Source: a virus. From it: a stretch of 59,755 nt of DNA. Below the pieces are notes generated by a model. That model made no database searches and was not told where the DNA came from. It saw only the letters and a list, made by a program, of their open reading frames with translations. A program made the position numbers and the translations under genes. The stretch spans positions 1 through 59,755 of IMG/VR virus record IMGVR_UViG_3300042924_007750. The stretch is one strand, 5' to 3'. Of the stretch, positions 1 to 59,755 are shown in pieces (position 1 is the stretch's first letter; every line of letters begins with the position of its first letter).

Positions 1-1107
1 AGTTTGAGTATTAGTTGGTGTTACACTCGCAGTTGGAGTATTAGTTGGTGTTTCTGACTCAGTTGGAGTATTAGTTGGTGTTTCCGTAGGAGTTTCAGTC
101 ACCGTTGGTGTTGGTGTTTCTGACTCAGTTGGAGTATTAGTTGGTGTTTCCGTAGGAGTTTCAGTCACCGTTGGTGTTGGTGTTTCTGACTCAGTTGGAG
201 TATTAGTTGGTGTTTCAGAATTGGTAGGTGTATTTGTAGGTGTTTCAGTTGGAGTTGGAGTTTGAGTTTCAGTTGCGGTCGGTGTGATTCCTGGGGTTGC
301 AGTTGTGCTCGGTGTCGGAGTTTCAGTAATGGTTGGTGTTGGTGTCCCAGTTGGTGTTACTGTGGGGGTTTGGGTTGGACAAACGGTCAAAGAAGGTTCA
401 TTGGTAAAACAATCATCACAATTACCAAATGGACCACTAGTTAAATCAGAAATTACCCAAGTGTAGTCACTAAAAATATCAGAAGGTGAAATTATTGTGT
501 AACATCCATTGTTCGGATTTAGTCCGCCAGGGGAGGATAATACCACACTACGAATTTCTGTTTCCTGCCAACTTAAATCGGTGAAGGAGGTAATTCGCCA
601 AACATCTGCAGCATTACAACAATTTCGTATAAAATACGTATAAATAACTGGTGTTTCAGTAGGAGTTGGTGTTGGAGTTGATGTTGGAGTATCAGTTGGT
701 GTTTCAGTATTTGTTGGAGTTGGTGTTTCAGTAGGTGTAGATGTTGGAGTGTCAGTGGGTGTCTCAGTATTGGTTGGAGTTGGTGTTTCTGTTGGCGTTT
801 CAGTAGGTGTTCCAGAATTGGTTGGAGTTGGCGTTGCAGTTAATGTTGGCGTTGATGTTAAAGATGCTGTGGGTGAATTACTGGGTGTGGGAGAAGGAGG
901 AATAAGAAACGGAAAATTTCCTAAATCATCAATGGTTATTATGCTTGATGTTGCAGTAGCAAAAGTTCCTGTTATTAACCAAATATTAAGAGAAACATTG
1001 GGTTCAATTACTGTGTCATAAACCCAAATTTGGTTTGAACACTCTTGGTATGAAAACACACCTTTAGAGTTGGTTGTGTTGGTTAAAACATATTTTTTAC
1101 AAGCCAT
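1..1107 (-). CDS. Thr/Pro-repeat virion fibre-like protein (3' part outside window)
   Basis: An open minus-strand frame begins at ATG 1107 ([10 protein letters not shown]) and runs without a stop to position 1, so the C-terminus is missing. Layout: an N-terminal domain of about 75 residues, a Thr/Pro string, a Cys-containing small domain (NCCNAADVW ... GCYTI ... NCDDCFTNE), then a second, longer Thr/Pro string of [11 protein letters not shown] type. This is a beads-on-a-string plan, with mucin-like linkers suited to O-glycosylation or to an extended rod. It has no recognised enzymatic motif. It lies downstream of three other fibre-like genes on the same strand. A variant of the late-promoter motif (TATTTACT) lies at about 1125-1132. 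Virion adhesin or fibre is inferred from layout and neighbours. The string contains perfect 66-bp DNA repeats. Confidence 0.75.
55..252. repeat. Tandem 66-bp repeat inside a Thr/Pro string
   Basis: Two adjacent, apparently identical 66-bp units (55-120 and 121-186) and the start of a third (from 187) encode 22-residue blocks of the Thr/Pro string on the minus strand. The period is a multiple of three, so gain or loss of units keeps the frame. More degenerate PT-coding repeats fill 1-370 and 650-860. Confidence 0.85.
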
Positions 1108-1154
1108 TACTGATGATTATAAAAGTAAATATCTAAGATTATTTATTATTCTGA

Positions 1155-1721
1155 CTAACAGGTGCCTGTATTGATAATTAATGTACCACTAATTTGTATT
1201 ATTTTTACCCCATCTGAAATTGTGAAGTTTGCTCCAACTGGTGGTATTGAAAATTCTCGGTTACCATAAACATGGTCTCCAACTGTTAATTGGCGAAATG
1301 GCTTTGCGGAATAAACAGTAACATTTGCAGGAAATCCTCCGAATTGATTGATAGACTGGCACACATCCTGGTAATATCCACCAGTTCTTAAATTTTGCAC
1401 ATAATAAGGTGATGGTGTAGTTGACGGAGTTGTTGTGTTAGTGGGTGTTGGTGTTTGTGTTGTGGGTGTCGAAGTTAAACTAACTGTGGGAGTAACTGTT
1501 GGTGTAATACTTGGCGTTGGTGTTGAAGAAGGGCAAAGTCCAATATCAACAATATCCAAAGGTGCTCCATAGGGCTCCACAGTTATTGATTCTGCACAGA
1601 TGTTTTCAGAAAATAAAGGAACAATTTTAGTTATACTCACACTACCAGTGCAACCAGTCCATTTATAATAACCATCTTGGATGGAATTAAAATTGGTTAT
1701 TCTGTAGTATAAACAAGACAT
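1155..1721 (-). CDS. Small virion-like protein with central Thr/Pro linker
   Basis: A 188-residue protein starting at ATG 1721. Residues about 1-62 form a small Cys-containing domain, about 63-105 a Thr/Pro/Ser linker (TPTPSITPTVTPTV ... TPTPTNTTTP), and the rest a C-terminal beta-rich domain (YSAKPFRQLTVGDHVYGN ... IIQISGTLIINTGTC). It repeats the domain-linker-domain plan of the flanking genes. No enzyme motif is visible. It is in line with the other fibre-like genes on this strand with short gaps (47 bp and 35 bp). A small fibre, fibre-tip or decoration protein is an inference from composition and context. Confidence 0.7.
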   Translation of the reverse strand: MSCLYYRITNFNSIQDGYYKWTGCTGSVSITKIVPLFSENICAESITVEPYGAPLDIVDIGLCPSSTPTPSITPTVTPTVSLTSTPTTQTPTPTNTTTPSTTPSPYYVQNLRTGGYYQDVCQSINQFGGFPANVTVYSAKPFRQLTVGDHVYGNREFSIPPVGANFTISDGVKIIQISGTLIINTGTC

Positions 1722-1756
1722 GTAGAGTTGATTGATAAAGTGAATTCAAAAATTTT

Positions 1757-2326
1757 TTAAACTTGTGTGACCGTAACGATTACTGAAGGAATGGCCGGTC
1801 TAGTTGGATTTGCTTGAGCAATATCGTATGCAAACCCTAATCTAATATCACTAACCCTAAATTTTAATTCCATGTAATCACCAGCGTTTAGTGGCTCAAC
1901 AAAATTCCAAGCAGCCACACTCCTTCCATTGTTGGAATTACCAACAACTTGTGTATTCGAATTATCAACATTATTACCATTTACCGCTAACCAAATATCC
2001 ATAGTTTGTGCAGAACCTCCTCCAGTTGATTCTATTTGACAAGAAAATTGTAAATTATATGTTCCCGCACTTGCAACTACAAATCTTGTATCGGCTGAAA
2101 CTATTACCCCATTTCCCGATGTTTGTGTTGCGGCACTCATTGAATACGCGGTTGTGGTACTATTAACATATTGACTTTGCGTTGAAATAAAAGAACCCCA
2201 AAGTCCGTTTGTATTCAAGTTACTATTTTTTATTCGATATGTAACGCCATTCTGCGCGACAGCAAATTCAGCATTTGAAGTTAAGCCTGTTATTTCAGGT
2301 AACTCGGATATTGGTAAATCTGACAT
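1757..2326 (-). CDS. Tail fibre-like protein with C1q/TNF-like jelly-roll C-terminus
   Basis: A 189-residue protein. The N-terminus (SDLPISELPEITGLTSNAEF) has the ISELP...T...EFAV pattern common at the N-termini of phage tail fibre proteins. From about residue 55 the beta-rich sequence (VSADTRFVVASAGTYNLQFS, then DIWLAVNGNNV, then AGDYMELKFRVSD) resembles the C1q/TNF-like jelly-roll heads of phage fibres and BclA-type proteins, which form trimers. It has no Thr/Pro string, unlike its neighbours. Its start lies 8 bp from the end of the 906-residue fibre gene, which suggests co-transcription. Receptor-binding head or collar is inferred; the fold call needs a structure prediction. Confidence 0.65.
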   Translation of the reverse strand: MSDLPISELPEITGLTSNAEFAVAQNGVTYRIKNSNLNTNGLWGSFISTQSQYVNSTTTAYSMSAATQTSGNGVIVSADTRFVVASAGTYNLQFSCQIESTGGGSAQTMDIWLAVNGNNVDNSNTQVVGNSNNGRSVAAWNFVEPLNAGDYMELKFRVSDIRLGFAYDIAQANPTRPAIPSVIVTVTQV

Positions 2327-2333
2327 GGTTTTT

Positions 2334-5054
2334 TTATGTTAATATAATTTTAGAGCCGTCTTCTTGTAATAAATAGAATCCGTCTTCTTGTAATAAATAG
2401 TATATTGGCGTTGAAGTTGGAGTTGGAGTATATGTTGAAGTTGGAGTTGGAGTATATGTTGAAGTTGGAGTTGATGTATACGTTGGGGTTGGCGTAGGTG
2501 TTTCAGTTTCAGTAGGAGTCTGAGTTGGAGTTTCCGTATTTGTTGGGGTTAATGTGGGAGTTTGAGTATTAGTTACACTTGAAGTTGGTGTTTCAGTATT
2601 TGTTGGGGTTGGTGTATTTGTTGGCGTTTCACTTGGCGTATTAGTAGGTGTCTCAGACGGAGTATTTGTTGGAGTACCTGTTGGAGTTTCAGATGGGGTT
2701 GGTGTAGGAGTCTCAGTCTGAGTTGGAGTATTTGTTGGCGTTTCAGTTGGTGTTTCTGTTGGTGTATTTGTTGGAGTTTCCGTATTAGTCGGAGTATTAG
2801 TTGGTGTTGAAGTTGCGGTTTCCGTAGGTGTATTTGTAGGTGTTTGGGATGGGGTATTTGTAGGGGTGCTTGTAGGTGTCTCAGACGGGGTATTTGTCGG
2901 AGTTTCAGTATTAGTAGGGGTGTTGGTGGGTGTTTCTGTTGGAGTTTCTGTTGGTGTGTTTGTAGGAGTTTCCGTATTTGTTGGGGTATTAGTTGGTGTT
3001 TCAGTTGGTGTTGGAGTTTGAATTTCAGTTGCAGTCGGGGTCAATCCAATTGTTGCTGTTGGACTTGGTGTTACTGTTGAAGTTGGCGTATTAGTTGGTG
3101 TCTCCGTTGTTGTGGGAGTGTTGGTTGGAGTTTGAGTATTAGTCGGAGTAACCGTAGGTGTAACTGTTGTACTTGGTGTGGGAGGAATTATAATAAAACA
3201 ATCAGGACAATCTGGGTCCAACAAGTTGTATTTGTTTTTGAGTATTCTAAAATTGTGTTTTACCTCAGAAGCATCCAAGGGTTCAACATACATTCTAAAA
3301 GCACTAATTTCACCAATAAAACTTCCCCCAAAAACTTCCTCTAGAAATATGTTTGTTGTTAGTCCGGAATAAATTGTATTATCTAAATCTTCGGTTGTTA
3401 AACATTCTGGGTCTTGCTGGTAAGTCATACCAGAAAGTTCGGCAGGACAGGTTCCCGATAATGTTAAATTATCTTTTAATCCTTGGGTACCACCCCCAAC
3501 TGAAATATTAAATGGGACACCCACTTGACGTTCTTTGAACGTATTCAAAGGTCGGGGTATAATTTCCTCGAAATCTTCGCAGACCATAAAGAGTTGTCCA
3601 TTAACAAAAATCTTCAGAGTTCCTTTTCTAAAGTTTTTCTGTTCAAGCCACAAATCAGTAATTTTGACCTCAGTTGTTTTGGCTGGTGTGTATCCAGAAT
3701 ATCCTTCAGCGTGAGTGATTGGAGGCATAACCAAACTTACGCTGTTGTTAGCTGGAGTGGCAGTGAATATTGGGAATTCTACCTGGCCTAGACCCCCCAG
3801 ATAAAAAAGGTCGCCACAATCAAAATATACATCCCTTTCAAATACAGCATCAATTTGTACCCAGTGTTCTATTTCAGGATAAAGTGTGTTGACACAACTA
3901 TCAAAAATCCCTTTAGTTGAACACCACTCAACAGTTGTAACTCCAGTAACATAACTCGTTCCTGTTAAACAAGTTCCTGATGGCACACAACTTCCAGTGA
4001 TAAGATATTCTTTTACGCATACTCTGGGATTTCCAGTATCTCCGCTAAATCTTATGGACATCGCATTTGACACACCGTCATATAATGGGTCTAAATCCGG
4101 CACAGAAACAGAACTCGCGCAACTACAAGAACATTCGCATGCACAACTATTAACTGTCGTTCCAGTTGGTTGGTAAACAGAAATACAATCAGCACCAGTC
4201 CCCCCCGTTTTAGTACAACCACAAGTATGCATGCACGTAAGTCCTGAAGTTACTCGAGTATATCCACTGTCAGATTCAGGACTCCCACTTGCGTGGTGAT
4301 AAAATTTATTTTCGGCACGAGAACCCATAAAGAAAAACGTTCCCTTGTTATCTGGGTACCTAGCATTTAATCCAACATTTGTATCACCAGTAAATTGGTA
4401 TTTGAGAAGCATCTCTACTGACCATCCTTGACTTACTCTTGTCGGGAATACTTCATAATCATAACCTTGAAGTTTGTAGAAACCCTGGTAAAAACCCCCA
4501 TTTAACTTAGCAACCGTTCCGATATCCCCTCCGGCATTAACATAAGACAAACCATAAGAATATGAGTCGTCGTTCCATAATCTATTTGTTGGTGTTGTGT
4601 TACCAGAAATTGGGTGCATCTTGAACCTGCGGTCATAAACATATCTGTTATATGTCTGTGCGGTTGTGGTATACAATCCAGTGTACGCTGTCATTGTAAT
4701 CCCAGACAATTCGGTTGTCAAACCATTATCAATTCCAGTTAAACCAACATCACAAATTTCGGTGGTAACAGGGCAAAAATTTGGGTCAATATCGTCTGGG
4801 TTATAATAGTTCTCAGAAACAACAGTATCATAAAGAAACTCGTTGACCAAAGGGGAGATTGTTGTTCCTGTTGAATTAAAGTCAAACTTGAATGGCATTT
4901 TATTACCATCATCCTCGGCAATCAATAAAGGTGAGAAAATAACCTCTTGGTTAAAATCTCTAGCGTCGTCAGCCAAACAGAAATCTAAAATTTCGTTGAC
5001 TGGTTTTAGACCAATTTTCCTATAATTGTATTGATTGATATTTTGGTATGCCAT
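2334..5054 (-). CDS. Large fibre/adhesin with lectin-like domain and long Thr/Pro string
   Basis: A 906-residue protein starting at ATG 5054, 8 nt from a TATTTATC element. Residues about 1-630 are globular and rich in Gly/Thr/Cys; stretches such as [27 protein letters not shown] and [12 protein letters not shown] followed by [12 protein letters not shown] are typical of LamG/concanavalin-like beta-sandwich domains. A cluster of Cys residues ([12 protein letters not shown] ... [11 protein letters not shown]) interrupts the sandwich. Residues about 640-880 are almost pure Thr/Pro/Glu/Asn strings. The C-terminus has two copies of YLLQEDG, a motif seen at the ends of phage tail proteins. A host-binding long fibre or adhesin is the best reading. 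Confidence 0.75.
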
Positions 5055-5062
5055 AAGTTATA

Positions 5063-5072
5063 GATAAATACC
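5063..5072 (-). promoter_or_regulatory. Late-promoter-like element GGTATTTATC
   Basis: Reads GGTATTTATC on the minus strand, 8 nt before ATG 5054 of the large fibre gene. It is half of a divergent pair with the plus-strand element at 5083-5092. Confidence 0.6.
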
Positions 5073-5082
5073 TTTCTTTTGA

Positions 5083-5092
5083 GTATTTATAG
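5083..5092 (+). promoter_or_regulatory. Late-promoter-like element GTATTTATAG
   Basis: TATTTATA at 5084-5091, 11 nt before ATG 5103. It argues for ATG 5103 rather than an upstream TTG at 5079 as the start of the next gene, because the TTG start would put the element inside the coding region. Confidence 0.6.
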
Positions 5093-5102
5093 TAAAAAAA
5101 CT

Positions 5103-5864
5103 ATGCTGAAATTGAATGAGGAATATTTCGGTTCTAACTACTACTTCCTTCTTAGAGAAAAAAAGGATGGGGGACACCTATGGTTTTCTGTGGCTAACAC
5201 TATCACTGAGGCCAGAAAAAACGATGAATACATCAAAGTTCCCAAAGAAAAAATTGAAGCATTGAAAAGCCATCTTGAAAAGATTGTAAAATCAAAAAAG
5301 AAAAAATCAGCAAAAGAAGTAAAAGGTGAGGTTGAAGAAATTGTAAATTCAGACGGAACCCTTTCAACTTCGAATGTACCTATTCTTGACCCCAAGGTTA
5401 CTCCTCGTAAAACCATGGACCAAACAGTTCAAGCCACAACTCAACCAGGAAACTATCTTGCGTGGTCTTATAGAGGTGGTAGAACTTACTATTCTGAGTC
5501 TGAGATGAAGGAAGAAGATATGTCAGGCGCTTTTGGTTATGAAGAAACTAAAGATTTATCACCTGAAGACACAATAGAAAAGCTTGATGATATGGGTGTA
5601 GATAACCCAGTAGAAAGAGCTATGGAATTTGGAAAAGACCCAAAAATTTCTCAGGATAAAAAAAAGAAAGGAAGTGACATGAGAATTCGTCTTCAAGAGA
5701 AAGACGCTCTAAAAAAACTTCAAAAGGAACAAATGTCAAAAATTATTGAGGATTTGTTGCTCCTGAAAAAAAAGAAAAAAGATTTCGTTAATAAGAAAAA
5801 AAACATTGAGGTTTTATCCAAAGGTGAAATTATAGATTTAATCAAATCAAAACGTGAACAGTAA
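5103..5864 (+). CDS. Lysine-rich phage protein of unknown function
   Basis: A 253-residue, very Lys-rich protein; the start is taken at ATG 5103 (MLKLNEEYFGSNY) because a TATTTATAG element sits just upstream. The C-terminal third is strongly charged and predicted helical, with poly-Lys runs (LLLLKKKKKDFVNKKKN), as in nucleic-acid-contacting or coiled proteins. Nothing catalytic is visible. The stop overlaps the next gene by 11 bp. It opens a run of five small plus-strand genes that follow the fibre genes divergently and carry a late-type promoter, so a virion or assembly role is likely but not shown. Confidence 0.7.
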   Translation: MLKLNEEYFGSNYYFLLREKKDGGHLWFSVANTITEARKNDEYIKVPKEKIEALKSHLEKIVKSKKKKSAKEVKGEVEEIVNSDGTLSTSNVPILDPKVTPRKTMDQTVQATTQPGNYLAWSYRGGRTYYSESEMKEEDMSGAFGYEETKDLSPEDTIEKLDDMGVDNPVERAMEFGKDPKISQDKKKKGSDMRIRLQEKDALKKLQKEQMSKIIEDLLLLKKKKKDFVNKKKNIEVLSKGEIIDLIKSKREQ

Positions 5865-6342
5865 ATTATACGATACAAGTATTGGTGAGGTGTTGATACC
5901 TAAGCAAATCAAGCAACACCTTAGAAATTCTTTTGCCCAAGCGCAAGGTGCTAATCAAAACACTGAAGGGTTTAGGAGAAACCAGGAACTGCAGTCCCAA
6001 GAAAAAATTACATACAAACAACTCAAAAGAATTAAAAACTTTTTTGACACTTTTAAAGGCGAGCCAACAGACATAACGTTCATTTTAAATGGCGGAGTCT
6101 TGATGAGAAACTGGGTCAATAATACTCTCACTAACATGAGAAACAATACTCAAACAAACCAACAAGACACTCGTCCAGAAGACCCAACAATTACTTCTAA
6201 CGACCTCAAAACAAATGTCAAAGACTTAGCCAGACCTTCGCAACAACACAAAAGAACAACTCAAAGGCATGCAACAGCAACTTATGAACAAACAGTTGTG
6301 GAGAGTTTAAGAAGGATAAACGATTTAATTTCTAAAATTTAA
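5854..6342 (+). CDS. Hypothetical phage protein, Gln/Asn/Thr-rich
   Basis: A 162-residue protein starting at GTG 5854, which overlaps the preceding stop by 11 bp; no early in-frame ATG is present. The N-terminal half is helical and contains EKITYKQLKRIKNFFDTF followed by ILNGGVLMRNWVN. The C-terminal half is a low-complexity Asn/Gln/Thr region ending in a helix (ESLRRINDLISKI). I recognise no family. The coupled arrangement with its neighbours suggests one operon. Confidence 0.6.
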   Translation: MNSKLYDTSIGEVLIPKQIKQHLRNSFAQAQGANQNTEGFRRNQELQSQEKITYKQLKRIKNFFDTFKGEPTDITFILNGGVLMRNWVNNTLTNMRNNTQTNQQDTRPEDPTITSNDLKTNVKDLARPSQQHKRTTQRHATATYEQTVVESLRRINDLISKI

Positions 6343-6343
6343 C

Positions 6344-6649
6344 ATGGCAAACAATCCTAAGGTTTACGAACCACTTGATTTAGCGCAAAGCGAACAAAAT
6401 AATTTGACAGCAATAGCTGACATCGAGAGAAAAAGGTTAATCACCAGAAATGATTTTCAACAAGGGGCTGATGAATATGGTGTAACTAATTCCCAAGCAT
6501 TAGCTGATGGTGATGACATGGGTAGAGGCACTGGTGTCTATTTGGATGTATACAACGATACTGCAGGAACCTCCCTTGATGTTGCTGAAAGAAAAGACGA
6601 CATCAAAATCAACAAATACAATAGATTTAAAACCTATCCAAACTTCTAA
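6344..6649 (+). CDS. Small hypothetical phage protein
   Basis: A 101-residue protein, charged and without membrane segments; ATG 6344 is 2 bp after the previous stop. It contains a helical N-terminal half (LAQSEQNNLTAIADIERKRL) and a Gly/Asp-rich middle (ADGDDMGRGTGVYLDVYND). Its TAA stop overlaps the next ATG by one base (TAATG), a sign of translational coupling. Function unknown. Confidence 0.6.
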   Translation: MANNPKVYEPLDLAQSEQNNLTAIADIERKRLITRNDFQQGADEYGVTNSQALADGDDMGRGTGVYLDVYNDTAGTSLDVAERKDDIKINKYNRFKTYPNF

Positions 6650-7029
6650 TGAAACTCACCGAAGTCTTTAAGAATTTAATTACTGAAATCGCATCTGTCG
6701 ACTCGGTAAGAAAATCTATTGAGGACAAACAAAAAATAATCATGTATTATGACGGTGATGAACCCGGAGGTAAAGGTCTCCGATTGATTGAACCAGTAGC
6801 TTTGGGTAGAAGTAAAAAAGGGAATCTAGTTGTACGTGCTTGGGACGAAGAAGGTGCTTCGCACCGTGGTTACTTGGGTACAAGGCCAATGCCAGGTTGG
6901 AGATTATTCAAACTGGATAAAATTGTTTCTTACAAACCATCCGGAGAAAATTTTGATACTCCAAGACCAAATTTTAATCCAAATGGTGACAAAGACATGA
7001 CAAGCATTATTATTATAGCAAAATTCTAA
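6649..7029 (+). CDS. WYL-like domain protein with short leader
   Basis: A 126-residue protein. Residues about 29-105 have the WYL-domain layout: IIMYYDGDEPGGKGLRLIEP, then VALGRSKKGNLVVRAWDEEG, then GWRLFKLDKIVSY. WYL domains are small SH3-like ligand-sensing modules, usually fused to a helix-turn-helix in bacterial regulators; here there is no helix-turn-helix. The N-terminus (MKLTEVFKNLITE) resembles T4 capsid-targeting leaders and holds an I-T-E tripeptide at residues 11-13. A stand-alone WYL-like protein, possibly virion-packaged, is an inference. Confidence 0.55.
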   Translation: MKLTEVFKNLITEIASVDSVRKSIEDKQKIIMYYDGDEPGGKGLRLIEPVALGRSKKGNLVVRAWDEEGASHRGYLGTRPMPGWRLFKLDKIVSYKPSGENFDTPRPNFNPNGDKDMTSIIIIAKF

Positions 7030-7032
7030 GTT

Positions 7033-7617
7033 ATGGACTTACAAAAAATTATGATGTCAAAAGCCATTATGGACAGACTTAACCAAATGGGCGACGGAAC
7101 TACACCAAAAGTTAAAAGTAATCCAGTAATGGAAAATTTTGATTTGCCAAATGCTAAGTATAATATTCCGCAAGATATGTTGGGTGAAAGTCCAAGAGCG
7201 GCACAATTTGCGCAACAACCTGTTGCGCCATCAAGTCAGTTTATGAACAAACCATATCCAGCAGCTTCGTCAGATGCAATCAAAAACTCAAGATTACCAG
7301 ATGCAATCAAAAAACTTATGATTGAACACCCAATCGAACAACCAACATCTATGGGAGGTTCGGTAACTTTATCTGATGAGTTGGTCGAAAGAGCATCCAG
7401 ACTTATGGGTCAAAACAAAAAACCTGTTGTGGAACAAGCCACAGTTCAATATGATTCTGATAATTTGAAAAATGTTCTCAAAGAGGTTGTAAAAGAGGTA
7501 TTATCTGAAAATGGTTTAATTGTTGAAAACGTGGAAAAGTCAAATGACAATTTTAGATTCCAAGTAGGCAAACACATTTTTGAAGGAAAACTTACAAAAG
7601 TTAAAAAGTTGTCTTAG
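7033..7617 (+). CDS. Hypothetical phage protein with helical C-terminus
   Basis: A 194-residue protein. The first 130 residues are Pro/Asn/Gln/Met-rich and look disordered, with two similar short segments (SSDAIKNSRLPDAIKKLM). The C-terminal 60 residues hold an amphipathic helix (LKNVLKEVVKEVLSE) and a small beta segment (FRFQVGKHIFEGKLTKV). Similar tail sequences occur in small phage virion proteins, but I cannot name a family. Last gene before the sugar block. Confidence 0.6.
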   Translation: MDLQKIMMSKAIMDRLNQMGDGTTPKVKSNPVMENFDLPNAKYNIPQDMLGESPRAAQFAQQPVAPSSQFMNKPYPAASSDAIKNSRLPDAIKKLMIEHPIEQPTSMGGSVTLSDELVERASRLMGQNKKPVVEQATVQYDSDNLKNVLKEVVKEVLSENGLIVENVEKSNDNFRFQVGKHIFEGKLTKVKKLS

Positions 7618-7671
7618 TCGCTTTTCATTTGCCTTTTAAGTTCTTATATTTTAAGGACAAAAAATAGGTAA

Positions 7672-8886
7672 ATGTCAAAAATTAAAATATTAGTAGTTCC
7701 CTCAGATAGATTTGGTGTGGGAAAATTTCGTTCTATCGAACCCCATATATTCTTACAAAACAAATTTCCTGAAGATTTTCACGTGGAAATTGATTTGGAC
7801 CCACCAATGGACAATTTGGAATTTTTTAAACAATTTCAAATTGTTGTATACCATAGAAGTATCACTAACGATTTTGAAAAGTCGTTTGAGTTAGTGGAAA
7901 AACTTAAGACTGAAGGGATAGTCACCATTTGTGACATGGATGATTATTGGGCGCCCACTAAAGACCACCCTATTCATGACATTATCATGTTTAACAAAAT
8001 CAACGAAAAGATTGTTGCGAGCATTAAACAAGCTAATTATGTGACTACAACTACACCCTTGTTTGCTGATGAAATTAGAAAATACAATAAAAATGTATTT
8101 GTATTACCAAACGCAATTAATCCTGACGAATCTCAATTCAAGGAACCTATACTACCCTCTGATAAACTTAGAGTCGGGTGGTTAGGTGGTTCATCCCACT
8201 TAGGGGATTTGCAACTTCTCAACGGCTCTTTCGCAAAGCTCCACGATTATCACAAAGATTTGCAATTTGTAATCTGTGGATTTGATACTAGAGGAACCAT
8301 CACAGAAATTAATGGTCAAACTGGAGAACATAAGAAGAGACCTATTCGACCTGAAGAAACTGTTTGGGCTAGATATGAAGAAATTTTTACTCAAAACTAT
8401 AAGTTTGTAAGTCCAGAGTATGAAAAAGCGTTAAAAAAATATGCTCAAGAGGAATATCCAGAATTTGGAAATGAGTCCTACCGTAGAGTTTGGACATTGC
8501 CCGTGACCTCGTATGCTAAGAACTATGCAAAACTTGACGTATCTTTGGCGCCTATTAAAAATCACATGTTTAACAAAATGAAATCGCAATTAAAAGTTAT
8601 TGAAGCAGGTTTTTATAAAAAAGCTTTAATTGCTAGCGATTTAGGTCCTTACACAATCGATTTGAAGCATTGTTTGAAGCAAGGAGAATTCGTTGACGGA
8701 AATGCACTTTTGGTTGATGAAAATAGGAACCATGGTGATTGGGCTAAGTTTATTGTTAAGCTTCTCAAAAACCCAAACCTTGTAACGGACATGGGTGAAC
8801 GTCTTTATGAAACAGTAAGTAAGAAATATGATTTGAATATCGTAACTTTAGACCGTGCAGAATTCTACAAAAGTTTAATCAAATAA
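7672..8886 (+). CDS. GT-B glycosyltransferase (GT4-like)
   Basis: A 404-residue protein with the two-lobed GT-B layout. The N-terminal lobe opens with IKILVVPSDRFGVGKFRS and contains TICDMDDYWAP. The nucleotide-sugar lobe starts near LRVGWLGGSSHLGDL and ends with LKVIEAGFYKKALIASDLGP, which corresponds to the E-x7-E donor-binding region of GT4 enzymes. It would transfer a sugar from an activated donor in the cytoplasm; donor and acceptor cannot be read from sequence. First gene of the glycan block. A weak TATATTTT box at 7645-7652 and AGGT 5 nt before the ATG are the only start signals seen. Confidence 0.8.
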   Translation: MSKIKILVVPSDRFGVGKFRSIEPHIFLQNKFPEDFHVEIDLDPPMDNLEFFKQFQIVVYHRSITNDFEKSFELVEKLKTEGIVTICDMDDYWAPTKDHPIHDIIMFNKINEKIVASIKQANYVTTTTPLFADEIRKYNKNVFVLPNAINPDESQFKEPILPSDKLRVGWLGGSSHLGDLQLLNGSFAKLHDYHKDLQFVICGFDTRGTITEINGQTGEHKKRPIRPEETVWARYEEIFTQNYKFVSPEYEKALKKYAQEEYPEFGNESYRRVWTLPVTSYAKNYAKLDVSLAPIKNHMFNKMKSQLKVIEAGFYKKALIASDLGPYTIDLKHCLKQGEFVDGNALLVDENRNHGDWAKFIVKLLKNPNLVTDMGERLYETVSKKYDLNIVTLDRAEFYKSLIK

Positions 8887-8895
8887 TTATAAACC

Positions 8896-9606
8896 ATGAT
8901 TACAATCCCCACACACAAAATCTTGTTTCTAGATATTGAAACTGTCGGACTTGAAAAGAATTACGATGATTTGGTTACAAACCATCCTCGTATGGCTGAC
9001 CAGTTTGATAAGTATTTTGATTGGTTCCTCAAACGTTTTCCCGAAGATAAGGAAATTACTACGGACCAAAAGAATATTGTATTTTCAACTAGAGCGGCAT
9101 TGGTACCAGAGTTTGCTAAAATTGTAACTGTATCAGTTGCTTTTGTAACTGAAAGTAATGAAATCAAACGTCAAACCTTTGCTGGTGATGATGAACACAA
9201 ACTCCTACGTGACGTTCAAGTTCTTTTAGATAGAACAGGAAAATTAGATTTTTGGTTGTGCGGACATAACCTTAAGAATTTTGATATTCCAATGCTTGCA
9301 AAACGGATGTTAATTCAAAATATTTTACCACCATCTATCCTACCAGCCTTCAACACCAAACCGTGGGAGATTAGAGCAATTGATACAAAAGAAGTATGGC
9401 AATTTGGTGCATATACAGCAATTGGTTCCCTAGACTTACTTTGTGCTAGTATGGATGTTCCTTCACCAAAAGAAGGTGAAGTTGTCGGCTCAAAAGTACA
9501 TGACGCATATTGGAACAAGGGTATGTTAAAAGAAATTGCTGAGTATTGCGAACGAGATGTTCAAGTACTAGTAGATGTAATTTTAAAATTAAAGTCATTG
9601 AAATGA
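8896..9606 (+). CDS. DEDD 3'-5' exonuclease related to the PolB exonuclease domain
   Basis: A 236-residue protein. ExoI motif FLDIETVG near residue 13, ExoII motif CGHNLKNFDIPML near residue 117, and ExoIII region EYCERDVQVLVDV near residue 216, where the Asp and upstream Tyr fit the DEDDy set. This is the stand-alone 'predicted 3'-5' exonuclease related to PolB' type. It would remove nucleotides from DNA 3' ends, in replication, repair or turnover. Its stop overlaps the dUTPase start (ATGA). A nucleotide-metabolism pair inserted in a sugar block is common in large phages. Confidence 0.85.
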   Translation: MITIPTHKILFLDIETVGLEKNYDDLVTNHPRMADQFDKYFDWFLKRFPEDKEITTDQKNIVFSTRAALVPEFAKIVTVSVAFVTESNEIKRQTFAGDDEHKLLRDVQVLLDRTGKLDFWLCGHNLKNFDIPMLAKRMLIQNILPPSILPAFNTKPWEIRAIDTKEVWQFGAYTAIGSLDLLCASMDVPSPKEGEVVGSKVHDAYWNKGMLKEIAEYCERDVQVLVDVILKLKSLK

Positions 9607-10214
9607 GTGAAAATTTTGATATCAACGAAGAGCTGGATGCTGAACTAAACAAATTACTCGAGGTTATTGAAAATTTGAACTTTAACCCTGATGATGATGA
9701 CCAGGATATTGAATCTGATGAAGTTAATAAAAGCTTGTCTGAGCTCGATGATTATATGAATCAAGAGTTACTCAAAGTTGAATTGCCTTACAAAAAACTT
9801 CAGCCTGACGCTATCGTACCCACTTATGCTTATGATTTAGATTCTGGTTTTGATTTTTACAGTGTTGAAGAAATCCAACTTCCTGCTTTTGGACGAGCTT
9901 TAGTTCCTACTGGTTTAGCTTTTGAAGTTCCGGACGGTACCGAATTACAAGTGCGAAGTAAAAGTGGTCTTGCAATCAATCAAGGATTAATGGTGCTTAA
10001 CAGCCCTGGAACTGTGGATTGTGGTTATTTAGGTGAAATTAAGGTAATTGTTATGAATATGAACAATCATGCGGTAAGAATCGAGAAATATCAAAAAGTG
10101 GCTCAAGGAGTTTTGTGCCCAGTATTTAACGGCAAAAAAGTTAAATTAACTGAAAAAAATAATTTAGGAAAATCAGATAGAGGAGAAAATGGATTTGGGT
10201 CAACAGGAATATAA
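9603..10214 (+). CDS. dut: dUTP diphosphatase (dUTPase)
   Basis: A 203-residue trimeric-type dUTPase, with an extra acidic N-terminal extension of about 60 residues. All five motifs are present: DSGFDFYS (I), RSKSGLA (II), GTVDCGYLGEI (III), KYQKVAQGVL (IV) and the C-terminal RGENGFGSTG (V). It hydrolyses dUTP to dUMP and diphosphate, keeping uracil out of phage DNA and supplying dUMP. ATG 9603 overlaps the stop of the exonuclease gene (ATGA), which favours it over an upstream in-frame codon at 9546. The next gene starts inside its last 26 bp. Confidence 0.93.
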   Translation: MSENFDINEELDAELNKLLEVIENLNFNPDDDDQDIESDEVNKSLSELDDYMNQELLKVELPYKKLQPDAIVPTYAYDLDSGFDFYSVEEIQLPAFGRALVPTGLAFEVPDGTELQVRSKSGLAINQGLMVLNSPGTVDCGYLGEIKVIVMNMNNHAVRIEKYQKVAQGVLCPVFNGKKVKLTEKNNLGKSDRGENGFGSTGI

Positions 10215-10599
10215 TGGTAACGCAATTAGCCTAGTTTTACCGGACGGACAAAAAAACTATCTTATTGATATTGATGGTACAATAACCGACGACGTTCCAA
10301 ATGAAGAACCATGGAGAATGGAAACATGCCTCCCGTACGAGGGGTCAATTGAACTAATCAACAGTTGGTATAACGAGGGTCATATAATAACATTTTTCAC
10401 ATCTAGGACAGAATCACACCGCAAGGTTACTGAAGACTGGCTCAAAAAACACAGTTACTCTTACCACAATTTATTGATGAATAAACCCCAAGGTGGAAAT
10501 TATCATTGGATTGATAACCATATTGTTAGGGCAACAAGATATGAGGGTAAATGGACCAAAATGACAAAGAAAAAATTAAACATAGAAGTTTTTGAATAA
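10189..10599 (+). CDS. Small HAD-family phosphatase
   Basis: A 136-residue HAD-fold protein. Motif I is LIDIDGTITDD (nucleophile D27, acid D29) and motif II is the Ser/Thr in FFTSRTESHR. The motif III/IV region is short (NYHWIDNHIV), as in cap-less small HADs of capsule and sugar clusters. It probably dephosphorylates a small phosphorylated metabolite, perhaps a sugar phosphate; the substrate is unknown. It overlaps dut by 26 bp and the next glycosyltransferase by one base. Confidence 0.75.
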   Translation: MDLGQQEYNGNAISLVLPDGQKNYLIDIDGTITDDVPNEEPWRMETCLPYEGSIELINSWYNEGHIITFFTSRTESHRKVTEDWLKKHSYSYHNLLMNKPQGGNYHWIDNHIVRATRYEGKWTKMTKKKLNIEVFE

Positions 10600-12233
10600 T
10601 GATTACAATTGGATATTCAACAAGAAATCATAACCCAGAATTTATCGAATACCTCAAAAAATCGTCTGGAAATCCCAAGTACGTTGAGGTTATTGAGAAG
10701 ATAAACAACGGTGAAAAGTCTCTTTCCCAAACCTATAATGAAATAATTGCAGAAGCTAAAGGTGAAATAGTAATTTTGTGTCATGATGACATTTACTTTG
10801 ACACAAATGCGTGGTATCCTAAAATTCAAAAAAACTTTGAAAAAAATGACTTTGGTATCATCGGTGTTGCTGGAACAACACACCTTCCCGAAAGTGGAAA
10901 GTGGTGGGAAAACAGGAGAAAAATGTTTGGTATCGTTAATCATGAGGCTGAAGGACGCAAATGGGAATCCAAATATTCTAGCAGTCTCGGTAACGAAATA
11001 AAAGAAGTTGCAATCGTCGATGGAGTTTTCATAGCAATTCACAAAAATCGCATAAAAAAGAATTTTGTTGAAGACTTCCTAGGATTTCATTTTTACGATT
11101 TACCCTTTTGTTTGGAAAACCATCTCGAAGGAGTTAAAGTTGGTATTTGCACAAACATTAGAATTACACATAAATCGATTGGACAAACAAACCAACAATG
11201 GGAGGATAATCGTCAGTTGTTTGTTGAAAAATACGCAGACCATTTACCGGTTAAAATCCCATTTGACCCAAAAAGTCAAATGAAAGTTTTAATTTCCTCA
11301 ATGTTTTTTAGAACTTTTACCGGCTCTGAAATTTATGTGTATGAGCTAGCTAAAGCATTACAAAAAGAAAATTGCCAAGTTACCATACTATCTCAAATAG
11401 GCGGTCCACTCACTGATTTAGCAAGAAAAGAGGGTATAAAATGTTTATCATTTGAGGAATCTCCCGGATTCAAAATGGGAGATGGAAAATGGATGGTTAT
11501 GGGTCCCGACGGCGTACCGCAAGTTTCAAACCCAACAACTTTATACAAAATAGCTGAAGTTGATTTTGATATCATTCATGTCCAACACAAACCTGTGGCA
11601 GAAAGGATTGTTAATTTATATCCATTGATTGACAAAATTGCTACAATACATTCTGAAGTAATAGAATTAGAAGACCCTGTAATTCACGAATCTATAAAGC
11701 AATATGTTGCTATTAGACCGGAAATAAAGGACCATCTTGTTAATAAATTTAGTATAGAAGAGGACAAAATTTCCGTAATTTATAACCCAGTTGACAAAAA
11801 TAGATTTCCAACATTACAAAAAAATCAAAATGGATATATTTTGTTTATTGGAACTGTCGATTATTTGAGAGAATTTGCAATTAGAGATGCGGCAGAATAT
11901 GCAATGTCATTAGGTAAAGAGCTTTGGTTAGTTGGGGACGATAAATCCATATACTTAAAAAGCTATTTAGAAAATCCAAATATAAAACATTTCCCTTCAA
12001 CATGGAATTTGAAACCCTTTATCGAAGGAGCTTATGAGACGGCAGGTATTCAATTAGGTAGAACTACTATTGAAAGTTGGATGAGTGGAAAAGATAGTTG
12101 GATTTATAAAGTAAATGAGAATGGTGATATTATGTCTAAGGAAAAAACATCACCCCCTGAAGATATAGAAAAGTTCTACTCTGAAAATGTTGCAAAACAA
12201 ATAAAACAAGAGTTTTTGAAAATATTATCATAA
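10599..12233 (+). CDS. Two-domain glycosyltransferase (GT2-like plus GT-B)
   Basis: A 544-residue fusion. Residues about 1-220 are a GT-A/GT2-like domain of the Glyco_tranf_2_5 type: MITIGYSTRNHNPEF at the start, the metal-binding HDDIYF, and an IVDGVFIAIHK acceptor-side segment. Residues about 225-540 are a GT-B domain opening with MKVLISSMFFRTFTGSEIYV; it includes NGYILFIGTVDYLREF and an acidic pair near IQLGRTTIESWMSG. It could add two sugars in series. Neighbour overlaps (1 bp on both sides) mark it as part of one operon. Confidence 0.8.
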   Translation: MITIGYSTRNHNPEFIEYLKKSSGNPKYVEVIEKINNGEKSLSQTYNEIIAEAKGEIVILCHDDIYFDTNAWYPKIQKNFEKNDFGIIGVAGTTHLPESGKWWENRRKMFGIVNHEAEGRKWESKYSSSLGNEIKEVAIVDGVFIAIHKNRIKKNFVEDFLGFHFYDLPFCLENHLEGVKVGICTNIRITHKSIGQTNQQWEDNRQLFVEKYADHLPVKIPFDPKSQMKVLISSMFFRTFTGSEIYVYELAKALQKENCQVTILSQIGGPLTDLARKEGIKCLSFEESPGFKMGDGKWMVMGPDGVPQVSNPTTLYKIAEVDFDIIHVQHKPVAERIVNLYPLIDKIATIHSEVIELEDPVIHESIKQYVAIRPEIKDHLVNKFSIEEDKISVIYNPVDKNRFPTLQKNQNGYILFIGTVDYLREFAIRDAAEYAMSLGKELWLVGDDKSIYLKSYLENPNIKHFPSTWNLKPFIEGAYETAGIQLGRTTIESWMSGKDSWIYKVNENGDIMSKEKTSPPEDIEKFYSENVAKQIKQEFLKILS

Positions 12234-12943
12234 TGACCATTCTGACTACCGCTTATAATTGTGAGACATTCATAGAAAAGTCGTTGTATAGCATCATGTC
12301 ACAACAATATAAAGATTTTAAATGTTACGTATTTGATGATTTATCCAGTGATAATACAAGCCAAAAAGTCCAAGATATTATCAAAGATGACCCAAGATTC
12401 TTTCTAATACAAAACACAAAAAAGTTATATCAACCAGGAAACTATGATTTAGTTATACGACACATGAATTTACCGGACGATGAAATTTGTATCGAGGTTG
12501 ATGGTGATGATTGGTTGCCCAATTCTAAAGTTTTTTCATTCATAAATGATTTGTATAGAAATGAAGATGTGTGGATAACAAGCGGTTCTTTTTCTTACCA
12601 TGATGGTCGACAAGGGTTTGCAAGTCCACCAACAACAATTGAAAATTTAAGAAAACAGGCATTCACTTTATCGCATTTACGAACTTGGAAATCCTGGCTT
12701 TGGAAAAAAATCCAAGAAGAAGATTTAAAAGATTCAACGGGGGAATACTGGTCCGTATCTGGAGATTTAGCTTTTATGTTTCCAATGTTAGAGATGTCTG
12801 GTTTAGAACACTTTAAATTTTTAGCAGAGAAACTCTACATCTACAATGAATCCAATCCTTTGAATGACCACAAAGTTAATATGTCAAATGTGGTAAAAAC
12901 CACTAACATTATAAGAAATAAAATTCCGTATAAAAAAATCTAA
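12233..12943 (+). CDS. Family 2 glycosyltransferase
   Basis: A 236-residue GT-A protein. Typical GT2 opening MTILTTAYNCETFIEKSLYS, a nucleotide-binding VFDDLSSDNT, and the metal-binding D-x-D-like IEVDGDDWLP near residue 86. The C-terminal part (WSVSGDLAFMFPMLEMSG) fits the acceptor-side helix region. It transfers one sugar from a nucleotide donor; the specificity is not readable. It begins at the TAATG junction with the upstream fusion enzyme. Confidence 0.85.
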   Translation: MTILTTAYNCETFIEKSLYSIMSQQYKDFKCYVFDDLSSDNTSQKVQDIIKDDPRFFLIQNTKKLYQPGNYDLVIRHMNLPDDEICIEVDGDDWLPNSKVFSFINDLYRNEDVWITSGSFSYHDGRQGFASPPTTIENLRKQAFTLSHLRTWKSWLWKKIQEEDLKDSTGEYWSVSGDLAFMFPMLEMSGLEHFKFLAEKLYIYNESNPLNDHKVNMSNVVKTTNIIRNKIPYKKI

Positions 12944-13654
12944 ATGAATCACACACCAAAAATATCTATTTGTATACCAACTTACGAAGCCAATGGTAGA
13001 GGCGTTGAATTTTTATCAAAAAATATCACCTCTATATTAGAGCAAAGTTACGAAAACTTTGAGATTGTAATTTCTGACCACTCGAAAAATGAGGAAATTG
13101 AGAAATTTGTTGAGTCATTAAATGACAATAAAATTGTATATTTAAGAAATTTAGAAAATGTTGGATGGCCCGCACACAATACCAATAATGCAATAAAAAA
13201 CTCTAGTGGAGATTACATCAAACTGATGAATCTTGACGATTATATTGAAGGTTCCGATTCAATACAATTGATGGTGGATTTGTTAAATCAAGGAAATAAA
13301 TGGGTTATTAGCGGGTGCAAGCACTTAAATTATGGTAATGGTGAATGGTCAAATCCAATAATTCCTCGTATTGAAAATGATGGTAGACATCTTTTACTAG
13401 GTATTAATTATGTTGGATGTCCCAGTGTTGGATTAATACCCCGAGAAGAATATTTTGACCCAGAAGTAATCTATATGATAGATTGTGAATTATGGTACAG
13501 AATGTTCATTAAATATGGTTATCCTGGTGTCTTGAAAGATTACAGAATTGTAATTGGAATTGGTGACCATACGCTTACCAATCAACTTGTTTCTAAACAT
13601 TCTGAGTGGTTAAACCAAGATATAAAATACTGTCAAATAAAATACCCTCTATGA
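12944..13654 (+). CDS. Family 2 glycosyltransferase
   Basis: A 236-residue GT2 enzyme. It starts with ISICIPTYEANGRGVEFL, then EIVISDHSKNEEI, then the metal-binding KLMNLDDYIEG near residue 92. It begins directly after the preceding stop and its own stop is shared with the next ATG (ATGA). It is distinct from its upstream neighbour, so likely adds a different sugar or linkage. Confidence 0.85.
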   Translation: MNHTPKISICIPTYEANGRGVEFLSKNITSILEQSYENFEIVISDHSKNEEIEKFVESLNDNKIVYLRNLENVGWPAHNTNNAIKNSSGDYIKLMNLDDYIEGSDSIQLMVDLLNQGNKWVISGCKHLNYGNGEWSNPIIPRIENDGRHLLLGINYVGCPSVGLIPREEYFDPEVIYMIDCELWYRMFIKYGYPGVLKDYRIVIGIGDHTLTNQLVSKHSEWLNQDIKYCQIKYPL

Positions 13655-14811
13655 AAAATATCCAACTTTTTATTCCCAAATTCAGAAAAGAAGAAATTCT
13701 TGAGCATATGTCCGTTTGTTTAGATAAAGGATGGACTGGACTAGGTTTCAAAACTGTAGAAATCGAAGAAATGTGGAAACAGTACACAAATCTACCATTT
13801 GCACACTTTATTAATTCAAATACCTCAGGATTACATCTTGCGATAAAAATTTTAAAAGACGCTAATAAATGGGCTGATGGTGATGAAATTATCACTAGTC
13901 CACTAACTTTTGTGTCTTCAAATCATGCAATAATGTATGAAAATTTGAAACCGGTCTTTGCAGACGTTGATGATTACTTGTGTTTGGACCCAACTTCAAT
14001 CGAATCTAAAATTACCAAAAAAACTAAAGCAATTTTATTCATTGGAATCGGTGGTAACACCGGTCAGCTGAACGCTGTAATTGAACTTGCAAAGAAACAT
14101 AAGCTAAAAGTTATTTTGGACGCAGCTCACATGGCGGGAACATTTATTAAAAATCCAAACACTGGAAAACCCGAACATGTTGGGCATAGAGTAGATGTGA
14201 GCGTTTTCAGTTTTCAAGCTGTTAAGAATTTACCAACGGCAGACTCAGGGATGATATGTTTTAATACCGAAGATTATGATATTTTGGTCCGCAAACTTTC
14301 CTGGTTAGGAATCGATAAAGACACGTATCAAAGAACAAATGATAAAGGTAGTTACAAGTGGGAATATGAACTCGTTGATGTCGGGTACAAATACCATGGA
14401 AACTCAATTATGGCATCCATGGCATTGGTTGGGTTAAAATACCTGGAAGAAGATAATCAAAGGAGAAGAGAAATTTGTGAAAAATATGAAAAAGAACTTA
14501 CCAAAAAAGGAGTTAAGGTTATCGTGTCGCACGACGATTGTATAAGTTCATCCAGACACCTTTTTCAAATAGTCGTTGATGAGCGTAATAAATTTATGGA
14601 ATTATTAAATTCAAGCGGGGTTTATCCGGGAGTACACTACCGAGACAATACCAACTATAAAATGTATAATGAATCATTTGGTCAATCTCCAAATTCACAT
14701 CACATTTCCGAAAAATTAATTTCATTACCATTGCATATGTATTTAACGGATACTGATGTTGAGTATGTAATTGAACAAGTTATTCGCGTTAATAATATTT
14801 TGAAAAAATGA
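13651..14811 (+). CDS. DegT/DnrJ/EryC1-type sugar aminotransferase
   Basis: A 386-residue PLP-dependent fold-type I protein of the sugar aminotransferase family. The expected Schiff-base lysine is present (FSFQAVKNLPTADSG, K192), with the PLP-ring Asp in VILDAAHMAG (D157). It would transaminate a keto-sugar nucleotide to an amino sugar. The next gene is a NeuD/PglD-like acyltransferase, so the pair is consistent with making an N-acylated amino-deoxysugar. ATG 13651 overlaps the previous stop (ATGA); an upstream in-frame codon at 13606 would overlap by 49 bp and is less likely. Confidence 0.88.
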   Translation: MKNIQLFIPKFRKEEILEHMSVCLDKGWTGLGFKTVEIEEMWKQYTNLPFAHFINSNTSGLHLAIKILKDANKWADGDEIITSPLTFVSSNHAIMYENLKPVFADVDDYLCLDPTSIESKITKKTKAILFIGIGGNTGQLNAVIELAKKHKLKVILDAAHMAGTFIKNPNTGKPEHVGHRVDVSVFSFQAVKNLPTADSGMICFNTEDYDILVRKLSWLGIDKDTYQRTNDKGSYKWEYELVDVGYKYHGNSIMASMALVGLKYLEEDNQRRREICEKYEKELTKKGVKVIVSHDDCISSSRHLFQIVVDERNKFMELLNSSGVYPGVHYRDNTNYKMYNESFGQSPNSHHISEKLISLPLHMYLTDTDVEYVIEQVIRVNNILKK

Positions 14812-15452
14812 AAGGAGCTATAATTTTAGGCGCTGCTGGTTTAGCTAAAGAATTTTACTATTACGTCAAAAGAGCTAAGCCACAAATCGAGGACTTTTTT
14901 TTCGTCAACGACATTGATGACGGACAAACTGAATTAGAAATAGATGGTACTATTTTCCCGGTAATCAAAAATTGGAAATTCCCCAAAAAATACCCTTTTA
15001 TTGTTGCTGTTGGAAATCCAAAAATAAAAAAAATTTTGGTGCAGAAAGCGCTTAATTGTGATTTATTTGCTTGTGATACAATTGTGGACCCTTCTGCCAT
15101 TGTTTTAATGGATAAAAAAAATTTAAGTAAAGGAGGTATGATTGCCCCTGGGTGTGTAGTAACATCTAATATAATTTTTGGTGATTATGTTACCTTGAAT
15201 TTGAACACAACTGTCGGCCACGACACAAAAATTGGAGATTATTGTACAACAAATCCTGGGGTTCATATTTCGGGCCAAATTGACATTGGTGAAAGTAATG
15301 AGTTCGGAACTGGATGTATTATCCGAGACAGATTATCAATAGGTTCTAACAAAACTTTTGGAGCTCAAACCGCAGTAGTCAAATCTATTTTAGGAAATAA
15401 CGAGGAAACTTATATTGGTATTCCAGCAAAAAAATTAGAAAAAAATGTATAA
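14808..15452 (+). CDS. NeuD/PglD-like sugar acyltransferase
   Basis: A 214-residue protein. The N-terminal Rossmann-like PglD_N segment starts with GAIILGAAGLAKEFYYYV. The C-terminal left-handed beta-helix shows hexapeptide repeats (VVTSNIIFGDYVTLNLN, TVGHDTKIGDYCTTNPG). H in TVGHDTKIG matches the catalytic histidine region of PglD/NeuD. It would acetylate (or otherwise acylate) the amino group made by the upstream aminotransferase, with which it overlaps by 4 bp. Substrate inferred from neighbours only. Confidence 0.85.
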   Translation: MKGAIILGAAGLAKEFYYYVKRAKPQIEDFFFVNDIDDGQTELEIDGTIFPVIKNWKFPKKYPFIVAVGNPKIKKILVQKALNCDLFACDTIVDPSAIVLMDKKNLSKGGMIAPGCVVTSNIIFGDYVTLNLNTTVGHDTKIGDYCTTNPGVHISGQIDIGESNEFGTGCIIRDRLSIGSNKTFGAQTAVVKSILGNNEETYIGIPAKKLEKNV

Positions 15453-16245
15453 CGTTGAAAAAATTTCAAATTGGGACTTACGAGTCAATATAGAAACAAA
15501 CAAACCCTGTGAATTGTATGTTGATAATTTTCCAAACACACCAAAAAATTCTTTGAGGGTGTTATGGGTGGTAGAGCCTGATGAAGTAAGTACAATTAAG
15601 ACTATTGTGTTTGGAAGACATCAAGAATTTGATTTAATCTTAACCTATGATGAAGATATCTTAAACAATTGTCCAAACGCAAAACTATATCCTCATGGAA
15701 TGAGTTGGATTCTTGATTTTGATTTTTCTAAAGAAAAAGAATTTGTAATCACATCTTTAGTTGGGGGAAAACAACTATCTCCAAATCATTTTTTGAGACA
15801 ACAATTACCCACTATTCAAAATCAAATAAATTCAGTTCCAGTTCATTTATTTAATAGTTTGAACAACCCTTACCCCGGTGAAGGAATTGAACGAACAATG
15901 ATGGACCGAGATAGAAAAAACGAATTGTTTTATTCTCAGTTCCACATAGCAATAGAGAATTTTTCAAAGAAAAATTATTTTAGTGAAAAATTAGTAGATT
16001 GTTTTCAAACCAAAACGGTTCCAATATATGTTGGTTGCCCCAATATTGGTGATTTTTATGATACTAGAGGAATGTTGATTGCTAACACAGCAGAAGAACT
16101 TATTGAAATTTGTAATTCGATTACACCAGAAACTTATAATAATATGTTGGAGTTTGTTGAAAAAAATTATGAATTGAGTATGCCCCATGCCTTGTTCAGA
16201 GAAGCTTTGAAAAATGAAGTGATAAATTTTGTAAACGCTAATTGA
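15445..16245 (+). CDS. GT10-like fucosyltransferase (alpha-1,3/4 type)
   Basis: A 266-residue protein. Residues 164-200 carry the GT10 signature: SQFHIAIENFSKKNYFSEKL followed by TVPIYVGCPNIGDF, matching the F-ENS/N...Y-x-TEK...VPV-G pattern that binds GDP-fucose. The first half is a poorly conserved acceptor domain. Characterised GT10 enzymes transfer L-fucose from GDP-fucose to N-acetylglucosamine or related acceptors; here donor use fits the GDP-deoxysugar genes downstream, and GDP-colitose is also possible. It overlaps the acyltransferase gene by 8 bp. Confidence 0.8.
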   Translation: MYNVEKISNWDLRVNIETNKPCELYVDNFPNTPKNSLRVLWVVEPDEVSTIKTIVFGRHQEFDLILTYDEDILNNCPNAKLYPHGMSWILDFDFSKEKEFVITSLVGGKQLSPNHFLRQQLPTIQNQINSVPVHLFNSLNNPYPGEGIERTMMDRDRKNELFYSQFHIAIENFSKKNYFSEKLVDCFQTKTVPIYVGCPNIGDFYDTRGMLIANTAEELIEICNSITPETYNNMLEFVEKNYELSMPHALFREALKNEVINFVNAN

Positions 16246-16246
16246 T

Positions 16247-16864
16247 ATGGACAATGAAATTGAATTAAATTTACAGAAGATAGTTGATGGACACCATAAG
16301 GTGACCTATCGGGGGATTAAAATGATAAAAAATCCTTTTGATTATTTGTTATATCAAATGATTATTAATGAAGTAAAACCAGATTTGATAATTGAAGTCG
16401 GAACTAATCACGGGGGTACGGCTCTTTATATGGCGGACATATTAGACATTATTGGACATGGCGAGATTCATACTATCGATGTTATGGAATATCCGATGGA
16501 CGAATTAATTTTGAACAACAAAAGAATTAAAAGATTTTTAGGAGGTTACGATTCATATGATTTGAAAAATTGTGAAAATTACCAAAAAATTTTAGTAATA
16601 GATGATGGCTCACATCTCTACAGTCATTCATTAGAAATACTACACAAGTTCAAAGATGTTGTAAGTGTTAATTCATACTTCATTGTTGAAGATGGTGCAT
16701 TAATACATATTGGTCTAACCAAAGATTATGGTGGTGGTCCAGTTCGTGCAATCGAGGAGTTTATGACTCAAAATGACGACTACATAATTGATAGAAAATG
16801 GTGTGATTTTTTTGGGACCAACGCAACTTTTAATACAAACGGGTTTTTAAAAAAAATTAAGTAA
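16247..16864 (+). CDS. CmcI/RhmO-like SAM-dependent O-methyltransferase
   Basis: A 205-residue protein of the cephalosporin hydroxylase/rhamnosyl O-methyltransferase family. Residues 21-36 (YRGIKMIKNPFDYLLY) and the SAM-binding LIIEVGTNHGGTALY are typical, as are LVIDDGSHLYSHS and FIVEDGALIH. Family members methylate sugar hydroxyls or tailor antibiotics. In this block, capping or tailoring of a glycan by methylation is the sensible reading. It sits between two fucosyltransferase candidates with 1-bp spacing or overlap. Confidence 0.8.
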   Translation: MDNEIELNLQKIVDGHHKVTYRGIKMIKNPFDYLLYQMIINEVKPDLIIEVGTNHGGTALYMADILDIIGHGEIHTIDVMEYPMDELILNNKRIKRFLGGYDSYDLKNCENYQKILVIDDGSHLYSHSLEILHKFKDVVSVNSYFIVEDGALIHIGLTKDYGGGPVRAIEEFMTQNDDYIIDRKWCDFFGTNATFNTNGFLKKIK

Positions 16865-17646
16865 TGGGTATTATTTCTACAAAATTGATGGGTGGTCTTG
16901 GAAATTATATGTTTCAAATTAGTGCCGCATTTGCGATTTCGTTGAGAGATAATAAAGAACTTATCTGTGAAACTTACGACACTCAAGTACCGCAGAAACC
17001 CGTACAAACGTATGAAAATAATTTATTCAAAAAGGTGAAATTTACCTCAGAACATATTGCACATATACCTTACGGAGAACCCAAATTTTCTTTTTCTGAA
17101 ATTCCATTTATTGAAGGTAACATGCGTCTGTATGGATATTTTCAAAGTGAAAAATATTTTACAAATTATAGAAAAGAAGTTTTAGAATTATTTGACTTGA
17201 ATCAAGAAATTCAAGAAAAAATCCAAGAAAAATACCAAGAAGTATTATCAAAAAATCCTACTTCACTTCATGTTAGAAGGGGAGACTATGTTTGGTTAAA
17301 TGATTATCATGCTAATCAACAAGTAAGTTATTATCAAGAAGCTATGAATTTGATTGGGTCGGAAGAACATTATTTAATTTTTTCAGATGACATTTCATGG
17401 TGTGAAGAAAATTTAAATTTTATAAAAAACAAAACGTTTGTTAAGGATAATTTAGACTATGAAGACCTTTTTCTAATGTCTTTTTGTTTGAATCATATAA
17501 TAGCAAATTCAAGTTTCAGTTGGTGGGGTGCGTGGCTGAATAAAAATGAAAATAAAAAAGTTGTTGCACCAAAACAATGGTTTGGTAAATCGAATTCACA
17601 TCTTGAAACAACAGACCTATATTGTGAAAAATGGCATATAATATGA
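16864..17646 (+). CDS. GT11 alpha-1,2-fucosyltransferase
   Basis: A 260-residue protein with the GT11 motif set: GGLGNYMFQISAAFAI near residue 10, GYFQSEKYF near 91, the GDP-fucose-binding HVRRGDYV at 136-143 and ANSSFSWWGAWLN near 215. Its length is close to usual for family members. It would transfer L-fucose from GDP-fucose onto a terminal sugar in alpha-1,2 linkage. It lies directly before the GDP-fucose synthase-like gene, which supplies a matching donor. Confidence 0.92.
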   Translation: MGIISTKLMGGLGNYMFQISAAFAISLRDNKELICETYDTQVPQKPVQTYENNLFKKVKFTSEHIAHIPYGEPKFSFSEIPFIEGNMRLYGYFQSEKYFTNYRKEVLELFDLNQEIQEKIQEKYQEVLSKNPTSLHVRRGDYVWLNDYHANQQVSYYQEAMNLIGSEEHYLIFSDDISWCEENLNFIKNKTFVKDNLDYEDLFLMSFCLNHIIANSSFSWWGAWLNKNENKKVVAPKQWFGKSNSHLETTDLYCEKWHII

Positions 17647-18566
17647 AAGCTTTAATCACTGGCTCAAATGGATTAGTCGGTTCTGCCTTAAAAAAAATTC
17701 TTGGTGAAAATCATGTTTATCACACAAGAAAAGATGCAGACTTAACTAATGAAATTCAAACAAAGGAATACATAAAAAATCAGATTGAGAATTTTGGCGT
17801 CGATACAATAATACACTGTGCTGCTAGAGTCGGCGGAGTGCAAGCTAATACCAGCAATAACCAAGGATTTTTTCTAGACAATTATTTAATCAATAATAAC
17901 ATTCTAAAATCTGCTTACGAATTTAATGTCCCAAACTTTGTCAACATACTATCCACTTGTATTTTTCCAGATAAAGAAATTACATATCCACTCACAGCAG
18001 ACCAAATAGATAAAGGCGCACCTCACCCTTCAAACTATGGATACTCGTACGCTAAAAGATTGGCGGGCTATGAAACCAAAATTTTTAGAAACTTAACTAA
18101 CGCCAATTGGATTAACATAGTACCAACAAACGTCTACGGGCCTAATGATAATTTTCATTTGATTGATAGTCATATGATACCTGGAATGATTCATAGAGCG
18201 TACCTTGCAAAAGAAAATAACGAAAAATTTGTGATTTGGGGTGATGGTACCCCCCTTAGACAATTTATTCATTCTGAAGATTTGGCAAGAAATATTCTTT
18301 GGGCTTTGAACAATTGGAATTCCGACACTCATTTTATGGCGATAAACGAAAAAGAAGTTTCTGTGATGGATATTGCCAATATAATCACAGAAAAATTTGA
18401 GTTAGCACAAGACCAATTAGTATTTGACGCCAGCAAGCCAAAAGGTCAATTCAGAAAACCAGCTAAAACAGACATACCATCCGACTATAATTTTGTGAGT
18501 CTCAAAGAAGGAATTTTTGAAACAATAGATTGGTTCATTAAAAATTATAGTAACGCTAGAAAATGA
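17643..18566 (+). CDS. fcl: GDP-L-fucose synthase / ColC-like epimerase-reductase
   Basis: A 307-residue extended SDR. NAD(P)-binding ALITGSNGLVGSAL, then NILSTCIFPD (S104, C106 match the Ser/Cys of GDP-fucose synthase), YGYSYAKRLAG (Y134, K138), and the family signature NVYGPNDNFH. It converts GDP-4-keto-6-deoxymannose to GDP-L-fucose by double epimerisation and reduction. A homologous enzyme, ColC, acts on GDP-4-keto-3,6-dideoxymannose, and the ColD-like gene next door makes that a real alternative. The start at 17643 shares ATGA with the GT11 stop; an in-frame ATG at 17631 is also possible. Confidence 0.88.
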   Translation: MKALITGSNGLVGSALKKILGENHVYHTRKDADLTNEIQTKEYIKNQIENFGVDTIIHCAARVGGVQANTSNNQGFFLDNYLINNNILKSAYEFNVPNFVNILSTCIFPDKEITYPLTADQIDKGAPHPSNYGYSYAKRLAGYETKIFRNLTNANWINIVPTNVYGPNDNFHLIDSHMIPGMIHRAYLAKENNEKFVIWGDGTPLRQFIHSEDLARNILWALNNWNSDTHFMAINEKEVSVMDIANIITEKFELAQDQLVFDASKPKGQFRKPAKTDIPSDYNFVSLKEGIFETIDWFIKNYSNARK

Positions 18567-19726
18567 AAAAAATTAATTTAGTAGAGGATACAATCACCAG
18601 AGAAGATATAAATTCATTGATTACTTGGTTGTCTGATTATCCACAACTCACGAAAGGACCAAAGACAATTGAGTTCGAAAAAAATTGGTCAGAATGGTTA
18701 GGTTCAAAATATTCTGTGTTTGTTAATTCAGGTTCATCAGCAAATTTACTTATGTTATATGCCCTAAAACATTTGGGTTTACTGAAAAATAAAAAAATTT
18801 GTGTACCTTCTTTATCCTGGGCAACAGACTTAGCACCGGTATTACAATTTGATTTGGAACCCATTCTCATTGATTGTAACCTGGATAATCTGTCTGTAGA
18901 TTTGAACCATCTAGAAACAACATTTAAGGAACAAAACCCATCAGTCCTGATTTTGGTTTCAGTTCTTGGACTTTCCCCCGATATGGATTCTATATCAAAA
19001 CTATGCGAACAATACGATGTTATTTTGTTGGAGGATAATTGTGAATCGCAGGGAACATCTTACAAAGGAAAAAAACTTGGAAACTTCGGATTGATGTCAT
19101 CTTTTTCGACTTTTTTTGGTCATACTATGAGTACGATAGAAGGGGGGGTTATTACAACAAATGATGAAAAAATTTACCACACATTACTTCAATTGCGCAG
19201 CCATGGTTGGTCAAGAGATTTACCAATTACCGAACAAAAAAAATTGCAGAAAGAATGGAATTGTGATGACTTTTCTAACCTTTATACTTTTTTCATCCCC
19301 GGATTTAATCTGAGAAGTACGGATTTGCAAGCACAAATTGGTATAAATCAATTAGCAAAAATAGATGAAATTATTGCAAAACGTAACGAAAACTTCAAAA
19401 CTTACCAAAAAATTTTAAGTTCAGAAGTTTGGTTCCCAAATGAAATTGAACATTCGTATACCGCAAATTTTGCAATACCAATTTTGACTTCTAATTCAGA
19501 ATCGAAAAAGAATTTGATAAAAGAATTGATTAAAAATGAAATTGCTTGCAGACCTCTAATTTCTGGTTCTATGGGTACACAACCTTTTTATAAGAAATTA
19601 TATGGTGAAACAAAATTACCAAATTGCACTATTGTTGATAACTGTGGTATCTATGTCCCTAATCACCCAAACTTGAAGCAAAAAGAAATCAAACTAATTT
19701 GTGATATCATTTTGAATAACAAATAA
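18563..19726 (+). CDS. ColD-like PLP-dependent sugar 3-dehydratase
   Basis: A 387-residue DegT-fold protein. The Schiff-base lysine of aminotransferases is replaced by His (STFFGHTMSTIEGGVI, H187), the hallmark of ColD (GDP-4-keto-6-deoxymannose 3-dehydratase) and the E1/RfbH dehydratases. The PLP Asp is in ILLEDNCESQG (D158). By family knowledge it would remove the C3 hydroxyl of a 4-keto-6-deoxysugar nucleotide. With the gmd and fcl-like genes nearby, GDP-4-keto-6-deoxymannose is the likely substrate and GDP-colitose the likely end product. ATGA overlap with the previous stop. Confidence 0.85.
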   Translation: MKKINLVEDTITREDINSLITWLSDYPQLTKGPKTIEFEKNWSEWLGSKYSVFVNSGSSANLLMLYALKHLGLLKNKKICVPSLSWATDLAPVLQFDLEPILIDCNLDNLSVDLNHLETTFKEQNPSVLILVSVLGLSPDMDSISKLCEQYDVILLEDNCESQGTSYKGKKLGNFGLMSSFSTFFGHTMSTIEGGVITTNDEKIYHTLLQLRSHGWSRDLPITEQKKLQKEWNCDDFSNLYTFFIPGFNLRSTDLQAQIGINQLAKIDEIIAKRNENFKTYQKILSSEVWFPNEIEHSYTANFAIPILTSNSESKKNLIKELIKNEIACRPLISGSMGTQPFYKKLYGETKLPNCTIVDNCGIYVPNHPNLKQKEIKLICDIILNNK

Positions 19727-19727
19727 A

Positions 19728-20516
19728 ATGGTTAGATTAGTCAAAACTATAAGGCAAGAATGGGAAGTGAGGGGCTATTACTCGTATTTGGGTGAAGCTG
19801 TTATTGAAATCATGTGGGCAAAACAAAAATTTCCTGGAGAGGAAATTAAAGTTTTTTTTGATTTAAGAAATATTCATCATTACAAACAAGACAATTTATT
19901 TGACGTTTGTTTTGAACAAGACCATGAAGACTATAATGAATATAGAAATGAATACATTAACATTGAAAGTCTAAATTCTGAAATACTACTCAACCATTAT
20001 GATTTAACAATTTTTCCGCAGGATATTAGAGAACTTTCAGAACCAATCATCAAAGACTATTTTTGTTTAAAACCTAAATTGTCGGCTGAGTTAGAAAGAA
20101 GACTTCAGTTGATTGATTTGGAAAATACAATATCAGTTCATAGACGCGATACTGACATGAAAATTGGGCATGGAATAACCGCGCCAGTCCTTCAACAATT
20201 TTATTCAATAATTGACGAAGGTAATTATACCAATATTTTTGTAATGTCTGACAACAAACCAGACCTAGACCTTTTTGTTAAGAAATATTCAAATAGAGTT
20301 ATTTCATTTGAGGAAGATACTACAAGTACTGATATCAATTACCCATATTTTCTCATAGGGGGGACTGGACCTGAAGAAATGCAAAAACACATTGAAAATT
20401 TAACACTCAACACTATTATCTTGAGTAAAACAAAAAAATTGATTTGTAGTAAGTCAAATTTATCAACTTTTGCAATTCTTGCTAACCCTAAACTAGAATA
20501 TATTAAATTAAATTAA
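19728..20516 (+). CDS. Fucosyltransferase-like GT-B protein with HRRD motif
   Basis: A 262-residue protein. SVHRRDTDMKIGHG (H138-R-R-D141) resembles the H-x-R-R-x-D donor-binding motif of GT23/NodZ and GT11-type fucosyltransferases. Next come IFVMSDNKPDLDLF and ICSKSNLSTFAILAN, which correspond to the S-D and S-x-S/T-F segments of the same superfamily. It is probably a third GDP-deoxysugar-using transferase, but overall similarity is weak and family assignment is tentative. It starts 1 bp after the previous stop. Confidence 0.6.
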   Translation: MVRLVKTIRQEWEVRGYYSYLGEAVIEIMWAKQKFPGEEIKVFFDLRNIHHYKQDNLFDVCFEQDHEDYNEYRNEYINIESLNSEILLNHYDLTIFPQDIRELSEPIIKDYFCLKPKLSAELERRLQLIDLENTISVHRRDTDMKIGHGITAPVLQQFYSIIDEGNYTNIFVMSDNKPDLDLFVKKYSNRVISFEEDTTSTDINYPYFLIGGTGPEEMQKHIENLTLNTIILSKTKKLICSKSNLSTFAILANPKLEYIKLN

Positions 20517-20521
20517 AAAAC

Positions 20522-21154
20522 ATGTACAACTCACAAATTGGGCAAGATAAATTCATAGATGAATTTTTTGAAAAAAAAGAAGGATTAACTTTCTTAGATA
20601 TTGGTGCTCACGATGGAGTTTCAATTTCTAACACCTTTTTTTTAGAAAAGGAAAGAAACTGGAACGGAATCTGTATCGAAGCGCAACCCTCTGAATTTGA
20701 AAAATTGAAATCAAATAGGAAATGTATTTGTGTTAACGTTGCTGTTTCAAATTATAATGGAGAAACGGATTTTATTTATGTAGAAGGATATGCAAATATG
20801 CTATCAGGAATATCGGACGATTACAATCTTTCACACAAGCATAGAATTGAAAATGAAGTAAGAGCTTATGGTGGTGCTATTAATACCATCAAGGTTCCGG
20901 TTAAAACTCTCCAGAGCATACTAGATGACCATAACATACACAATATAGATTTCTGTTCAATTGACACTGAAGGCTCAGAATTTAATATTATCAAATCAAT
21001 TGACTTTGATAAAACAGAAATTAAGGTTTTTATAATCGAAAACAATTACGGCGAAAAAAATATAGAAAACTTTCTTATTGAAAAGGGATATGCTCTCTAT
21101 AAAAAAATCGAATGGGACGATGTTTTTGTAAAACAAAAATATATTAATAATTAA
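20522..21154 (+). CDS. FkbM-family SAM-dependent methyltransferase
   Basis: A 210-residue protein. SAM-binding motif LTFLDIGAHDGVSISNT near residue 22, NGICIEAQPSEFEKL, CVNVAVSNYNGETDF and the FkbM signature IDFCSIDTEGSEFNIIKSI. FkbM enzymes O-methylate natural products and sugars; in polysaccharide clusters they commonly tailor glycans. Second methyltransferase in the block, unrelated in sequence to the CmcI-like one. Confidence 0.88.
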   Translation: MYNSQIGQDKFIDEFFEKKEGLTFLDIGAHDGVSISNTFFLEKERNWNGICIEAQPSEFEKLKSNRKCICVNVAVSNYNGETDFIYVEGYANMLSGISDDYNLSHKHRIENEVRAYGGAINTIKVPVKTLQSILDDHNIHNIDFCSIDTEGSEFNIIKSIDFDKTEIKVFIIENNYGEKNIENFLIEKGYALYKKIEWDDVFVKQKYINN

Positions 21155-21156
21155 TA

Positions 21157-22137
21157 ATGGAACAAAAAAAAGCCCTTATTACAGGAATAAATGGTCAGGA
21201 CGGGTCCTACCTTGCAGAATTTTTATTGACAAAAGGATATCAAGTTCATGGAACATTGAAAAGAAATTCTGTGAGCGAAAATCAAACTGCAAGACTAGAT
21301 AGTATTTTTCATAAAATAACTTTGCATTATGCGGACTTAACCGATTTATCTTCGTTGATTTCTGTTATCCAAAAAATTCAACCTGACGAAATTTACAATT
21401 TAGCCGCACAATCGCATGTTAGAATTTCTTTTGACCAACCAATTTATACTGCTCAAGTTACAGGTTTGGGAACCCTTAATTTATTAGAAGCTGTTAGGCT
21501 GCTTAATCCTAAAATAAAAATTTACCAAGCCTCTTCATCTGAAATGTTTGGTAACTCAATCGATGCTGATGGATTTCAAAGGGAAACTACACCAATGACA
21601 CCAGTATCGCCTTACGGATGTGCTAAGGTTTTTTCATACAACATTTGCAAAAACTACAGAAATTCGTACAACATGTTTATATCAAATGGGATTTTATTTA
21701 ACCATGAATCACCAAGAAGGGGAACTAATTTTGTAACCAACAAAGTTGTCAAAGAAGCTGTAAAAATCAAATACGGGATTTCTTCTGAATTAAGACTTGG
21801 AAATCTAGATGCAACAAGGGACTGGGGTCATGCTAAAGATTATGTGGAGGCTATGTGGCTAATCTTGCAAGAGGAAAATCCTGATGATTTTGTTTGTTCA
21901 ACAGGTATTTCGCATTCTGTAAAAGAATTGTGTGAATACACCTTTTCTAAACTTGGCTTAAATTACCAGGACTGGGTGAAATTGGATGAGAAGTTTCTTA
22001 GACCGGAAGAATTACATGACTTAAAAGGAGATTCATCTAAATTGAAAAAAGTTACCAAGTGGAGTCCCAAGTACACGTTTGAAACAATGATTGATGAAAT
22101 GATAGAATATTGGCTTGAATTCTATAATAAAAAATGA
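21157..22137 (+). CDS. gmd: GDP-mannose 4,6-dehydratase
   Basis: A 326-residue extended SDR. ALITGINGQDGSYLAEFL binds NADP, YNLAAQSHVRISFDQP and QASSSEMFGN (catalytic Ser and Glu) are diagnostic, and the active pair is SPYGCAKVF (Y153, K157). FNHESPRRGTNFVTNKV is the family fingerprint. It converts GDP-D-mannose to GDP-4-keto-6-deoxy-D-mannose, the shared precursor of GDP-fucose, GDP-colitose and GDP-rhamnose. No mannose-1-phosphate guanylyltransferase or phosphomannomutase is clearly present, so GDP-mannose probably comes from the host. Confidence 0.96.
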   Translation: MEQKKALITGINGQDGSYLAEFLLTKGYQVHGTLKRNSVSENQTARLDSIFHKITLHYADLTDLSSLISVIQKIQPDEIYNLAAQSHVRISFDQPIYTAQVTGLGTLNLLEAVRLLNPKIKIYQASSSEMFGNSIDADGFQRETTPMTPVSPYGCAKVFSYNICKNYRNSYNMFISNGILFNHESPRRGTNFVTNKVVKEAVKIKYGISSELRLGNLDATRDWGHAKDYVEAMWLILQEENPDDFVCSTGISHSVKELCEYTFSKLGLNYQDWVKLDEKFLRPEELHDLKGDSSKLKKVTKWSPKYTFETMIDEMIEYWLEFYNKK

Positions 22138-22574
22138 TTAAACACTACATTTCACATCGAGGAAACGTCGATGGTAAAATTAAAAACATAGAGAATTCTC
22201 CAGATTATGTCCAAAGAGCTTTGTCTTTGGGTTACGAAGTTGAAATAGATGTTTGGTTCGTTGATGGCTCATTTTATTTGGGCCACGACGAGCCGCTTTA
22301 TTTGGTACAAGAATCTTTTTTAGAAAATGAAAATTTTTGGTGTCATGCAAAGAACGAAGAGGCTTTTAATAAAATGATGGTAAACTCTAACATTCATTGT
22401 TTCTGGCACCAGACAGATGATTATACTTTGACATCAAAAGGTATACCCTGGGTTTTCCCAGGTAAAAAAGTTCATAATAATAGTATTTGGGTTTTACCCG
22501 AAAATACAATTTATAAGAACATCATGATAAATTGTTTGGGTATTTGTTCCGATTATATTTCACAATACAAATGA
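22134..22574 (+). CDS. GDPD-like phosphodiesterase-fold protein
   Basis: A 146-residue protein resembling the N-terminal part of glycerophosphodiester phosphodiesterases: ISHRGNVDGK (H, R), YEVEIDVWFVDG (E-x-D metal site) and FYLGHDEPLY (H). It is shorter than the usual ~240-residue barrel, ending with a KNIMINCLGICSDY strand. Proteins of this short type recur in polysaccharide clusters. Whether it is catalytic is unknown. It overlaps gmd by 4 bp and the next gene by 4 bp (ATGA). Confidence 0.65.
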   Translation: MIKHYISHRGNVDGKIKNIENSPDYVQRALSLGYEVEIDVWFVDGSFYLGHDEPLYLVQESFLENENFWCHAKNEEAFNKMMVNSNIHCFWHQTDDYTLTSKGIPWVFPGKKVHNNSIWVLPENTIYKNIMINCLGICSDYISQYK

Positions 22575-23935
22575 TTAAGTTAATTATCTTTGATTTGGAT
22601 GGGGTTTTAATTGAAGCAAAACAATTTCATTATGAAGCTTTGAATGATGCCTTGATTAATCATGCACCAAACTGCGTAATTTCTTGGAATGAGCATTTGT
22701 CAAAGTATGATGGACTGAAAACCAAACAAAAATTGGCCATGCTTACCAATGACAAAGGACTTGACATCAAACTCCACAAAACCATTTGGGAAGAAAAACA
22801 AAAGATTACAAATGAAAAATTAAGAACAATAACCCCCAATTCTAATCTAACCACTTTATTAAAAAAACTCTCTGAGGATGGATTCAAAATAGCGTGTTGC
22901 AGCAATTCAATAAGAAAGACTGTTTTAACAGTTCTAGCCAAATTAGAAATCATAGAATATTTTGACCAAATCCTTTCCAACGAAGATGTGAAAAATAGCA
23001 AACCGCATCCGGAAATTTACTGGAAAGTAATTTCAGAGATGGGTGTTATCGCAGAAGAAACATTAATAGTTGAGGATTCACCTTATGGACTTTTAGCCGC
23101 ATCTAGAACTCATGCCCCTATACTGAGAGTTTCATCTCCAAAAGATGTTACCATAGAAAATCTCTATGGAAAATTAAAAGATTTAAATACGAAGTTTAAA
23201 ATGAAGAAACCCAAATGGACCGATGAAAAACTAAACGTTTTGATTCCAATGGCGGGAGCTGGTTCAAGATTTGAAAAAGCTGGTTTTACATTCCCTAAAC
23301 CGCTTATTGATGTTGAGGGGGACCCTATGATTAAATTGGTCACAGAGAACTTGAATCTACGAGCAAACTTTATTTACATAGTTCAAAAATCCCACCGGGA
23401 AAAATATAACCTTGATACATTGCTTAATCTAATATCCCCCAACTGTAAAATCGTTGAGGTTGATGGTCTTACAGAAGGTGCTGCGTGCACAACCTTATTA
23501 GCTAAAGAATTTATTGACAACGACAATCCATTGGTTATGGCAAATTCGGACCAGTATATTGAATGGGACTCCAATGAGTTTATGTATAAGATGATGGAAA
23601 CCAATTGTGATGGGGGGATAGTTACTTTCAAATCTACTCACCCTAAATGGTCTTTTGCTAAGGTTAATGAAAATGGTCTAGTCAGTGAAGTAGCTGAGAA
23701 AAATCCCATTTCTGACATTGCCACAGTCGGAATATACTACTGGAATAGGGGGGCTGATTATGTAAAGTATGCTCAGCAAATGATTGAAAAAAATATAAGG
23801 GTAAATAACGAGTTTTATGTGTGCCCAGTATTCAACGAAGCAATAGGCGATGGAAAAGAAATTAGAACCTTTGAAATCCAAAAAATGATGGGTCTTGGAA
23901 CCCCAGAGGATTTAACAACTTATTTAAGGCGATAA
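22571..23935 (+). CDS. HAD phosphatase fused to sugar nucleotidyltransferase
   Basis: A 454-residue fusion. Residues 1-210 are a HAD hydrolase: IIFDLDGVLIEAK (D8, D10), CCSNSIRKTV, NSKPHPEIYW, VEDSPYGLLAA. Residues about 220-454 are a nucleotidyltransferase: LIPMAGAGSRFEKAGFTFPK (227-234 is the G-x-G-x-R loop) and PLVMANSDQYIEWD. It could remove a phosphate in one domain and activate a sugar 1-phosphate with NTP in the other; the sugar is unknown. Start at 22571 (MIKLIIFDLDG) shares ATGA with the previous stop, preferred over 22532. Last gene of the main sugar block. Confidence 0.85.
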   Translation: MIKLIIFDLDGVLIEAKQFHYEALNDALINHAPNCVISWNEHLSKYDGLKTKQKLAMLTNDKGLDIKLHKTIWEEKQKITNEKLRTITPNSNLTTLLKKLSEDGFKIACCSNSIRKTVLTVLAKLEIIEYFDQILSNEDVKNSKPHPEIYWKVISEMGVIAEETLIVEDSPYGLLAASRTHAPILRVSSPKDVTIENLYGKLKDLNTKFKMKKPKWTDEKLNVLIPMAGAGSRFEKAGFTFPKPLIDVEGDPMIKLVTENLNLRANFIYIVQKSHREKYNLDTLLNLISPNCKIVEVDGLTEGAACTTLLAKEFIDNDNPLVMANSDQYIEWDSNEFMYKMMETNCDGGIVTFKSTHPKWSFAKVNENGLVSEVAEKNPISDIATVGIYYWNRGADYVKYAQQMIEKNIRVNNEFYVCPVFNEAIGDGKEIRTFEIQKMMGLGTPEDLTTYLRR

Positions 23936-23982
23936 TTGTTTTTTTTCTAAATAAAACACCTATTTTCAAAAAAAAAACATAA

Positions 23983-24369
23983 ATGATATCAATTCCAGTA
24001 AGTGTTGGCGAACTGCTAGACAAACTATCTATTTTGCGTATAAAAACAATAAAAATTCAAAATCCTGAGAAATTAGAAAAAGTAACTCACGAATATAAAT
24101 TATTGCATGAACTATCCCAAAATTATTTGGGAGTAAAAGAATACTTTAATTTATATGACGATTTGATTGCAACTAATTCAAAACTCTGGGAAATTGAAGA
24201 TAAATTAAGAGTTTTAGAAAAGCAAAAAATCTTCAACAAAGAATTTATTGAGTTAGCCCGAAAAGTTTATTATACAAATGATGAACGTTTCGAAATTAAA
24301 AATAAAATTAATCTTCTGTTGGACTCAGAAATTCAAGAACAAAAAAGTTACGAAGATTACAAAAATTAA
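23983..24369 (+). CDS. DUF6165-like protein
   Basis: A 128-residue helical protein. The opening ISIPVSVGELLDKLSILRIK followed by charged helices matches the DUF6165 pattern, a family often encoded next to surface polysaccharide genes. No catalytic residues are evident. A 47-bp AT-rich gap separates it from the sugar block; it precedes phoH by 3 bp. Function unknown. Confidence 0.7.
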   Translation: MISIPVSVGELLDKLSILRIKTIKIQNPEKLEKVTHEYKLLHELSQNYLGVKEYFNLYDDLIATNSKLWEIEDKLRVLEKQKIFNKEFIELARKVYYTNDERFEIKNKINLLLDSEIQEQKSYEDYKN

Positions 24370-24372
24370 AAT

Positions 24373-25098
24373 ATGAGAAGAAAACCATCTCCAACACCTT
24401 CCTACCTGGTGCAGGAAAATCCAAGAACTAAAAAAGAAATTATTCAATCTATATTGAAGAAAAAAACTAAGGAAAAGTTCTTGTCTGAAAGTCAAAAAGA
24501 ATATTACAACAAACTTCAGGAAGCTCAAATTACAATATGTTCCGGACCTGCGGGTGTTGGTAAAAGTTATATTGCGATGAAAGCTGCAATTGATTTATTG
24601 GTTGACCCAAGTACTCCTTATGAAAAAATCATTATTGTAAGACCGGCAGTAGAAGCTGAAGAAAAATTGGGTTCTCTTCCAGGCAACGTCGAAGAAAAGT
24701 TAGACCCTTACATTTTCCCAACCTATTATCTGTTGAACAAAATTATTGGTAAGGACGCTAGAGAAAAACTAAAAGAAATGGAAGTTATTGAAGTCTTTGC
24801 TCTTGCATATATGCGAGGAATGAATATTGATAATTCAATTCTGATATTTGAAGAAGCTCAAAACTCTACACCCAACCAAATGAAATTGTTGTTAACAAGA
24901 ATTGGATTCAACTCTAAATTCTTTATATCTGGAGATTTGGAACAAACTGATAGATACAAGGATAAAACCCACTCAGGGCTTTATGATGCGATTAATAGAT
25001 TTAACAACGTAAAACAAATCATGTGTCATGAATTTTCTCAAGGTGACGTTGTACGTAATCCGTTAATTACAAAAATTCTAGAAAAATACGAAGAATGA
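24373..25098 (+). CDS. phoH: PhoH-like ATPase
   Basis: A 241-residue P-loop protein. Walker A GPAGVGKSYIAMKAA, IIIVRPAVEAEEKLGSLPG (PhoH family signature), Walker B ILIFEEAQNSTPNQMKLLLT, and sensor FFISGDLEQTD. PhoH-like proteins are widespread in large phages; they are ATPases with proposed RNA helicase or RNA-binding roles. An N-terminal 45-residue charged extension precedes the ATPase. The stop overlaps the next start (ATGA). Confidence 0.93.
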   Translation: MRRKPSPTPSYLVQENPRTKKEIIQSILKKKTKEKFLSESQKEYYNKLQEAQITICSGPAGVGKSYIAMKAAIDLLVDPSTPYEKIIIVRPAVEAEEKLGSLPGNVEEKLDPYIFPTYYLLNKIIGKDAREKLKEMEVIEVFALAYMRGMNIDNSILIFEEAQNSTPNQMKLLLTRIGFNSKFFISGDLEQTDRYKDKTHSGLYDAINRFNNVKQIMCHEFSQGDVVRNPLITKILEKYEE

Positions 25099-25673
25099 AA
25101 ATAGCTATTGAAATCAACGGGGTATTGAGAGATACTGTAAAAAAAATCGAACAAGTCTATGAGAAATTCTATATTGAAAATATTCTCAATGAGGTTAGAG
25201 ATTTTGAATATGAAAAAATCTCCGACATCACTTCTTTGAAATTACAAGACCATTTAAAATTCAAAGATAATGATGAGCTCTATGATTTTCTTTACACGGA
25301 ACATTGCATGGAAGTTTTTGGTCATGCTCCATCTACTGAGTATAATAGCTTTATTGATTTGAATGATTTTTATGTCGACCATAGAGATAATCATGAAATT
25401 CTACTGGTTTCTGACGAGATTGGTAAATCCAAACCAGCGACTTTATTTTTCTTGTCTAAGTTTGGATGTCAAATAGAAAAAATAGTTTTTTACAACCAAA
25501 TTACATTAAATTCTGTGTGGAATGAAATAGACCTTTTACTTACAGCTAATCCTGATTTATTATTGAATCATCCACAAGATAAGAAAGTAATAAAATATAA
25601 TACAAATTATAATACAGAAATAACTGACTTACCAAGTATAGAAACCCTAAAAGACCTAAAAAACTTTATTTGA
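25095..25673 (+). CDS. HAD-like protein with degenerate nucleophile motif
   Basis: A 192-residue protein. The first strand, KIAIEINGVLRDTVKKI, sits where a HAD protein would read D-x-D-G; both Asp are changed (E, N). Later strands (ILLVSDEIGKSKPATLFFL, KIVFYN) fit the motif II and Lys regions of a 5'(3')-deoxyribonucleotidase-like HAD. Loss of both catalytic Asp suggests a structural or binding role, if the fold call holds. It overlaps phoH by 4 bp. Confidence 0.5.
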   Translation: MKIAIEINGVLRDTVKKIEQVYEKFYIENILNEVRDFEYEKISDITSLKLQDHLKFKDNDELYDFLYTEHCMEVFGHAPSTEYNSFIDLNDFYVDHRDNHEILLVSDEIGKSKPATLFFLSKFGCQIEKIVFYNQITLNSVWNEIDLLLTANPDLLLNHPQDKKVIKYNTNYNTEITDLPSIETLKDLKNFI

Positions 25674-25952
25674 ATGATACCAATCTGGGATGAAAATTAT
25701 TTTATTGACTTAGACAGAATCGAAGAATTTATCGATTTGACTAATGTTATTAATGATGAAATTAGTGGTAACACTAATGACCACAAAATAAATGTGGTAA
25801 AATATGAAATGGTTAAACTGATGCTAGATGTCATTATGAGTGAACAAGCCGAGCCCGATGAAAAAATCGGAATCGCAAACGCACAGCTTTCAATCCCATT
25901 CCGATTAGCCTTCAATTCTTTATTGAATAAAAAAATTATATCAAGTTATTAA
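25674..25952 (+). CDS. Small hypothetical protein
   Basis: A 92-residue acidic, mainly helical protein (IEEFIDLTNVIND ... VKYEMVKLMLDVIMS). It begins right at the preceding stop and ends one base before the following gene. The tight coupling supports it as real. Family not recognised. Confidence 0.65.
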   Translation: MIPIWDENYFIDLDRIEEFIDLTNVINDEISGNTNDHKINVVKYEMVKLMLDVIMSEQAEPDEKIGIANAQLSIPFRLAFNSLLNKKIISSY

Positions 25953-25953
25953 T

Positions 25954-27009
25954 ATGGAACAATCACAAATAGAAAAAGTAAAACTTTCCATTCAAAATCT
26001 TAGAAGTAAAAAATCTAAGGTATACTTTTTTGTGCATGACACAAAAGGTAATGCTAAGGCATCAATTAAGTATATTTACGACTTAGCGTTAGCACTTAAA
26101 AACGAAGGTTTCAATGCAATTATTTTGCACGAGAAATCTGATTATACTGGTGTAGGTTCTTGGTTAGGTGAAAACTATATGACCGAATTGACCCACCAAA
26201 CTATCGAAGGTCAGAATCTTGAGATTGCTCCCGAAGATTTCTTGGTAGTACCTGAAATTTTTAGTTTTATGATGGACCAGGTCAAAAACCTTCCATGTGG
26301 AAAGATTGTCTTAACACAATCCTACGCATACATGCTAGAAACACTTCAACCAGGTCAAACTTGGAACCAATTTGGTTTCTTGAAAACAATTACAACCTCT
26401 GAGATACAAAAAGAACAAATTGCAAAAGTTATGCGAGGTCAAAGCTACGACATTCTTGAGCCAGTAATTTCTGATTCGTTTGTAAAAAGAGAGTTACCGC
26501 CACTTCCAATTATCGGGGTTCATACCCGAGAGCAATCGGATACTATCAACTTGATTAAGACTTTTTACTTGAGATTCCCACAATATCGTTGGTTTACTTT
26601 TAGAGATTTGAGAGGACTTTCACAAGAAGAATTTGCAAACGCAATTTCGGAATGTTACGTTTCTGTTTGGATGGATAGAGAAAGTGCATATGGTACTTTC
26701 CCACTTGAATCCATGAAAGTTGGTGTTCCGGTAATTGGACTAACACCTAATTTGATACCAGAGTGGATGAATGAAACAAATGGTATTTGGATTAAAGACC
26801 AACTTTTACTTCCTGAAGTTATTGCAGATTGGACACAAAATTGGTTGGAGGATAATATCTCTCCAGAAATTTATGCTAGTATGGAAGAAACTGTAAGTAA
26901 ACTACCTTCGCAAGAAACATTTAATAATAAAGCCGTTGAGCTCTTTTCTCAGTATCTTGATATGAGAGCACAAGCAATGGAAGAACAAATTTCTAAATTC
27001 GCTGAATAA
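25954..27009 (+). CDS. GT-B glycosyltransferase
   Basis: A 351-residue GT-B-like protein. N-terminal lobe: KVYFFVHDTKGNAKASIKY and an LALALKNEGFNAIIL helix-strand. C-terminal lobe: PIIGVHTREQSDTINLIK, then SVWMDRESAYGTFPLESMKV and GVPVIGLTPNLIPEWM, where E-S-x-x-x-G matches the GT4 donor-binding acidic segment. Separated from the main sugar block by phoH and small genes, and paired with a GT2 gene, so it may act on another acceptor. Confidence 0.75.
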   Translation: MEQSQIEKVKLSIQNLRSKKSKVYFFVHDTKGNAKASIKYIYDLALALKNEGFNAIILHEKSDYTGVGSWLGENYMTELTHQTIEGQNLEIAPEDFLVVPEIFSFMMDQVKNLPCGKIVLTQSYAYMLETLQPGQTWNQFGFLKTITTSEIQKEQIAKVMRGQSYDILEPVISDSFVKRELPPLPIIGVHTREQSDTINLIKTFYLRFPQYRWFTFRDLRGLSQEEFANAISECYVSVWMDRESAYGTFPLESMKVGVPVIGLTPNLIPEWMNETNGIWIKDQLLLPEVIADWTQNWLEDNISPEIYASMEETVSKLPSQETFNNKAVELFSQYLDMRAQAMEEQISKFAE

Positions 27010-27011
27010 TT

Positions 27012-27818
27012 ATGGAAAATATTTTAGACATTACAATTATCCTCCCAATCAAATCTTCTGTCGTAAGAGATTTCGACGAATATTTTGATAAAGCTGTAAC
27101 ATCAGTTAAAAACCAAAAGGTAAAGATTAAAGAACTTCTGATTGTTACCACTCCTGAGGAAAAACTAAATGCTCATATTGAAGCATACGATTTTGGTGAT
27201 TTGAATTTCAGAAAAATTGTTTGGGATAAAGAACCTAGTTTTTCAGCCCAAGTAAACTTCGGAGTTGAAAATGCAAACTCTAAATGGATTTCTATATTTG
27301 AGTTTGATGATGAATACGCAAATATTTGGTTTGATAACGTAAGAAAATACATGGAATACTATCCAATGGTTCAAGCGTTTCTTCCAGTTGTTGTGGATAC
27401 AGATGAAAAAGGTGCTTTTGCTGGATTTACTAATGAAGCTGTATTTGCTGCAAACTTTGCTCAAGAAGTTGGTTACCTAACAAATGATATTCTTCAAGAC
27501 TATCAAAATTTTCAAACTGCTGGAATGGTAATTCGTAAAGACGTTCTTGAAGATTTTGGTGGTTTCAAAGCTTCCATCAAACTTACCTTTGTATATGAAT
27601 TCTTATTAAGACTCACCTACAATTCAACATCAATTATGACAATCCCAAGAATTGGGTACAAACACACAAACATGAGAGAAGGTTCTCTATTCTGGAACTA
27701 CAAATTTGGTAGTGACAAAATGGTTGATGAAGAAGTTAAGTTTTGGGTTCAAACAGCAAAGAAAGAATATTTCTTCAAAGACGATAGAACCATAAAATAC
27801 CAATCACAAAATGATTAA
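27012..27818 (+). CDS. Family 2-like glycosyltransferase
   Basis: A 268-residue GT-A-like protein. ITIILPIKSSVVRDFDEYF, then the metal-site region ISIFEFDDEYANIWFD near residue 95, then GMVIRKDVLEDFGGF typical of GT2 acceptor loops. It follows the GT-B gene by 2 bp, and its last base overlaps the sigma factor start. Pairing of two transferases directly upstream of the late sigma factor is notable. Substrate unknown. Confidence 0.75.
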   Translation: MENILDITIILPIKSSVVRDFDEYFDKAVTSVKNQKVKIKELLIVTTPEEKLNAHIEAYDFGDLNFRKIVWDKEPSFSAQVNFGVENANSKWISIFEFDDEYANIWFDNVRKYMEYYPMVQAFLPVVVDTDEKGAFAGFTNEAVFAANFAQEVGYLTNDILQDYQNFQTAGMVIRKDVLEDFGGFKASIKLTFVYEFLLRLTYNSTSIMTIPRIGYKHTNMREGSLFWNYKFGSDKMVDEEVKFWVQTAKKEYFFKDDRTIKYQSQND

Positions 27819-28564
27819 TGTCAGAAACATTAACGGCAAGTACCGAGGATGTTTCATCAAAAAAAAGGGGTCGTAAAGCAACAACCACTAACTATTTTGA
27901 TGTGCGTGAGGAGGAGGCTGTAAAAGCCTTCCTCATCGCAGAAACATATGAGGAAAAAAACAAAATCTACAACGAGTTTTTGAGAGGACCTTTGGATAAA
28001 ATGATTTCATCAATTATCCGAAGGTACAAGCTATATCGTAAAGATATGGAATTTAGAGAGATTCATGTTGACACGCATTCGTTCTTAATGACCAAAGTTG
28101 ATAAGTTCAAGCCGGCAAAAAACAAAAAAGCTTATTCTTACTTTGGGACTATATGTAAAAATTATTTGATGGGTCAAATAATAAAAGACCAGAAAGATTT
28201 AAATAGAAAAGTTTCTTACGAAGATATTTCTGCCTCTTTGGAACAAAGACCTGACATGATGTATACCATTGACTCAGATGTACTGGAGATGGAAGTTGTT
28301 ATAAAAAAATATCTAGAGGAATTAAAAGATTTTGTAAACACTGAAGCCCTTTCTGAAAATGAAACTAAATTAGGTTATGCCCTGGTTGATTTGTTTGAGA
28401 ATTATGAAACTATTTTTAGTGGTGCAGATAATAACAAATTCAATAAAAATATTATCCTGCTTTCTTTGAGAGAAATGACTAATCTTTCAACTAAAGAAAT
28501 AAGAAACTCGATGAAAAAGTTTAAAAAGTTATATTCAATAGTCCAATTGAAAATGAAATATTAA
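27818..28564 (+). CDS. gp55-like late-transcription sigma factor
   Basis: A 248-residue basic, helical protein. EFREIHVDTHSFLMTKVDKF, then AYSYFGTICKNYLMGQIIKD, correspond to sigma region 2 as found in T4 gp55 and its relatives; the C-terminal LSTKEIRNSMKKFKKLY is a short helical tail. T4 gp55 binds host RNA polymerase core and recognises only a -10-type element. The TATTTATA elements near 14 genes here are the natural candidate target; the first lies 28 bp after this gene. T4-type late transcription also uses gp33 and the clamp gp45, not seen in this window. Confidence 0.8.
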   Translation: MSETLTASTEDVSSKKRGRKATTTNYFDVREEEAVKAFLIAETYEEKNKIYNEFLRGPLDKMISSIIRRYKLYRKDMEFREIHVDTHSFLMTKVDKFKPAKNKKAYSYFGTICKNYLMGQIIKDQKDLNRKVSYEDISASLEQRPDMMYTIDSDVLEMEVVIKKYLEELKDFVNTEALSENETKLGYALVDLFENYETIFSGADNNKFNKNIILLSLREMTNLSTKEIRNSMKKFKKLYSIVQLKMKY

Positions 28565-28590
28565 CTTTTTTATCGATAATTTAATTATAG

Positions 28591-28600
28591 GTATTTATAG
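28591..28600 (+). promoter_or_regulatory. Late-promoter-like element GTATTTATAG
   Basis: TATTTATA at 28592-28599, only 3 nt before ATG 28603. If it works as a -10 box the transcript starts at or inside the start codon, so the mRNA would be leaderless. Confidence 0.65.
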
Positions 28601-28602
28601 AT

Positions 28603-28968
28603 ATGCCACGTCCACAACGCAAAGAAATCAATTTTAGCAAAGATTCAATTTTATCTTTGATGCAAGAAATCTACAATGAACTTGTAGAACAGAGAAATAC
28701 TGCAATCCGTATTCAAAATAAAATGATATCAATGATGAAGGATGCTGATGACATGAAAGAAATAGGTCCGGTAATTGAAAAGCAACAAAAAATCGTCAAT
28801 GATTGTGTTGAAAAAAAATTAAGTTTATCAAGACTTCAAAGCTCTATTTGGGAAAAGACGACAAACAATCAAGAGAGTTTTTCTTTATCCGATATGGATG
28901 AGGATGTATTGGAAAAATTATTAGACAGAGATTCTGAAGTTGAGGACAATTCAAATTACAGAATGTAA
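28603..28968 (+). CDS. Coiled-coil phage protein of unknown function
   Basis: A 121-residue protein, largely helical with heptad-like patterns (SLMQEIYNELVEQRNTAIRI, then VIEKQQKIVNDCVEKKLSLS) and an acidic tail. First gene after the sigma factor and directly behind a late-type promoter element, heading a run of baseplate/tail-type genes. A small assembly or structural role is inferred from position. Confidence 0.65.
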   Translation: MPRPQRKEINFSKDSILSLMQEIYNELVEQRNTAIRIQNKMISMMKDADDMKEIGPVIEKQQKIVNDCVEKKLSLSRLQSSIWEKTTNNQESFSLSDMDEDVLEKLLDRDSEVEDNSNYRM

Positions 28969-28973
28969 GTCAT

Positions 28974-31151
28974 ATGCCAATATTCAATAGTCAATCCATA
29001 GATATAGGTGGTGGTTACGAAGCAATTTCGAACCGAATTGCTGCTCTGCAAGCTTATAACGAAGCTAGACAACTTACTCAAGAAAGTGATAAAAAAAGAG
29101 GTGATAGCCTTGCCCAATCAGTAAGTCTTCTAGCTGGGCAAAAATCTTCAGTAGAGGCTAATCAAAGTAGGGACAAGAGAAATCAGCCAACAAGTTTTGA
29201 CAAACTTGTTAAATTAATTAATCAATCTAATCCTAATTCAAGATTTCCAAATACGGAAAAAGAAATTAGAAAAAATCTTCTACAACTTGTTTTTCAATTA
29301 AAAGCTGAGATTAATAAAATTGTAAAAGAAGAAACAATTAAAGTTTTGGGTTGTTCACAAGAACAAACTTATAAAGGACTTTCTGCAGCACAAGTTGCAG
29401 CAATTCCATCATTATCCCTTCTCCCAGAACAAGACGGAATATACATTAAGGTTGCAGAATTAGATTTTAACAAAAATTTGACCATAAGTGCTCAAACACA
29501 AATTGGTAGACTTTATTATGAAACAACGGGGATTACAACCCTTTCAAATTATGTAAATTATCCTGGAACCCCAGTAGGAGGTCCTAATGCAAAGAAAAAA
29601 CCATTTCCTATGAACTTTGAGTTGCATGAAAGATTAATCAATGGAACTCAGACTTTTAAAAACGAATATGGTGTTAATTACAATGGTAGAAGTAGACAAT
29701 CCGTTTTTGATATTGAATACACAACCACGGATGGTGTAGGTGCTTCTGGAGATTTTTTCAGAGTGTTTCTTCTCGATAGAGAAGGTTCACCAGTAAATAC
29801 GAACCCAACACAAGCCACATTACAATTTTCTGCAAACACAATTGTGTCTGCAATTGGCGACTACATTGATTCAATCGAGCTTTTCAATGCTAAAACATTC
29901 TTAGGAGTCTTACTCAATCAAGTAACTGGTCTATTAGCTAGTGGGCTATCAATTCAACAAATACAAGCCCAAAACCAATTTACCACAATTATTTTCAGAA
30001 TTATGGGAATTTGTGAACCAGGTTCATCAGAAATTGATGTGTCCGGAGTTGCTAAAATTTCTGAACTTGATAATCTTGACGACAACTTTTTTACCTTCAC
30101 TGAAACAGAATTAAATGACATCAATCAATTATCGGACAACCAAAAAAAAGGTGTAGTAACTTATGTTGCCTGTGACAACGTTGAGCTTCCAGTCAATAAT
30201 CAAATTTTATTGCAACAACTAGATGCGTTATCTAACACAATAGATGATTTGCCGATTGAGGACCAGGTAGCTGAAATAGAAAGAGTTTTAGATTCTATCC
30301 CCCAAGCTTGGGCGCAAGAAGGATTTGCCGGTTTGGATTTTGTAGGACGACCATTTAATGACGATATTATAAGACAAATACCCGCCGCTTTATTTTCAGG
30401 AATACTTACACCAAAGACACTTTTACCATTGTTTATTTTCTTTGAATATTTACAAAATCAAGTTGTTGGATTTAGCAATCAATTGATTGTTTCTGCCAAC
30501 ACAATCATTTCATCTGCAAACACTCTTATTAATTCCGCAAACACTTTGAATACGTTAGTATCAACGTCTATAACTAACGGTGTTGATTTTGCGAGGAAAT
30601 TCAGAAAATTTCTTTTTAATGTAATTGGAAGAATTATGAATAAGTTTCTCGAGCTACTTTTTATTATGCTTAAAAAAAATATCTTGAAACTACTTAGAGA
30701 AATTATACGAGATATTGCTCGAACAAGTAGAAACGCCAAGTTAAAAGCCATTAATGCTATTTTAAATTATGCCGAACCTCTTATTCAAGGGTTTTTAAAT
30801 TATCGAGAATGTAAATCATTAATTAAACAAATTCAAAGAATATTAGATTTAATTAGAGGAGAACCAAGGACCCCACCTTCACCATTGTCCACAGCTCTTC
30901 TTGTTCTCTCAGAATTTTTACCCGGTATGTCACCTGAGAGAGGGGTTCTTAATACTATAGAATATATGCAACAATATGGTCTTAAAACTGGTGCACTTCC
31001 AGATGGTAGTCCTAATCGAATGGTTGCCTTTACCACCGCAATGCAAAAGGGTGGTTATGACGAGTTTATTCAGAATGGTAAAGTAGAAGGTGCGGTATTT
31101 GTTCCTCCAATTACAGGGGGGGTATTAAAAGTGTGGGCTAAAGGAAAATGA
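28974..31151 (+). CDS. Large tail/baseplate-type structural protein
   Basis: A 725-residue protein. The N-terminal third is helical (YEAISNRIAALQAYNEARQL), the middle has beta-rich stretches, and residues about 475-620 are long hydrophobic helices (LLPLFIFFEYLQNQVVGF; FLFNVIGRIMNKFLELLFIM) with a repeated VSANTIISSANTLINSANTL segment. There is no signal peptide. It precedes the gp5-like hub gene, so a tail or baseplate role is likely. I cannot match it to a named T4 protein. The hydrophobic helices might contact a membrane during injection, which is speculation. Confidence 0.7.
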   Translation: MPIFNSQSIDIGGGYEAISNRIAALQAYNEARQLTQESDKKRGDSLAQSVSLLAGQKSSVEANQSRDKRNQPTSFDKLVKLINQSNPNSRFPNTEKEIRKNLLQLVFQLKAEINKIVKEETIKVLGCSQEQTYKGLSAAQVAAIPSLSLLPEQDGIYIKVAELDFNKNLTISAQTQIGRLYYETTGITTLSNYVNYPGTPVGGPNAKKKPFPMNFELHERLINGTQTFKNEYGVNYNGRSRQSVFDIEYTTTDGVGASGDFFRVFLLDREGSPVNTNPTQATLQFSANTIVSAIGDYIDSIELFNAKTFLGVLLNQVTGLLASGLSIQQIQAQNQFTTIIFRIMGICEPGSSEIDVSGVAKISELDNLDDNFFTFTETELNDINQLSDNQKKGVVTYVACDNVELPVNNQILLQQLDALSNTIDDLPIEDQVAEIERVLDSIPQAWAQEGFAGLDFVGRPFNDDIIRQIPAALFSGILTPKTLLPLFIFFEYLQNQVVGFSNQLIVSANTIISSANTLINSANTLNTLVSTSITNGVDFARKFRKFLFNVIGRIMNKFLELLFIMLKKNILKLLREIIRDIARTSRNAKLKAINAILNYAEPLIQGFLNYRECKSLIKQIQRILDLIRGEPRTPPSPLSTALLVLSEFLPGMSPERGVLNTIEYMQQYGLKTGALPDGSPNRMVAFTTAMQKGGYDEFIQNGKVEGAVFVPPITGGVLKVWAKGK

Positions 31152-31152
31152 T

Positions 31153-31362
31153 ATGACACAAGAAGAATTTAAAGTATTTGTTGAGGTAGCCAAAGATGCT
31201 AAAAATGTTCCGAATCAAAGGTTGGAACAAACTATGGATAAACTTGCTGAAGAGTTTGAAACCACCAAACAAAGTATTTTGGGGTTAAGCGTTTATTTAG
31301 ATAAAGTTGAAGAATTGTATAACTCAATATTAAAAGAATATCAGGATAGGAATGTCAAGTAG
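31153..31362 (+). CDS. Small helical phage protein
   Basis: A 69-residue acidic helical protein (EEFKVFVEVAKDAKNVPNQ, then LSVYLDKVEELYNSILKE). It starts 1 bp after the preceding stop and overlaps the gp5-like start by 11 bp, so it is translated within the tail cluster. Possible chaperone or small structural subunit; family unknown. Confidence 0.7.
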   Translation: MTQEEFKVFVEVAKDAKNVPNQRLEQTMDKLAEEFETTKQSILGLSVYLDKVEELYNSILKEYQDRNVK

Positions 31363-32851
31363 GATTTGGTTTTATGGTGTTGTTATAGATAATCAGGACC
31401 CTTTAAATTTGGGTCGTGTCAGAGTGCATATACTGACTGATGATATCACAGCAATCAAAAAAAGCTATGATGGTTTTGGTCCTGCAGATTATTGGACCGA
31501 GAAAGACCCATTTGTATTCAATTCAATGCTACCATTATATGTTTGGACGGTTCCGAAAGTTGATGAATTAGTACAAGTATATTACCACGAGCCAAACAAC
31601 ACCCAGTTCTTAAACCAATATTATATTCAGGGTCCGTTTAATAGAATCCAAAATATTGTTCAGGAAAACTACAACGAATCCCAAAAATATACGGACATAT
31701 CAGGGGTTCAGATTATAGGTTCCAAGAATTTAAGAAACCCTAATGGAACTTACAAAAATCCAGACCCAGATGGTGTATTCCCCGACCCAGGGGATGTTGC
31801 AATTTTAGGAAGAGGTAGCACGGATATTGTTCTCAAGGAAGATACCACATTAATCAGAGCTGGAAAATACAATGGGGAATTAGTTTCTGACAGAGACCCA
31901 GTCGGAAATAAAAACAGAGCTTTCATTCAATTAAGCAAATTCCGCACAAAAACTTCAATTGGGGAAAGGGTCAGACAAGCGGACCTCAAAGTTCAGAATC
32001 TTCAGGTAAATTATCTTGTTGAATACGAAATTACCAATCCCGAAAATACTTTTGATTTGTTCAGTGGAACTGTAAGATTATACAAATTACTACCCAACGC
32101 TGCAACAACATCACAAAACTTGAAGGTGGATTCTAATGTTGAGCAATACAAATTCATTCGAGCATCCCAAAGTTTCAACTTATTGAACCTGCAGCAAACG
32201 ATTGCCTATATCAACAACTTTATACAAGATTGTAATTCTGTAACCAAAACCAAAACTGGGACACTTTTATTTAACGTGTTAGATGAACGTTTTCCAATTT
32301 ACTTTAGACCTTCCAACAACTTTTACCAATCAATGCAGACTTCTACTGTAAATCAGGTCCGTTCTACTTTGACTAGTGTGTTTAGCAAAATTAAACTTAA
32401 TCCACCAGATAAAATTGGTGGATATGGTCTCATCTATCAACAAGGGCTTGTTGGGGACCCAATTAAGATAACACCCAAGAGTTTCAGAAAAATTGAAACC
32501 AACGCACTACCAGAAACATATATGGCTTTGGGCGGCCAACACTTATATCTGCTTTCACAGCTTTCCCAAATTCCGGGTAAAAACAAAATAAACTTCAGCA
32601 ATTCTTTATATGGAATTGACGAACAAACATTTGCTCTGCAGATTCAACCAAATACTTCAAGTTCCGTAAGGGGAGAAGAACTTTTAGAGTTACTTAATGT
32701 AATTGTAAGGTTCCTAGTTTCTCACACCCACGGTTTCCCAGGAGAAGCCCCCGTCCCAATCACAGAAGATGGTTCTAGCGTAGATAATCTTATTCAACAA
32801 CTTAATGAGGCATACAGTAAGGTATTAAATCAATATATTCGATTGAATTGA
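31352..32851 (+). CDS. gp5-like baseplate hub OB-fold protein
   Basis: A 499-residue protein. Residues about 1-110 match the N-terminal OB-fold of T4 gp5 and related hub proteins: IWFYGVVIDNQDPLNLGRVR, then WTVPKVDELVQVYYHEPN. No T4-type lysozyme domain follows and no Gly-rich beta-helix spike is visible, so cell-wall hydrolysis must come from elsewhere. The C-terminus has FLVSHTHGFPGEAPVPI, which recurs in phage baseplate proteins. It would sit at the centre of the baseplate under the tail tube. Overlaps the small upstream gene by 11 bp. Confidence 0.75.
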   Translation: MSSRIWFYGVVIDNQDPLNLGRVRVHILTDDITAIKKSYDGFGPADYWTEKDPFVFNSMLPLYVWTVPKVDELVQVYYHEPNNTQFLNQYYIQGPFNRIQNIVQENYNESQKYTDISGVQIIGSKNLRNPNGTYKNPDPDGVFPDPGDVAILGRGSTDIVLKEDTTLIRAGKYNGELVSDRDPVGNKNRAFIQLSKFRTKTSIGERVRQADLKVQNLQVNYLVEYEITNPENTFDLFSGTVRLYKLLPNAATTSQNLKVDSNVEQYKFIRASQSFNLLNLQQTIAYINNFIQDCNSVTKTKTGTLLFNVLDERFPIYFRPSNNFYQSMQTSTVNQVRSTLTSVFSKIKLNPPDKIGGYGLIYQQGLVGDPIKITPKSFRKIETNALPETYMALGGQHLYLLSQLSQIPGKNKINFSNSLYGIDEQTFALQIQPNTSSSVRGEELLELLNVIVRFLVSHTHGFPGEAPVPITEDGSSVDNLIQQLNEAYSKVLNQYIRLN

Positions 32852-32859
32852 TATTTATT
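32852..32859 (+). promoter_or_regulatory. Late-promoter-like element TATTTATT
   Basis: Begins at the stop codon of the gp5-like gene and lies 13 nt before ATG 32873, followed by an A-run. A T-for-A change at the last position of the common form. Confidence 0.5.
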
Positions 32860-32872
32860 AAAAAAAAGTATA

Positions 32873-34387
32873 ATGTCAATTTACAGGTCGTATTTTAGTA
32901 GAAACAATACACTCCTTTCCAATTTATACACAAACACCGCTAGAAACCCAGTGGTCGAGCTTAATTTTGGTAGCTCAGACCTAATCACCCCCAATTTTGG
33001 ATTCACTCGTTTTATTTTTGACTTAGACCTTGATGGTCTTAGACAAATGTATTTAGACAAATACATCTCAACAGGATGTACCACAGCCATCACCCATACC
33101 CTTTTGATGACAAACACATCATCATTTGACGACGACCTTATCAATACCAATATGAATAATGGGAGAAAGAGAGCAACATCTTTTGACCTTATACTTTTCA
33201 GAATACCAAAATTCTCAGGCACAACCGGAATCCCCCAAGCTTGGGATGAAGGTGTTGGATACGATTACAATGATTTTGGGACCACCGTCAATGGAGTCTC
33301 AGGTTCACAAACAGCAATTGAGCAATACAACAACAAAAGCTTCTCTCTAAGGCCATCAAACTGGTATCAGACAACAACTGTTGCAAACTGGTCTCAACCT
33401 GGCATATACGACAACAAAAACACCTTAACGGGGCTAACTGGATTGAACTACTCATCCATAACAATTGTCGATGAACAACATTTTGAACTTGGGAACGAAG
33501 ATATTCAGTTTGACATGACAAATGAAATTACTGGAATCCTAAACGGAACAATCACAGGTGTAACAGGATGGGGTGTTGCTTACAAACCAGACATTGAAAA
33601 CCTAAGTGGTTTAACCGATGCCTACTCTGTTGGTTTCTTTGGAAAATATACCCAAACATTCTACCAGCCATATCTTCTTACCGATTATAATGACTTAATC
33701 CAAGATGACAGAAACGTATTCCTAAAAAACCAAACTAACAAACTGTACCTTTACGTTTACCAGAATGGAGACTTTGTCAATCTAGATAATCTACCTGGGG
33801 TAAACATCGAAGACCAAAATGGTGATGTTGTTCCTGGTGGTTCAGGATTAACAACCTGTCTGGCTACAAGGGGGGTTTATGAAGTTACCGTGCCAAATAT
33901 TTTTACAAATCAGCCCGTACCTTGTTTATTCTACGACGTTTGGACAGGACTTACAGTCAATGGACAGTCCCTACCAAATGTTACAAACCAATTTGTTTTG
34001 CAGAACTACTCTGCCGGAATACAAATCGGTAGCTTATCTAAAGAGCCAAGTAAATATGGATTTAGTTTCTACGGCATCTTACAAAACGAAAAGATTCTTA
34101 ACACGGAAGTTCGTAAAGTGGGGGTTGTGGTTAAAAAAGAATGGTCTTCTCAAGTATTGCTTGAGAATATTGATGTGTATTATAGAGTATACGTCACTGA
34201 AGGTACAACAGAAGTTCAAGTACAAAACTGGACACCAGTTAATCGCACACCGAATGAATATTATTTCATGTTTGACATGAGAGACAAGATTCCTAATGAA
34301 TACTATGTTGATATCAAGGTGAATACAAGCGGAGAAAAAGATATTTATAAAGACACATTAAGATTCCAAATCGTCAACAAAAAATGA
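32873..34387 (+). CDS. Virion structural protein, beta-rich
   Basis: A 504-residue beta-rich protein without membrane segments. It opens SIYRSYFSRNNTLLSNLYTN; the N-terminal region has VELNFGSSDL and FIFDLDLDGLRQMY, and the C-terminus WSSQVLLENIDVYYRVYVTE. This pattern of beta-sandwich-like repeats with late-type promoter and position after the hub gene fits a baseplate wedge or fibre-attachment component. No exact family recognised. Its stop overlaps the next start (ATGA). Confidence 0.7.
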   Translation: MSIYRSYFSRNNTLLSNLYTNTARNPVVELNFGSSDLITPNFGFTRFIFDLDLDGLRQMYLDKYISTGCTTAITHTLLMTNTSSFDDDLINTNMNNGRKRATSFDLILFRIPKFSGTTGIPQAWDEGVGYDYNDFGTTVNGVSGSQTAIEQYNNKSFSLRPSNWYQTTTVANWSQPGIYDNKNTLTGLTGLNYSSITIVDEQHFELGNEDIQFDMTNEITGILNGTITGVTGWGVAYKPDIENLSGLTDAYSVGFFGKYTQTFYQPYLLTDYNDLIQDDRNVFLKNQTNKLYLYVYQNGDFVNLDNLPGVNIEDQNGDVVPGGSGLTTCLATRGVYEVTVPNIFTNQPVPCLFYDVWTGLTVNGQSLPNVTNQFVLQNYSAGIQIGSLSKEPSKYGFSFYGILQNEKILNTEVRKVGVVVKKEWSSQVLLENIDVYYRVYVTEGTTEVQVQNWTPVNRTPNEYYFMFDMRDKIPNEYYVDIKVNTSGEKDIYKDTLRFQIVNKK

Positions 34388-34866
34388 AAAAAGTAATAAA
34401 ACTTTCGGAAACAGATTTAAAAAACATCATTCGTGTAGCTTTGAAAGAAGCAGAGCATGAACATAATCGTTACATGTTCTTCAGTAATCTGGAGCAAATG
34501 AAAAGACAAGCTGAATTACTTTTAGATTTAGACCCAGACCAAATTCATTCAATTCTTGAAAATGGACATGACTGGGCTGATGACCACATTACCGTTGCTA
34601 AAGAAAATCTTGACCAAGTATTTGATTTCATGATGAATGAAATTAACGGTGAAGATGATGAAGACATGATAATGATGGATGATATTGCTGTAATGGAAGG
34701 TAGAAAGAAAACCGGAACGAAACTTTGTGCTAGAGGTAAAGCCGCTGCTAAAGCAAAGTTTGACGTGTACCCTTCTGCTTATGCGAACGGTTATGCTGTG
34801 CAAGTTTGTAAGGGAACAAAACCTGGCCTTGACGGAAAAAAAAGATGTTCGGGGGTATATTGCTAA
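34384..34866 (+). CDS. Small protein with capsid-targeting-like leader and Cys-rich tail domain
   Basis: A 160-residue protein. Residues 1-22 (MKKVIKLSETDLKNIIRVAL, then KE) match the leader of three genes at 54831-56270; L20-K21-E22 followed by A23 fits the T4 gp21 cleavage rule (I/L-x-E before a small residue). After an acidic middle, the C-terminus KLCARGKAAAKAKFDVYPSA, then YANGYAVQVCKGTKPGLDGK, is a small Cys-containing domain frequent in phages of this kind. A capsid-internal protein processed in the prohead is inferred. Confidence 0.7.
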   Translation: MKKVIKLSETDLKNIIRVALKEAEHEHNRYMFFSNLEQMKRQAELLLDLDPDQIHSILENGHDWADDHITVAKENLDQVFDFMMNEINGEDDEDMIMMDDIAVMEGRKKTGTKLCARGKAAAKAKFDVYPSAYANGYAVQVCKGTKPGLDGKKRCSGVYC

Positions 34867-34882
34867 ATTAAAAAATTTGTCT

Positions 34883-34890
34883 TACCTTTG
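34883..34890 (+). promoter_or_regulatory. Bacteroidota-type promoter -7 box TACCTTTG
   Basis: TACCTTTG matches TAnnTTTG; a TTG at 34860-34862 sits 20 bp upstream as a partial -33 box. It lies 18 nt before ATG 34909, and supports that start rather than the in-frame TTG at 34888. Confidence 0.55.
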
Positions 34891-34908
34891 TCGTCTAAGA
34901 TTAAGGTA

Positions 34909-35313
34909 ATGAAAAAACTAAACCACACTTTTCGTCGTTTCGTTCAGAAACAGATGATACACCTTTTTCGGTACGTAAGCACCGAACAAGAAAAGTCCGT
35001 CTATGAACGAGACTGTATTGCAGTTTGTAAGAAGTTTATCAATCAGCCAGATTCGATTATGCTTCTAACACCTATTAGCGGAAAACGTTATATTAGAAGT
35101 GAAAAGAGTGAAATCTTTATCATTCTTGAATCGCATCGAGTAAAGATTATCAATCACGTATACGCCTATGATGTACACATAAATGATAAATCGTGGAATC
35201 AAATCATCTCGTTATTTGACAACGAAGTTGAAAAACGTAGAGAAGAGTTTGAATCACAAATTACTTCCAACATTAAATCCTCACTTCAAAAAATCATTAA
35301 AGAAAAGTTATGA
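34909..35313 (+). CDS. Basic hypothetical protein
   Basis: A 134-residue basic protein, start at ATG 34909 behind a host-type promoter box. N-terminus MKKLNHTFRRFVQKQMIHLF is positively charged and amphipathic; the middle is beta-rich (SIMLLTPISGKRYI, IFIILESHRVKIINHVYAYD) and the C-terminus helical. The host-type promoter suggests early expression, unlike the surrounding late genes. It overlaps the next gene by 4 bp. Family unknown. Confidence 0.65.
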   Translation: MKKLNHTFRRFVQKQMIHLFRYVSTEQEKSVYERDCIAVCKKFINQPDSIMLLTPISGKRYIRSEKSEIFIILESHRVKIINHVYAYDVHINDKSWNQIISLFDNEVEKRREEFESQITSNIKSSLQKIIKEKL

Positions 35314-35648
35314 AAAACACTTTCAATATTCTCTATTATACCGGAATCAGTATCATGATGGTCTTTGTGTTGATAATTAGTTTGTTTGCAATGAACATAC
35401 AAAATATTCTAGTAACTTTTACAAAAGATAAGCCACAAGTAGACACATATGTTAAGGATAGTTCTGCTTTCGTAATACAACCCAAAAAAGAAGATAAAAT
35501 CTCTGTTCCAGTAACAAAACCAGTTGTAAAGGAAACTAAAAAAATTCAAACAATAATTGAAGTAGTATCTGTTAAACCTACAAATTTGGACACAACAAAC
35601 TTGCCAACCCAAACTAATCCACCCGATACTACGAAACCGACTCCCTGA
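35310..35648 (+). CDS. Small single-pass membrane protein
   Basis: A 112-residue protein. One transmembrane segment near residues 9-30 (YYTGISIMMVFVLIISLFAM) follows a short basic N-terminus; the rest is a Lys/Pro/Thr-rich tail predicted disordered and outside the membrane. Layout resembles spanins or small inner-membrane anchors, but there is no clear partner or lipobox. It overlaps the previous gene by 4 bp (ATGA) and is convergent with the next, sharing 20 bp at the 3' ends. Confidence 0.6.
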   Translation: MKNTFNILYYTGISIMMVFVLIISLFAMNIQNILVTFTKDKPQVDTYVKDSSAFVIQPKKEDKISVPVTKPVVKETKKIQTIIEVVSVKPTNLDTTNLPTQTNPPDTTKPTP

Positions 35649-36252
35649 GAACTTTCGAGATTAAATCTCGTAATCCTTCATTTTTCTTTTTTGGCTTATA
35701 AGATACCATGGTAGGTTTGTTCCCCTTACCTACCTTGGGATTCTTTTTTTCGGCAGCCCTTTTCTGAGCACAAGCAGATTTTTTTTGAGCATCTGTCATT
35801 TTAGCAGCAACACCTGCTGCTCTACATTTTGGGTATGCTTTTGATTCTCCTTCGGGTCTTCCACAAGGTGGATGTCCACCACCTTCTTTTTTCCTACATA
35901 TGTTTACCCATGGCCCCTTTGGTTGATTACTTCCTTTAGGTTTTTTCTTAGTTCCAAACCAAACCGCTAAATCTTCTTTTAAAATATCATCTTTAAAAAT
36001 TTTTTTTCTCATTTTTTGAACTTTAACCATATTGGTTTTAGTTTTTTTTTCGTCTCGTGAAATTTCACTTTTTTCTTTTTTTACATTACCATCATATGAA
36101 TCGAAGGCTGTACCATTATTAAAGTAATTAGAAATTTTTACAATAAATGGTTGCAATTGTTTATCACTCCAAACTTGAGGTGTAATATTCAATTTTCCTT
36201 TGTAAGCTCCATCACTAGAAGATGTTGTTCCCTCGTTGATTTTCTGGTTCAT
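35629..36252 (-). CDS. DUF5872-like phage protein
   Basis: A 207-residue very basic protein. Residues about 100-170 have the DUF5872-type pattern: GPWVNICRKKEGGGHPPCGR, SKAYPKCRAAGVAAKMTDAQ, then KKSACAQKRAAEKKN. Three conserved Cys may bind metal. The C-terminus (LRDLISKVLRESVS) resembles the leader helix of the capsid-targeting-like proteins and ends in L-R-E-S. Function unknown; a DNA-associated virion protein would fit its charge. Confidence 0.7.
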   Translation of the reverse strand: MNQKINEGTTSSSDGAYKGKLNITPQVWSDKQLQPFIVKISNYFNNGTAFDSYDGNVKKEKSEISRDEKKTKTNMVKVQKMRKKIFKDDILKEDLAVWFGTKKKPKGSNQPKGPWVNICRKKEGGGHPPCGRPEGESKAYPKCRAAGVAAKMTDAQKKSACAQKRAAEKKNPKVGKGNKPTMVSYKPKKKNEGLRDLISKVLRESVS

Positions 36253-36265
36253 GAGACTATTATTC

Positions 36266-36273
36266 TATAAATA
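36266..36273 (-). promoter_or_regulatory. Late-promoter-like element TATTTATA
   Basis: Reads TATTTATAG on the minus strand, 13 nt upstream of ATG 36252. It precedes the DUF5872-like gene. Confidence 0.6.
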
Positions 36274-36284
36274 TCACATTAATT

Positions 36285-36497
36285 ATGCAAGAGTTTGTAC
36301 CCTTTCCCCTTTTTGATAGAATCAATATTCAAAGTTCTGAGGATTTTGAAAAGTTAATCGATGAGCTAAATGTTGGCCAAGCAAACTTTATAATTCAAGT
36401 TGCTTTGGAAAAAGCATATAGTTCTGGAATATTTACTTTGAGTGAATCTGAAATTTTGTCTAAAGCTCTCAGATTAAAAAATAATAAGGAGGAATAA
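36285..36497 (+). CDS. Small hypothetical protein
   Basis: A 70-residue acidic helical protein (FVPFPLFDRINIQSSEDFEK, then FIIQVALEKAYSSGIFTLSE). Divergent from the DUF5872-like gene with a 32-bp gap and followed by another small gene 13 bp on. No family recognised. Confidence 0.6.
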   Translation: MQEFVPFPLFDRINIQSSEDFEKLIDELNVGQANFIIQVALEKAYSSGIFTLSESEILSKALRLKNNKEE

Positions 36498-36510
36498 ATC
36501 AATTTTAAGC

Positions 36511-36696
36511 ATGAGTCCGGAAGAAATAAGTAAAAGGATTGTTGAAGGAGAATATAATCTAACACAAGTCGTAAGAAACGGCCACAAGCCATATTACGGA
36601 GATGAATACGAAACAATAAGGACAGAGGTGGGTGTTTTACGATGTTTATATTTTGGAAATGAATCAAAATATTGTAATCCAAGATATAAGAAATAA
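36511..36696 (+). CDS. Small hypothetical protein
   Basis: A 61-residue protein (SPEEISKRIVEGEYNLTQVV, then GHKPYYGDEYETIRTEVG). It ends directly at a strong hairpin terminator, which supports it as the last gene of the plus-strand unit. Function unknown. Confidence 0.6.
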   Translation: MSPEEISKRIVEGEYNLTQVVRNGHKPYYGDEYETIRTEVGVLRCLYFGNESKYCNPRYKK

Positions 36697-36698
36697 AA

Positions 36699-36726
36699 AA
36701 AGGGGACCGAAGTCCCCTTTCTTTTT
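36699..36726. terminator. Bidirectional hairpin terminator
   Basis: AAAGGGGAC-CGA-AGTCCCCTTT hairpin followed by CTTTTT on plus and preceded by an A-run that reads as a T-run on minus. It separates the plus-strand small genes from the 3' end of the minus-strand capsid gene. Confidence 0.85.
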
Positions 36727-36739
36727 GTAGTTTGAGATA

Positions 36740-38533
36740 TTATCTCAATTCTCTCAAGTCGAACGTTCTAACACCATCAACTGTGATACGACCGTAGAAA
36801 CGGTTGTTTACAACCTTCTTAGCGTATCTAGTCATGATACCCTTGATAGGTGTAAAGTTGAATGGGTTATACATCGTAGGAGTGAGCTGTAAAGGTACGT
36901 ATGGAGCGTAGATGTATCCAGTGTCAAGTAACGAAGTACCTTTGTGTCCTAACAACACCTGGTTTGCAGGGAAGTAAGGGTCACGGTAAACTTGATATCT
37001 ACCAGCCAAAGTACCAACTCTTTCGATACCCATGTTGTATTGGTCTTGCTCAGGAGCTGCGTTTGATACGTGGAAGTACTCCAAGTCATCAAAGATTGCA
37101 GAAACCTCAGAAGATACAACAATCCAGTTTGCGCCACCTCTTAGAGTTGACTTGTGGATTTGTGCAGAGATTTGGTTGATTGCAGTGATAAGAGTCTGGT
37201 TCCAGTCCTTTTGAGTGTAAGGAGTTGTACCAGCAGAGAATCTCTTCCATCCGTTGTAGTCCCAACGAAGGTTCCAAGATGCAGCTTTTCTCAAGTCTCT
37301 TAAGATTTCGCGGTCGATTTCAGCAGCCACTTGCTCAGACAATAAAGCTGTCAATTCAGCTTCAGCGTCGATGTTGTGGAATGCTGCAACGTCTTGCGCC
37401 ATTTCTGGAGACCATTGAGCTCTAAGTTTTCTTTCAGTAACCGAAACAGTCACAGACTGAAGGTCGAAAGAAACTTCACCAATTTTATCTTCGAATTCAA
37501 GATTCTTATAGATTCTGTAAGTTGCAGTGAATGCCTGACTGTTAGCAGTTGTTGAAGAGAATGTAGAACCTGTGTAGCCGTCAAGTGATGAATCACCACA
37601 AGAAATACATACAGGAACTTGCAAATCAACTTCAAGATAGATTTTACCTTCAGCATCACAAACATTGTAGTAAGTACCACCATCAGTCAAACTGTTAGGG
37701 AATACCAACGTAGTGTCTTGACCGTAGTCAACGATACCTTTACCGTATCTTTGTGTAACAACTCTAAACAAGTAATTGTTATTTACGTTAGCAGATGTGT
37801 AAACGTTTCCAGCAGCACCACGGATTTGAAGGTCAGTCAAGAATTCTTCAGTATCCATTGGTTGACCGTTAGGTCCGATAAGTTGACCAGCTCCAGCAGA
37901 AGCAAAGCCAGACATCATGATAAGAACTTTTCTGTAGTTATCCACACCGTAAGCTGAAACAACCAATTCAGAACCTACCCATGCAACAGTTCTAGTTCCA
38001 GCAGTAATTGCTGAGAAAGAACCTTTAGAGTAGTCATAAAGACCTGGAGGGTCCAAAGCTGGTTCGTTACCTTCGTAGAATCTATCGTAAAGGTCTTTTT
38101 GAGTGTTATAGTCATAACCACTGTTTGGAACTTGACCTTCTGCTGCGTTTGGTGCTCCGTAAGGTGCCCAGTGCTCGTTATCATTTGCTCCAGTGTAAGA
38201 CTGAATGTTAGGTACGAAGTAGAACAACTTACCGATAGGAAGGTTCATTGCTTGTACAGAAACGATGTCGTTAGCCAAAAGCTTAGAGAAAACTCTACGT
38301 ACGATTGGGAAAACAACAGTTTCGAATGAACCTGAGTCAGCTGTTGATGATGCTTCGTTAATCAAATATGACGCTTGGTTTTCATACAACTGCGCGATAT
38401 TTTCTTTAAGGTGACCGTTAAGTCCTTCGAGGAAACCTAACTTGTCCCATTTGTTAATTGTATCTTCTTTGATAACTTTAAGGTGCTTAAGACCGATGTT
38501 ACCAACAAGACCACTTTCTAATAATGCTCCCAT
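36740..38533 (-). CDS. Major capsid protein (gp23-like)
   Basis: A 597-residue HK97-fold capsid protein of the T4 gp23 type, longer than T4 gp23 (521). The N-terminal region (residues 1-60, to ASYLINE) is a propeptide; I58-N59-E60 before A61 fits gp21 cleavage, compared with E65 in T4. The body has typical gp23 segments: FETVVFPIVRRVFSKLLAND, AQDVAAFHNIDAEAELTALL, SEQVAAEIDREILRDLRKAA, and the C-terminal TRYAKKVVNNRFYGRITVDG. It forms the head lattice after prohead maturation. The scaffold and protease genes lie upstream on the same strand. Confidence 0.93.
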   Translation of the reverse strand: MGALLESGLVGNIGLKHLKVIKEDTINKWDKLGFLEGLNGHLKENIAQLYENQASYLINEASSTADSGSFETVVFPIVRRVFSKLLANDIVSVQAMNLPIGKLFYFVPNIQSYTGANDNEHWAPYGAPNAAEGQVPNSGYDYNTQKDLYDRFYEGNEPALDPPGLYDYSKGSFSAITAGTRTVAWVGSELVVSAYGVDNYRKVLIMMSGFASAGAGQLIGPNGQPMDTEEFLTDLQIRGAAGNVYTSANVNNNYLFRVVTQRYGKGIVDYGQDTTLVFPNSLTDGGTYYNVCDAEGKIYLEVDLQVPVCISCGDSSLDGYTGSTFSSTTANSQAFTATYRIYKNLEFEDKIGEVSFDLQSVTVSVTERKLRAQWSPEMAQDVAAFHNIDAEAELTALLSEQVAAEIDREILRDLRKAASWNLRWDYNGWKRFSAGTTPYTQKDWNQTLITAINQISAQIHKSTLRGGANWIVVSSEVSAIFDDLEYFHVSNAAPEQDQYNMGIERVGTLAGRYQVYRDPYFPANQVLLGHKGTSLLDTGYIYAPYVPLQLTPTMYNPFNFTPIKGIMTRYAKKVVNNRFYGRITVDGVRTFDLRELR

Positions 38534-38566
38534 TTTTGTTTTTTTTTATTTAGGATTTTTATTTTT

Positions 38567-40111
38567 TTACAATTTAGACATCAAATCCTTAATTCTTAAA
38601 TATTGAGGATTTTCGTATGTCTTAGACTCTATAAGAGTAGTTGCAGAACCAGAAGTTTTTGTTGTGTTCAACTGTCTCTCAACGTTTTCAGAAATGTTCT
38701 TCGTTTCAACGTGTGCAAGTTCATCTTTAAGAGTTTTGTAGAGTTGCTTTGATTCTTTTAGAGATTCTACCGAATCAAATCTTCTCAAGATGTTAATTTT
38801 TTCTTTCTTGGTAGTGGAATGCTCTGTGAACAATCTTGTAGCATAAGCTAAGTTAGAATTAAATACAGCAACTTCATTAAGTTTTTCTCTGAACACGTTC
38901 AAAGCTTTTCTATATTCTTCATTCTTTTCTCTGAGCATTTTCAACTCAACATCGATTGATTCTACTTTAACACCATTATCACCATAAACATAATTTCTGT
39001 TGTTTGTGATACCTTTTCTTAAACCTCTACCTTCTTTCGAACCCATACCATAAGTTCTAGCAGCTTCTTTTGTTTCTTCTTTGGTTTCATAGTCTTTTTT
39101 ACCAGGATGTGTTTTTGACTTGTCACCTTTGTTACCACCAACTTTTCCTTCGTAGTCTTTAAAGTGTCCATCTTTACCCTCACCAGCTTTCTTTTCAACA
39201 CCGTCTACTTTCTTACGTCTGTATTCGTGTTTCTTAGAATCTTCTTCCATTTCACCTTCTTTGAACTCAAATTTTGCTTTACCAGTTCCCATAGTTTTAG
39301 GTCCAGCCTTTTTGTGGTCATCAAATCCTTTCTTTGGTAATGTACTATCGTACCCAAACTTAGGTTTGCCCATTCCAACGCCTTTTGGTTTTACAGTCAT
39401 TTTAGCTTCGGATAGGTCGTAGTCCTCGCCCATCATGTCCGAATCTTCATCGTCCATCATGTCTTCAAGTTCTTCTTCCATTTCTTCCTCATCCATTTCT
39501 ATTTCGTACATGATTTCGTCTTCTGACTCACCTTCCATATACAAAGCGTCTAACACAGCTTCTAAATCCGCATCTTCTTGCATATCTAGTTCTGTAAAAT
39601 CCATTCCGTATTCCATCATGTCTTCACCTTCTTCCATTTCTTCGTCCATTTCCATCATGTCTTCGTCTTCCTCCATTTCGGATTCTTCAAGTTTCACGAT
39701 GTACTCAACGTCTTCATTTTCGTCGGTTAAATGAATATCATCACCATCTTTTACCACAACAATTCCATCTTCTGGACTCATCGCTTTAAAAGCTTTAATA
39801 ACTTCATCATCAGACATGCTGGTCATATCAATAGTTTCCTCCGAATCATCGAAGTCCATATCAATACCCATGTCTAGTTCATTAGAGTCTTCCATATCTT
39901 CACTTTCATCACCCATGTCTAAATCCATGTCCAATTCTGTGTCGATTTCAACCTCGTCTTCTTCTTGTTCAGAAAGAGATTCCTTTACTAACTGACTGAT
40001 TTCTTCCTTCATAGTAGAAGCAAGTATTCCTTTTGCGTTCTCGGCAATTACCTCTTCAACATTTTTCATTTGAATGAGTGCCTCTTCAACTAAATTTTTA
40101 GTTTCTTGCAT
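38567..40111 (-). CDS. Prohead core scaffold protein (gp22-like)
   Basis: A 514-residue protein, about a third of which is Asp/Glu/Met-rich (residues ~50-240), then a Lys/Gly-rich part, then a C-terminal helical part (VFNSNLAYATRLFTEHSTTK, then ILRRFDSVESLKESKQLY) like the C-terminal region of gp22-type scaffolds. Length is about twice T4 gp22 (269). It would form the inner core around which capsid assembles and then be degraded by the prohead protease; L-S-E at the ESLSEQ site and others could be cut. Directly upstream of the capsid gene. Confidence 0.82.
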   Translation of the reverse strand: MQETKNLVEEALIQMKNVEEVIAENAKGILASTMKEEISQLVKESLSEQEEDEVEIDTELDMDLDMGDESEDMEDSNELDMGIDMDFDDSEETIDMTSMSDDEVIKAFKAMSPEDGIVVVKDGDDIHLTDENEDVEYIVKLEESEMEEDEDMMEMDEEMEEGEDMMEYGMDFTELDMQEDADLEAVLDALYMEGESEDEIMYEIEMDEEEMEEELEDMMDDEDSDMMGEDYDLSEAKMTVKPKGVGMGKPKFGYDSTLPKKGFDDHKKAGPKTMGTGKAKFEFKEGEMEEDSKKHEYRRKKVDGVEKKAGEGKDGHFKDYEGKVGGNKGDKSKTHPGKKDYETKEETKEAARTYGMGSKEGRGLRKGITNNRNYVYGDNGVKVESIDVELKMLREKNEEYRKALNVFREKLNEVAVFNSNLAYATRLFTEHSTTKKEKINILRRFDSVESLKESKQLYKTLKDELAHVETKNISENVERQLNTTKTSGSATTLIESKTYENPQYLRIKDLMSKL

Positions 40112-40126
40112 GTAAATTGTTTTCCT

Positions 40127-40134
40127 AATAAATA
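40127..40134 (-). promoter_or_regulatory. Late-promoter-like element TATTTATT
   Basis: Reads CTATTTATT on the minus strand, 15 nt upstream of ATG 40111 of the scaffold gene; it could drive scaffold and capsid together, as no motif lies directly before the capsid gene. Confidence 0.55.
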
Positions 40135-40200
40135 GTGTTTAAAATAAAAAAATCCGTCTAAACCCATTTCTAAAAAGAAAAAGGTATAAACGGAAAATAA

Positions 40201-40224
40201 AAAAGGTGGGTTTCCCCACCTTTT
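40201..40224 (-). terminator. Hairpin terminator
   Basis: GGTGGG/CCCACC stem with a 4-nt loop; on minus it ends in ACCTTTTTTATTTT. It follows the small gene at 40230-40439 and precedes the scaffold promoter. Confidence 0.75.
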
Positions 40225-40229
40225 AACGA

Positions 40230-40439
40230 TTACTCGATTACCTCATCGATTTTACTTTCTACTACTGAGACAATCCGCCAGTCGTGTTGGAAGCCGGTAT
40301 ACTTTGTAGTAACCTTTGCTTCTACATCAGTGACTGAGAACCCGTTTACGAGTTTCTCCTCTCTGATTTTTTTTACGCGACCAGAGTTCTCATCTGGTAA
40401 ATCATAAACGATTTTAGCAACGAAGAATTTTTCATTCAT
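40230..40439 (-). CDS. DUF4494-like small protein
   Basis: A 69-residue protein. FFVAKIVYDLPDENSGRVKK, then EEKLVNGFSVTDVEAKVTTK resembles DUF4494, a small family common in Bacteroidota and their mobile elements and phages. No catalytic motif. It is flanked by the gp21 gene upstream and a terminator downstream. Function unknown. Confidence 0.7.
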   Translation of the reverse strand: MNEKFFVAKIVYDLPDENSGRVKKIREEKLVNGFSVTDVEAKVTTKYTGFQHDWRIVSVVESKIDEVIE

Positions 40440-40455
40440 AATAAAGTGTATTAAA

Positions 40456-41175
40456 TTAACGATTTAAATAATCGGTTAATTTTTTCATTAAATCAACTGA
40501 CTTACCCATTCCAGAGTCAGAAATTTTTTTATTTTTTTCTTCATCCAGGTTTTCTTCATACATACTTCTTTCTTCAGGGTTACCAAAAAGGTATGCTCCA
40601 GGTGTTGAAGGCGAGGATACTAGGTCAAAACAGATTAGTTCAAAATCATCTTGAACTTCATTTTGCTCACCAATTTTTTTCAATGAACCAACCCCCCTTG
40701 AAGACACACCCATAGTAACGCCTTGGCGCATAAGGTTAGCTGCGATGTCTCCTTTTGTTGAAACAATACCGCTCTCATGAAAACCAGGTGACGTAAGAAG
40801 CTTTAATTTACCCATAAGGATATGTCCGTCCCACCAAATGTCTGTGATGATGTGAGCAACTCTATCAAGGTCAATTAAGGATGATTCTGGGTGGTTAAGC
40901 TCAGAGGTTGACAAACCTTTTTTAATCGCAGTTTTGTATCTATCAGCCTCACGTTTTAAAATCCTCTCAGGATAGACACGACCATTACGATTTGGTACTC
41001 CATATTTTTGAAGTACGGCATAAAATTCAAATGGATTTCTGTAATCCATATCTTTTTTTTCCGAAAGGAATGCCTCGTTAAGTGGGTCTTTTGGTGAAAC
41101 ATACCCAGCATCCATTTCAACAAGGATACCTTTACCGCTCTCTCGGGGGCCTAGTATACGTAAATCTTTCATCAT
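40456..41175 (-). CDS. Prohead maturation protease (gp21-like)
   Basis: A 239-residue serine protease of the herpesvirus-assemblin-like fold. Diagnostic pieces: STSELNHPESSLIDLDRVAH (catalytic His region), WDGHILMGKLKLLTS, and GVTMGVSSRGVGSLKKI (nucleophile Ser). It cleaves scaffold, capsid and internal proteins in the prohead at I/L-x-E sites. The candidate sites in the capsid protein and in the leader-bearing small proteins of this window fit it. Start at ATG 41175 lies behind TATTTATC. Confidence 0.9.
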   Translation of the reverse strand: MMKDLRILGPRESGKGILVEMDAGYVSPKDPLNEAFLSEKKDMDYRNPFEFYAVLQKYGVPNRNGRVYPERILKREADRYKTAIKKGLSTSELNHPESSLIDLDRVAHIITDIWWDGHILMGKLKLLTSPGFHESGIVSTKGDIAANLMRQGVTMGVSSRGVGSLKKIGEQNEVQDDFELICFDLVSSPSTPGAYLFGNPEERSMYEENLDEEKNKKISDSGMGKSVDLMKKLTDYLNR

Positions 41176-41186
41176 ATCTTTTTAAA

Positions 41187-41194
41187 GATAAATA
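41187..41194 (-). promoter_or_regulatory. Late-promoter-like element TATTTATC
   Basis: Reads ATATTTATC on the minus strand, 11 nt upstream of the gp21 start at 41175. Confidence 0.6.
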
Positions 41195-41199
41195 TTATA

Positions 41200-41652
41200 C
41201 TAGTTGATAGTTTTTACTTTTGATTTTTCTTTAGTGGAACTAAATGTGAAATAATCGTTTTTTATAATACAATCCCGGTAAATTTCTTTAATAATTTTTT
41301 TAATAGCTTCTTTGAGTTGTGAGCCCTTGAAATCCATTTCTTGTTTTGCAAACAAATTAATTTCTAAATTCATAAATGATTTTTTGTTGAGCTGGATACC
41401 ACTAGTTCTTAAATCCAGGTCGACAATAAATTTTTCAGAAAACAATTCTTGGTTAATACTATGGTAAACAGAATGTTTTATATTTCGAGATAGATTTCCA
41501 ACAACACGCTCCCAATTTTCACTGTCTTGTTTTGGACAAACCCAAGTCTGGAGGTTAATGTACATGGACTTTAGGTTTTTTGAGTCTACGGTGCCGTATG
41601 ATGTTTTTAAGGATTCATATTGGTTTAATTTTACCGTTTTACCTTTCTTCAT
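41200..41652 (-). CDS. Hypothetical phage protein
   Basis: A 150-residue basic protein with alternating strand/helix pattern (MYINLQTWVCPKQDSENWER, KFIVDLDLRTSGIQLNKKSF, LKEAIKKIIKEIYRDCI). Located in the head module between gp21 and the bS21 gene. No motif recognised; a virion or assembly role is only positional inference. Confidence 0.6.
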   Translation of the reverse strand: MKKGKTVKLNQYESLKTSYGTVDSKNLKSMYINLQTWVCPKQDSENWERVVGNLSRNIKHSVYHSINQELFSEKFIVDLDLRTSGIQLNKKSFMNLEINLFAKQEMDFKGSQLKEAIKKIIKEIYRDCIIKNDYFTFSSTKEKSKVKTIN

Positions 41653-41729
41653 TTATATCAATATTGTAATATAATTTATTTTAATGAAAAAATAGCAAAC
41701 TTTTGAACAATTCCAAATATTTCTAATAT

Positions 41730-41915
41730 ATGCTAATTGTTTTTGTAAATAATAATATAGAAAAAGCCCTGAAACAGCTTAAGTCAAAGGTCATAAAAAC
41801 CAGACAAAATCAGCTACTTAATTCCAAAAAAGAATTTGTAAAAAAATCAGTGCAAAAACGCAACAACAAAATTAAAGCTTGTTATGTTGAGCAATTTAAG
41901 CGTCAAGAAGAATAG
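41730..41915 (+). CDS. rpsU: Ribosomal protein bS21 homologue
   Basis: A 61-residue basic protein, the usual bS21 length. Opening LIVFVNNNIEKALKQLKSKV matches the bS21 beta-strand plus first helix (V-x-x-N-x-x-E-x-A-L-x-x-x-K), and KKEFVKKSVQKRNNKIKACY matches the second helix (E-x-x-K-P/S-S-x-x-R-x-x-K). bS21 sits on the 30S head-platform near the anti-Shine-Dalgarno end of 16S rRNA and affects initiation. It is the only plus-strand gene inside the minus-strand head module, with 20 bp 3' overlap with its convergent neighbour. A phage copy could alter host ribosome initiation. Confidence 0.8.
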   Translation: MLIVFVNNNIEKALKQLKSKVIKTRQNQLLNSKKEFVKKSVQKRNNKIKACYVEQFKRQEE

Positions 41916-42603
41916 ATTCCTCTAACTTCTTAAGCCTAACATAATTGATTTGGTCGTATTTTTCTGATTCTATTTTACCGATAGTTTCAGTAATCTTTGT
42001 TTTCAATTCAGAATCGGTTTGCTTATCAGAAAGTACCTTCAATTTATTGACCGCAGATTCTTTTAGATTGTCAAACTCACTTTCTAAATCTGAATTGTTT
42101 GTTGCCAAAATATGGAAAATTTCTTTTCTCGAAGATTCATCCAATCCTTCAACATACCTTGATAATGTTTGGTTTGCAATTGAAACCATGGATTTGATAG
42201 GAATTTTAGGAGTATCTTTTACTTGGCTCTTGCTTTCCATTAACTTAGAAATAATTGCTTTTTTCGAAACAACACGCTCCTTGATGTCTACTTTGTTGAA
42301 ATAAACAATGTTGTCAATATTTTCATAGATGTTTTTAGATTTTTCTCCATTTTTAGGTAATGAAGTTTTTTCTAGAAGATGTCTGATAACATTGATGGCT
42401 TCATCTAAAAACTCTCTTGCATCACTTTCGGTTAAACCTTGTGGCGAAGATAAGTCATCGTAGATTGAATAAATCTTTGAAAAAGATTTATTGGACAAAA
42501 CATTATGTTTGAATTCTTTAAGTGTTTGCTTGAAAGAATAGGTATCCTTGTAGGATTCTACCAGGTTTTTTTCGATGATGGATTTTATTTGTCCGAAAGT
42601 CAT
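41896..42603 (-). CDS. Helical phage head-module protein of unknown function
   Basis: A 235-residue helical charged protein; start taken at ATG 42603 (MTFGQIKSIIEKNLVESY) because the in-frame GTG 42621 lies only 1 nt from a TATTTATT element. Helices with heptad character (SVSIANQTLSRYV type segment, then LKESAVNKLKVLSDKQTDSE). The first 18 residues resemble a leader with L-V-E before S. It directly follows the portal gene on the minus strand. Function unknown. Confidence 0.65.
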   Translation of the reverse strand: MTFGQIKSIIEKNLVESYKDTYSFKQTLKEFKHNVLSNKSFSKIYSIYDDLSSPQGLTESDAREFLDEAINVIRHLLEKTSLPKNGEKSKNIYENIDNIVYFNKVDIKERVVSKKAIISKLMESKSQVKDTPKIPIKSMVSIANQTLSRYVEGLDESSRKEIFHILATNNSDLESEFDNLKESAVNKLKVLSDKQTDSELKTKITETIGKIESEKYDQINYVRLKKLEESILLDA

Positions 42604-42622
42604 GAGCTCGTTATTATTCACT

Positions 42623-42630
42623 AATAAATA
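42623..42630 (-). promoter_or_regulatory. Late-promoter-like element TATTTATT
   Basis: Minus-strand AATATTTATTAG, 19 nt upstream of ATG 42603 and immediately before the portal gene stop. Confidence 0.5.
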
Positions 42631-44493
42631 TTATGAATTTAACAACTTGTCCAACTCCTCCTCTATTTTACCTAAACTTTGTTGAGCAATCCCTAGATTC
42701 AAATATTTGCTCCCATAAAGGTCTGTCTCAATTAGTATGTTCATATCCCTATTTTTTACAGATTCAGGGGTTATTTCACCTTCCTCTGGTGCAGGAGCAC
42801 CACCAGCTTCAGGGCCTCCAGCAGGTGGCCCACCAGCGAGTTCGCCACCTAAATCAGGTAATGCTCCCCCACCTCCAAAGGAAGCCGCAGCGGGTTCACT
42901 AACTTCTCCCGGAGGAGCAGCAGGTGCACCGCCTTCACCGGGCTTGTTACCATATAAGGCATCAAGCTGGTCAAATATACCAGTTTTAGAAATTGTGGCT
43001 GGAGTGTTTTTGAGTTCCTCACCGATTGCTCTTTCCATTCTTTGCTGCAGAAGGTCTGTTCTGATTTCATCATCAGACCAGTTAAAGATATGTTTCTTAG
43101 CCCAAGTTGATGATGATGGTTGAATGCCGTTACCAGGGTCTGAAACCAAATCACGATAAAGCAAAACTTTTTCTTTCCAAATATCAACCTTAAGCAAGTC
43201 AGCTTGAGTGGATGGGTTGGTAAGACCAAGAGTAAAGTTTGAAATCTCTTCTTCAAATCCTAGCAAGAACAGGTGAACAATAGCAATCTTGTTAAGTTCT
43301 TGAATCATGGATTTTTGAATCCTGTTGATGGTACGAGCAAAACGAATATCTTGCAACGCTAGATTTTTACCATCTCCAACAACTTCTTCAAATCCAAGGA
43401 AAGCCTTTGGAATACGAAGTGCTGTTACCAGTTTTTTCTGAATGTATTCAATGTCAGCAATCTCCGAAAGGTTTTGAGCTCCTGGAAGAGTGTCAATTGG
43501 GCTTGGTTGTGCTGGGTCACGAACTGGAATGAAATAATCTTGGTCAACAGCCATTTGGTTAAATCGCATGTCAACGTTACCAGTTTTTGAATCAACAATT
43601 TGTTCTCTCTTGAACTTGTTGGCAACACGTTGTACATACGCTTCAACATCATCGTCAGCCATGTTTCCAACATAAACTTTAAATATTCTTCTCTCAGGAG
43701 CACGTGATGTACGATAAATCAACATCGCATCCTCAGATAAAAGAAGTTGTTTCCAGATTCTTCTTGATTTTTCAAGCATAGAAGTACCATAAGGAAGTTT
43801 TCTATCATCACCTAAAAGTCTAAAGTGAGCAATTTCCCATGGTTGGAATTCCATGTTTTGTGTTTTCCAAGTAAATCTCAACCCCTTATCGTCGGTATTT
43901 TGAGGAACACCGACCGAAGAATTTCTTGTAGCCAAACCCTGTTCAAATCTTTCAACTTCAATGTTTGGTAATTGCTGACAACCAATAACACCCTTTTCTG
44001 GGTCCAATCTCATGTAAACAAAATTATCACCATACTTACAGGTGTTTCTTGTCCACATGGCTAAGTTGGTGTTGATATCCAATACGTTATTGAACAAATC
44101 AACAAGAACTGATTTAATTCTTTTTGACTCAGAATAAACCTGCAGAATTATACCGTCCTCATTAGGTGTTGTAGATTCTTCAGCATAAATGTCCAACGCA
44201 GCAGAAATCTCAGGAGTGTATTCCATCGACTCGTAGTCGTAATAAGACGCTAATCTGTTTGGCTCGTAATAGATTGCCTGAGTGTAAAGGTTGTTTTCAA
44301 CCTTAGCAAACTGGTTGGCTAAATAAAAAGATTGTTTGGCTTGTAATTTCTCTCTTTCATATTCTGCCTTATCAGTTGTTCTAAGAAGTTCTTTCTTATC
44401 TAACTTATAAACAGGGAAATCTTGATTCATCAAAGCATCAGGACCCAGAGCCCTGCTTAATCTTTGCCAAACCGTCATACTTCTATTCTCCAT
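42631..44493 (-). CDS. Portal protein (gp20-like)
   Basis: A 620-residue portal protein. Diagnostic gp20-like stretches: YYDYESMEYTPEISAALDIY, AEESTTPNEDG, TRNTCKYGDNFVYMRLDPEK, EIAHFRLLGDDRKLPYGTSM, LEKSRRIWKQLLLSEDAMLI, YRTSRAPERRIFKVYVGNM, IPKAFLGFEE. A Gly/Ala/Pro-rich low-complexity insert of about 70 residues (GGAPAAPPGEVSEPAAASFG onward) lies near the C-terminus, unusual for T4 gp20. The portal dodecamer nucleates prohead assembly and is the DNA channel. Confidence 0.94.
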   Translation of the reverse strand: MENRSMTVWQRLSRALGPDALMNQDFPVYKLDKKELLRTTDKAEYEREKLQAKQSFYLANQFAKVENNLYTQAIYYEPNRLASYYDYESMEYTPEISAALDIYAEESTTPNEDGIILQVYSESKRIKSVLVDLFNNVLDINTNLAMWTRNTCKYGDNFVYMRLDPEKGVIGCQQLPNIEVERFEQGLATRNSSVGVPQNTDDKGLRFTWKTQNMEFQPWEIAHFRLLGDDRKLPYGTSMLEKSRRIWKQLLLSEDAMLIYRTSRAPERRIFKVYVGNMADDDVEAYVQRVANKFKREQIVDSKTGNVDMRFNQMAVDQDYFIPVRDPAQPSPIDTLPGAQNLSEIADIEYIQKKLVTALRIPKAFLGFEEVVGDGKNLALQDIRFARTINRIQKSMIQELNKIAIVHLFLLGFEEEISNFTLGLTNPSTQADLLKVDIWKEKVLLYRDLVSDPGNGIQPSSSTWAKKHIFNWSDDEIRTDLLQQRMERAIGEELKNTPATISKTGIFDQLDALYGNKPGEGGAPAAPPGEVSEPAAASFGGGGALPDLGGELAGGPPAGGPEAGGAPAPEEGEITPESVKNRDMNILIETDLYGSKYLNLGIAQQSLGKIEEELDKLLNS

Positions 44494-44522
44494 TGTCCTA
44501 AACTTAAACTAAGTGAGTTTAA

Positions 44523-44530
44523 TATAAATA
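44523..44530 (-). promoter_or_regulatory. Late-promoter-like element TATTTATA
   Basis: Minus-strand ACTATTTATATT, 29 nt upstream of ATG 44493 of the portal gene and just after the terminase stop. Confidence 0.55.
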
Positions 44531-44533
44531 GTT

Positions 44534-46294
44534 TTACCTACCGAATAACCAACCGTATTTCTCATAATCAGCCCTTGATGCTGAGTAGTTTCTTTGATTT
44601 GGCATTCCTGGTTGTGAAAACTGAGGTAATGCCGGATTGAAATATTCTGACTTTTCTTTATTTTCACTAACAACCGTGCTCCAAGAGTTAAGCATAGCTT
44701 TAGTGTGATTAACAACTTTTACTAATGATGGAAAAGCGGCTTCAGCAACATACAATGCCATTGAAATTGACATAATACAGTCATCATGGTGTCCCTTCTG
44801 GTGGTCAGGTCTTCCATTGATATAAACAAATGTTCCCATTTCATTAATCAAACGATTAGACCTAATTTTAAAATCATGACGTACAGCTTCTTCTAGGGAA
44901 GCAATAATCTGAACACGCTTGTTGTTGAAATTAATTCCCGGAATTTTTTCTTTGATTTTTGGGTCGTATTTCCATTTATTGCTCATATCAACACCATCAT
45001 AATAGAAACTTTCGTAACCTAACTCCTGAAGTTTTCTAGCCGTCGCAACACCCATTCCACCAGTCAAATCAATAACGCAAAGAGCACTATACATAATACC
45101 CCACTTGTATGCAATTTCGGCTAATGTATCGGGGGGGAGTTTTCCAACAAATTCTAATACTTGTTCTCTTGTATCAAAATCAATGATTTCAATACAAGAA
45201 AAATCTTCAGAATCACCTCTAGAAACGTCAATACCCATAACATACTTGTGTCCATTTTCTGGCTCTTTCCAAATCCAAAGTTGACCTCCAACTAGTTTTG
45301 CTTCAGGCTCTTTAACGTCGTTTTTAACTATTGTCTGCAGCATTTGCGCATCAAAAACGTTATCACCAGAACCCAAGAAATTACATTCTAATTCTTGCGC
45401 GACCTTTCTGCGGTCATACTTTAACTTTTTTACCATGCTCTCGAACCAAGAAGAACAAGGTTTATACCCGTCTTCGATGTATTTGTGTAAAGTTGTAAGT
45501 TGCCTCTCTCTTCTATCTTCACCAGATAAATCCAGAATAACATCTTTGGGATATTCTTCTTTATTCAGTAGATAATGAACGAGGTCATTAGTTTTGACCA
45601 TATACAAATCTTTTGTATAACGAGGGTCTCTATACCAATACATTTCCGTAATCTTGAAATCATTCATGTTACGCAACGCTTGGTCGTAAATTTCGTAGTA
45701 AATTGGGTCAAACCCGTTGGGAGTTGAAATCACAATCACTTTACCTCCGGTAGATAAAGATGCCATACAAGCTGCCCAGAAATCACTATCAGCTTCGATA
45801 AAGGCAGCCTCGTCAAAAATAAGAGTTGTTGGTGTGTAACCTCTAAGTGCGTCCTTTGAGGTTGCTACAGCTTTTACCTCACACCCATTTGAAAGTTTAA
45901 AGTGTCTTGCTGAGTTTTTTTCCGGTGAAAACCCGATACCAACCCATTGTGGCCATTGCTCAGTAAACCCTCTAATCTTATTCGCAAATTCAACCGAGGT
46001 ATCAAGTTTGTTTGCAATAATGAGGACTTTTTCTGGTTTTTCTTTTCTGGCAAAAGCAAGTCTTTTACTCGCCCAAGCAGCTGTAACGGTAGATACACCT
46101 GCCTGACGATATTTCAATGCAATGTTTTCATTATATTCCTCATAATCCTGAACTAACTGAACTTGGTCTTGAAATAGCTCCAAAGGAACATAACGTGAAA
46201 CAGTGTTGTCGTAAGTTTGGAGATAAGTTTTCAGAGCATAAGGTGTGCTTTTCATGCACTTCTTATACTCAATTATTACTTGTTCTTTTGTCAT
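44534..46294 (-). CDS. Large terminase subunit (gp17-like)
   Basis: A 586-residue ATPase/nuclease. N-terminal ATPase: ENIALKYRQAGVSTVTAAWA (Walker A-like, Q64-A-G-V-S-T), TPTTLIFDEAAFIEADSDFW (Walker B DE), and the coupling motif VIVISTPNGFDPIYYE. C-terminal RNase H-like nuclease: KYVMGIDVSRGDSEDFSCIE, LCVIDLTGGMGVATARKL, and GHHDDCIMSISMALYVAEA. It pumps DNA into the prohead through the portal and cuts concatemers. Close to T4 gp17 length (610). Confidence 0.95.
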   Translation of the reverse strand: MTKEQVIIEYKKCMKSTPYALKTYLQTYDNTVSRYVPLELFQDQVQLVQDYEEYNENIALKYRQAGVSTVTAAWASKRLAFARKEKPEKVLIIANKLDTSVEFANKIRGFTEQWPQWVGIGFSPEKNSARHFKLSNGCEVKAVATSKDALRGYTPTTLIFDEAAFIEADSDFWAACMASLSTGGKVIVISTPNGFDPIYYEIYDQALRNMNDFKITEMYWYRDPRYTKDLYMVKTNDLVHYLLNKEEYPKDVILDLSGEDRRERQLTTLHKYIEDGYKPCSSWFESMVKKLKYDRRKVAQELECNFLGSGDNVFDAQMLQTIVKNDVKEPEAKLVGGQLWIWKEPENGHKYVMGIDVSRGDSEDFSCIEIIDFDTREQVLEFVGKLPPDTLAEIAYKWGIMYSALCVIDLTGGMGVATARKLQELGYESFYYDGVDMSNKWKYDPKIKEKIPGINFNNKRVQIIASLEEAVRHDFKIRSNRLINEMGTFVYINGRPDHQKGHHDDCIMSISMALYVAEAAFPSLVKVVNHTKAMLNSWSTVVSENKEKSEYFNPALPQFSQPGMPNQRNYSASRADYEKYGWLFGR

Positions 46295-46300
46295 AAATTC

Positions 46301-47590
46301 TTAGTCAGGACGGGAAATCCCCAAACCTGCTAAGAAATCTAATCCATCATCTTCAGAATCCTCTGATGAATCAAAACTTTCATATTCCTCCTTATTCTTT
46401 TTAGCAATTGAAATCAGTTCTTTGAACTTACTTGTTGCTTTTGAATTTTTCTCTGAGTCATCGGAAATTGCATTTCCAACTATTTCTAGGAATTCCTCAG
46501 CAGGGAGTTTATAGAGCTCCATTTGGAACCAGTTGATAAGCCCTTTATTTTTTTCGTCAAACATTTCGTCCGGCAAAGCAAAACGAATTTTTTCAACAAC
46601 TTGCGGCCCTATTCTAAGTGACCAGGCTTCCATAGGTAAAGTATCCGTTTGACCCATAACCTTTTCTCTAGTTTCGGGGTCTTCGGGAAGACCGTATCTA
46701 CCTTTAGCTTCTTCAATACCTTTAAGGATTTCGTGGCAAAGCATGGGGAACATTAACCCATAAGCACGAATGACAGTATCAGCAGACTCTTCGCCACCTT
46801 CACCTTCACCACCATCTTCACCATCAGCATCATCTAATTCTACCATAGCAGCAACACCTTGACCGGTATTACTCATCATATCCACCATGTCATCCATAGT
46901 AAAATACATAAAATCGTTAAGAGCCATGATTTCCAAATACATCTGATACAGACGTGGGTCAATTTCATCCAGTTTGGCTTTAACCTCGGGCTTTTGAAAT
47001 AAAAAGTGTCCTTTTTTTGCGGTTCCTTGGATAATAGCATTGATAATGTTACGCTTGTCTTTTTCTAATTCCAAAATTTCCTTAGGAGTTAGTTCGTCAA
47101 TATTGAAACCAGCTTTAATCATCAACTCTTTTGCCTCTTCCTCATTTTCTTCTTTGAGTTCTTCAGCGGCCAATCTAAAATTGCTGGTATCAATCGGCTC
47201 GCGATTCAGGTAGGATTCGATAACAAACCAATCTTTAGGAATTTGAGCTTCATCAACAGAGGCATCAATCGATAATTTTTCGAGAGCGTCTTTGTGACGA
47301 GATTCAATAGAAATAATTTGTGGGATTTTTTGGTAGACCTCAGAAATTAACATTCTAGCAACCATCGGAGAGTTAATTGCCTCTCTACCGGTCACTTGTC
47401 TTACTTTATCAACAACTTGTTTAAATCTTCGAGTCGCTAAACGCTGAATTTCTTCTGACCCTTGTTGGAAAGCAGGATTTTTAGCAAATGGATGTTCAGG
47501 GTCACGCAATTTGCGCTCCAATCCTGGGTCCATGCGTTCGGGATAATCCCCGTAATCAATCTGTTCCAGTATTTTTCTATTTTTTGCCAT
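46301..47590 (-). CDS. Head-module protein of unknown function
   Basis: A 429-residue acidic protein; ATG 47590 preferred over the adjacent GTG 47593. Mainly helical N-terminal part (FKQVVDKVRQVTGREAINSP), central helices around LYQMYLEIMALNDFMYFTMD, a Gly/Glu/Asp low-complexity stretch, then a C-terminal acidic tail. It lies directly upstream of the terminase gene (6 bp), so packaging, neck or head-completion roles are likely. Not recognised as a named T4 protein. Confidence 0.7.
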   Translation of the reverse strand: MAKNRKILEQIDYGDYPERMDPGLERKLRDPEHPFAKNPAFQQGSEEIQRLATRRFKQVVDKVRQVTGREAINSPMVARMLISEVYQKIPQIISIESRHKDALEKLSIDASVDEAQIPKDWFVIESYLNREPIDTSNFRLAAEELKEENEEEAKELMIKAGFNIDELTPKEILELEKDKRNIINAIIQGTAKKGHFLFQKPEVKAKLDEIDPRLYQMYLEIMALNDFMYFTMDDMVDMMSNTGQGVAAMVELDDADGEDGGEGEGGEESADTVIRAYGLMFPMLCHEILKGIEEAKGRYGLPEDPETREKVMGQTDTLPMEAWSLRIGPQVVEKIRFALPDEMFDEKNKGLINWFQMELYKLPAEEFLEIVGNAISDDSEKNSKATSKFKELISIAKKNKEEYESFDSSEDSEDDGLDFLAGLGISRPD

Positions 47591-48506
47591 CACGAAGAAT
47601 TCCTTGAATTAATTTTAAAACATCATTTTTGGCTTTCTCGATTTCTTTCTTAGAAGCCTTAGGTGCAGGATTTGGACCTTCAAAAGGTTTTTTACCTGGG
47701 TGTGCTGGTCTAACGGATGGTTTAGTATCCGGTTTTGTTGTTGGTTTTACTGGTGCTGTTTCAGTTTCAGCCTCAGCCATAGATTTAAAAGATGTCAAAC
47801 TTCCTACTGGTTTGCTCATTCTAACTGATTTACCCTTCTTAGCTTTTGGTTTGTATACAGAACGGCTAATGACACCTTGTTCTGCAATAGTCTCAATAAA
47901 TTCTCCTTTGGTCATTTTTGGTTCTAAATAATTTTCGACCAAAGATACGATTCTTTCTTCAATAAAAAAATCCATCGGTGAATTTCCTTCATTTAAACTT
48001 TTCTTAACTGCTTTGACACATCTTTCAAACTTAGCATTCTTTTTTGGGCCAAGTTGGGCGTGACAAATAGCGTAAGGGTTATTTGTATCTTCTTCCCCCT
48101 CGGTCATATCCTCGTATTTGTCAATCTGAGCATCACTATCATCACCCATTCCATCTGGTGACATTATTTGGTGAGGAGCTTGCGTTGTTGCTCCACCCAG
48201 AGCCGAACCCATAACATCAACGTTATCCTCTTTCATTTCGCCCTCTTGAGCTTGCATTACAACAATGTTACCCGCACCATCAGTTTTGATTGATGCACCA
48301 TCAACAACAGCGCCAGTTACACGGGCTGTAGAAGAAGGGATTGTTGTTGTTTTAACTGTCTTGGTGGTTTGTTTTACTTGTTCAGCCAAAGAAATTTTTT
48401 TGAACAAAACATCAATCTGAGTTTCATTCAACTTAGAAACTGTTTCGGGTGATAAACCCATTTCAACTAACTGGATAATTTTATCTTTAGTTTTCATAAA
48501 CGACAT
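47577..48506 (-). CDS. Head-module protein, Lys/Pro-rich tail
   Basis: A 309-residue protein, start at ATG 48506 (MSFMKTKDKIIQLVE) or ATG 48497. An N-terminal helical motif (VEMGLSPETVSKLNETQIDV) is followed by a disordered Thr-rich linker, a segment NPYAICHAQLGPKKNAKFER with two Cys in the area, and a Pro/Lys-rich tail (TAPVKPTTKPDTKPSVRPAH). Short 'QLGPKKN.KFERCVKAVK' segments recur in phage head proteins of this group. Overlaps both neighbours; function unknown. Confidence 0.65.
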   Translation of the reverse strand: MSFMKTKDKIIQLVEMGLSPETVSKLNETQIDVLFKKISLAEQVKQTTKTVKTTTIPSSTARVTGAVVDGASIKTDGAGNIVVMQAQEGEMKEDNVDVMGSALGGATTQAPHQIMSPDGMGDDSDAQIDKYEDMTEGEEDTNNPYAICHAQLGPKKNAKFERCVKAVKKSLNEGNSPMDFFIEERIVSLVENYLEPKMTKGEFIETIAEQGVISRSVYKPKAKKGKSVRMSKPVGSLTSFKSMAEAETETAPVKPTTKPDTKPSVRPAHPGKKPFEGPNPAPKASKKEIEKAKNDVLKLIQGILRDGKK

Positions 48507-48882
48507 TTTTTTCAAATTCGAGAATTAAATCTTTCTCGTATAATTTATCTTTGACTGAATCTTCTTCTTGTCCAAAACGGAAAACCAATCTATTGTTCTC
48601 GTCATATTCACCAACTTCCCAACCTAAAGCGACAACTCCGTCCATGGCATCGGACATACTGAAGAAGTCGGAATTTTGTGCTAATTCGAGTTTTATATTT
48701 GATTTTCTCAACACACCAACTTTTTGAATGTGTTCTAGGTCTGGGGGTGATGGGTAACCATTTGCGGGTGCAGCTTCCCAAGAGTCACCCCAGACTTCTA
48801 GATTTTCTGAAAAAATGAATTCATAGAGATTGTCTCCCTTATAATCAGGACCTAGTCCGTTGATATAAGTTAGATACCTCAT
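48487..48882 (-). CDS. Small head-module protein
   Basis: A 131-residue acidic protein with aromatic-rich N-terminus (MRYLTYINGLGPDYKGDNLY, then EVWGDSWEAAPANGYPSPPD). Its start overlaps the previous gene's stop by 4 bp and its stop overlaps the next start, so it is coupled within the head operon. No family recognised. Confidence 0.65.
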   Translation of the reverse strand: MRYLTYINGLGPDYKGDNLYEFIFSENLEVWGDSWEAAPANGYPSPPDLEHIQKVGVLRKSNIKLELAQNSDFFSMSDAMDGVVALGWEVGEYDENNRLVFRFGQEEDSVKDKLYEKDLILEFEKNVVYEN

Positions 48883-50069
48883 AAAACAATACCTTCAATA
48901 GAAATTTTTACTTGTTTATTGTTATTTTCAAAAACCAAATTTTTCTTGTTTGTTCTTCCAACGAACTCGAAACCTTTATTTTCTTCTAAAAACTTCTTGC
49001 TTGCTAATTCTTGTTCGATTGTTTCTGACAAATTTTCAATTTTGTTTAGCATCGAACTAAATTTTGTCTTGGTAGAACCTTGTCTTTCTTCAAACAATTT
49101 CTTTGCATGCTCAACCTCTGAAGAACTTACTTCGAAATACTTGCTCAACACTTTGTCAATTTTGCTTTCTTTCATTGACATGCCGAAATTGTAATCTTCA
49201 GAACCCATGCCTTCCATAGGTTCTTCTGGAGAAATTTCAGCATCCATTTCAAAATCCATTTCAGCACCTGGTTCTTCCATTCCCATGTCCATATCCATTT
49301 CAGAGTCAGCTTCAACGTCTTCGAACTTAGCCATGATGTCTTCCATGTCTTCTGGTTCGAGTTTAGTCAAATCAACCGCAGATAAAACCATGTTGATTAC
49401 ATATTTGATATCCTCAGAAGTCATTCCATCCTGAGATTCAAGTGCTCTCATTTTTTGAGTGAGCTTGCCTGTCAATTTTTGGATAAGTCTGAAAGAAACT
49501 TTCTCTTCCATATCTTGCTCCATACCAGCAGGCTCTTCCATAGAAGTGTCTACGTCCATATCAACATCCATTCCTAAGTCCATACCCATGTCACCACCAG
49601 CGTCATCAGTAGCATCAACAGAAGGTAATTCTGGTTCTGGAAGTGGAGCTGGTTCAGCTGGAACAGGTGGAATCTCAGCAACTGGTGCTGGTGGGGTTGG
49701 AGTTTTTAAAACAAATTTCTTTTGTTCACCAAATAATTTAACCTCTTCATCTTGTCCATTCATCTCATTGTTTTCCTTGATAATCAAGTTGAGTTTTCTT
49801 AGAGCTTGGGCATAAGATGAGTGATATTTTCTATTTTTCATAGGCTCCATGTAATCCAAAGAAGATTCGTTGATACCTTTCTTGATGATGTATCCTTGCT
49901 TCTCTTTTACAATGTGGTAATCCATTCCATCAGCTAAGTTGATGGAATATTCGGATGCACCTTCATTGACGCTTGTTGAAGTCGTCTTGTAGGTGGCAAT
50001 CTCCATAATTCTTTTTAATTTGTCGACACCTTCAAGTTTTTCGCTGCCGATTGGTTTTAATTTTGCCAT
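48879..50069 (-). CDS. Acidic Asp/Met-rich prohead-core-like protein
   Basis: A 396-residue protein. After an N-terminal domain (YHIVKEKQGYIIKKGINESS) comes a Pro-rich string (LKTPTPPAPVAEIPPVPAEP) and long Asp/Met/Glu-rich blocks (MGMDLGMDVDMDVDTSMEE), like the acidic blocks in the gp22-like scaffold. The C-terminus is helical. Acidic Met/Asp blocks in both proteins suggest a shared core role or a second scaffold; this is an inference from composition. Overlaps the previous gene by 4 bp. Confidence 0.7.
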   Translation of the reverse strand: MAKLKPIGSEKLEGVDKLKRIMEIATYKTTSTSVNEGASEYSINLADGMDYHIVKEKQGYIIKKGINESSLDYMEPMKNRKYHSSYAQALRKLNLIIKENNEMNGQDEEVKLFGEQKKFVLKTPTPPAPVAEIPPVPAEPAPLPEPELPSVDATDDAGGDMGMDLGMDVDMDVDTSMEEPAGMEQDMEEKVSFRLIQKLTGKLTQKMRALESQDGMTSEDIKYVINMVLSAVDLTKLEPEDMEDIMAKFEDVEADSEMDMDMGMEEPGAEMDFEMDAEISPEEPMEGMGSEDYNFGMSMKESKIDKVLSKYFEVSSSEVEHAKKLFEERQGSTKTKFSSMLNKIENLSETIEQELASKKFLEENKGFEFVGRTNKKNLVFENNNKQVKISIEGIVL

Positions 50070-50089
50070 GGTTTTTTATTATTTAAATT

Positions 50090-50968
50090 TTAATTATTAA
50101 GGCCGTGCATACCCCCTAGTTCAACAGCACTCAAGTCAACTACAGTACCTTGTCTATTACCATCTGGGCCGATAGGTACCCAATCAACTGGGTGAGGATA
50201 TTCTGCGGTGTAGGTTACACCACTACAAGTTATGCAAGCTTCGGCTTCATACTGAACATTAACATCGAACACTCCAAATGGAGTTGCTGACGGAGTAGGG
50301 GTCATTGTTTGCGTTTGAGTCTGCGTAGGGGTAGCAGTATTTGTTGTGGTTTGTGTTGGCGTTGCAGTTTTTGTTGGTGTTTGTGTGGGGGTTGCTGTAT
50401 TAGTTGTTGTTTGTGTTGGTGTTTGTGTTTGAGTATTAGTTGGAGTCAAAGTTGGTGATGCTGTAATACTAGGGGTTGGAGTGTTAGATGCGGTAATACT
50501 CGGGGTTGGAGTGTTTGTTGGTGTTTGAGTTTGAGTATTGGTTGGTGTTGCAGTGTTAGTTGTTGTTGGTGTTTGAGTTTGAGTTGCTGTCTGACTTGGT
50601 GTCTGTGTATTAGTATTTGTTGGGGTTTGCGTTTGAGTTGGTGTTGGTGTTTGTGTCGCAGTCCTTGTAGGTGTTTGAGTATTCGTTGGTGTATTGGATG
50701 GGGTTTGAGTAGGGGTAGAAGTCGGAGATTCTGTTGGGGTTGGTGTTAAGTCTCCAAGACATTCAACGCAGTTAATCCAAGGACCATTAAATACCGTTAC
50801 AACTGTGGCTAAAGGGGTTTCATCAATTGGTGCAAGAGTCCAACAACCTATGTTTGTAGACCCTACTAATAATTCATAAATTCTACCCGAAACAATTGCA
50901 GCTTCGGTAGCAAAAAATCTTGACGGTTGCCCAATACAAGAAGTTCCAACAAAATAATTCAACGCCAT
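50090..50968 (-). CDS. Thr/Pro-repeat virion protein with Cys-containing end domains
   Basis: A 292-residue protein. N-terminal bead of about 75 residues ([43 protein letters not shown]), a Thr/Pro/Asn/Gln string of about 150 residues ([20 protein letters not shown] type), and a C-terminal segment ([20 protein letters not shown]). The GC-W/Y-T ... N-C-x-x-C pattern also occurs in the bead of the gene at 1-1107. The late-type promoter indicates a virion protein. Distant from the other Thr/Pro genes in this linear window. Confidence 0.75.
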
Positions 50969-50981
50969 GGACTTTTTTTTC

Positions 50982-50989
50982 TATAAATA
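50982..50989 (-). promoter_or_regulatory. Late-promoter-like element TATTTATA
   Basis: Minus-strand AATATTTATAG, 13 nt upstream of ATG 50968. Two overlapping TATTTATT copies lie further upstream at 51012-51023. Confidence 0.6.
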
Positions 50990-51035
50990 TTGCTCGTTTT
51001 ATAATAAACTTAATAAATAAATATCAAACAATAGT

Positions 51036-51788
51036 TTAATCCAACATTTTTACTTCAACAGAAAGCTCTTTATCGGTTTGACGGTTGACAGTATCGTAAA
51101 GTTTTTCCAAAAGTCCGGACCTACGCAAGTATTTAAAAACCAAATTTTCGTAGGAATATTCTCCCTCTTTTTCTAGTCCTGACTTGCGATAGTCTTTCAA
51201 TTTTTCTTTTAGTTTCTGAATATTTTCTTCGTTGGCTTTGAGCCCCCCCTTTTTAATGCTGGTAATAAGGCTTTCAATTTTATCTACCCAGGAGTCAATT
51301 TTTTTGGTTAGTACCAAACTCTCGAGTTGGGGTTTTTCTTTTGATGGTTTGCTCACCCATTTGTTGTCTTGGATAGAATACACCCCTGAAGCAAAATGTG
51401 CTTCTTCAGCATCTTGTGGGTAGAGTTCAACAGGATAGTCGTAGATGGTGATATCGTGCTTGTCGTTATAAAGCTGTTTTTTTAGACCAAACAAATCTTT
51501 GTAGAGTTGGGCTTGTTTTCCGTATTGTTTGAAATCGATAATAAGATGCAGGTCAAAATCAGAAAACTCTGACCAGTTGTAATTGGATAGACTTCCTGTT
51601 AGAACAATATCATCTACTTTAACATCTTCCCCTAGGGTATCCTCAAAATCTTTTGCAATTTTAAGAAGAGCATCTTTGACTTTTGGTTTGAGGGTTGCTT
51701 TCTCACCATCGTTAGGGTTTTCCCACACCTTTTGGTTGAGGGTATCTCTTACTTTGAAACTCTTAAGGATTGTGGATATCTGGGCCAT
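51036..51788 (-). CDS. Pol-beta-type nucleotidyltransferase
   Basis: A 250-residue protein. DDIVLTGSLSNYNWSEFSDF followed by DLHLIIDF gives the G-S ... D-x-D motif of the nucleotidyltransferase superfamily (near residues 63-85), and KHDITIYDYPVELY a further acidic strand. The rest is helical. It could add a nucleotide to a protein, RNA or small molecule; relatives include MNT toxins/antitoxins and tRNA nucleotidyltransferases, but no partner is recognisable here. The late-type promoter 4 nt from the start suggests late expression. Confidence 0.75.
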   Translation of the reverse strand: MAQISTILKSFKVRDTLNQKVWENPNDGEKATLKPKVKDALLKIAKDFEDTLGEDVKVDDIVLTGSLSNYNWSEFSDFDLHLIIDFKQYGKQAQLYKDLFGLKKQLYNDKHDITIYDYPVELYPQDAEEAHFASGVYSIQDNKWVSKPSKEKPQLESLVLTKKIDSWVDKIESLITSIKKGGLKANEENIQKLKEKLKDYRKSGLEKEGEYSYENLVFKYLRRSGLLEKLYDTVNRQTDKELSVEVKMLD

Positions 51789-51792
51789 CCTT

Positions 51793-51800
51793 TATAAATA
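51793..51800 (-). promoter_or_regulatory. Late-promoter-like element TATTTATA
   Basis: Minus-strand GGGTATTTATAA, 4 nt before ATG 51788 of the nucleotidyltransferase gene; as a -10 box it would give a leaderless or near-leaderless mRNA. Confidence 0.6.
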
Positions 51801-51808
51801 CCCAAACT

Positions 51809-52051
51809 TTAAAGTTTATTGTATTTAAATGTTTTGGCAATTTCCCCGGAAAAATATTTCCCTTGTGATTCTGCCATTCTAAATTTTGTGTAGATTGCGT
51901 GGGGGACCTCAAGATATTGGTATCGAGTTCCGTTTTTAAATTCGACAATCATGTCCTTGTTTTCGGTGTCGTACTGTGAGCGCACAATTGTTCCAGATTC
52001 AATTTCGTTAAGGATAACCGTCCCTTTTATTTCTTCTCTTTTTATTCCCAT
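51809..52051 (-). CDS. KTSC-domain protein
   Basis: An 80-residue protein starting at ATG 52051 (MGIKREEIKG); longer forms would cross a promoter and terminator. IVRSQYDTENKDMIVEFKNG, then TRYQYLEVPHAIYTKFRMAE and SQGKYFSGEI match the KTSC domain pattern (S-x-x-Y-D ... L-x-V-x-F-x-x-G ... Y-x-Y-x-x-V-P ... S-x-G-x-Y-F). KTSC domains are small and linked to nucleic-acid enzymes such as lysyl-tRNA synthetase fusions; the function here is unknown. Confidence 0.8.
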   Translation of the reverse strand: MGIKREEIKGTVILNEIESGTIVRSQYDTENKDMIVEFKNGTRYQYLEVPHAIYTKFRMAESQGKYFSGEIAKTFKYNKL

Positions 52052-52081
52052 AATAATAAAGTTTAAATTAAGCTTATAATA

Positions 52082-52091
52082 GATAAATACC
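52082..52091 (-). promoter_or_regulatory. Late-promoter-like element GGTATTTATC
   Basis: Minus-strand GGTATTTATC, 30 nt upstream of ATG 52051. It lies directly after a terminator for the gene at 52140-52565, so the two signals together define separate units. Confidence 0.6.
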
Positions 52092-52117
52092 AAAAACCCC
52101 CAGCTTTCGCCAGGGGT
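52092..52117 (-). terminator. Hairpin terminator
   Basis: On minus: CCCCTGGCGAAAGCTGGGGG followed by TTTTT. It closes the UVR-protein gene and is followed at once by the KTSC-gene promoter element. Confidence 0.75.
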
Positions 52118-52139
52118 CAAAAAATCATGGGTTTTTTAA

Positions 52140-52565
52140 CTATTTTAATTTTTTTATTTCATCCCTAATTTCAATAGCTTTTTCAAAATCTTGTTTATTG
52201 ATTGCTTCCTTAAGGTCATTTTCCAAACCGTTAATTTTTTCCTTATTTGCTTCAAGGTTTTTAATGCGGTCACGCAATTCCACAGCCATTTCAAATTCTT
52301 GTTCCTCAATAGCCTTTTGCAAAAGATTTTGAAGTTTGTTAATATCGGAATTGTTTTCCGATGGTTGTGGATTACCCGAGCTTCTATAAATGGTTGTAAA
52401 TTGTATCATACCATCTTCTGATGTGAAAGTTTCCTTGGACCAATTACCGAGGTCGTCTTTACCTGTTTCAGTTTTAGTTGACCGTATTACAAACGGGTCG
52501 AATTGATTTCTTAAGAAAGAGTTTAGAATGGAATCTAAATCTTCGAAAATTCTTTTTTTTGCCAT
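52140..52565 (-). CDS. UVR-motif protein (McsA-like C-terminus)
   Basis: A 141-residue protein with two UVR motifs at the C-terminus: LQKAIEEQEFEMAVELRDRI and LKEAINKQDFEKAIEIRDEI. UVR motifs bind partners in UvrB/UvrC and in McsA and ClpC, where they act as protein-interaction helices. The N-terminal 75 residues are unrelated (FEDLDSILNSFLRNQFDPFV, then DDLGNWSKETFTSEDGMIQF). It lies head to head with the Clp unfoldase gene, which itself has one UVR-like segment, so an adaptor role is an inference. Confidence 0.8.
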   Translation of the reverse strand: MAKKRIFEDLDSILNSFLRNQFDPFVIRSTKTETGKDDLGNWSKETFTSEDGMIQFTTIYRSSGNPQPSENNSDINKLQNLLQKAIEEQEFEMAVELRDRIKNLEANKEKINGLENDLKEAINKQDFEKAIEIRDEIKKLK

Positions 52566-52629
52566 TTTTGTTTTTGTTAATTTTTATTTGCCATTACAAT
52601 ACGCAATGCAAATGCCAAAACAAGAGTTA

Positions 52630-52684
52630 TGACACTTTGTCAGGTAATTTTAGTTTAGGTAACCTAATACATGACAAACTGTCA
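52630..52684. promoter_or_regulatory. Operator-like palindromes upstream of clp
   Basis: Two palindromes TGACA-N3-TGTCA (52630-52642 and 52672-52684) are 42 bp apart centre to centre, with a third palindrome TTAGGT-A-ACCTAA (52655-52667) between them. They sit between the UVR gene and the clp promoter at 52710-52741. Spacing of four helical turns fits two dimers on one DNA face. Confidence 0.6.
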
Positions 52685-52709
52685 ATTAATAAATATTTTT
52701 TACAGTGCG

Positions 52710-52741
52710 TTTGGAAATGTGCGTTTTTTGTTTAACCTTTG
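52710..52741 (+). promoter_or_regulatory. Bacteroidota-type promoter for clp
   Basis: TTTG at 52710-52713 and AACCTTTG at 52734-52741, 20 bp apart; the second box differs from TAnnTTTG at its first base. It is 21 nt before ATG 52763. Confidence 0.6.
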
Positions 52742-52762
52742 TACAAATCAAATTATGAAACC

Positions 52763-54766
52763 ATGAGCGAAACTATGGACGACGACGACGATAAGGCCCT
52801 CGGTAGGAAGAAACCCTCTTCCGATTCTAGAACTCCTGTTCTGGATAATTTTTCCCGTGACCTTAATAAACTTGCTGAGCAAGGAAAGCTCGACCCAGTA
52901 ATTGGTCGAGAAAAAGAAATCGTGCGCATTGCACAGATTCTCTCTCGTAGAAAAAAGAACAACCCTATCATCCTAGGTGAACCGGGTTGTGGTAAAACCG
53001 CAATTGTGGAGGGTCTTGCGAGCTTGATTGTAAATGGAAGCTGTCCCAAGAACCTTCTTGATAAGCGCATCGTCACCCTTGACCTTACAGCAGTTGTTGC
53101 TGGTACAAAATACCGTGGTCAGTTTGAGGAGCGTCTTAAGGTTATCTTGGAGGAACTTTCCCAAAACCCCAACATCGTCATCTTCATTGATGAAATCCAT
53201 ACCTTAATTGGTTCGGGTAACTCTTCCGGTAGCCTAGATGGTTCCAACATCTTTAAACCTGCTTTGGCTAGAGGGGAAATCCAGTGCATCGGCGCTACCA
53301 CGTTGGATGAATACCGCAAATCATTTGAAAAGGACGGAGCTTTGGAGCGTCGCTTCCAAAAGGTAATGGTGGACCCATCCACCGTTGCTGAAACCATTCA
53401 AATTCTCACCAACATCCGAGACCGCTACGAGGCATTTCACAAGGTATCGTACTCTGATGAAGTCATCGAGCTGTGTGTAAAGCTCGCTGACCGTTACATC
53501 ACCGACCGAGAATTCCCTGACAAAGCATTTGATATCCTTGATGAAGTGGGAGCTCGCAGTCAGACCGAGCAGAAGATTCCAGAGATAATTGAGGAGCTTA
53601 AACATAAAGCTGCTGATATTAAGCTTCAGAAGATGGAAGTTGTAAAAAAGCAGAACTACGAAGAAGCTGCGGCACTTCGTGATAAAGAACGGAATATTCT
53701 TGTAAAACTTCAAAATGAGAAGAAGAAGTTCGAACAAGAGTCCGCAACCCATCGTGTTCCAATTACCGTGGAGCAGGTATACGATGTCGTATCTAATATG
53801 ACCAAAATCCCGGTGAGCAAAATGTCAATTGATGACACCAACGCTCTTATCAATATGGACAAGGTTCTTATGAGCAAGGTCATTGGTCAAGATGAAGCGG
53901 TCTCCAAGATTGTTAAATCAATCCGTAGAAACCGCATCGGAATTAAAGACCCCAACCGTCCGATTGGTTCGTTTATATTCCTTGGTTCAACGGGAGTTGG
54001 TAAGACTCACCTGGCAAAGCAAATTGCAAAGGAAATGTTTGGTTCGGAAAGCGCTCTTATCCGCGTTGACATGAGCGAATACCAGGAGAAGCACACAATT
54101 TCCCGATTGGTTGGAGCGCCTCCGGGATATGTGGGTTACGAAGAAGGTGGACAGCTGACCGAACAAGTCAAAAACAAACCTTATGCTGTAATCCTATTCG
54201 ATGAAGTTGAAAAGGCACACAAGGACATCTTTTCGATTTTGCTCCAAATTCTAGATGATGGTCACGCAACCGATTCATTGGGACGCAAAATCAACTTCAA
54301 GAACACCTTGATTATCATGACCACAAACCTTGGGGTTAAGAAACTACAGGATTTTGGTTCCGGAATCGGTTTTTCTTCCAACAAGTATTCAAACGAGGAG
54401 GCAAAAAAACAAATTTTGATGAAGGAAATGAAGAACTTCTTCTCACCTGAATTCATCAACCGTATCGACGATACAATTGTTTTTGAAACTTTATCACAAG
54501 AAAATATCCAACAAATCGTTGGTTTGGAATTAGAAAAGCTTTCCAAGCGTTTGGGTGAAATGAAATATAAGATTGTGATGGATAAAACTGTAACCGAATA
54601 CATCGCAAAAGTTGGATTCGACCAGGTTTATGGTGCACGTCCAATCAAGCGTGCCATCCAGGATAAAATCGAGGACTTCCTGTCCGAACTTATCCTAATT
54701 GGCAAACTCAAAGAAAACCGCAAATATACCATCAAGGTGGTGGACGAGCAGGTGAAAATCTCTTAA
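52763..54766 (+). CDS. Clp-family AAA+ unfoldase (ClpC/ClpA-like, no N-domain)
   Basis: A 667-residue double-AAA+ protein, start ATG 52763 (an in-frame TTG at 52739 lies in the promoter). D1 has IILGEPGCGKTAIVEG (Walker A) and IVIFIDEIHTLIG (Walker B); the linker has a UVR-like helix (KKQNYEEAAALRDKERNI); D2 has FLGSTGVGKTHLAKQIAKEM, VGAPPGYVGYEEGGQLTE and ILFDEVEKAHKDIF. SGIGFSSN aligns with the ClpP-contacting IGF/VGF loop, so ClpP binding is possible. The Clp-N domain is absent and replaced by an acidic tail. Codon use (CGC/CGT Arg) is richer in GC than neighbours. It would unfold proteins for ClpP or remodel complexes. Confidence 0.93.
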   Translation: MSETMDDDDDKALGRKKPSSDSRTPVLDNFSRDLNKLAEQGKLDPVIGREKEIVRIAQILSRRKKNNPIILGEPGCGKTAIVEGLASLIVNGSCPKNLLDKRIVTLDLTAVVAGTKYRGQFEERLKVILEELSQNPNIVIFIDEIHTLIGSGNSSGSLDGSNIFKPALARGEIQCIGATTLDEYRKSFEKDGALERRFQKVMVDPSTVAETIQILTNIRDRYEAFHKVSYSDEVIELCVKLADRYITDREFPDKAFDILDEVGARSQTEQKIPEIIEELKHKAADIKLQKMEVVKKQNYEEAAALRDKERNILVKLQNEKKKFEQESATHRVPITVEQVYDVVSNMTKIPVSKMSIDDTNALINMDKVLMSKVIGQDEAVSKIVKSIRRNRIGIKDPNRPIGSFIFLGSTGVGKTHLAKQIAKEMFGSESALIRVDMSEYQEKHTISRLVGAPPGYVGYEEGGQLTEQVKNKPYAVILFDEVEKAHKDIFSILLQILDDGHATDSLGRKINFKNTLIIMTTNLGVKKLQDFGSGIGFSSNKYSNEEAKKQILMKEMKNFFSPEFINRIDDTIVFETLSQENIQQIVGLELEKLSKRLGEMKYKIVMDKTVTEYIAKVGFDQVYGARPIKRAIQDKIEDFLSELILIGKLKENRKYTIKVVDEQVKIS

Positions 54767-54772
54767 CATAGA

Positions 54773-54798
54773 AGGGGGAACGAAAGTTCCCCTTTTTT
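54773..54798 (+). terminator. Hairpin terminator after clp
   Basis: GGGGAAC-GAAA-GTTCCCC hairpin with a T6 tail, 7 bp after the clp stop; a late-type promoter follows at 54810. Confidence 0.9.
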
Positions 54799-54809
54799 AT
54801 TTTCAAAGG

Positions 54810-54817
54810 TATTTATA
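54810..54817 (+). promoter_or_regulatory. Late-promoter-like element TATTTATA
   Basis: GGTATTTATAAC, 13 nt before GTG 54831. It isolates the three-gene leader-protein unit from the clp unit, which ends in a terminator. Confidence 0.6.
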
Positions 54818-54830
54818 ACAAAATGCTTTA

Positions 54831-55427
54831 GTGAAAAAATACATAAAATTAACTGAAAGTGACCTTACAAGAATTATTAAAAGAGTTATTTCAGAACAAG
54901 AAAATGATGATGCGTGTGTTCAAGAAGAACTTGATACCCTGAATGATTTTTTGGGTGGAATCGTCACATTAGAGCCCCAAGACATCGGTGGAGAATTAAG
55001 TCATGAGGACTTGTTATCTTCGGTCACTGACCCCAAACAAAAAAATATTTTGTCCAGGGTCCTTAGCAACATCTCACAAATGAACATGAACCAGTTAAAG
55101 GAGGAACTCAAAAAAGTCATGTCAATGAAAAATCTCAAAGAACAACAAACTCCGTATATGGATAGAACAACTGAAATCGGTGGAGTTCAAGTACCCACAG
55201 TTCTGGTCCACGGGTCATTAGGTTTATTGGCAATTGCAATTCTAACCAAAATGATTAAAGGTCTAGTAAATATTCAATCAAATTCTGGTTCAAGAAGAAA
55301 AAGAAGCAGTCGTATCTTTTCAAAAGCAGTAGGGTGCCAAGGAGGAGCGGCACGCGCAAGACTCGTTAGAATGAGACGAAGAAGAGAAAACTGGAGAAGT
55401 TTCCTTAAAAAAATTGGACTAAGATAA
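54831..55427 (+). CDS. Leader-bearing basic protein with one hydrophobic segment
   Basis: A 198-residue protein starting at GTG 54831. Residues 1-22 (MKKYIKLTESDLTRIIKRVI, then SE) are the shared leader; I20-S21-E22 followed by Q23 fits a protease site. After an acidic part it has a hydrophobic helix (VLVHGSLGLLAIAILTKMIK) and a very basic C-terminus (ARARLVRMRRRRENWRSFLK), suggesting DNA or membrane contact. Presumed capsid-internal; the partner and role are unknown. Confidence 0.7.
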   Translation: MKKYIKLTESDLTRIIKRVISEQENDDACVQEELDTLNDFLGGIVTLEPQDIGGELSHEDLLSSVTDPKQKNILSRVLSNISQMNMNQLKEELKKVMSMKNLKEQQTPYMDRTTEIGGVQVPTVLVHGSLGLLAIAILTKMIKGLVNIQSNSGSRRKRSSRIFSKAVGCQGGAARARLVRMRRRRENWRSFLKKIGLR

Positions 55428-55447
55428 AAAAAATTAAAAATACAAAA

Positions 55448-55789
55448 ATGAAAAAAGTAATCAGATTTACAGAATCAGATTTGACAAAAATTATTCAAAA
55501 AGTTATTGAAGAACAGGAGCAACCTATTTCATTACCATCAAAGGGACTCAAACCTGTTTTTGATTCGTCAAAAATCGCACAAATAAAATCACAGGCAGAT
55601 GTTTTAGCAAAAGACACCGAACTTATCAAACAAGTACTAGAAACATTGAAAAAGTGGGACCCAGAAGCTTATTATATGCTTACACGTGGTGATGACCCCA
55701 TAAAAAAAACAGTACTAGGTGACCTTATCACCTATGGAAGTATAATTGGTATGATTTACGGAATTGTACAAGAACTAAGAGGAAGATAA
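55448..55789 (+). CDS. Leader-bearing small protein with C-terminal hydrophobic helix
   Basis: A 113-residue protein. Residues 1-22 (MKKVIRFTESDLTKIIQKVI, then EE) repeat the leader, with I20-E21-E22 before Q23. The middle is helical and charged (LETLKKWDPEAYYMLTRGDD), and the C-terminus is hydrophobic (LGDLITYGSIIGMIYGIVQ). It sits between two leader-bearing neighbours, so the three genes probably form one unit. Confidence 0.7.
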   Translation: MKKVIRFTESDLTKIIQKVIEEQEQPISLPSKGLKPVFDSSKIAQIKSQADVLAKDTELIKQVLETLKKWDPEAYYMLTRGDDPIKKTVLGDLITYGSIIGMIYGIVQELRGR

Positions 55790-55790
55790 A

Positions 55791-56270
55791 ATGAAAAAAG
55801 TTATTAGATTATCAGAAAATGATTTGGTTAGATTGATTGAAAGAGTTATCAATGAACAACCAACACAAACTAAAAGTCCTGAAGAGTGTATAAGGTTACG
55901 CAAAAAGATAGATATTGCAAAATCTCGCGCACAAAGCGTTATTGCAATGGCACCTAGACAACTCCAGGATATCCTGAAGAAAGCATTTGAAACCGGAGTA
56001 AACCAGGGTCCTGAGGCATTTAAGAATGCATTACCAAGAGAAGCAAGAGAAACCCTGGACAAAAAGATTAGAACAACCAGAATGCCAAAGACCAACTCTG
56101 AAATTGAATCTATGATATCCCAAGCTCAACAGGAAGTGGAAAACATTCAAGAACAAGTGAAATCTTGGCTAGGTTTATTTATAAACATCGGAATAATATT
56201 GATGGTACTTTGGGTTTTATTAATCATTATCGGAAATACAGGTGGTGATATAGCCGGTTACTGCGGTTAA
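55791..56270 (+). CDS. Leader-bearing protein with C-terminal membrane segment
   Basis: A 159-residue protein. Residues 1-22 (MKKVIRLSENDLVRLIERVI, then NE) repeat the leader, with I20-N21-E22 before Q23. Next comes a helical basic part and one transmembrane segment (WLGLFINIGIILMVLWVLLI). It starts 1 bp after the preceding gene and is followed by a terminator. The unit reads as three leader proteins, each with a hydrophobic helix. Confidence 0.7.
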   Translation: MKKVIRLSENDLVRLIERVINEQPTQTKSPEECIRLRKKIDIAKSRAQSVIAMAPRQLQDILKKAFETGVNQGPEAFKNALPREARETLDKKIRTTRMPKTNSEIESMISQAQQEVENIQEQVKSWLGLFINIGIILMVLWVLLIIIGNTGGDIAGYCG

Positions 56271-56290
56271 AATACCAACTAAAACAAAAA

Positions 56291-56320
56291 ACCCCCACAT
56301 AAAATGGGGGTTTATTTTTT
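56291..56320 (+). terminator. Hairpin terminator
   Basis: ACCCCCA (56291-56297) pairs with TGGGGGT (56305-56311) over a 7-nt loop, followed by TTATTTTTTT. It ends the leader-protein unit. Confidence 0.85.
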
Positions 56321-56326
56321 TAAACA

Positions 56327-56334
56327 TATTTATA
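56327..56334 (+). promoter_or_regulatory. Late-promoter-like element TATTTATA
   Basis: CATATTTATAAACAG, 5 nt before ATG 56340, which argues against the longer start at 56304 inside the terminator. Confidence 0.6.
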
Positions 56335-56339
56335 AACAG

Positions 56340-57065
56340 ATGAAAAATCTTATTTTAAAAATATTACACGAAGAAGTAAAAAACGGTAATGTTATCTGCG
56401 ATAACTGTGGTTGGTCTTGGAGTTTAAAAGAGGGGGGTCACGACCCTTATATCTGCCATCAATGCAATCATAATAATGAGCCGAAGAAAACCAAAACTAT
56501 CAAAGAAGATACAGAAGGGTCTTCTAATTCTACTGAATCCAATCCTCCAGATTTCAAACAAAAGTTATACGATTTTTTGAAGAAAAAATGGGACGAAAAT
56601 GGATTTAATCTTAAAGATGTAGTTAAACTTAAAAGAATTTTAGGTAAGTTCAACGAACATATCTATATTACAAAATACTTTGGTGGTATTGAAAATATAA
56701 TGAACAAATACGTAAAAAAACTACAGAGTTGTTTGAATTGTAGTTTTGGTAATTTATCTTTTGAGTTTGTTATAGACTATTATGAACTAAATTCTAATTA
56801 TAATTATACAGGTGCTATTAACTTATACGTTGACGTTTCTGAAGATGTGTTTGGTACGTTTTATAGTTATAATGACAAAACAATTTCCGCCAGGAAAGTT
56901 ATGAAAGACGATGATTATTCGGAATATTCAGATGACCTTGAAAGAGCGATAATCGACTCAATTGAAATCAAAATGAATCAATCACTAAATCCATATGGAG
57001 TAAGTGTTGAAGTTGTTGACCTAGTATTTGTTCCATTCAGACTTTTATCAAAAAACAAGATTTGA
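56340..57065 (+). CDS. Zinc-ribbon protein of unknown function
   Basis: A 242-residue protein (to NKI), ATG 56340. After a short helix (MKNLILKILHEEVKNG, with L-H-E at 9-11) there is a zinc ribbon, VICDNCGWSWSLKEGGHDPY then ICHQCNHNN, with two C-x-x-C pairs. The remainder is a mixed alpha/beta domain (FEFVIDYYELNSNYNYTGAI). The ribbon pattern recurs in phage proteins of this type. Its 3' end overlaps the convergent M20 peptidase gene by 18 bp. Confidence 0.65.
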   Translation: MKNLILKILHEEVKNGNVICDNCGWSWSLKEGGHDPYICHQCNHNNEPKKTKTIKEDTEGSSNSTESNPPDFKQKLYDFLKKKWDENGFNLKDVVKLKRILGKFNEHIYITKYFGGIENIMNKYVKKLQSCLNCSFGNLSFEFVIDYYELNSNYNYTGAINLYVDVSEDVFGTFYSYNDKTISARKVMKDDDYSEYSDDLERAIIDSIEIKMNQSLNPYGVSVEVVDLVFVPFRLLSKNKI

Positions 57066-57878
57066 GGAAAAACGTGTTCCACGCTTTTTGTAGTGCAGTT
57101 TATAACCCAACTCAGCAATCATTTTTTTCCCAATTTCAATTCCGTTGAAGACATCTTCAAGAACAACATATTCGTTACGAGTGTGGTAATTATAATATCC
57201 GATGGATATGTTAATACAAGAAAAGTCAAACTTTCCGCGCAAAGAATAAACATCAGTATAAGGGTGAACAAGATATTCCAAGCTTTCCCCAACATTTTCA
57301 ACGAGAATTTTATCACAAGTTTCAAAAAACTCGGATTCCCTGTCAAAAAGTTGTTGACCAAAACAATATTCTGTCACCATCCAATTTTCTGGACCATCGA
57401 ATTGGATACCGTACCCAACGTTTTGAAAAAACTCAACATCAGCTTTAGCGGAACCAAGGCATCCGGTTTCTTCCGCAACAAAAAATGCTGCTTTTACATT
57501 TGGAAGTTCTTCCAATACTTGCAAACATGCAAAAACGCCAGCCTTATCATCACCACCAATGCCAGTTGGGTTTCCGTGATTATCATAAGCTTTAAATGAT
57601 GGTTTAAGTTCACCCTGGGCATTTTCATGCATTTCCTCACGGACATTAATTTCGTTTAATCCATGAACGGTATCAGTATGAGCAATAACACAAGGAAAAT
57701 ATTCCACATCTGCATCAGTTTGCTTTGTGGCATAGACATTTAGCATGTCATCAATATAATATTCAATATTGTTTTCTTTGAGCCAATCGCAAATAAATTC
57801 GACAAGCAAACCCTCTCTATGAGTTGCTGTGGGAACCGATAGTACCTCTTTTAGGAGTTGAATTTTTTCGTGAAGCAT
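57048..57878 (-). CDS. M20/M28-type zinc peptidase (PepT-like)
   Basis: A 276-residue metallopeptidase; start at ATG 57878 (MLHEKIQLLKEVLSVPT) overlaps the upstream gene by 62 bp. Metal and catalytic sites: IAHTDTVHG (H67, D69), TGIGGDDKAGVFA (D110), FFVAEETGCLG (E136, E137), QFDGPE (Asp) and NYHTRNE (His), in the family order. The dimerisation lid typical of M20 seems reduced. It is shorter than PepT (about 400). It would cleave small peptides or acylated amino acids in the cytoplasm. The phage role is unknown. Confidence 0.8.
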   Translation of the reverse strand: MLHEKIQLLKEVLSVPTATHREGLLVEFICDWLKENNIEYYIDDMLNVYATKQTDADVEYFPCVIAHTDTVHGLNEINVREEMHENAQGELKPSFKAYDNHGNPTGIGGDDKAGVFACLQVLEELPNVKAAFFVAEETGCLGSAKADVEFFQNVGYGIQFDGPENWMVTEYCFGQQLFDRESEFFETCDKILVENVGESLEYLVHPYTDVYSLRGKFDFSCINISIGYYNYHTRNEYVVLEDVFNGIEIGKKMIAELGYKLHYKKRGTRFSSNLVF

Positions 57879-59304
57879 CTTCAAGTATTTGTTGCAAAGA
57901 TAATAAAATATTTTTACTTTCAAAATTAAATCTTGGGTTGTTATACCAATTCAAAAAATCTTCTCGCGACATTTTGACTATCTTTCCCCAATTAGGCCCA
58001 TTTGTCACCCTAAATTCAACAATATCGTCATCTATATCATAACTTAAAACAGAGAAATTTTCTTTAGTGTGGGGGTTTTCAGGGTAACCCCAGGAACTTT
58101 TTAAAGATGCCAAAAAATTTAAAAATGATTTTCTATCAGAAAAGTTAGAACTTTGCAATTTTTCCAAAATGTAATTTAAATCATCCTCGGTTTCGACGCC
58201 CAAAGAATCATAATCCATAAATTCATCATCGAAAAAATTATATTTATCTTCTTCCCAGCCTGACAAATCCCATTGATTATTTTTTAGCAAATACTTTGAC
58301 AAAACTTCTTTCATTGAGGCGTGAGTTAAATTTTGCATTTGCATAAATAGGTATAGTGGAACCATTGGAATTTCGAGGGTTCTATCAAGAGGTCTGAACC
58401 TTATTCCGGTATTTTTTTGAAACTTTGCCAATTCTTCTAAAATTCGTCTCCGCATATTTTTAAAACTAGCTTCATCTTCGTGCCTTGCAAAATAATTTAA
58501 AATATTTTCCATAGAATTCCTAAAAGAACCAAAAAGAATCTGGTTGGCACTTTTTACCTCATCATCACTAACGACCGGTTTACCCCCATTAATAATTTTA
58601 TAAATTGTATTAGCAACCTCCAACAAACGGGGATTTCCCTGGAAAATATATCCTAAAGTAAAGCTTCCATCCATAAAATTGTCGTACACACCACTAAGGT
58701 CTTCAGCGTTAATAAAACACTCAAGGTTAGGGTTTAGCGCACAGTCCATCATACCCAAATCCCAATCATACAATTTTAAAATTTCGATTAAGAATTCCTC
58801 GTCAGTTTCAAAATTCAAAACTAACGTAGATTTGTTTCGCGGCTCCTTTTCATTAACATAATCCACAAATTCAGTTCTGTCAAAAATTTCATCAGAAGCA
58901 CCACCCAACAAAAATCTTTTTAAGTTATAATTTAAAAAATCAGGTCTTTTAGTAAAAAAATCAAAAACTTCTTCTTTTTTATCATTATCCACCGGATAAT
59001 AAAATAACGCCTCATTTGAATGAAGGAAATCTGCAGGATTTAAAAAAGACCCATCTTTGTCCGAAACAACATTCCCAGCGTCAGTAACTTCATCAGAATA
59101 CCTCAAAAGTAAAAATTTACTGTCATCCTCATTTTTTATAATATAAACCTCATCGGTGTTTTGTATCGGAACAATAAACTCATTATAAAATTCTGGTTCA
59201 CACCATTTTGTACCCTCAGCATCTGAACAAAAACTTTCACGGTTCATGTATTTTGTAACCTCACCACCAGAAGTTTTTAAAATTTTTCTTTTTGGATTTG
59301 CCAT
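57817..59304 (-). CDS. Hypothetical protein, acidic, 495 residues
   Basis: An acidic protein with mixed alpha/beta composition. N-terminal part: GEVTKYMNRESFCSDAEGTK, IVPIQNTDEVYIIKNEDDSK, FLLLRYSDEVTDAGNVV. Later helices include YKIINGGKPVVSDDEVK and HEDEASFKNMRRRILEELAK. Many short motifs (EFINAEDLSGVYDNF) suggest an enzyme or virion protein, but I recognise no family. Start at ATG 59304 is supported by a TATTTATA element 5 nt upstream. Its 3' end overlaps the peptidase gene by 62 bp. Confidence 0.7.
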   Translation of the reverse strand: MANPKRKILKTSGGEVTKYMNRESFCSDAEGTKWCEPEFYNEFIVPIQNTDEVYIIKNEDDSKFLLLRYSDEVTDAGNVVSDKDGSFLNPADFLHSNEALFYYPVDNDKKEEVFDFFTKRPDFLNYNLKRFLLGGASDEIFDRTEFVDYVNEKEPRNKSTLVLNFETDEEFLIEILKLYDWDLGMMDCALNPNLECFINAEDLSGVYDNFMDGSFTLGYIFQGNPRLLEVANTIYKIINGGKPVVSDDEVKSANQILFGSFRNSMENILNYFARHEDEASFKNMRRRILEELAKFQKNTGIRFRPLDRTLEIPMVPLYLFMQMQNLTHASMKEVLSKYLLKNNQWDLSGWEEDKYNFFDDEFMDYDSLGVETEDDLNYILEKLQSSNFSDRKSFLNFLASLKSSWGYPENPHTKENFSVLSYDIDDDIVEFRVTNGPNWGKIVKMSREDFLNWYNNPRFNFESKNILLSLQQILEDASRKNSTPKRGTIGSHSNS

Positions 59305-59327
59305 AATAATATAAATACTTATATTTG
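59297..59327 (+). promoter_or_regulatory. Bacteroidota-type promoter for the RNA region
   Basis: TTTG at 59297-59300 and TATATTTG at 59320-59327, 19 bp apart: an exact match to the Bacteroidota -33/-7 pattern. The predicted start of transcription is about 59333, right at the structured RNA, with the tmRNA downstream. Confidence 0.75.
59310..59317 (-). promoter_or_regulatory. Late-promoter-like element TATTTATA
   Basis: Minus-strand AGTATTTATATT, 5 nt before ATG 59304. On the plus strand the same DNA overlaps the spacer of the host-type promoter at 59297-59327. Confidence 0.6.
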
Positions 59328-59333
59328 TACTAT

Positions 59334-59416
59334 GAAATCACAGGTGGCTCCCTTAATAGTTAAGGCTGACCTTAAGCATCTGACGTTATGTCTATACAGG
59401 GGGCGAAAGTGATTTC
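59334..59416 (+). ncRNA. Candidate small structured RNA
   Basis: An 83-nt segment closed by an 8-bp stem (GAAATCAC 59334-59341 / GTGATTTC 59409-59416). Inside, CCTTAA-TAG-TTAAGG (about 59351-59365) is a second perfect stem, enclosed by AGGT/ACCT, and GAC-GTTAT-GTC (about 59382-59392) is a third. It begins at the predicted start of transcription of the host-type promoter. No tRNA T-arm is visible, so it is not called as tRNA. Confidence 0.45.
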
Positions 59417-59436
59417 TTATTGTTCTTTGAAAAAAT

Positions 59437-59755
59437 GGGGGTGACCGGTATTGATTGGCAGAGTTATTCATACGGGGCATGCAGTGAGAAGTTTCCTATC
59501 ACTTTAATCTATGGGGGCGAATTTCAAACGGCGAAACTTTCGCAAAACTCGAGGCAGTGGGTCTTCTCGCTGCTGAGGAAGTTACTGTAGCCTAAGGCAA
59601 CAGCAACAATGGGTCGATGGACATATAACCTAGAAACAGAAGTCCGTACGGTGTGGTTTCTACCTTAAAAGGAATGGAGGTCATGTTTGGTGTTCTACCG
59701 ATTTGAGTGAACATCCCACAGTTGCTGGTAACGATGGAAAAATTGGAACCAAATA
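59437..59755 (+). ncRNA. ssrA: tmRNA (transfer-messenger RNA), 3' end outside window
   Basis: The 5' end GGGGGTGACCGGTATTGATT is the Bacteroidota tmRNA type (GGGGCTGACCGG...TTGA). A tag reading frame runs from GGC 59530 to TAA 59593-59595: 21 codons, beginning GETFAK and ending EEVTVA. Typical Flavobacteria tags begin GET and end ALAA, so this tag is longer and ends differently. A hairpin TAGAAAC/GTTTCTA (about 59629-59662) fits a pseudoknot region. The 3' acceptor half (expected CACCCCC pairing with the 5' end) is not in the window. tmRNA rescues stalled ribosomes and tags the nascent chain. Confidence 0.7.

Follow-up and report, generated by a model that had tools for sequence, protein, structure and literature searches.

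A bS21 gene lies within the phage head module

The window analysed here, 59,755 bases in length, is an entire IMG/VR record that is classed as linear and is probably a fragment of a larger genome. An open reading frame (ORF) check of the window located a gene for a 61-residue protein (MLIVFVNNNIEKALKQLKSKVIKTRQNQLLNSKKEFVKKSVQKRNNKIKACYVEQFKRQEE), running from ATG to TAG, flanked by the genes for prohead protease and portal and on the strand opposite to these two, the terminase large subunit (TerL) and the major capsid protein (MCP). The features of this neighbourhood are as follows:

36740–38533, minus strand: MCP, Gp23 (PF07068, 7.5e-74)
38567–40111, minus strand: 514-aa protein between protease and MCP, in a conserved order
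40456–41175, minus strand: prohead protease, Peptidase_S77 (PF03420, 3.2e-25; phrog_207, 2.1e-43)
41200–41652, minus strand: conserved 150-aa protein of unassigned function, the divergent neighbour of bS21, kept in relatives' loci
41730–41915, plus strand: phage bS21 (rpsU-like), 61 aa (PF01165; phmmer matches to 9i5v and 7jil; 146 homologous viral loci; two-helix model)
41896–42603, minus strand: 235-aa protein, apparent 'bS21_CN' counterpart, adjoining bS21 in nearly all loci
42631–44493, minus strand: portal protein, T4 gp20-like (PF07230, 7.9e-77)
44534–46294, minus strand: TerL (PF03237, 9.4e-15; phrog_2, 3.3e-40)

The minus-strand order around bS21 is thus MCP, the 514-aa protein, a DUF4494 protein, prohead protease, the 150-aa protein, (bS21), the 235-aa protein, portal and TerL. 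The preliminary description had bS21 as the sole gene of the head module on the plus strand. This holds for the span between TerL and MCP, but fails if the module is taken to include two more conserved plus-strand ORFs of unassigned function directly past MCP (36285–36497 and 36511–36696). A Pfam profile search with the 514-aa protein gave no family match; judged by T4 gene order, it would occupy the scaffold position.

The bS21 gene and the convergent 235-aa gene overlap tail to tail by 20 nt, and a search for a terminator-like site around this overlap found none. The AlphaFold model of the 235-aa protein is all-helical (pLDDT 82); it had no fold match in the PDB and, in a viral library, matched uncharacterised phage proteins only. 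The gene stands in the place of the prohead-core genes of T4, and on the simpler reading of the model and position its product is a probable head-assembly protein.

Elsewhere in the window, a long plus-strand run (10599–23935) forms a surface-sugar cassette with glycosyltransferases, two DegT aminotransferases, a GDP-mannose dehydratase, an epimerase, fucosyltransferase-like genes and an FkbM methyltransferase. A PhoH-like ATPase and a ClpA/B-type AAA+ ATPase lie at 24373–25098 and 52763–54766, as in published bS21 phages.

The phage protein is a divergent bS21 under purifying selection

The protein matched the Pfam family Ribosomal_S21 (PF01165) with 34.7 bits (cut-off 27; E 1.5e-8), confirming the bS21 homologue reported from the first inspection at exactly these coordinates. 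Its score against NCBIfam TIGR00030, 21.2, falls under the stricter cut-off of 28.95, which marks it as a divergent member of the family. The top solved relatives found by phmmer were the Bacteroidota-type bS21 chains 9i5v_9 (6e-6) and 7jil_z (4e-5). AlphaFold modelled two helices, at residues 10–34 and 39–60 (pLDDT 88.7), and a PDB fold search with this model gave just three matches, each a small-subunit ribosome chain and none significant.

The start, length and residues of the protein are conserved across 146 viral loci that encode 85 distinct proteins, and three pairs with unsaturated dS gave dN/dS values of 0.17, 0.25 and 0.23, indicating purifying selection. We restricted this estimate to close, ungapped pairs and discarded a pooled pN/pS of 0.87, which had ignored alignment gaps across indel-bearing sequences. 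On these sequence data the ORF is a genuine bS21 gene, a chance ORF being excluded by conservation and dN/dS. The strand opposite to the operon and the tail-to-tail overlap would also fit a relic or antisense stretch that is carried in the late operon and not expressed as sense mRNA. The dN/dS of 0.17–0.25, the 85 conserved distinct proteins and a dedicated leader element 4 nt from the ATG (see below) have already largely refuted that reading, which we find scarcely credible. The identity of the protein as bS21, together with its membership in a known phage group, is in our judgement practically certain.

bS21 is syntenic among relatives and was probably lost in one sublineage

A search of viral contigs with bS21 returned 80 loci, 76 of which share the gene order of the window and the opposite orientation of bS21. 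The reciprocal question was addressed with the portal protein: among its 80 loci, bS21 occupied the same slot in 66 of the 68 that could be judged, two had none and 12 could not be judged. Both flanking genes are retained in the two bS21-less loci (L134 and L152), and the emptied slot (L134:6830–6969; L152:12150–12288) is a shorter spacer containing a hairpin with a T tract, which resembles a terminator of the 235-aa gene. The rest of these two contigs, both of which are partial, yielded no bS21. The portal tree places them in a single small clade within the bS21 carriers, with moderate support in that region, suggesting loss. Together these sequences point to a sublineage that secondarily lost bS21 at this slot and kept its neighbour bS21_CN. 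Loss in one sublineage, seen on partial contigs, implies that bS21 is not strictly essential. It also weakens the idea that the 235-aa protein acts together with bS21, since the neighbour was kept without it; the tie between the two is probably positional. Related bS21 genes also occur in other phage contexts, at four loci whose head genes are unlike those of the window (L040, L045, L049 and L053).

The preliminary description had also placed the protein in a Bacteroidota setting, and this was borne out: the 80 nearest cellular homologues all came from Bacteroidota or Chlorobiota, mostly Flavobacteriia. In a bS21 tree the 60 phage proteins group together, with one long-branched cellular sequence (MED-G17) inside; with 64 columns, the tree is too weak for dating the acquisition or counting transfers. 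Flavobacterium phages were listed top in the TerL comparison, at 27.5% identity. Kinship of bS21 and this TerL listing, the two lines considered, suggest a Bacteroidota host. The window is best explained as a 59.8-kb fragment of a large freshwater-type, T4-like jumbo-type myovirus of Bacteroidota.

The ASD-hiding residue is kept and the N-terminal helix carries a phage signature

In Flavobacterium johnsoniae, Tyr54 of bS21 stacks on A1534 and helps to hide the anti-Shine–Dalgarno (ASD) sequence, according to Chen et al. 2022 (PMC9723584). Tyr52 of the window protein aligns to this position and sits in the C-terminal helix (39–60), so that the link to ASD hiding drawn in the preliminary description is upheld at the level of the residue. 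Each of the 60 distinct phage proteins aligned has an aromatic residue at position 54 (52 Tyr, 7 His and 1 Phe), as do 62/62 cellular ones. The best explanation of this alignment is that the C-terminal half of phage bS21 keeps the ASD-hiding contact through Tyr52.

Three positions in the N-terminal helix separate phage from cellular proteins. Position 21 is Ser in 51/60 phage proteins versus Arg in 50/62 cellular ones, position 23 is Val in 59/60 versus Phe in 54/62, and position 28 is Gln in every phage protein versus Thr, Val or Ala in the cellular set. Compared with F. johnsoniae bS21 (PDB 7JIL; PMC9976891), with which it shares family, two-helix layout, Bacteroidota lineage and the Tyr54 equivalent, the window protein is about 40% identical and two residues shorter in the N-terminal loop, and its helix signature reads KSKVIKTRQNQ where the host type has KRKFDKTGT.

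These residues bear on a role outside the ribosome, as a small basic RNA- or DNA-binding protein or a component packaged in the head. The place of the gene amid head genes would suit such a role, and extra-ribosomal or virion functions are among the possibilities raised by Chen et al. A generic basic protein, however, would need neither Tyr52 nor the invariant K/L/S/R/A pattern of bS21, both of which are retained, and we consider this role very improbable.

The bS21 leader lacks the strong Shine–Dalgarno sequence of host rpsU

In F. johnsoniae, rpsU carries an extended Shine–Dalgarno (SD) sequence and is autoregulated by ribosomes without bS21; its translation rises on loss of bS21 or of the bS21 C-terminus, or with the Y54A substitution (PMC9976891). 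We scored leaders by their duplex with the 16S tail and called an SD strong below −8 kcal/mol. By this measure 54 of the 79 nearest cellular rpsU leaders have a strong SD, versus 1 of 69 distinct phage bS21 leaders, and the median duplex energies are −18.5 and −1.1 kcal/mol, respectively. The sole phage leader with an SD core belongs to L045, outside the syntenic group. At +1.9 kcal/mol, the window leader is devoid of the strong extended SD that serves as the autoregulation element of F. johnsoniae rpsU, and the phage gene should consequently escape the host bS21 feedback loop.

It had been proposed that a viral bS21 could favour phage mRNAs that lack an SD or are leaderless. As a discriminator, the first half of this proposal does not stand: Bacteroidia mRNAs already lack SDs (PMC9976891, PMC6847099) and the SD signal over the window genes was none above shuffles, so favouring SD-less mRNA cannot separate phage from host. 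Leader length and feedback on host rpsU therefore offer a sharper test than whether SD-less mRNAs win. The leaderless half gained indirect support from a promoter-like motif that lies 4–5 nt before the ATG of many genes and of bS21.

That host and phage mRNAs are both SD-less (PMC9976891) is also what would be expected if phage bS21 were equivalent to the host protein and simply stocked 30S subunits with a loosely bound protein once host rpsU is silent, with no selection among mRNAs. Conservation of the ASD-hiding residue and the C-terminal half agrees with such a plain supply, as does the place of bS21 among the exchangeable ribosomal proteins (PMC6375957). Equivalence does not, however, require an N-terminal phage signature fixed over 60 distinct proteins, and on balance we think it somewhat unlikely that supply is the whole function.

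A promoter-like motif precedes bS21 and other phage genes

Two conserved boxes lie in the intergenic region upstream of bS21:

41697–41704, plus strand: AAACTTTT, the more upstream box, conserved in bS21 leaders, role unassigned (alignment of 47 intergenic regions)
41718–41725, plus strand: TATTTCTA, promoter-like box, a variant of VTATTTAT, 4 nt upstream of the bS21 ATG

Of 85 distinct relatives, 54 show the downstream box as TATTTNTA, and in 44 of these it lies 4 nt from the ATG; the bS21 variant of the motif can be written TATTT[C/G]TA. The window box scores above the 99th percentile of background upstream regions, and 61 of 82 bS21 leaders exceed the 95th percentile, against about 15% of shuffled ones. 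This conserved leader, dedicated to bS21, is a separate line of evidence for a promoter of its own. The upstream box appears as TGTCAAAANTTTT in more distant relatives, with a spacing to the second box of 24–27. Considered by eye, it might be the −33 element of a host-type promoter for the divergent 150-aa gene. We rejected the pair of TGTCAAAA and TATTT as a second promoter class, as it precedes no other gene in three phage genomes.

Counted within 70 nt upstream of genes, VTATTTAT precedes 16 of the 70 window genes (0.9 expected), 42 of 171 genes in a 165-kb relative, G004 (2.6 expected), and 16 of 90 genes in G003 (1.4 expected). Sites in the window include 42631, 41195, 40135, 44531, 50990 and 51801 on the minus strand and 28591 and 54809 on the plus strand. 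Independently of gene calling, the distance from the motif to the first ATG past it peaks at 4 nt (15/105) and 14 nt (12/105), whereas seven control octamers gave 0–5 occurrences at 4 nt. Because the motif lies upstream of genes such as those for protease and portal, it would be a late promoter.

In F. johnsoniae, a distance of 4 or 5 nt separates the −7 element from the transcription start, and leaders exceed 10 nt in 87% of transcripts (PMC6847099). If the phage motif follows host geometry, the mRNAs of bS21 and of one class of late genes would be leaderless and the 14-nt class would have leaders near 10 nt. The motif geometry thus suggests that bS21 mRNA may be leaderless or short-leadered, although phage late promoters may place starts differently.

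A model for replacement of host bS21

We propose that a functional phage bS21 replaces the host copy late in infection and tunes initiation to late phage mRNAs; for this reading as a whole we estimate a probability of about 0.55. Produced within the head module from a promoter of its own, phage bS21 would most likely displace host bS21 from the 30S platform late in infection. Its mRNA-side N-terminal helix, with the phage-specific signature, would shift initiation in favour of the late phage mRNAs, which lack SDs and may often be leaderless or short-leadered. With no strong SD on its own mRNA, its synthesis would escape the host response to bS21 deficiency. By filling bS21-free ribosomes it would keep host rpsU repressed, and replacement would therefore be self-reinforcing.

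The steps differ in strength. By homology, incorporation of phage bS21 into ribosomes is likely, and a preference of such ribosomes for phage late mRNAs is a tentative proposal to which we give slightly less than an even chance. A wider version, in which the phage turns host ribosomes into specialists for mRNAs with short leaders or none, we consider unlikely. Late phage genes and bS21 would then be transcribed from VTATTTAT-type promoters with starts at the ATG or up to about 10 nt from it, in a host whose mRNAs nearly all carry leaders. Phage bS21 would leave the 16S tail hidden and, through its altered mRNA-side helix, give such mRNAs preference in initiation, and host rpsU would be silenced by the host SD feedback, which would not act on the phage gene. 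Phage-encoded bS21 is in any case one of the strongest candidates for a specialised ribosome made naturally by a virus.

The closest functional test counts against the proposed retuning. Mizuno et al. 2019 found that bS21 of pelagiphage HTVC008M enters E. coli ribosomes and cuts translation to about 5% (PMC6375957), with no redirection. Such ribosomes, about 5% active (PMC6375957), would be expected if incorporated phage bS21 mainly impaired host translation; alternatively it might evade a host translation block, and countering a Cellulophaga translation-stalling defence is suggested by Chen et al. (PMC9723584). The 5% figure, however, comes from a heterologous pairing, and a late gene beside capsid genes needs ongoing translation, so a role as poison or counter-defence appears improbable. 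The HTVC008M protein resembles that of the window in being phage-encoded, and ribosome entry (in E. coli) was shown for it (PMC6375957), but it is alphaproteobacterial and an unrelated acquisition, and host ribosomes there have no such ASD hiding.

Relation to published bS21 phages

The general hypothesis of ribosome substitution by phage bS21 was published between 2019 and 2022, and the window is a further member of the group that Chen et al. described. Their article reports this gene order in jumbo myoviruses with a predicted Bacteroidetes host, notes the aromatic residue, and puts forward the hypothesis of a phage bS21 that is incorporated into ribosomes and gives phage transcripts an advantage late in infection (PMC9723584). 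The window shares with its clades a–e the arrangement of TerL, portal, a hypothetical protein (bS21_CN), bS21 on the opposite strand, a second hypothetical protein, prohead protease and MCP, and with its phages PhoH, a Clp ATPase, sugar/LPS genes, an aromatic residue 54 and divergent residues 21, 23 and 28. The genomes given there are about 293–331 kb, compared with the 59.8-kb linear fragment studied here.

Chen et al. state that transcripts of bS21 and of the neighbour on the other strand are at closely matching levels and that the two 'may be transcribed together'; late bS21 expression rests on read mapping, with strand handling unmentioned in the text (PMC9723584). In the window the two genes are convergent and overlapping, which precludes a common sense transcript. 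Some of the published bS21 signal could stem from antisense read-through out of the neighbour, and the evidence for late bS21 transcription is possibly confounded by such reads.

Three features apparently go beyond the description by Chen et al.: the SD-less phage leaders set against those of the host, VTATTTAT with its spacing of 4–5 nt before the ATG, and a sublineage that lost bS21 and retained bS21_CN. A literature search of incomplete coverage returned no report of the SD contrast, the motif spacing or a bS21-less sublineage, and all three appear new.

Divergent bS21 copies were also seen on bacterial MAG contigs from Lutibacter (L220), Croceivirga (L227) and Bacteroidetes Ww118 (L226), and are possibly phage- or element-borne. 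The Lutibacter genome holds, in addition, a canonical bS21 copy with a strong SD (L213), whereas L220 itself has no strong SD.
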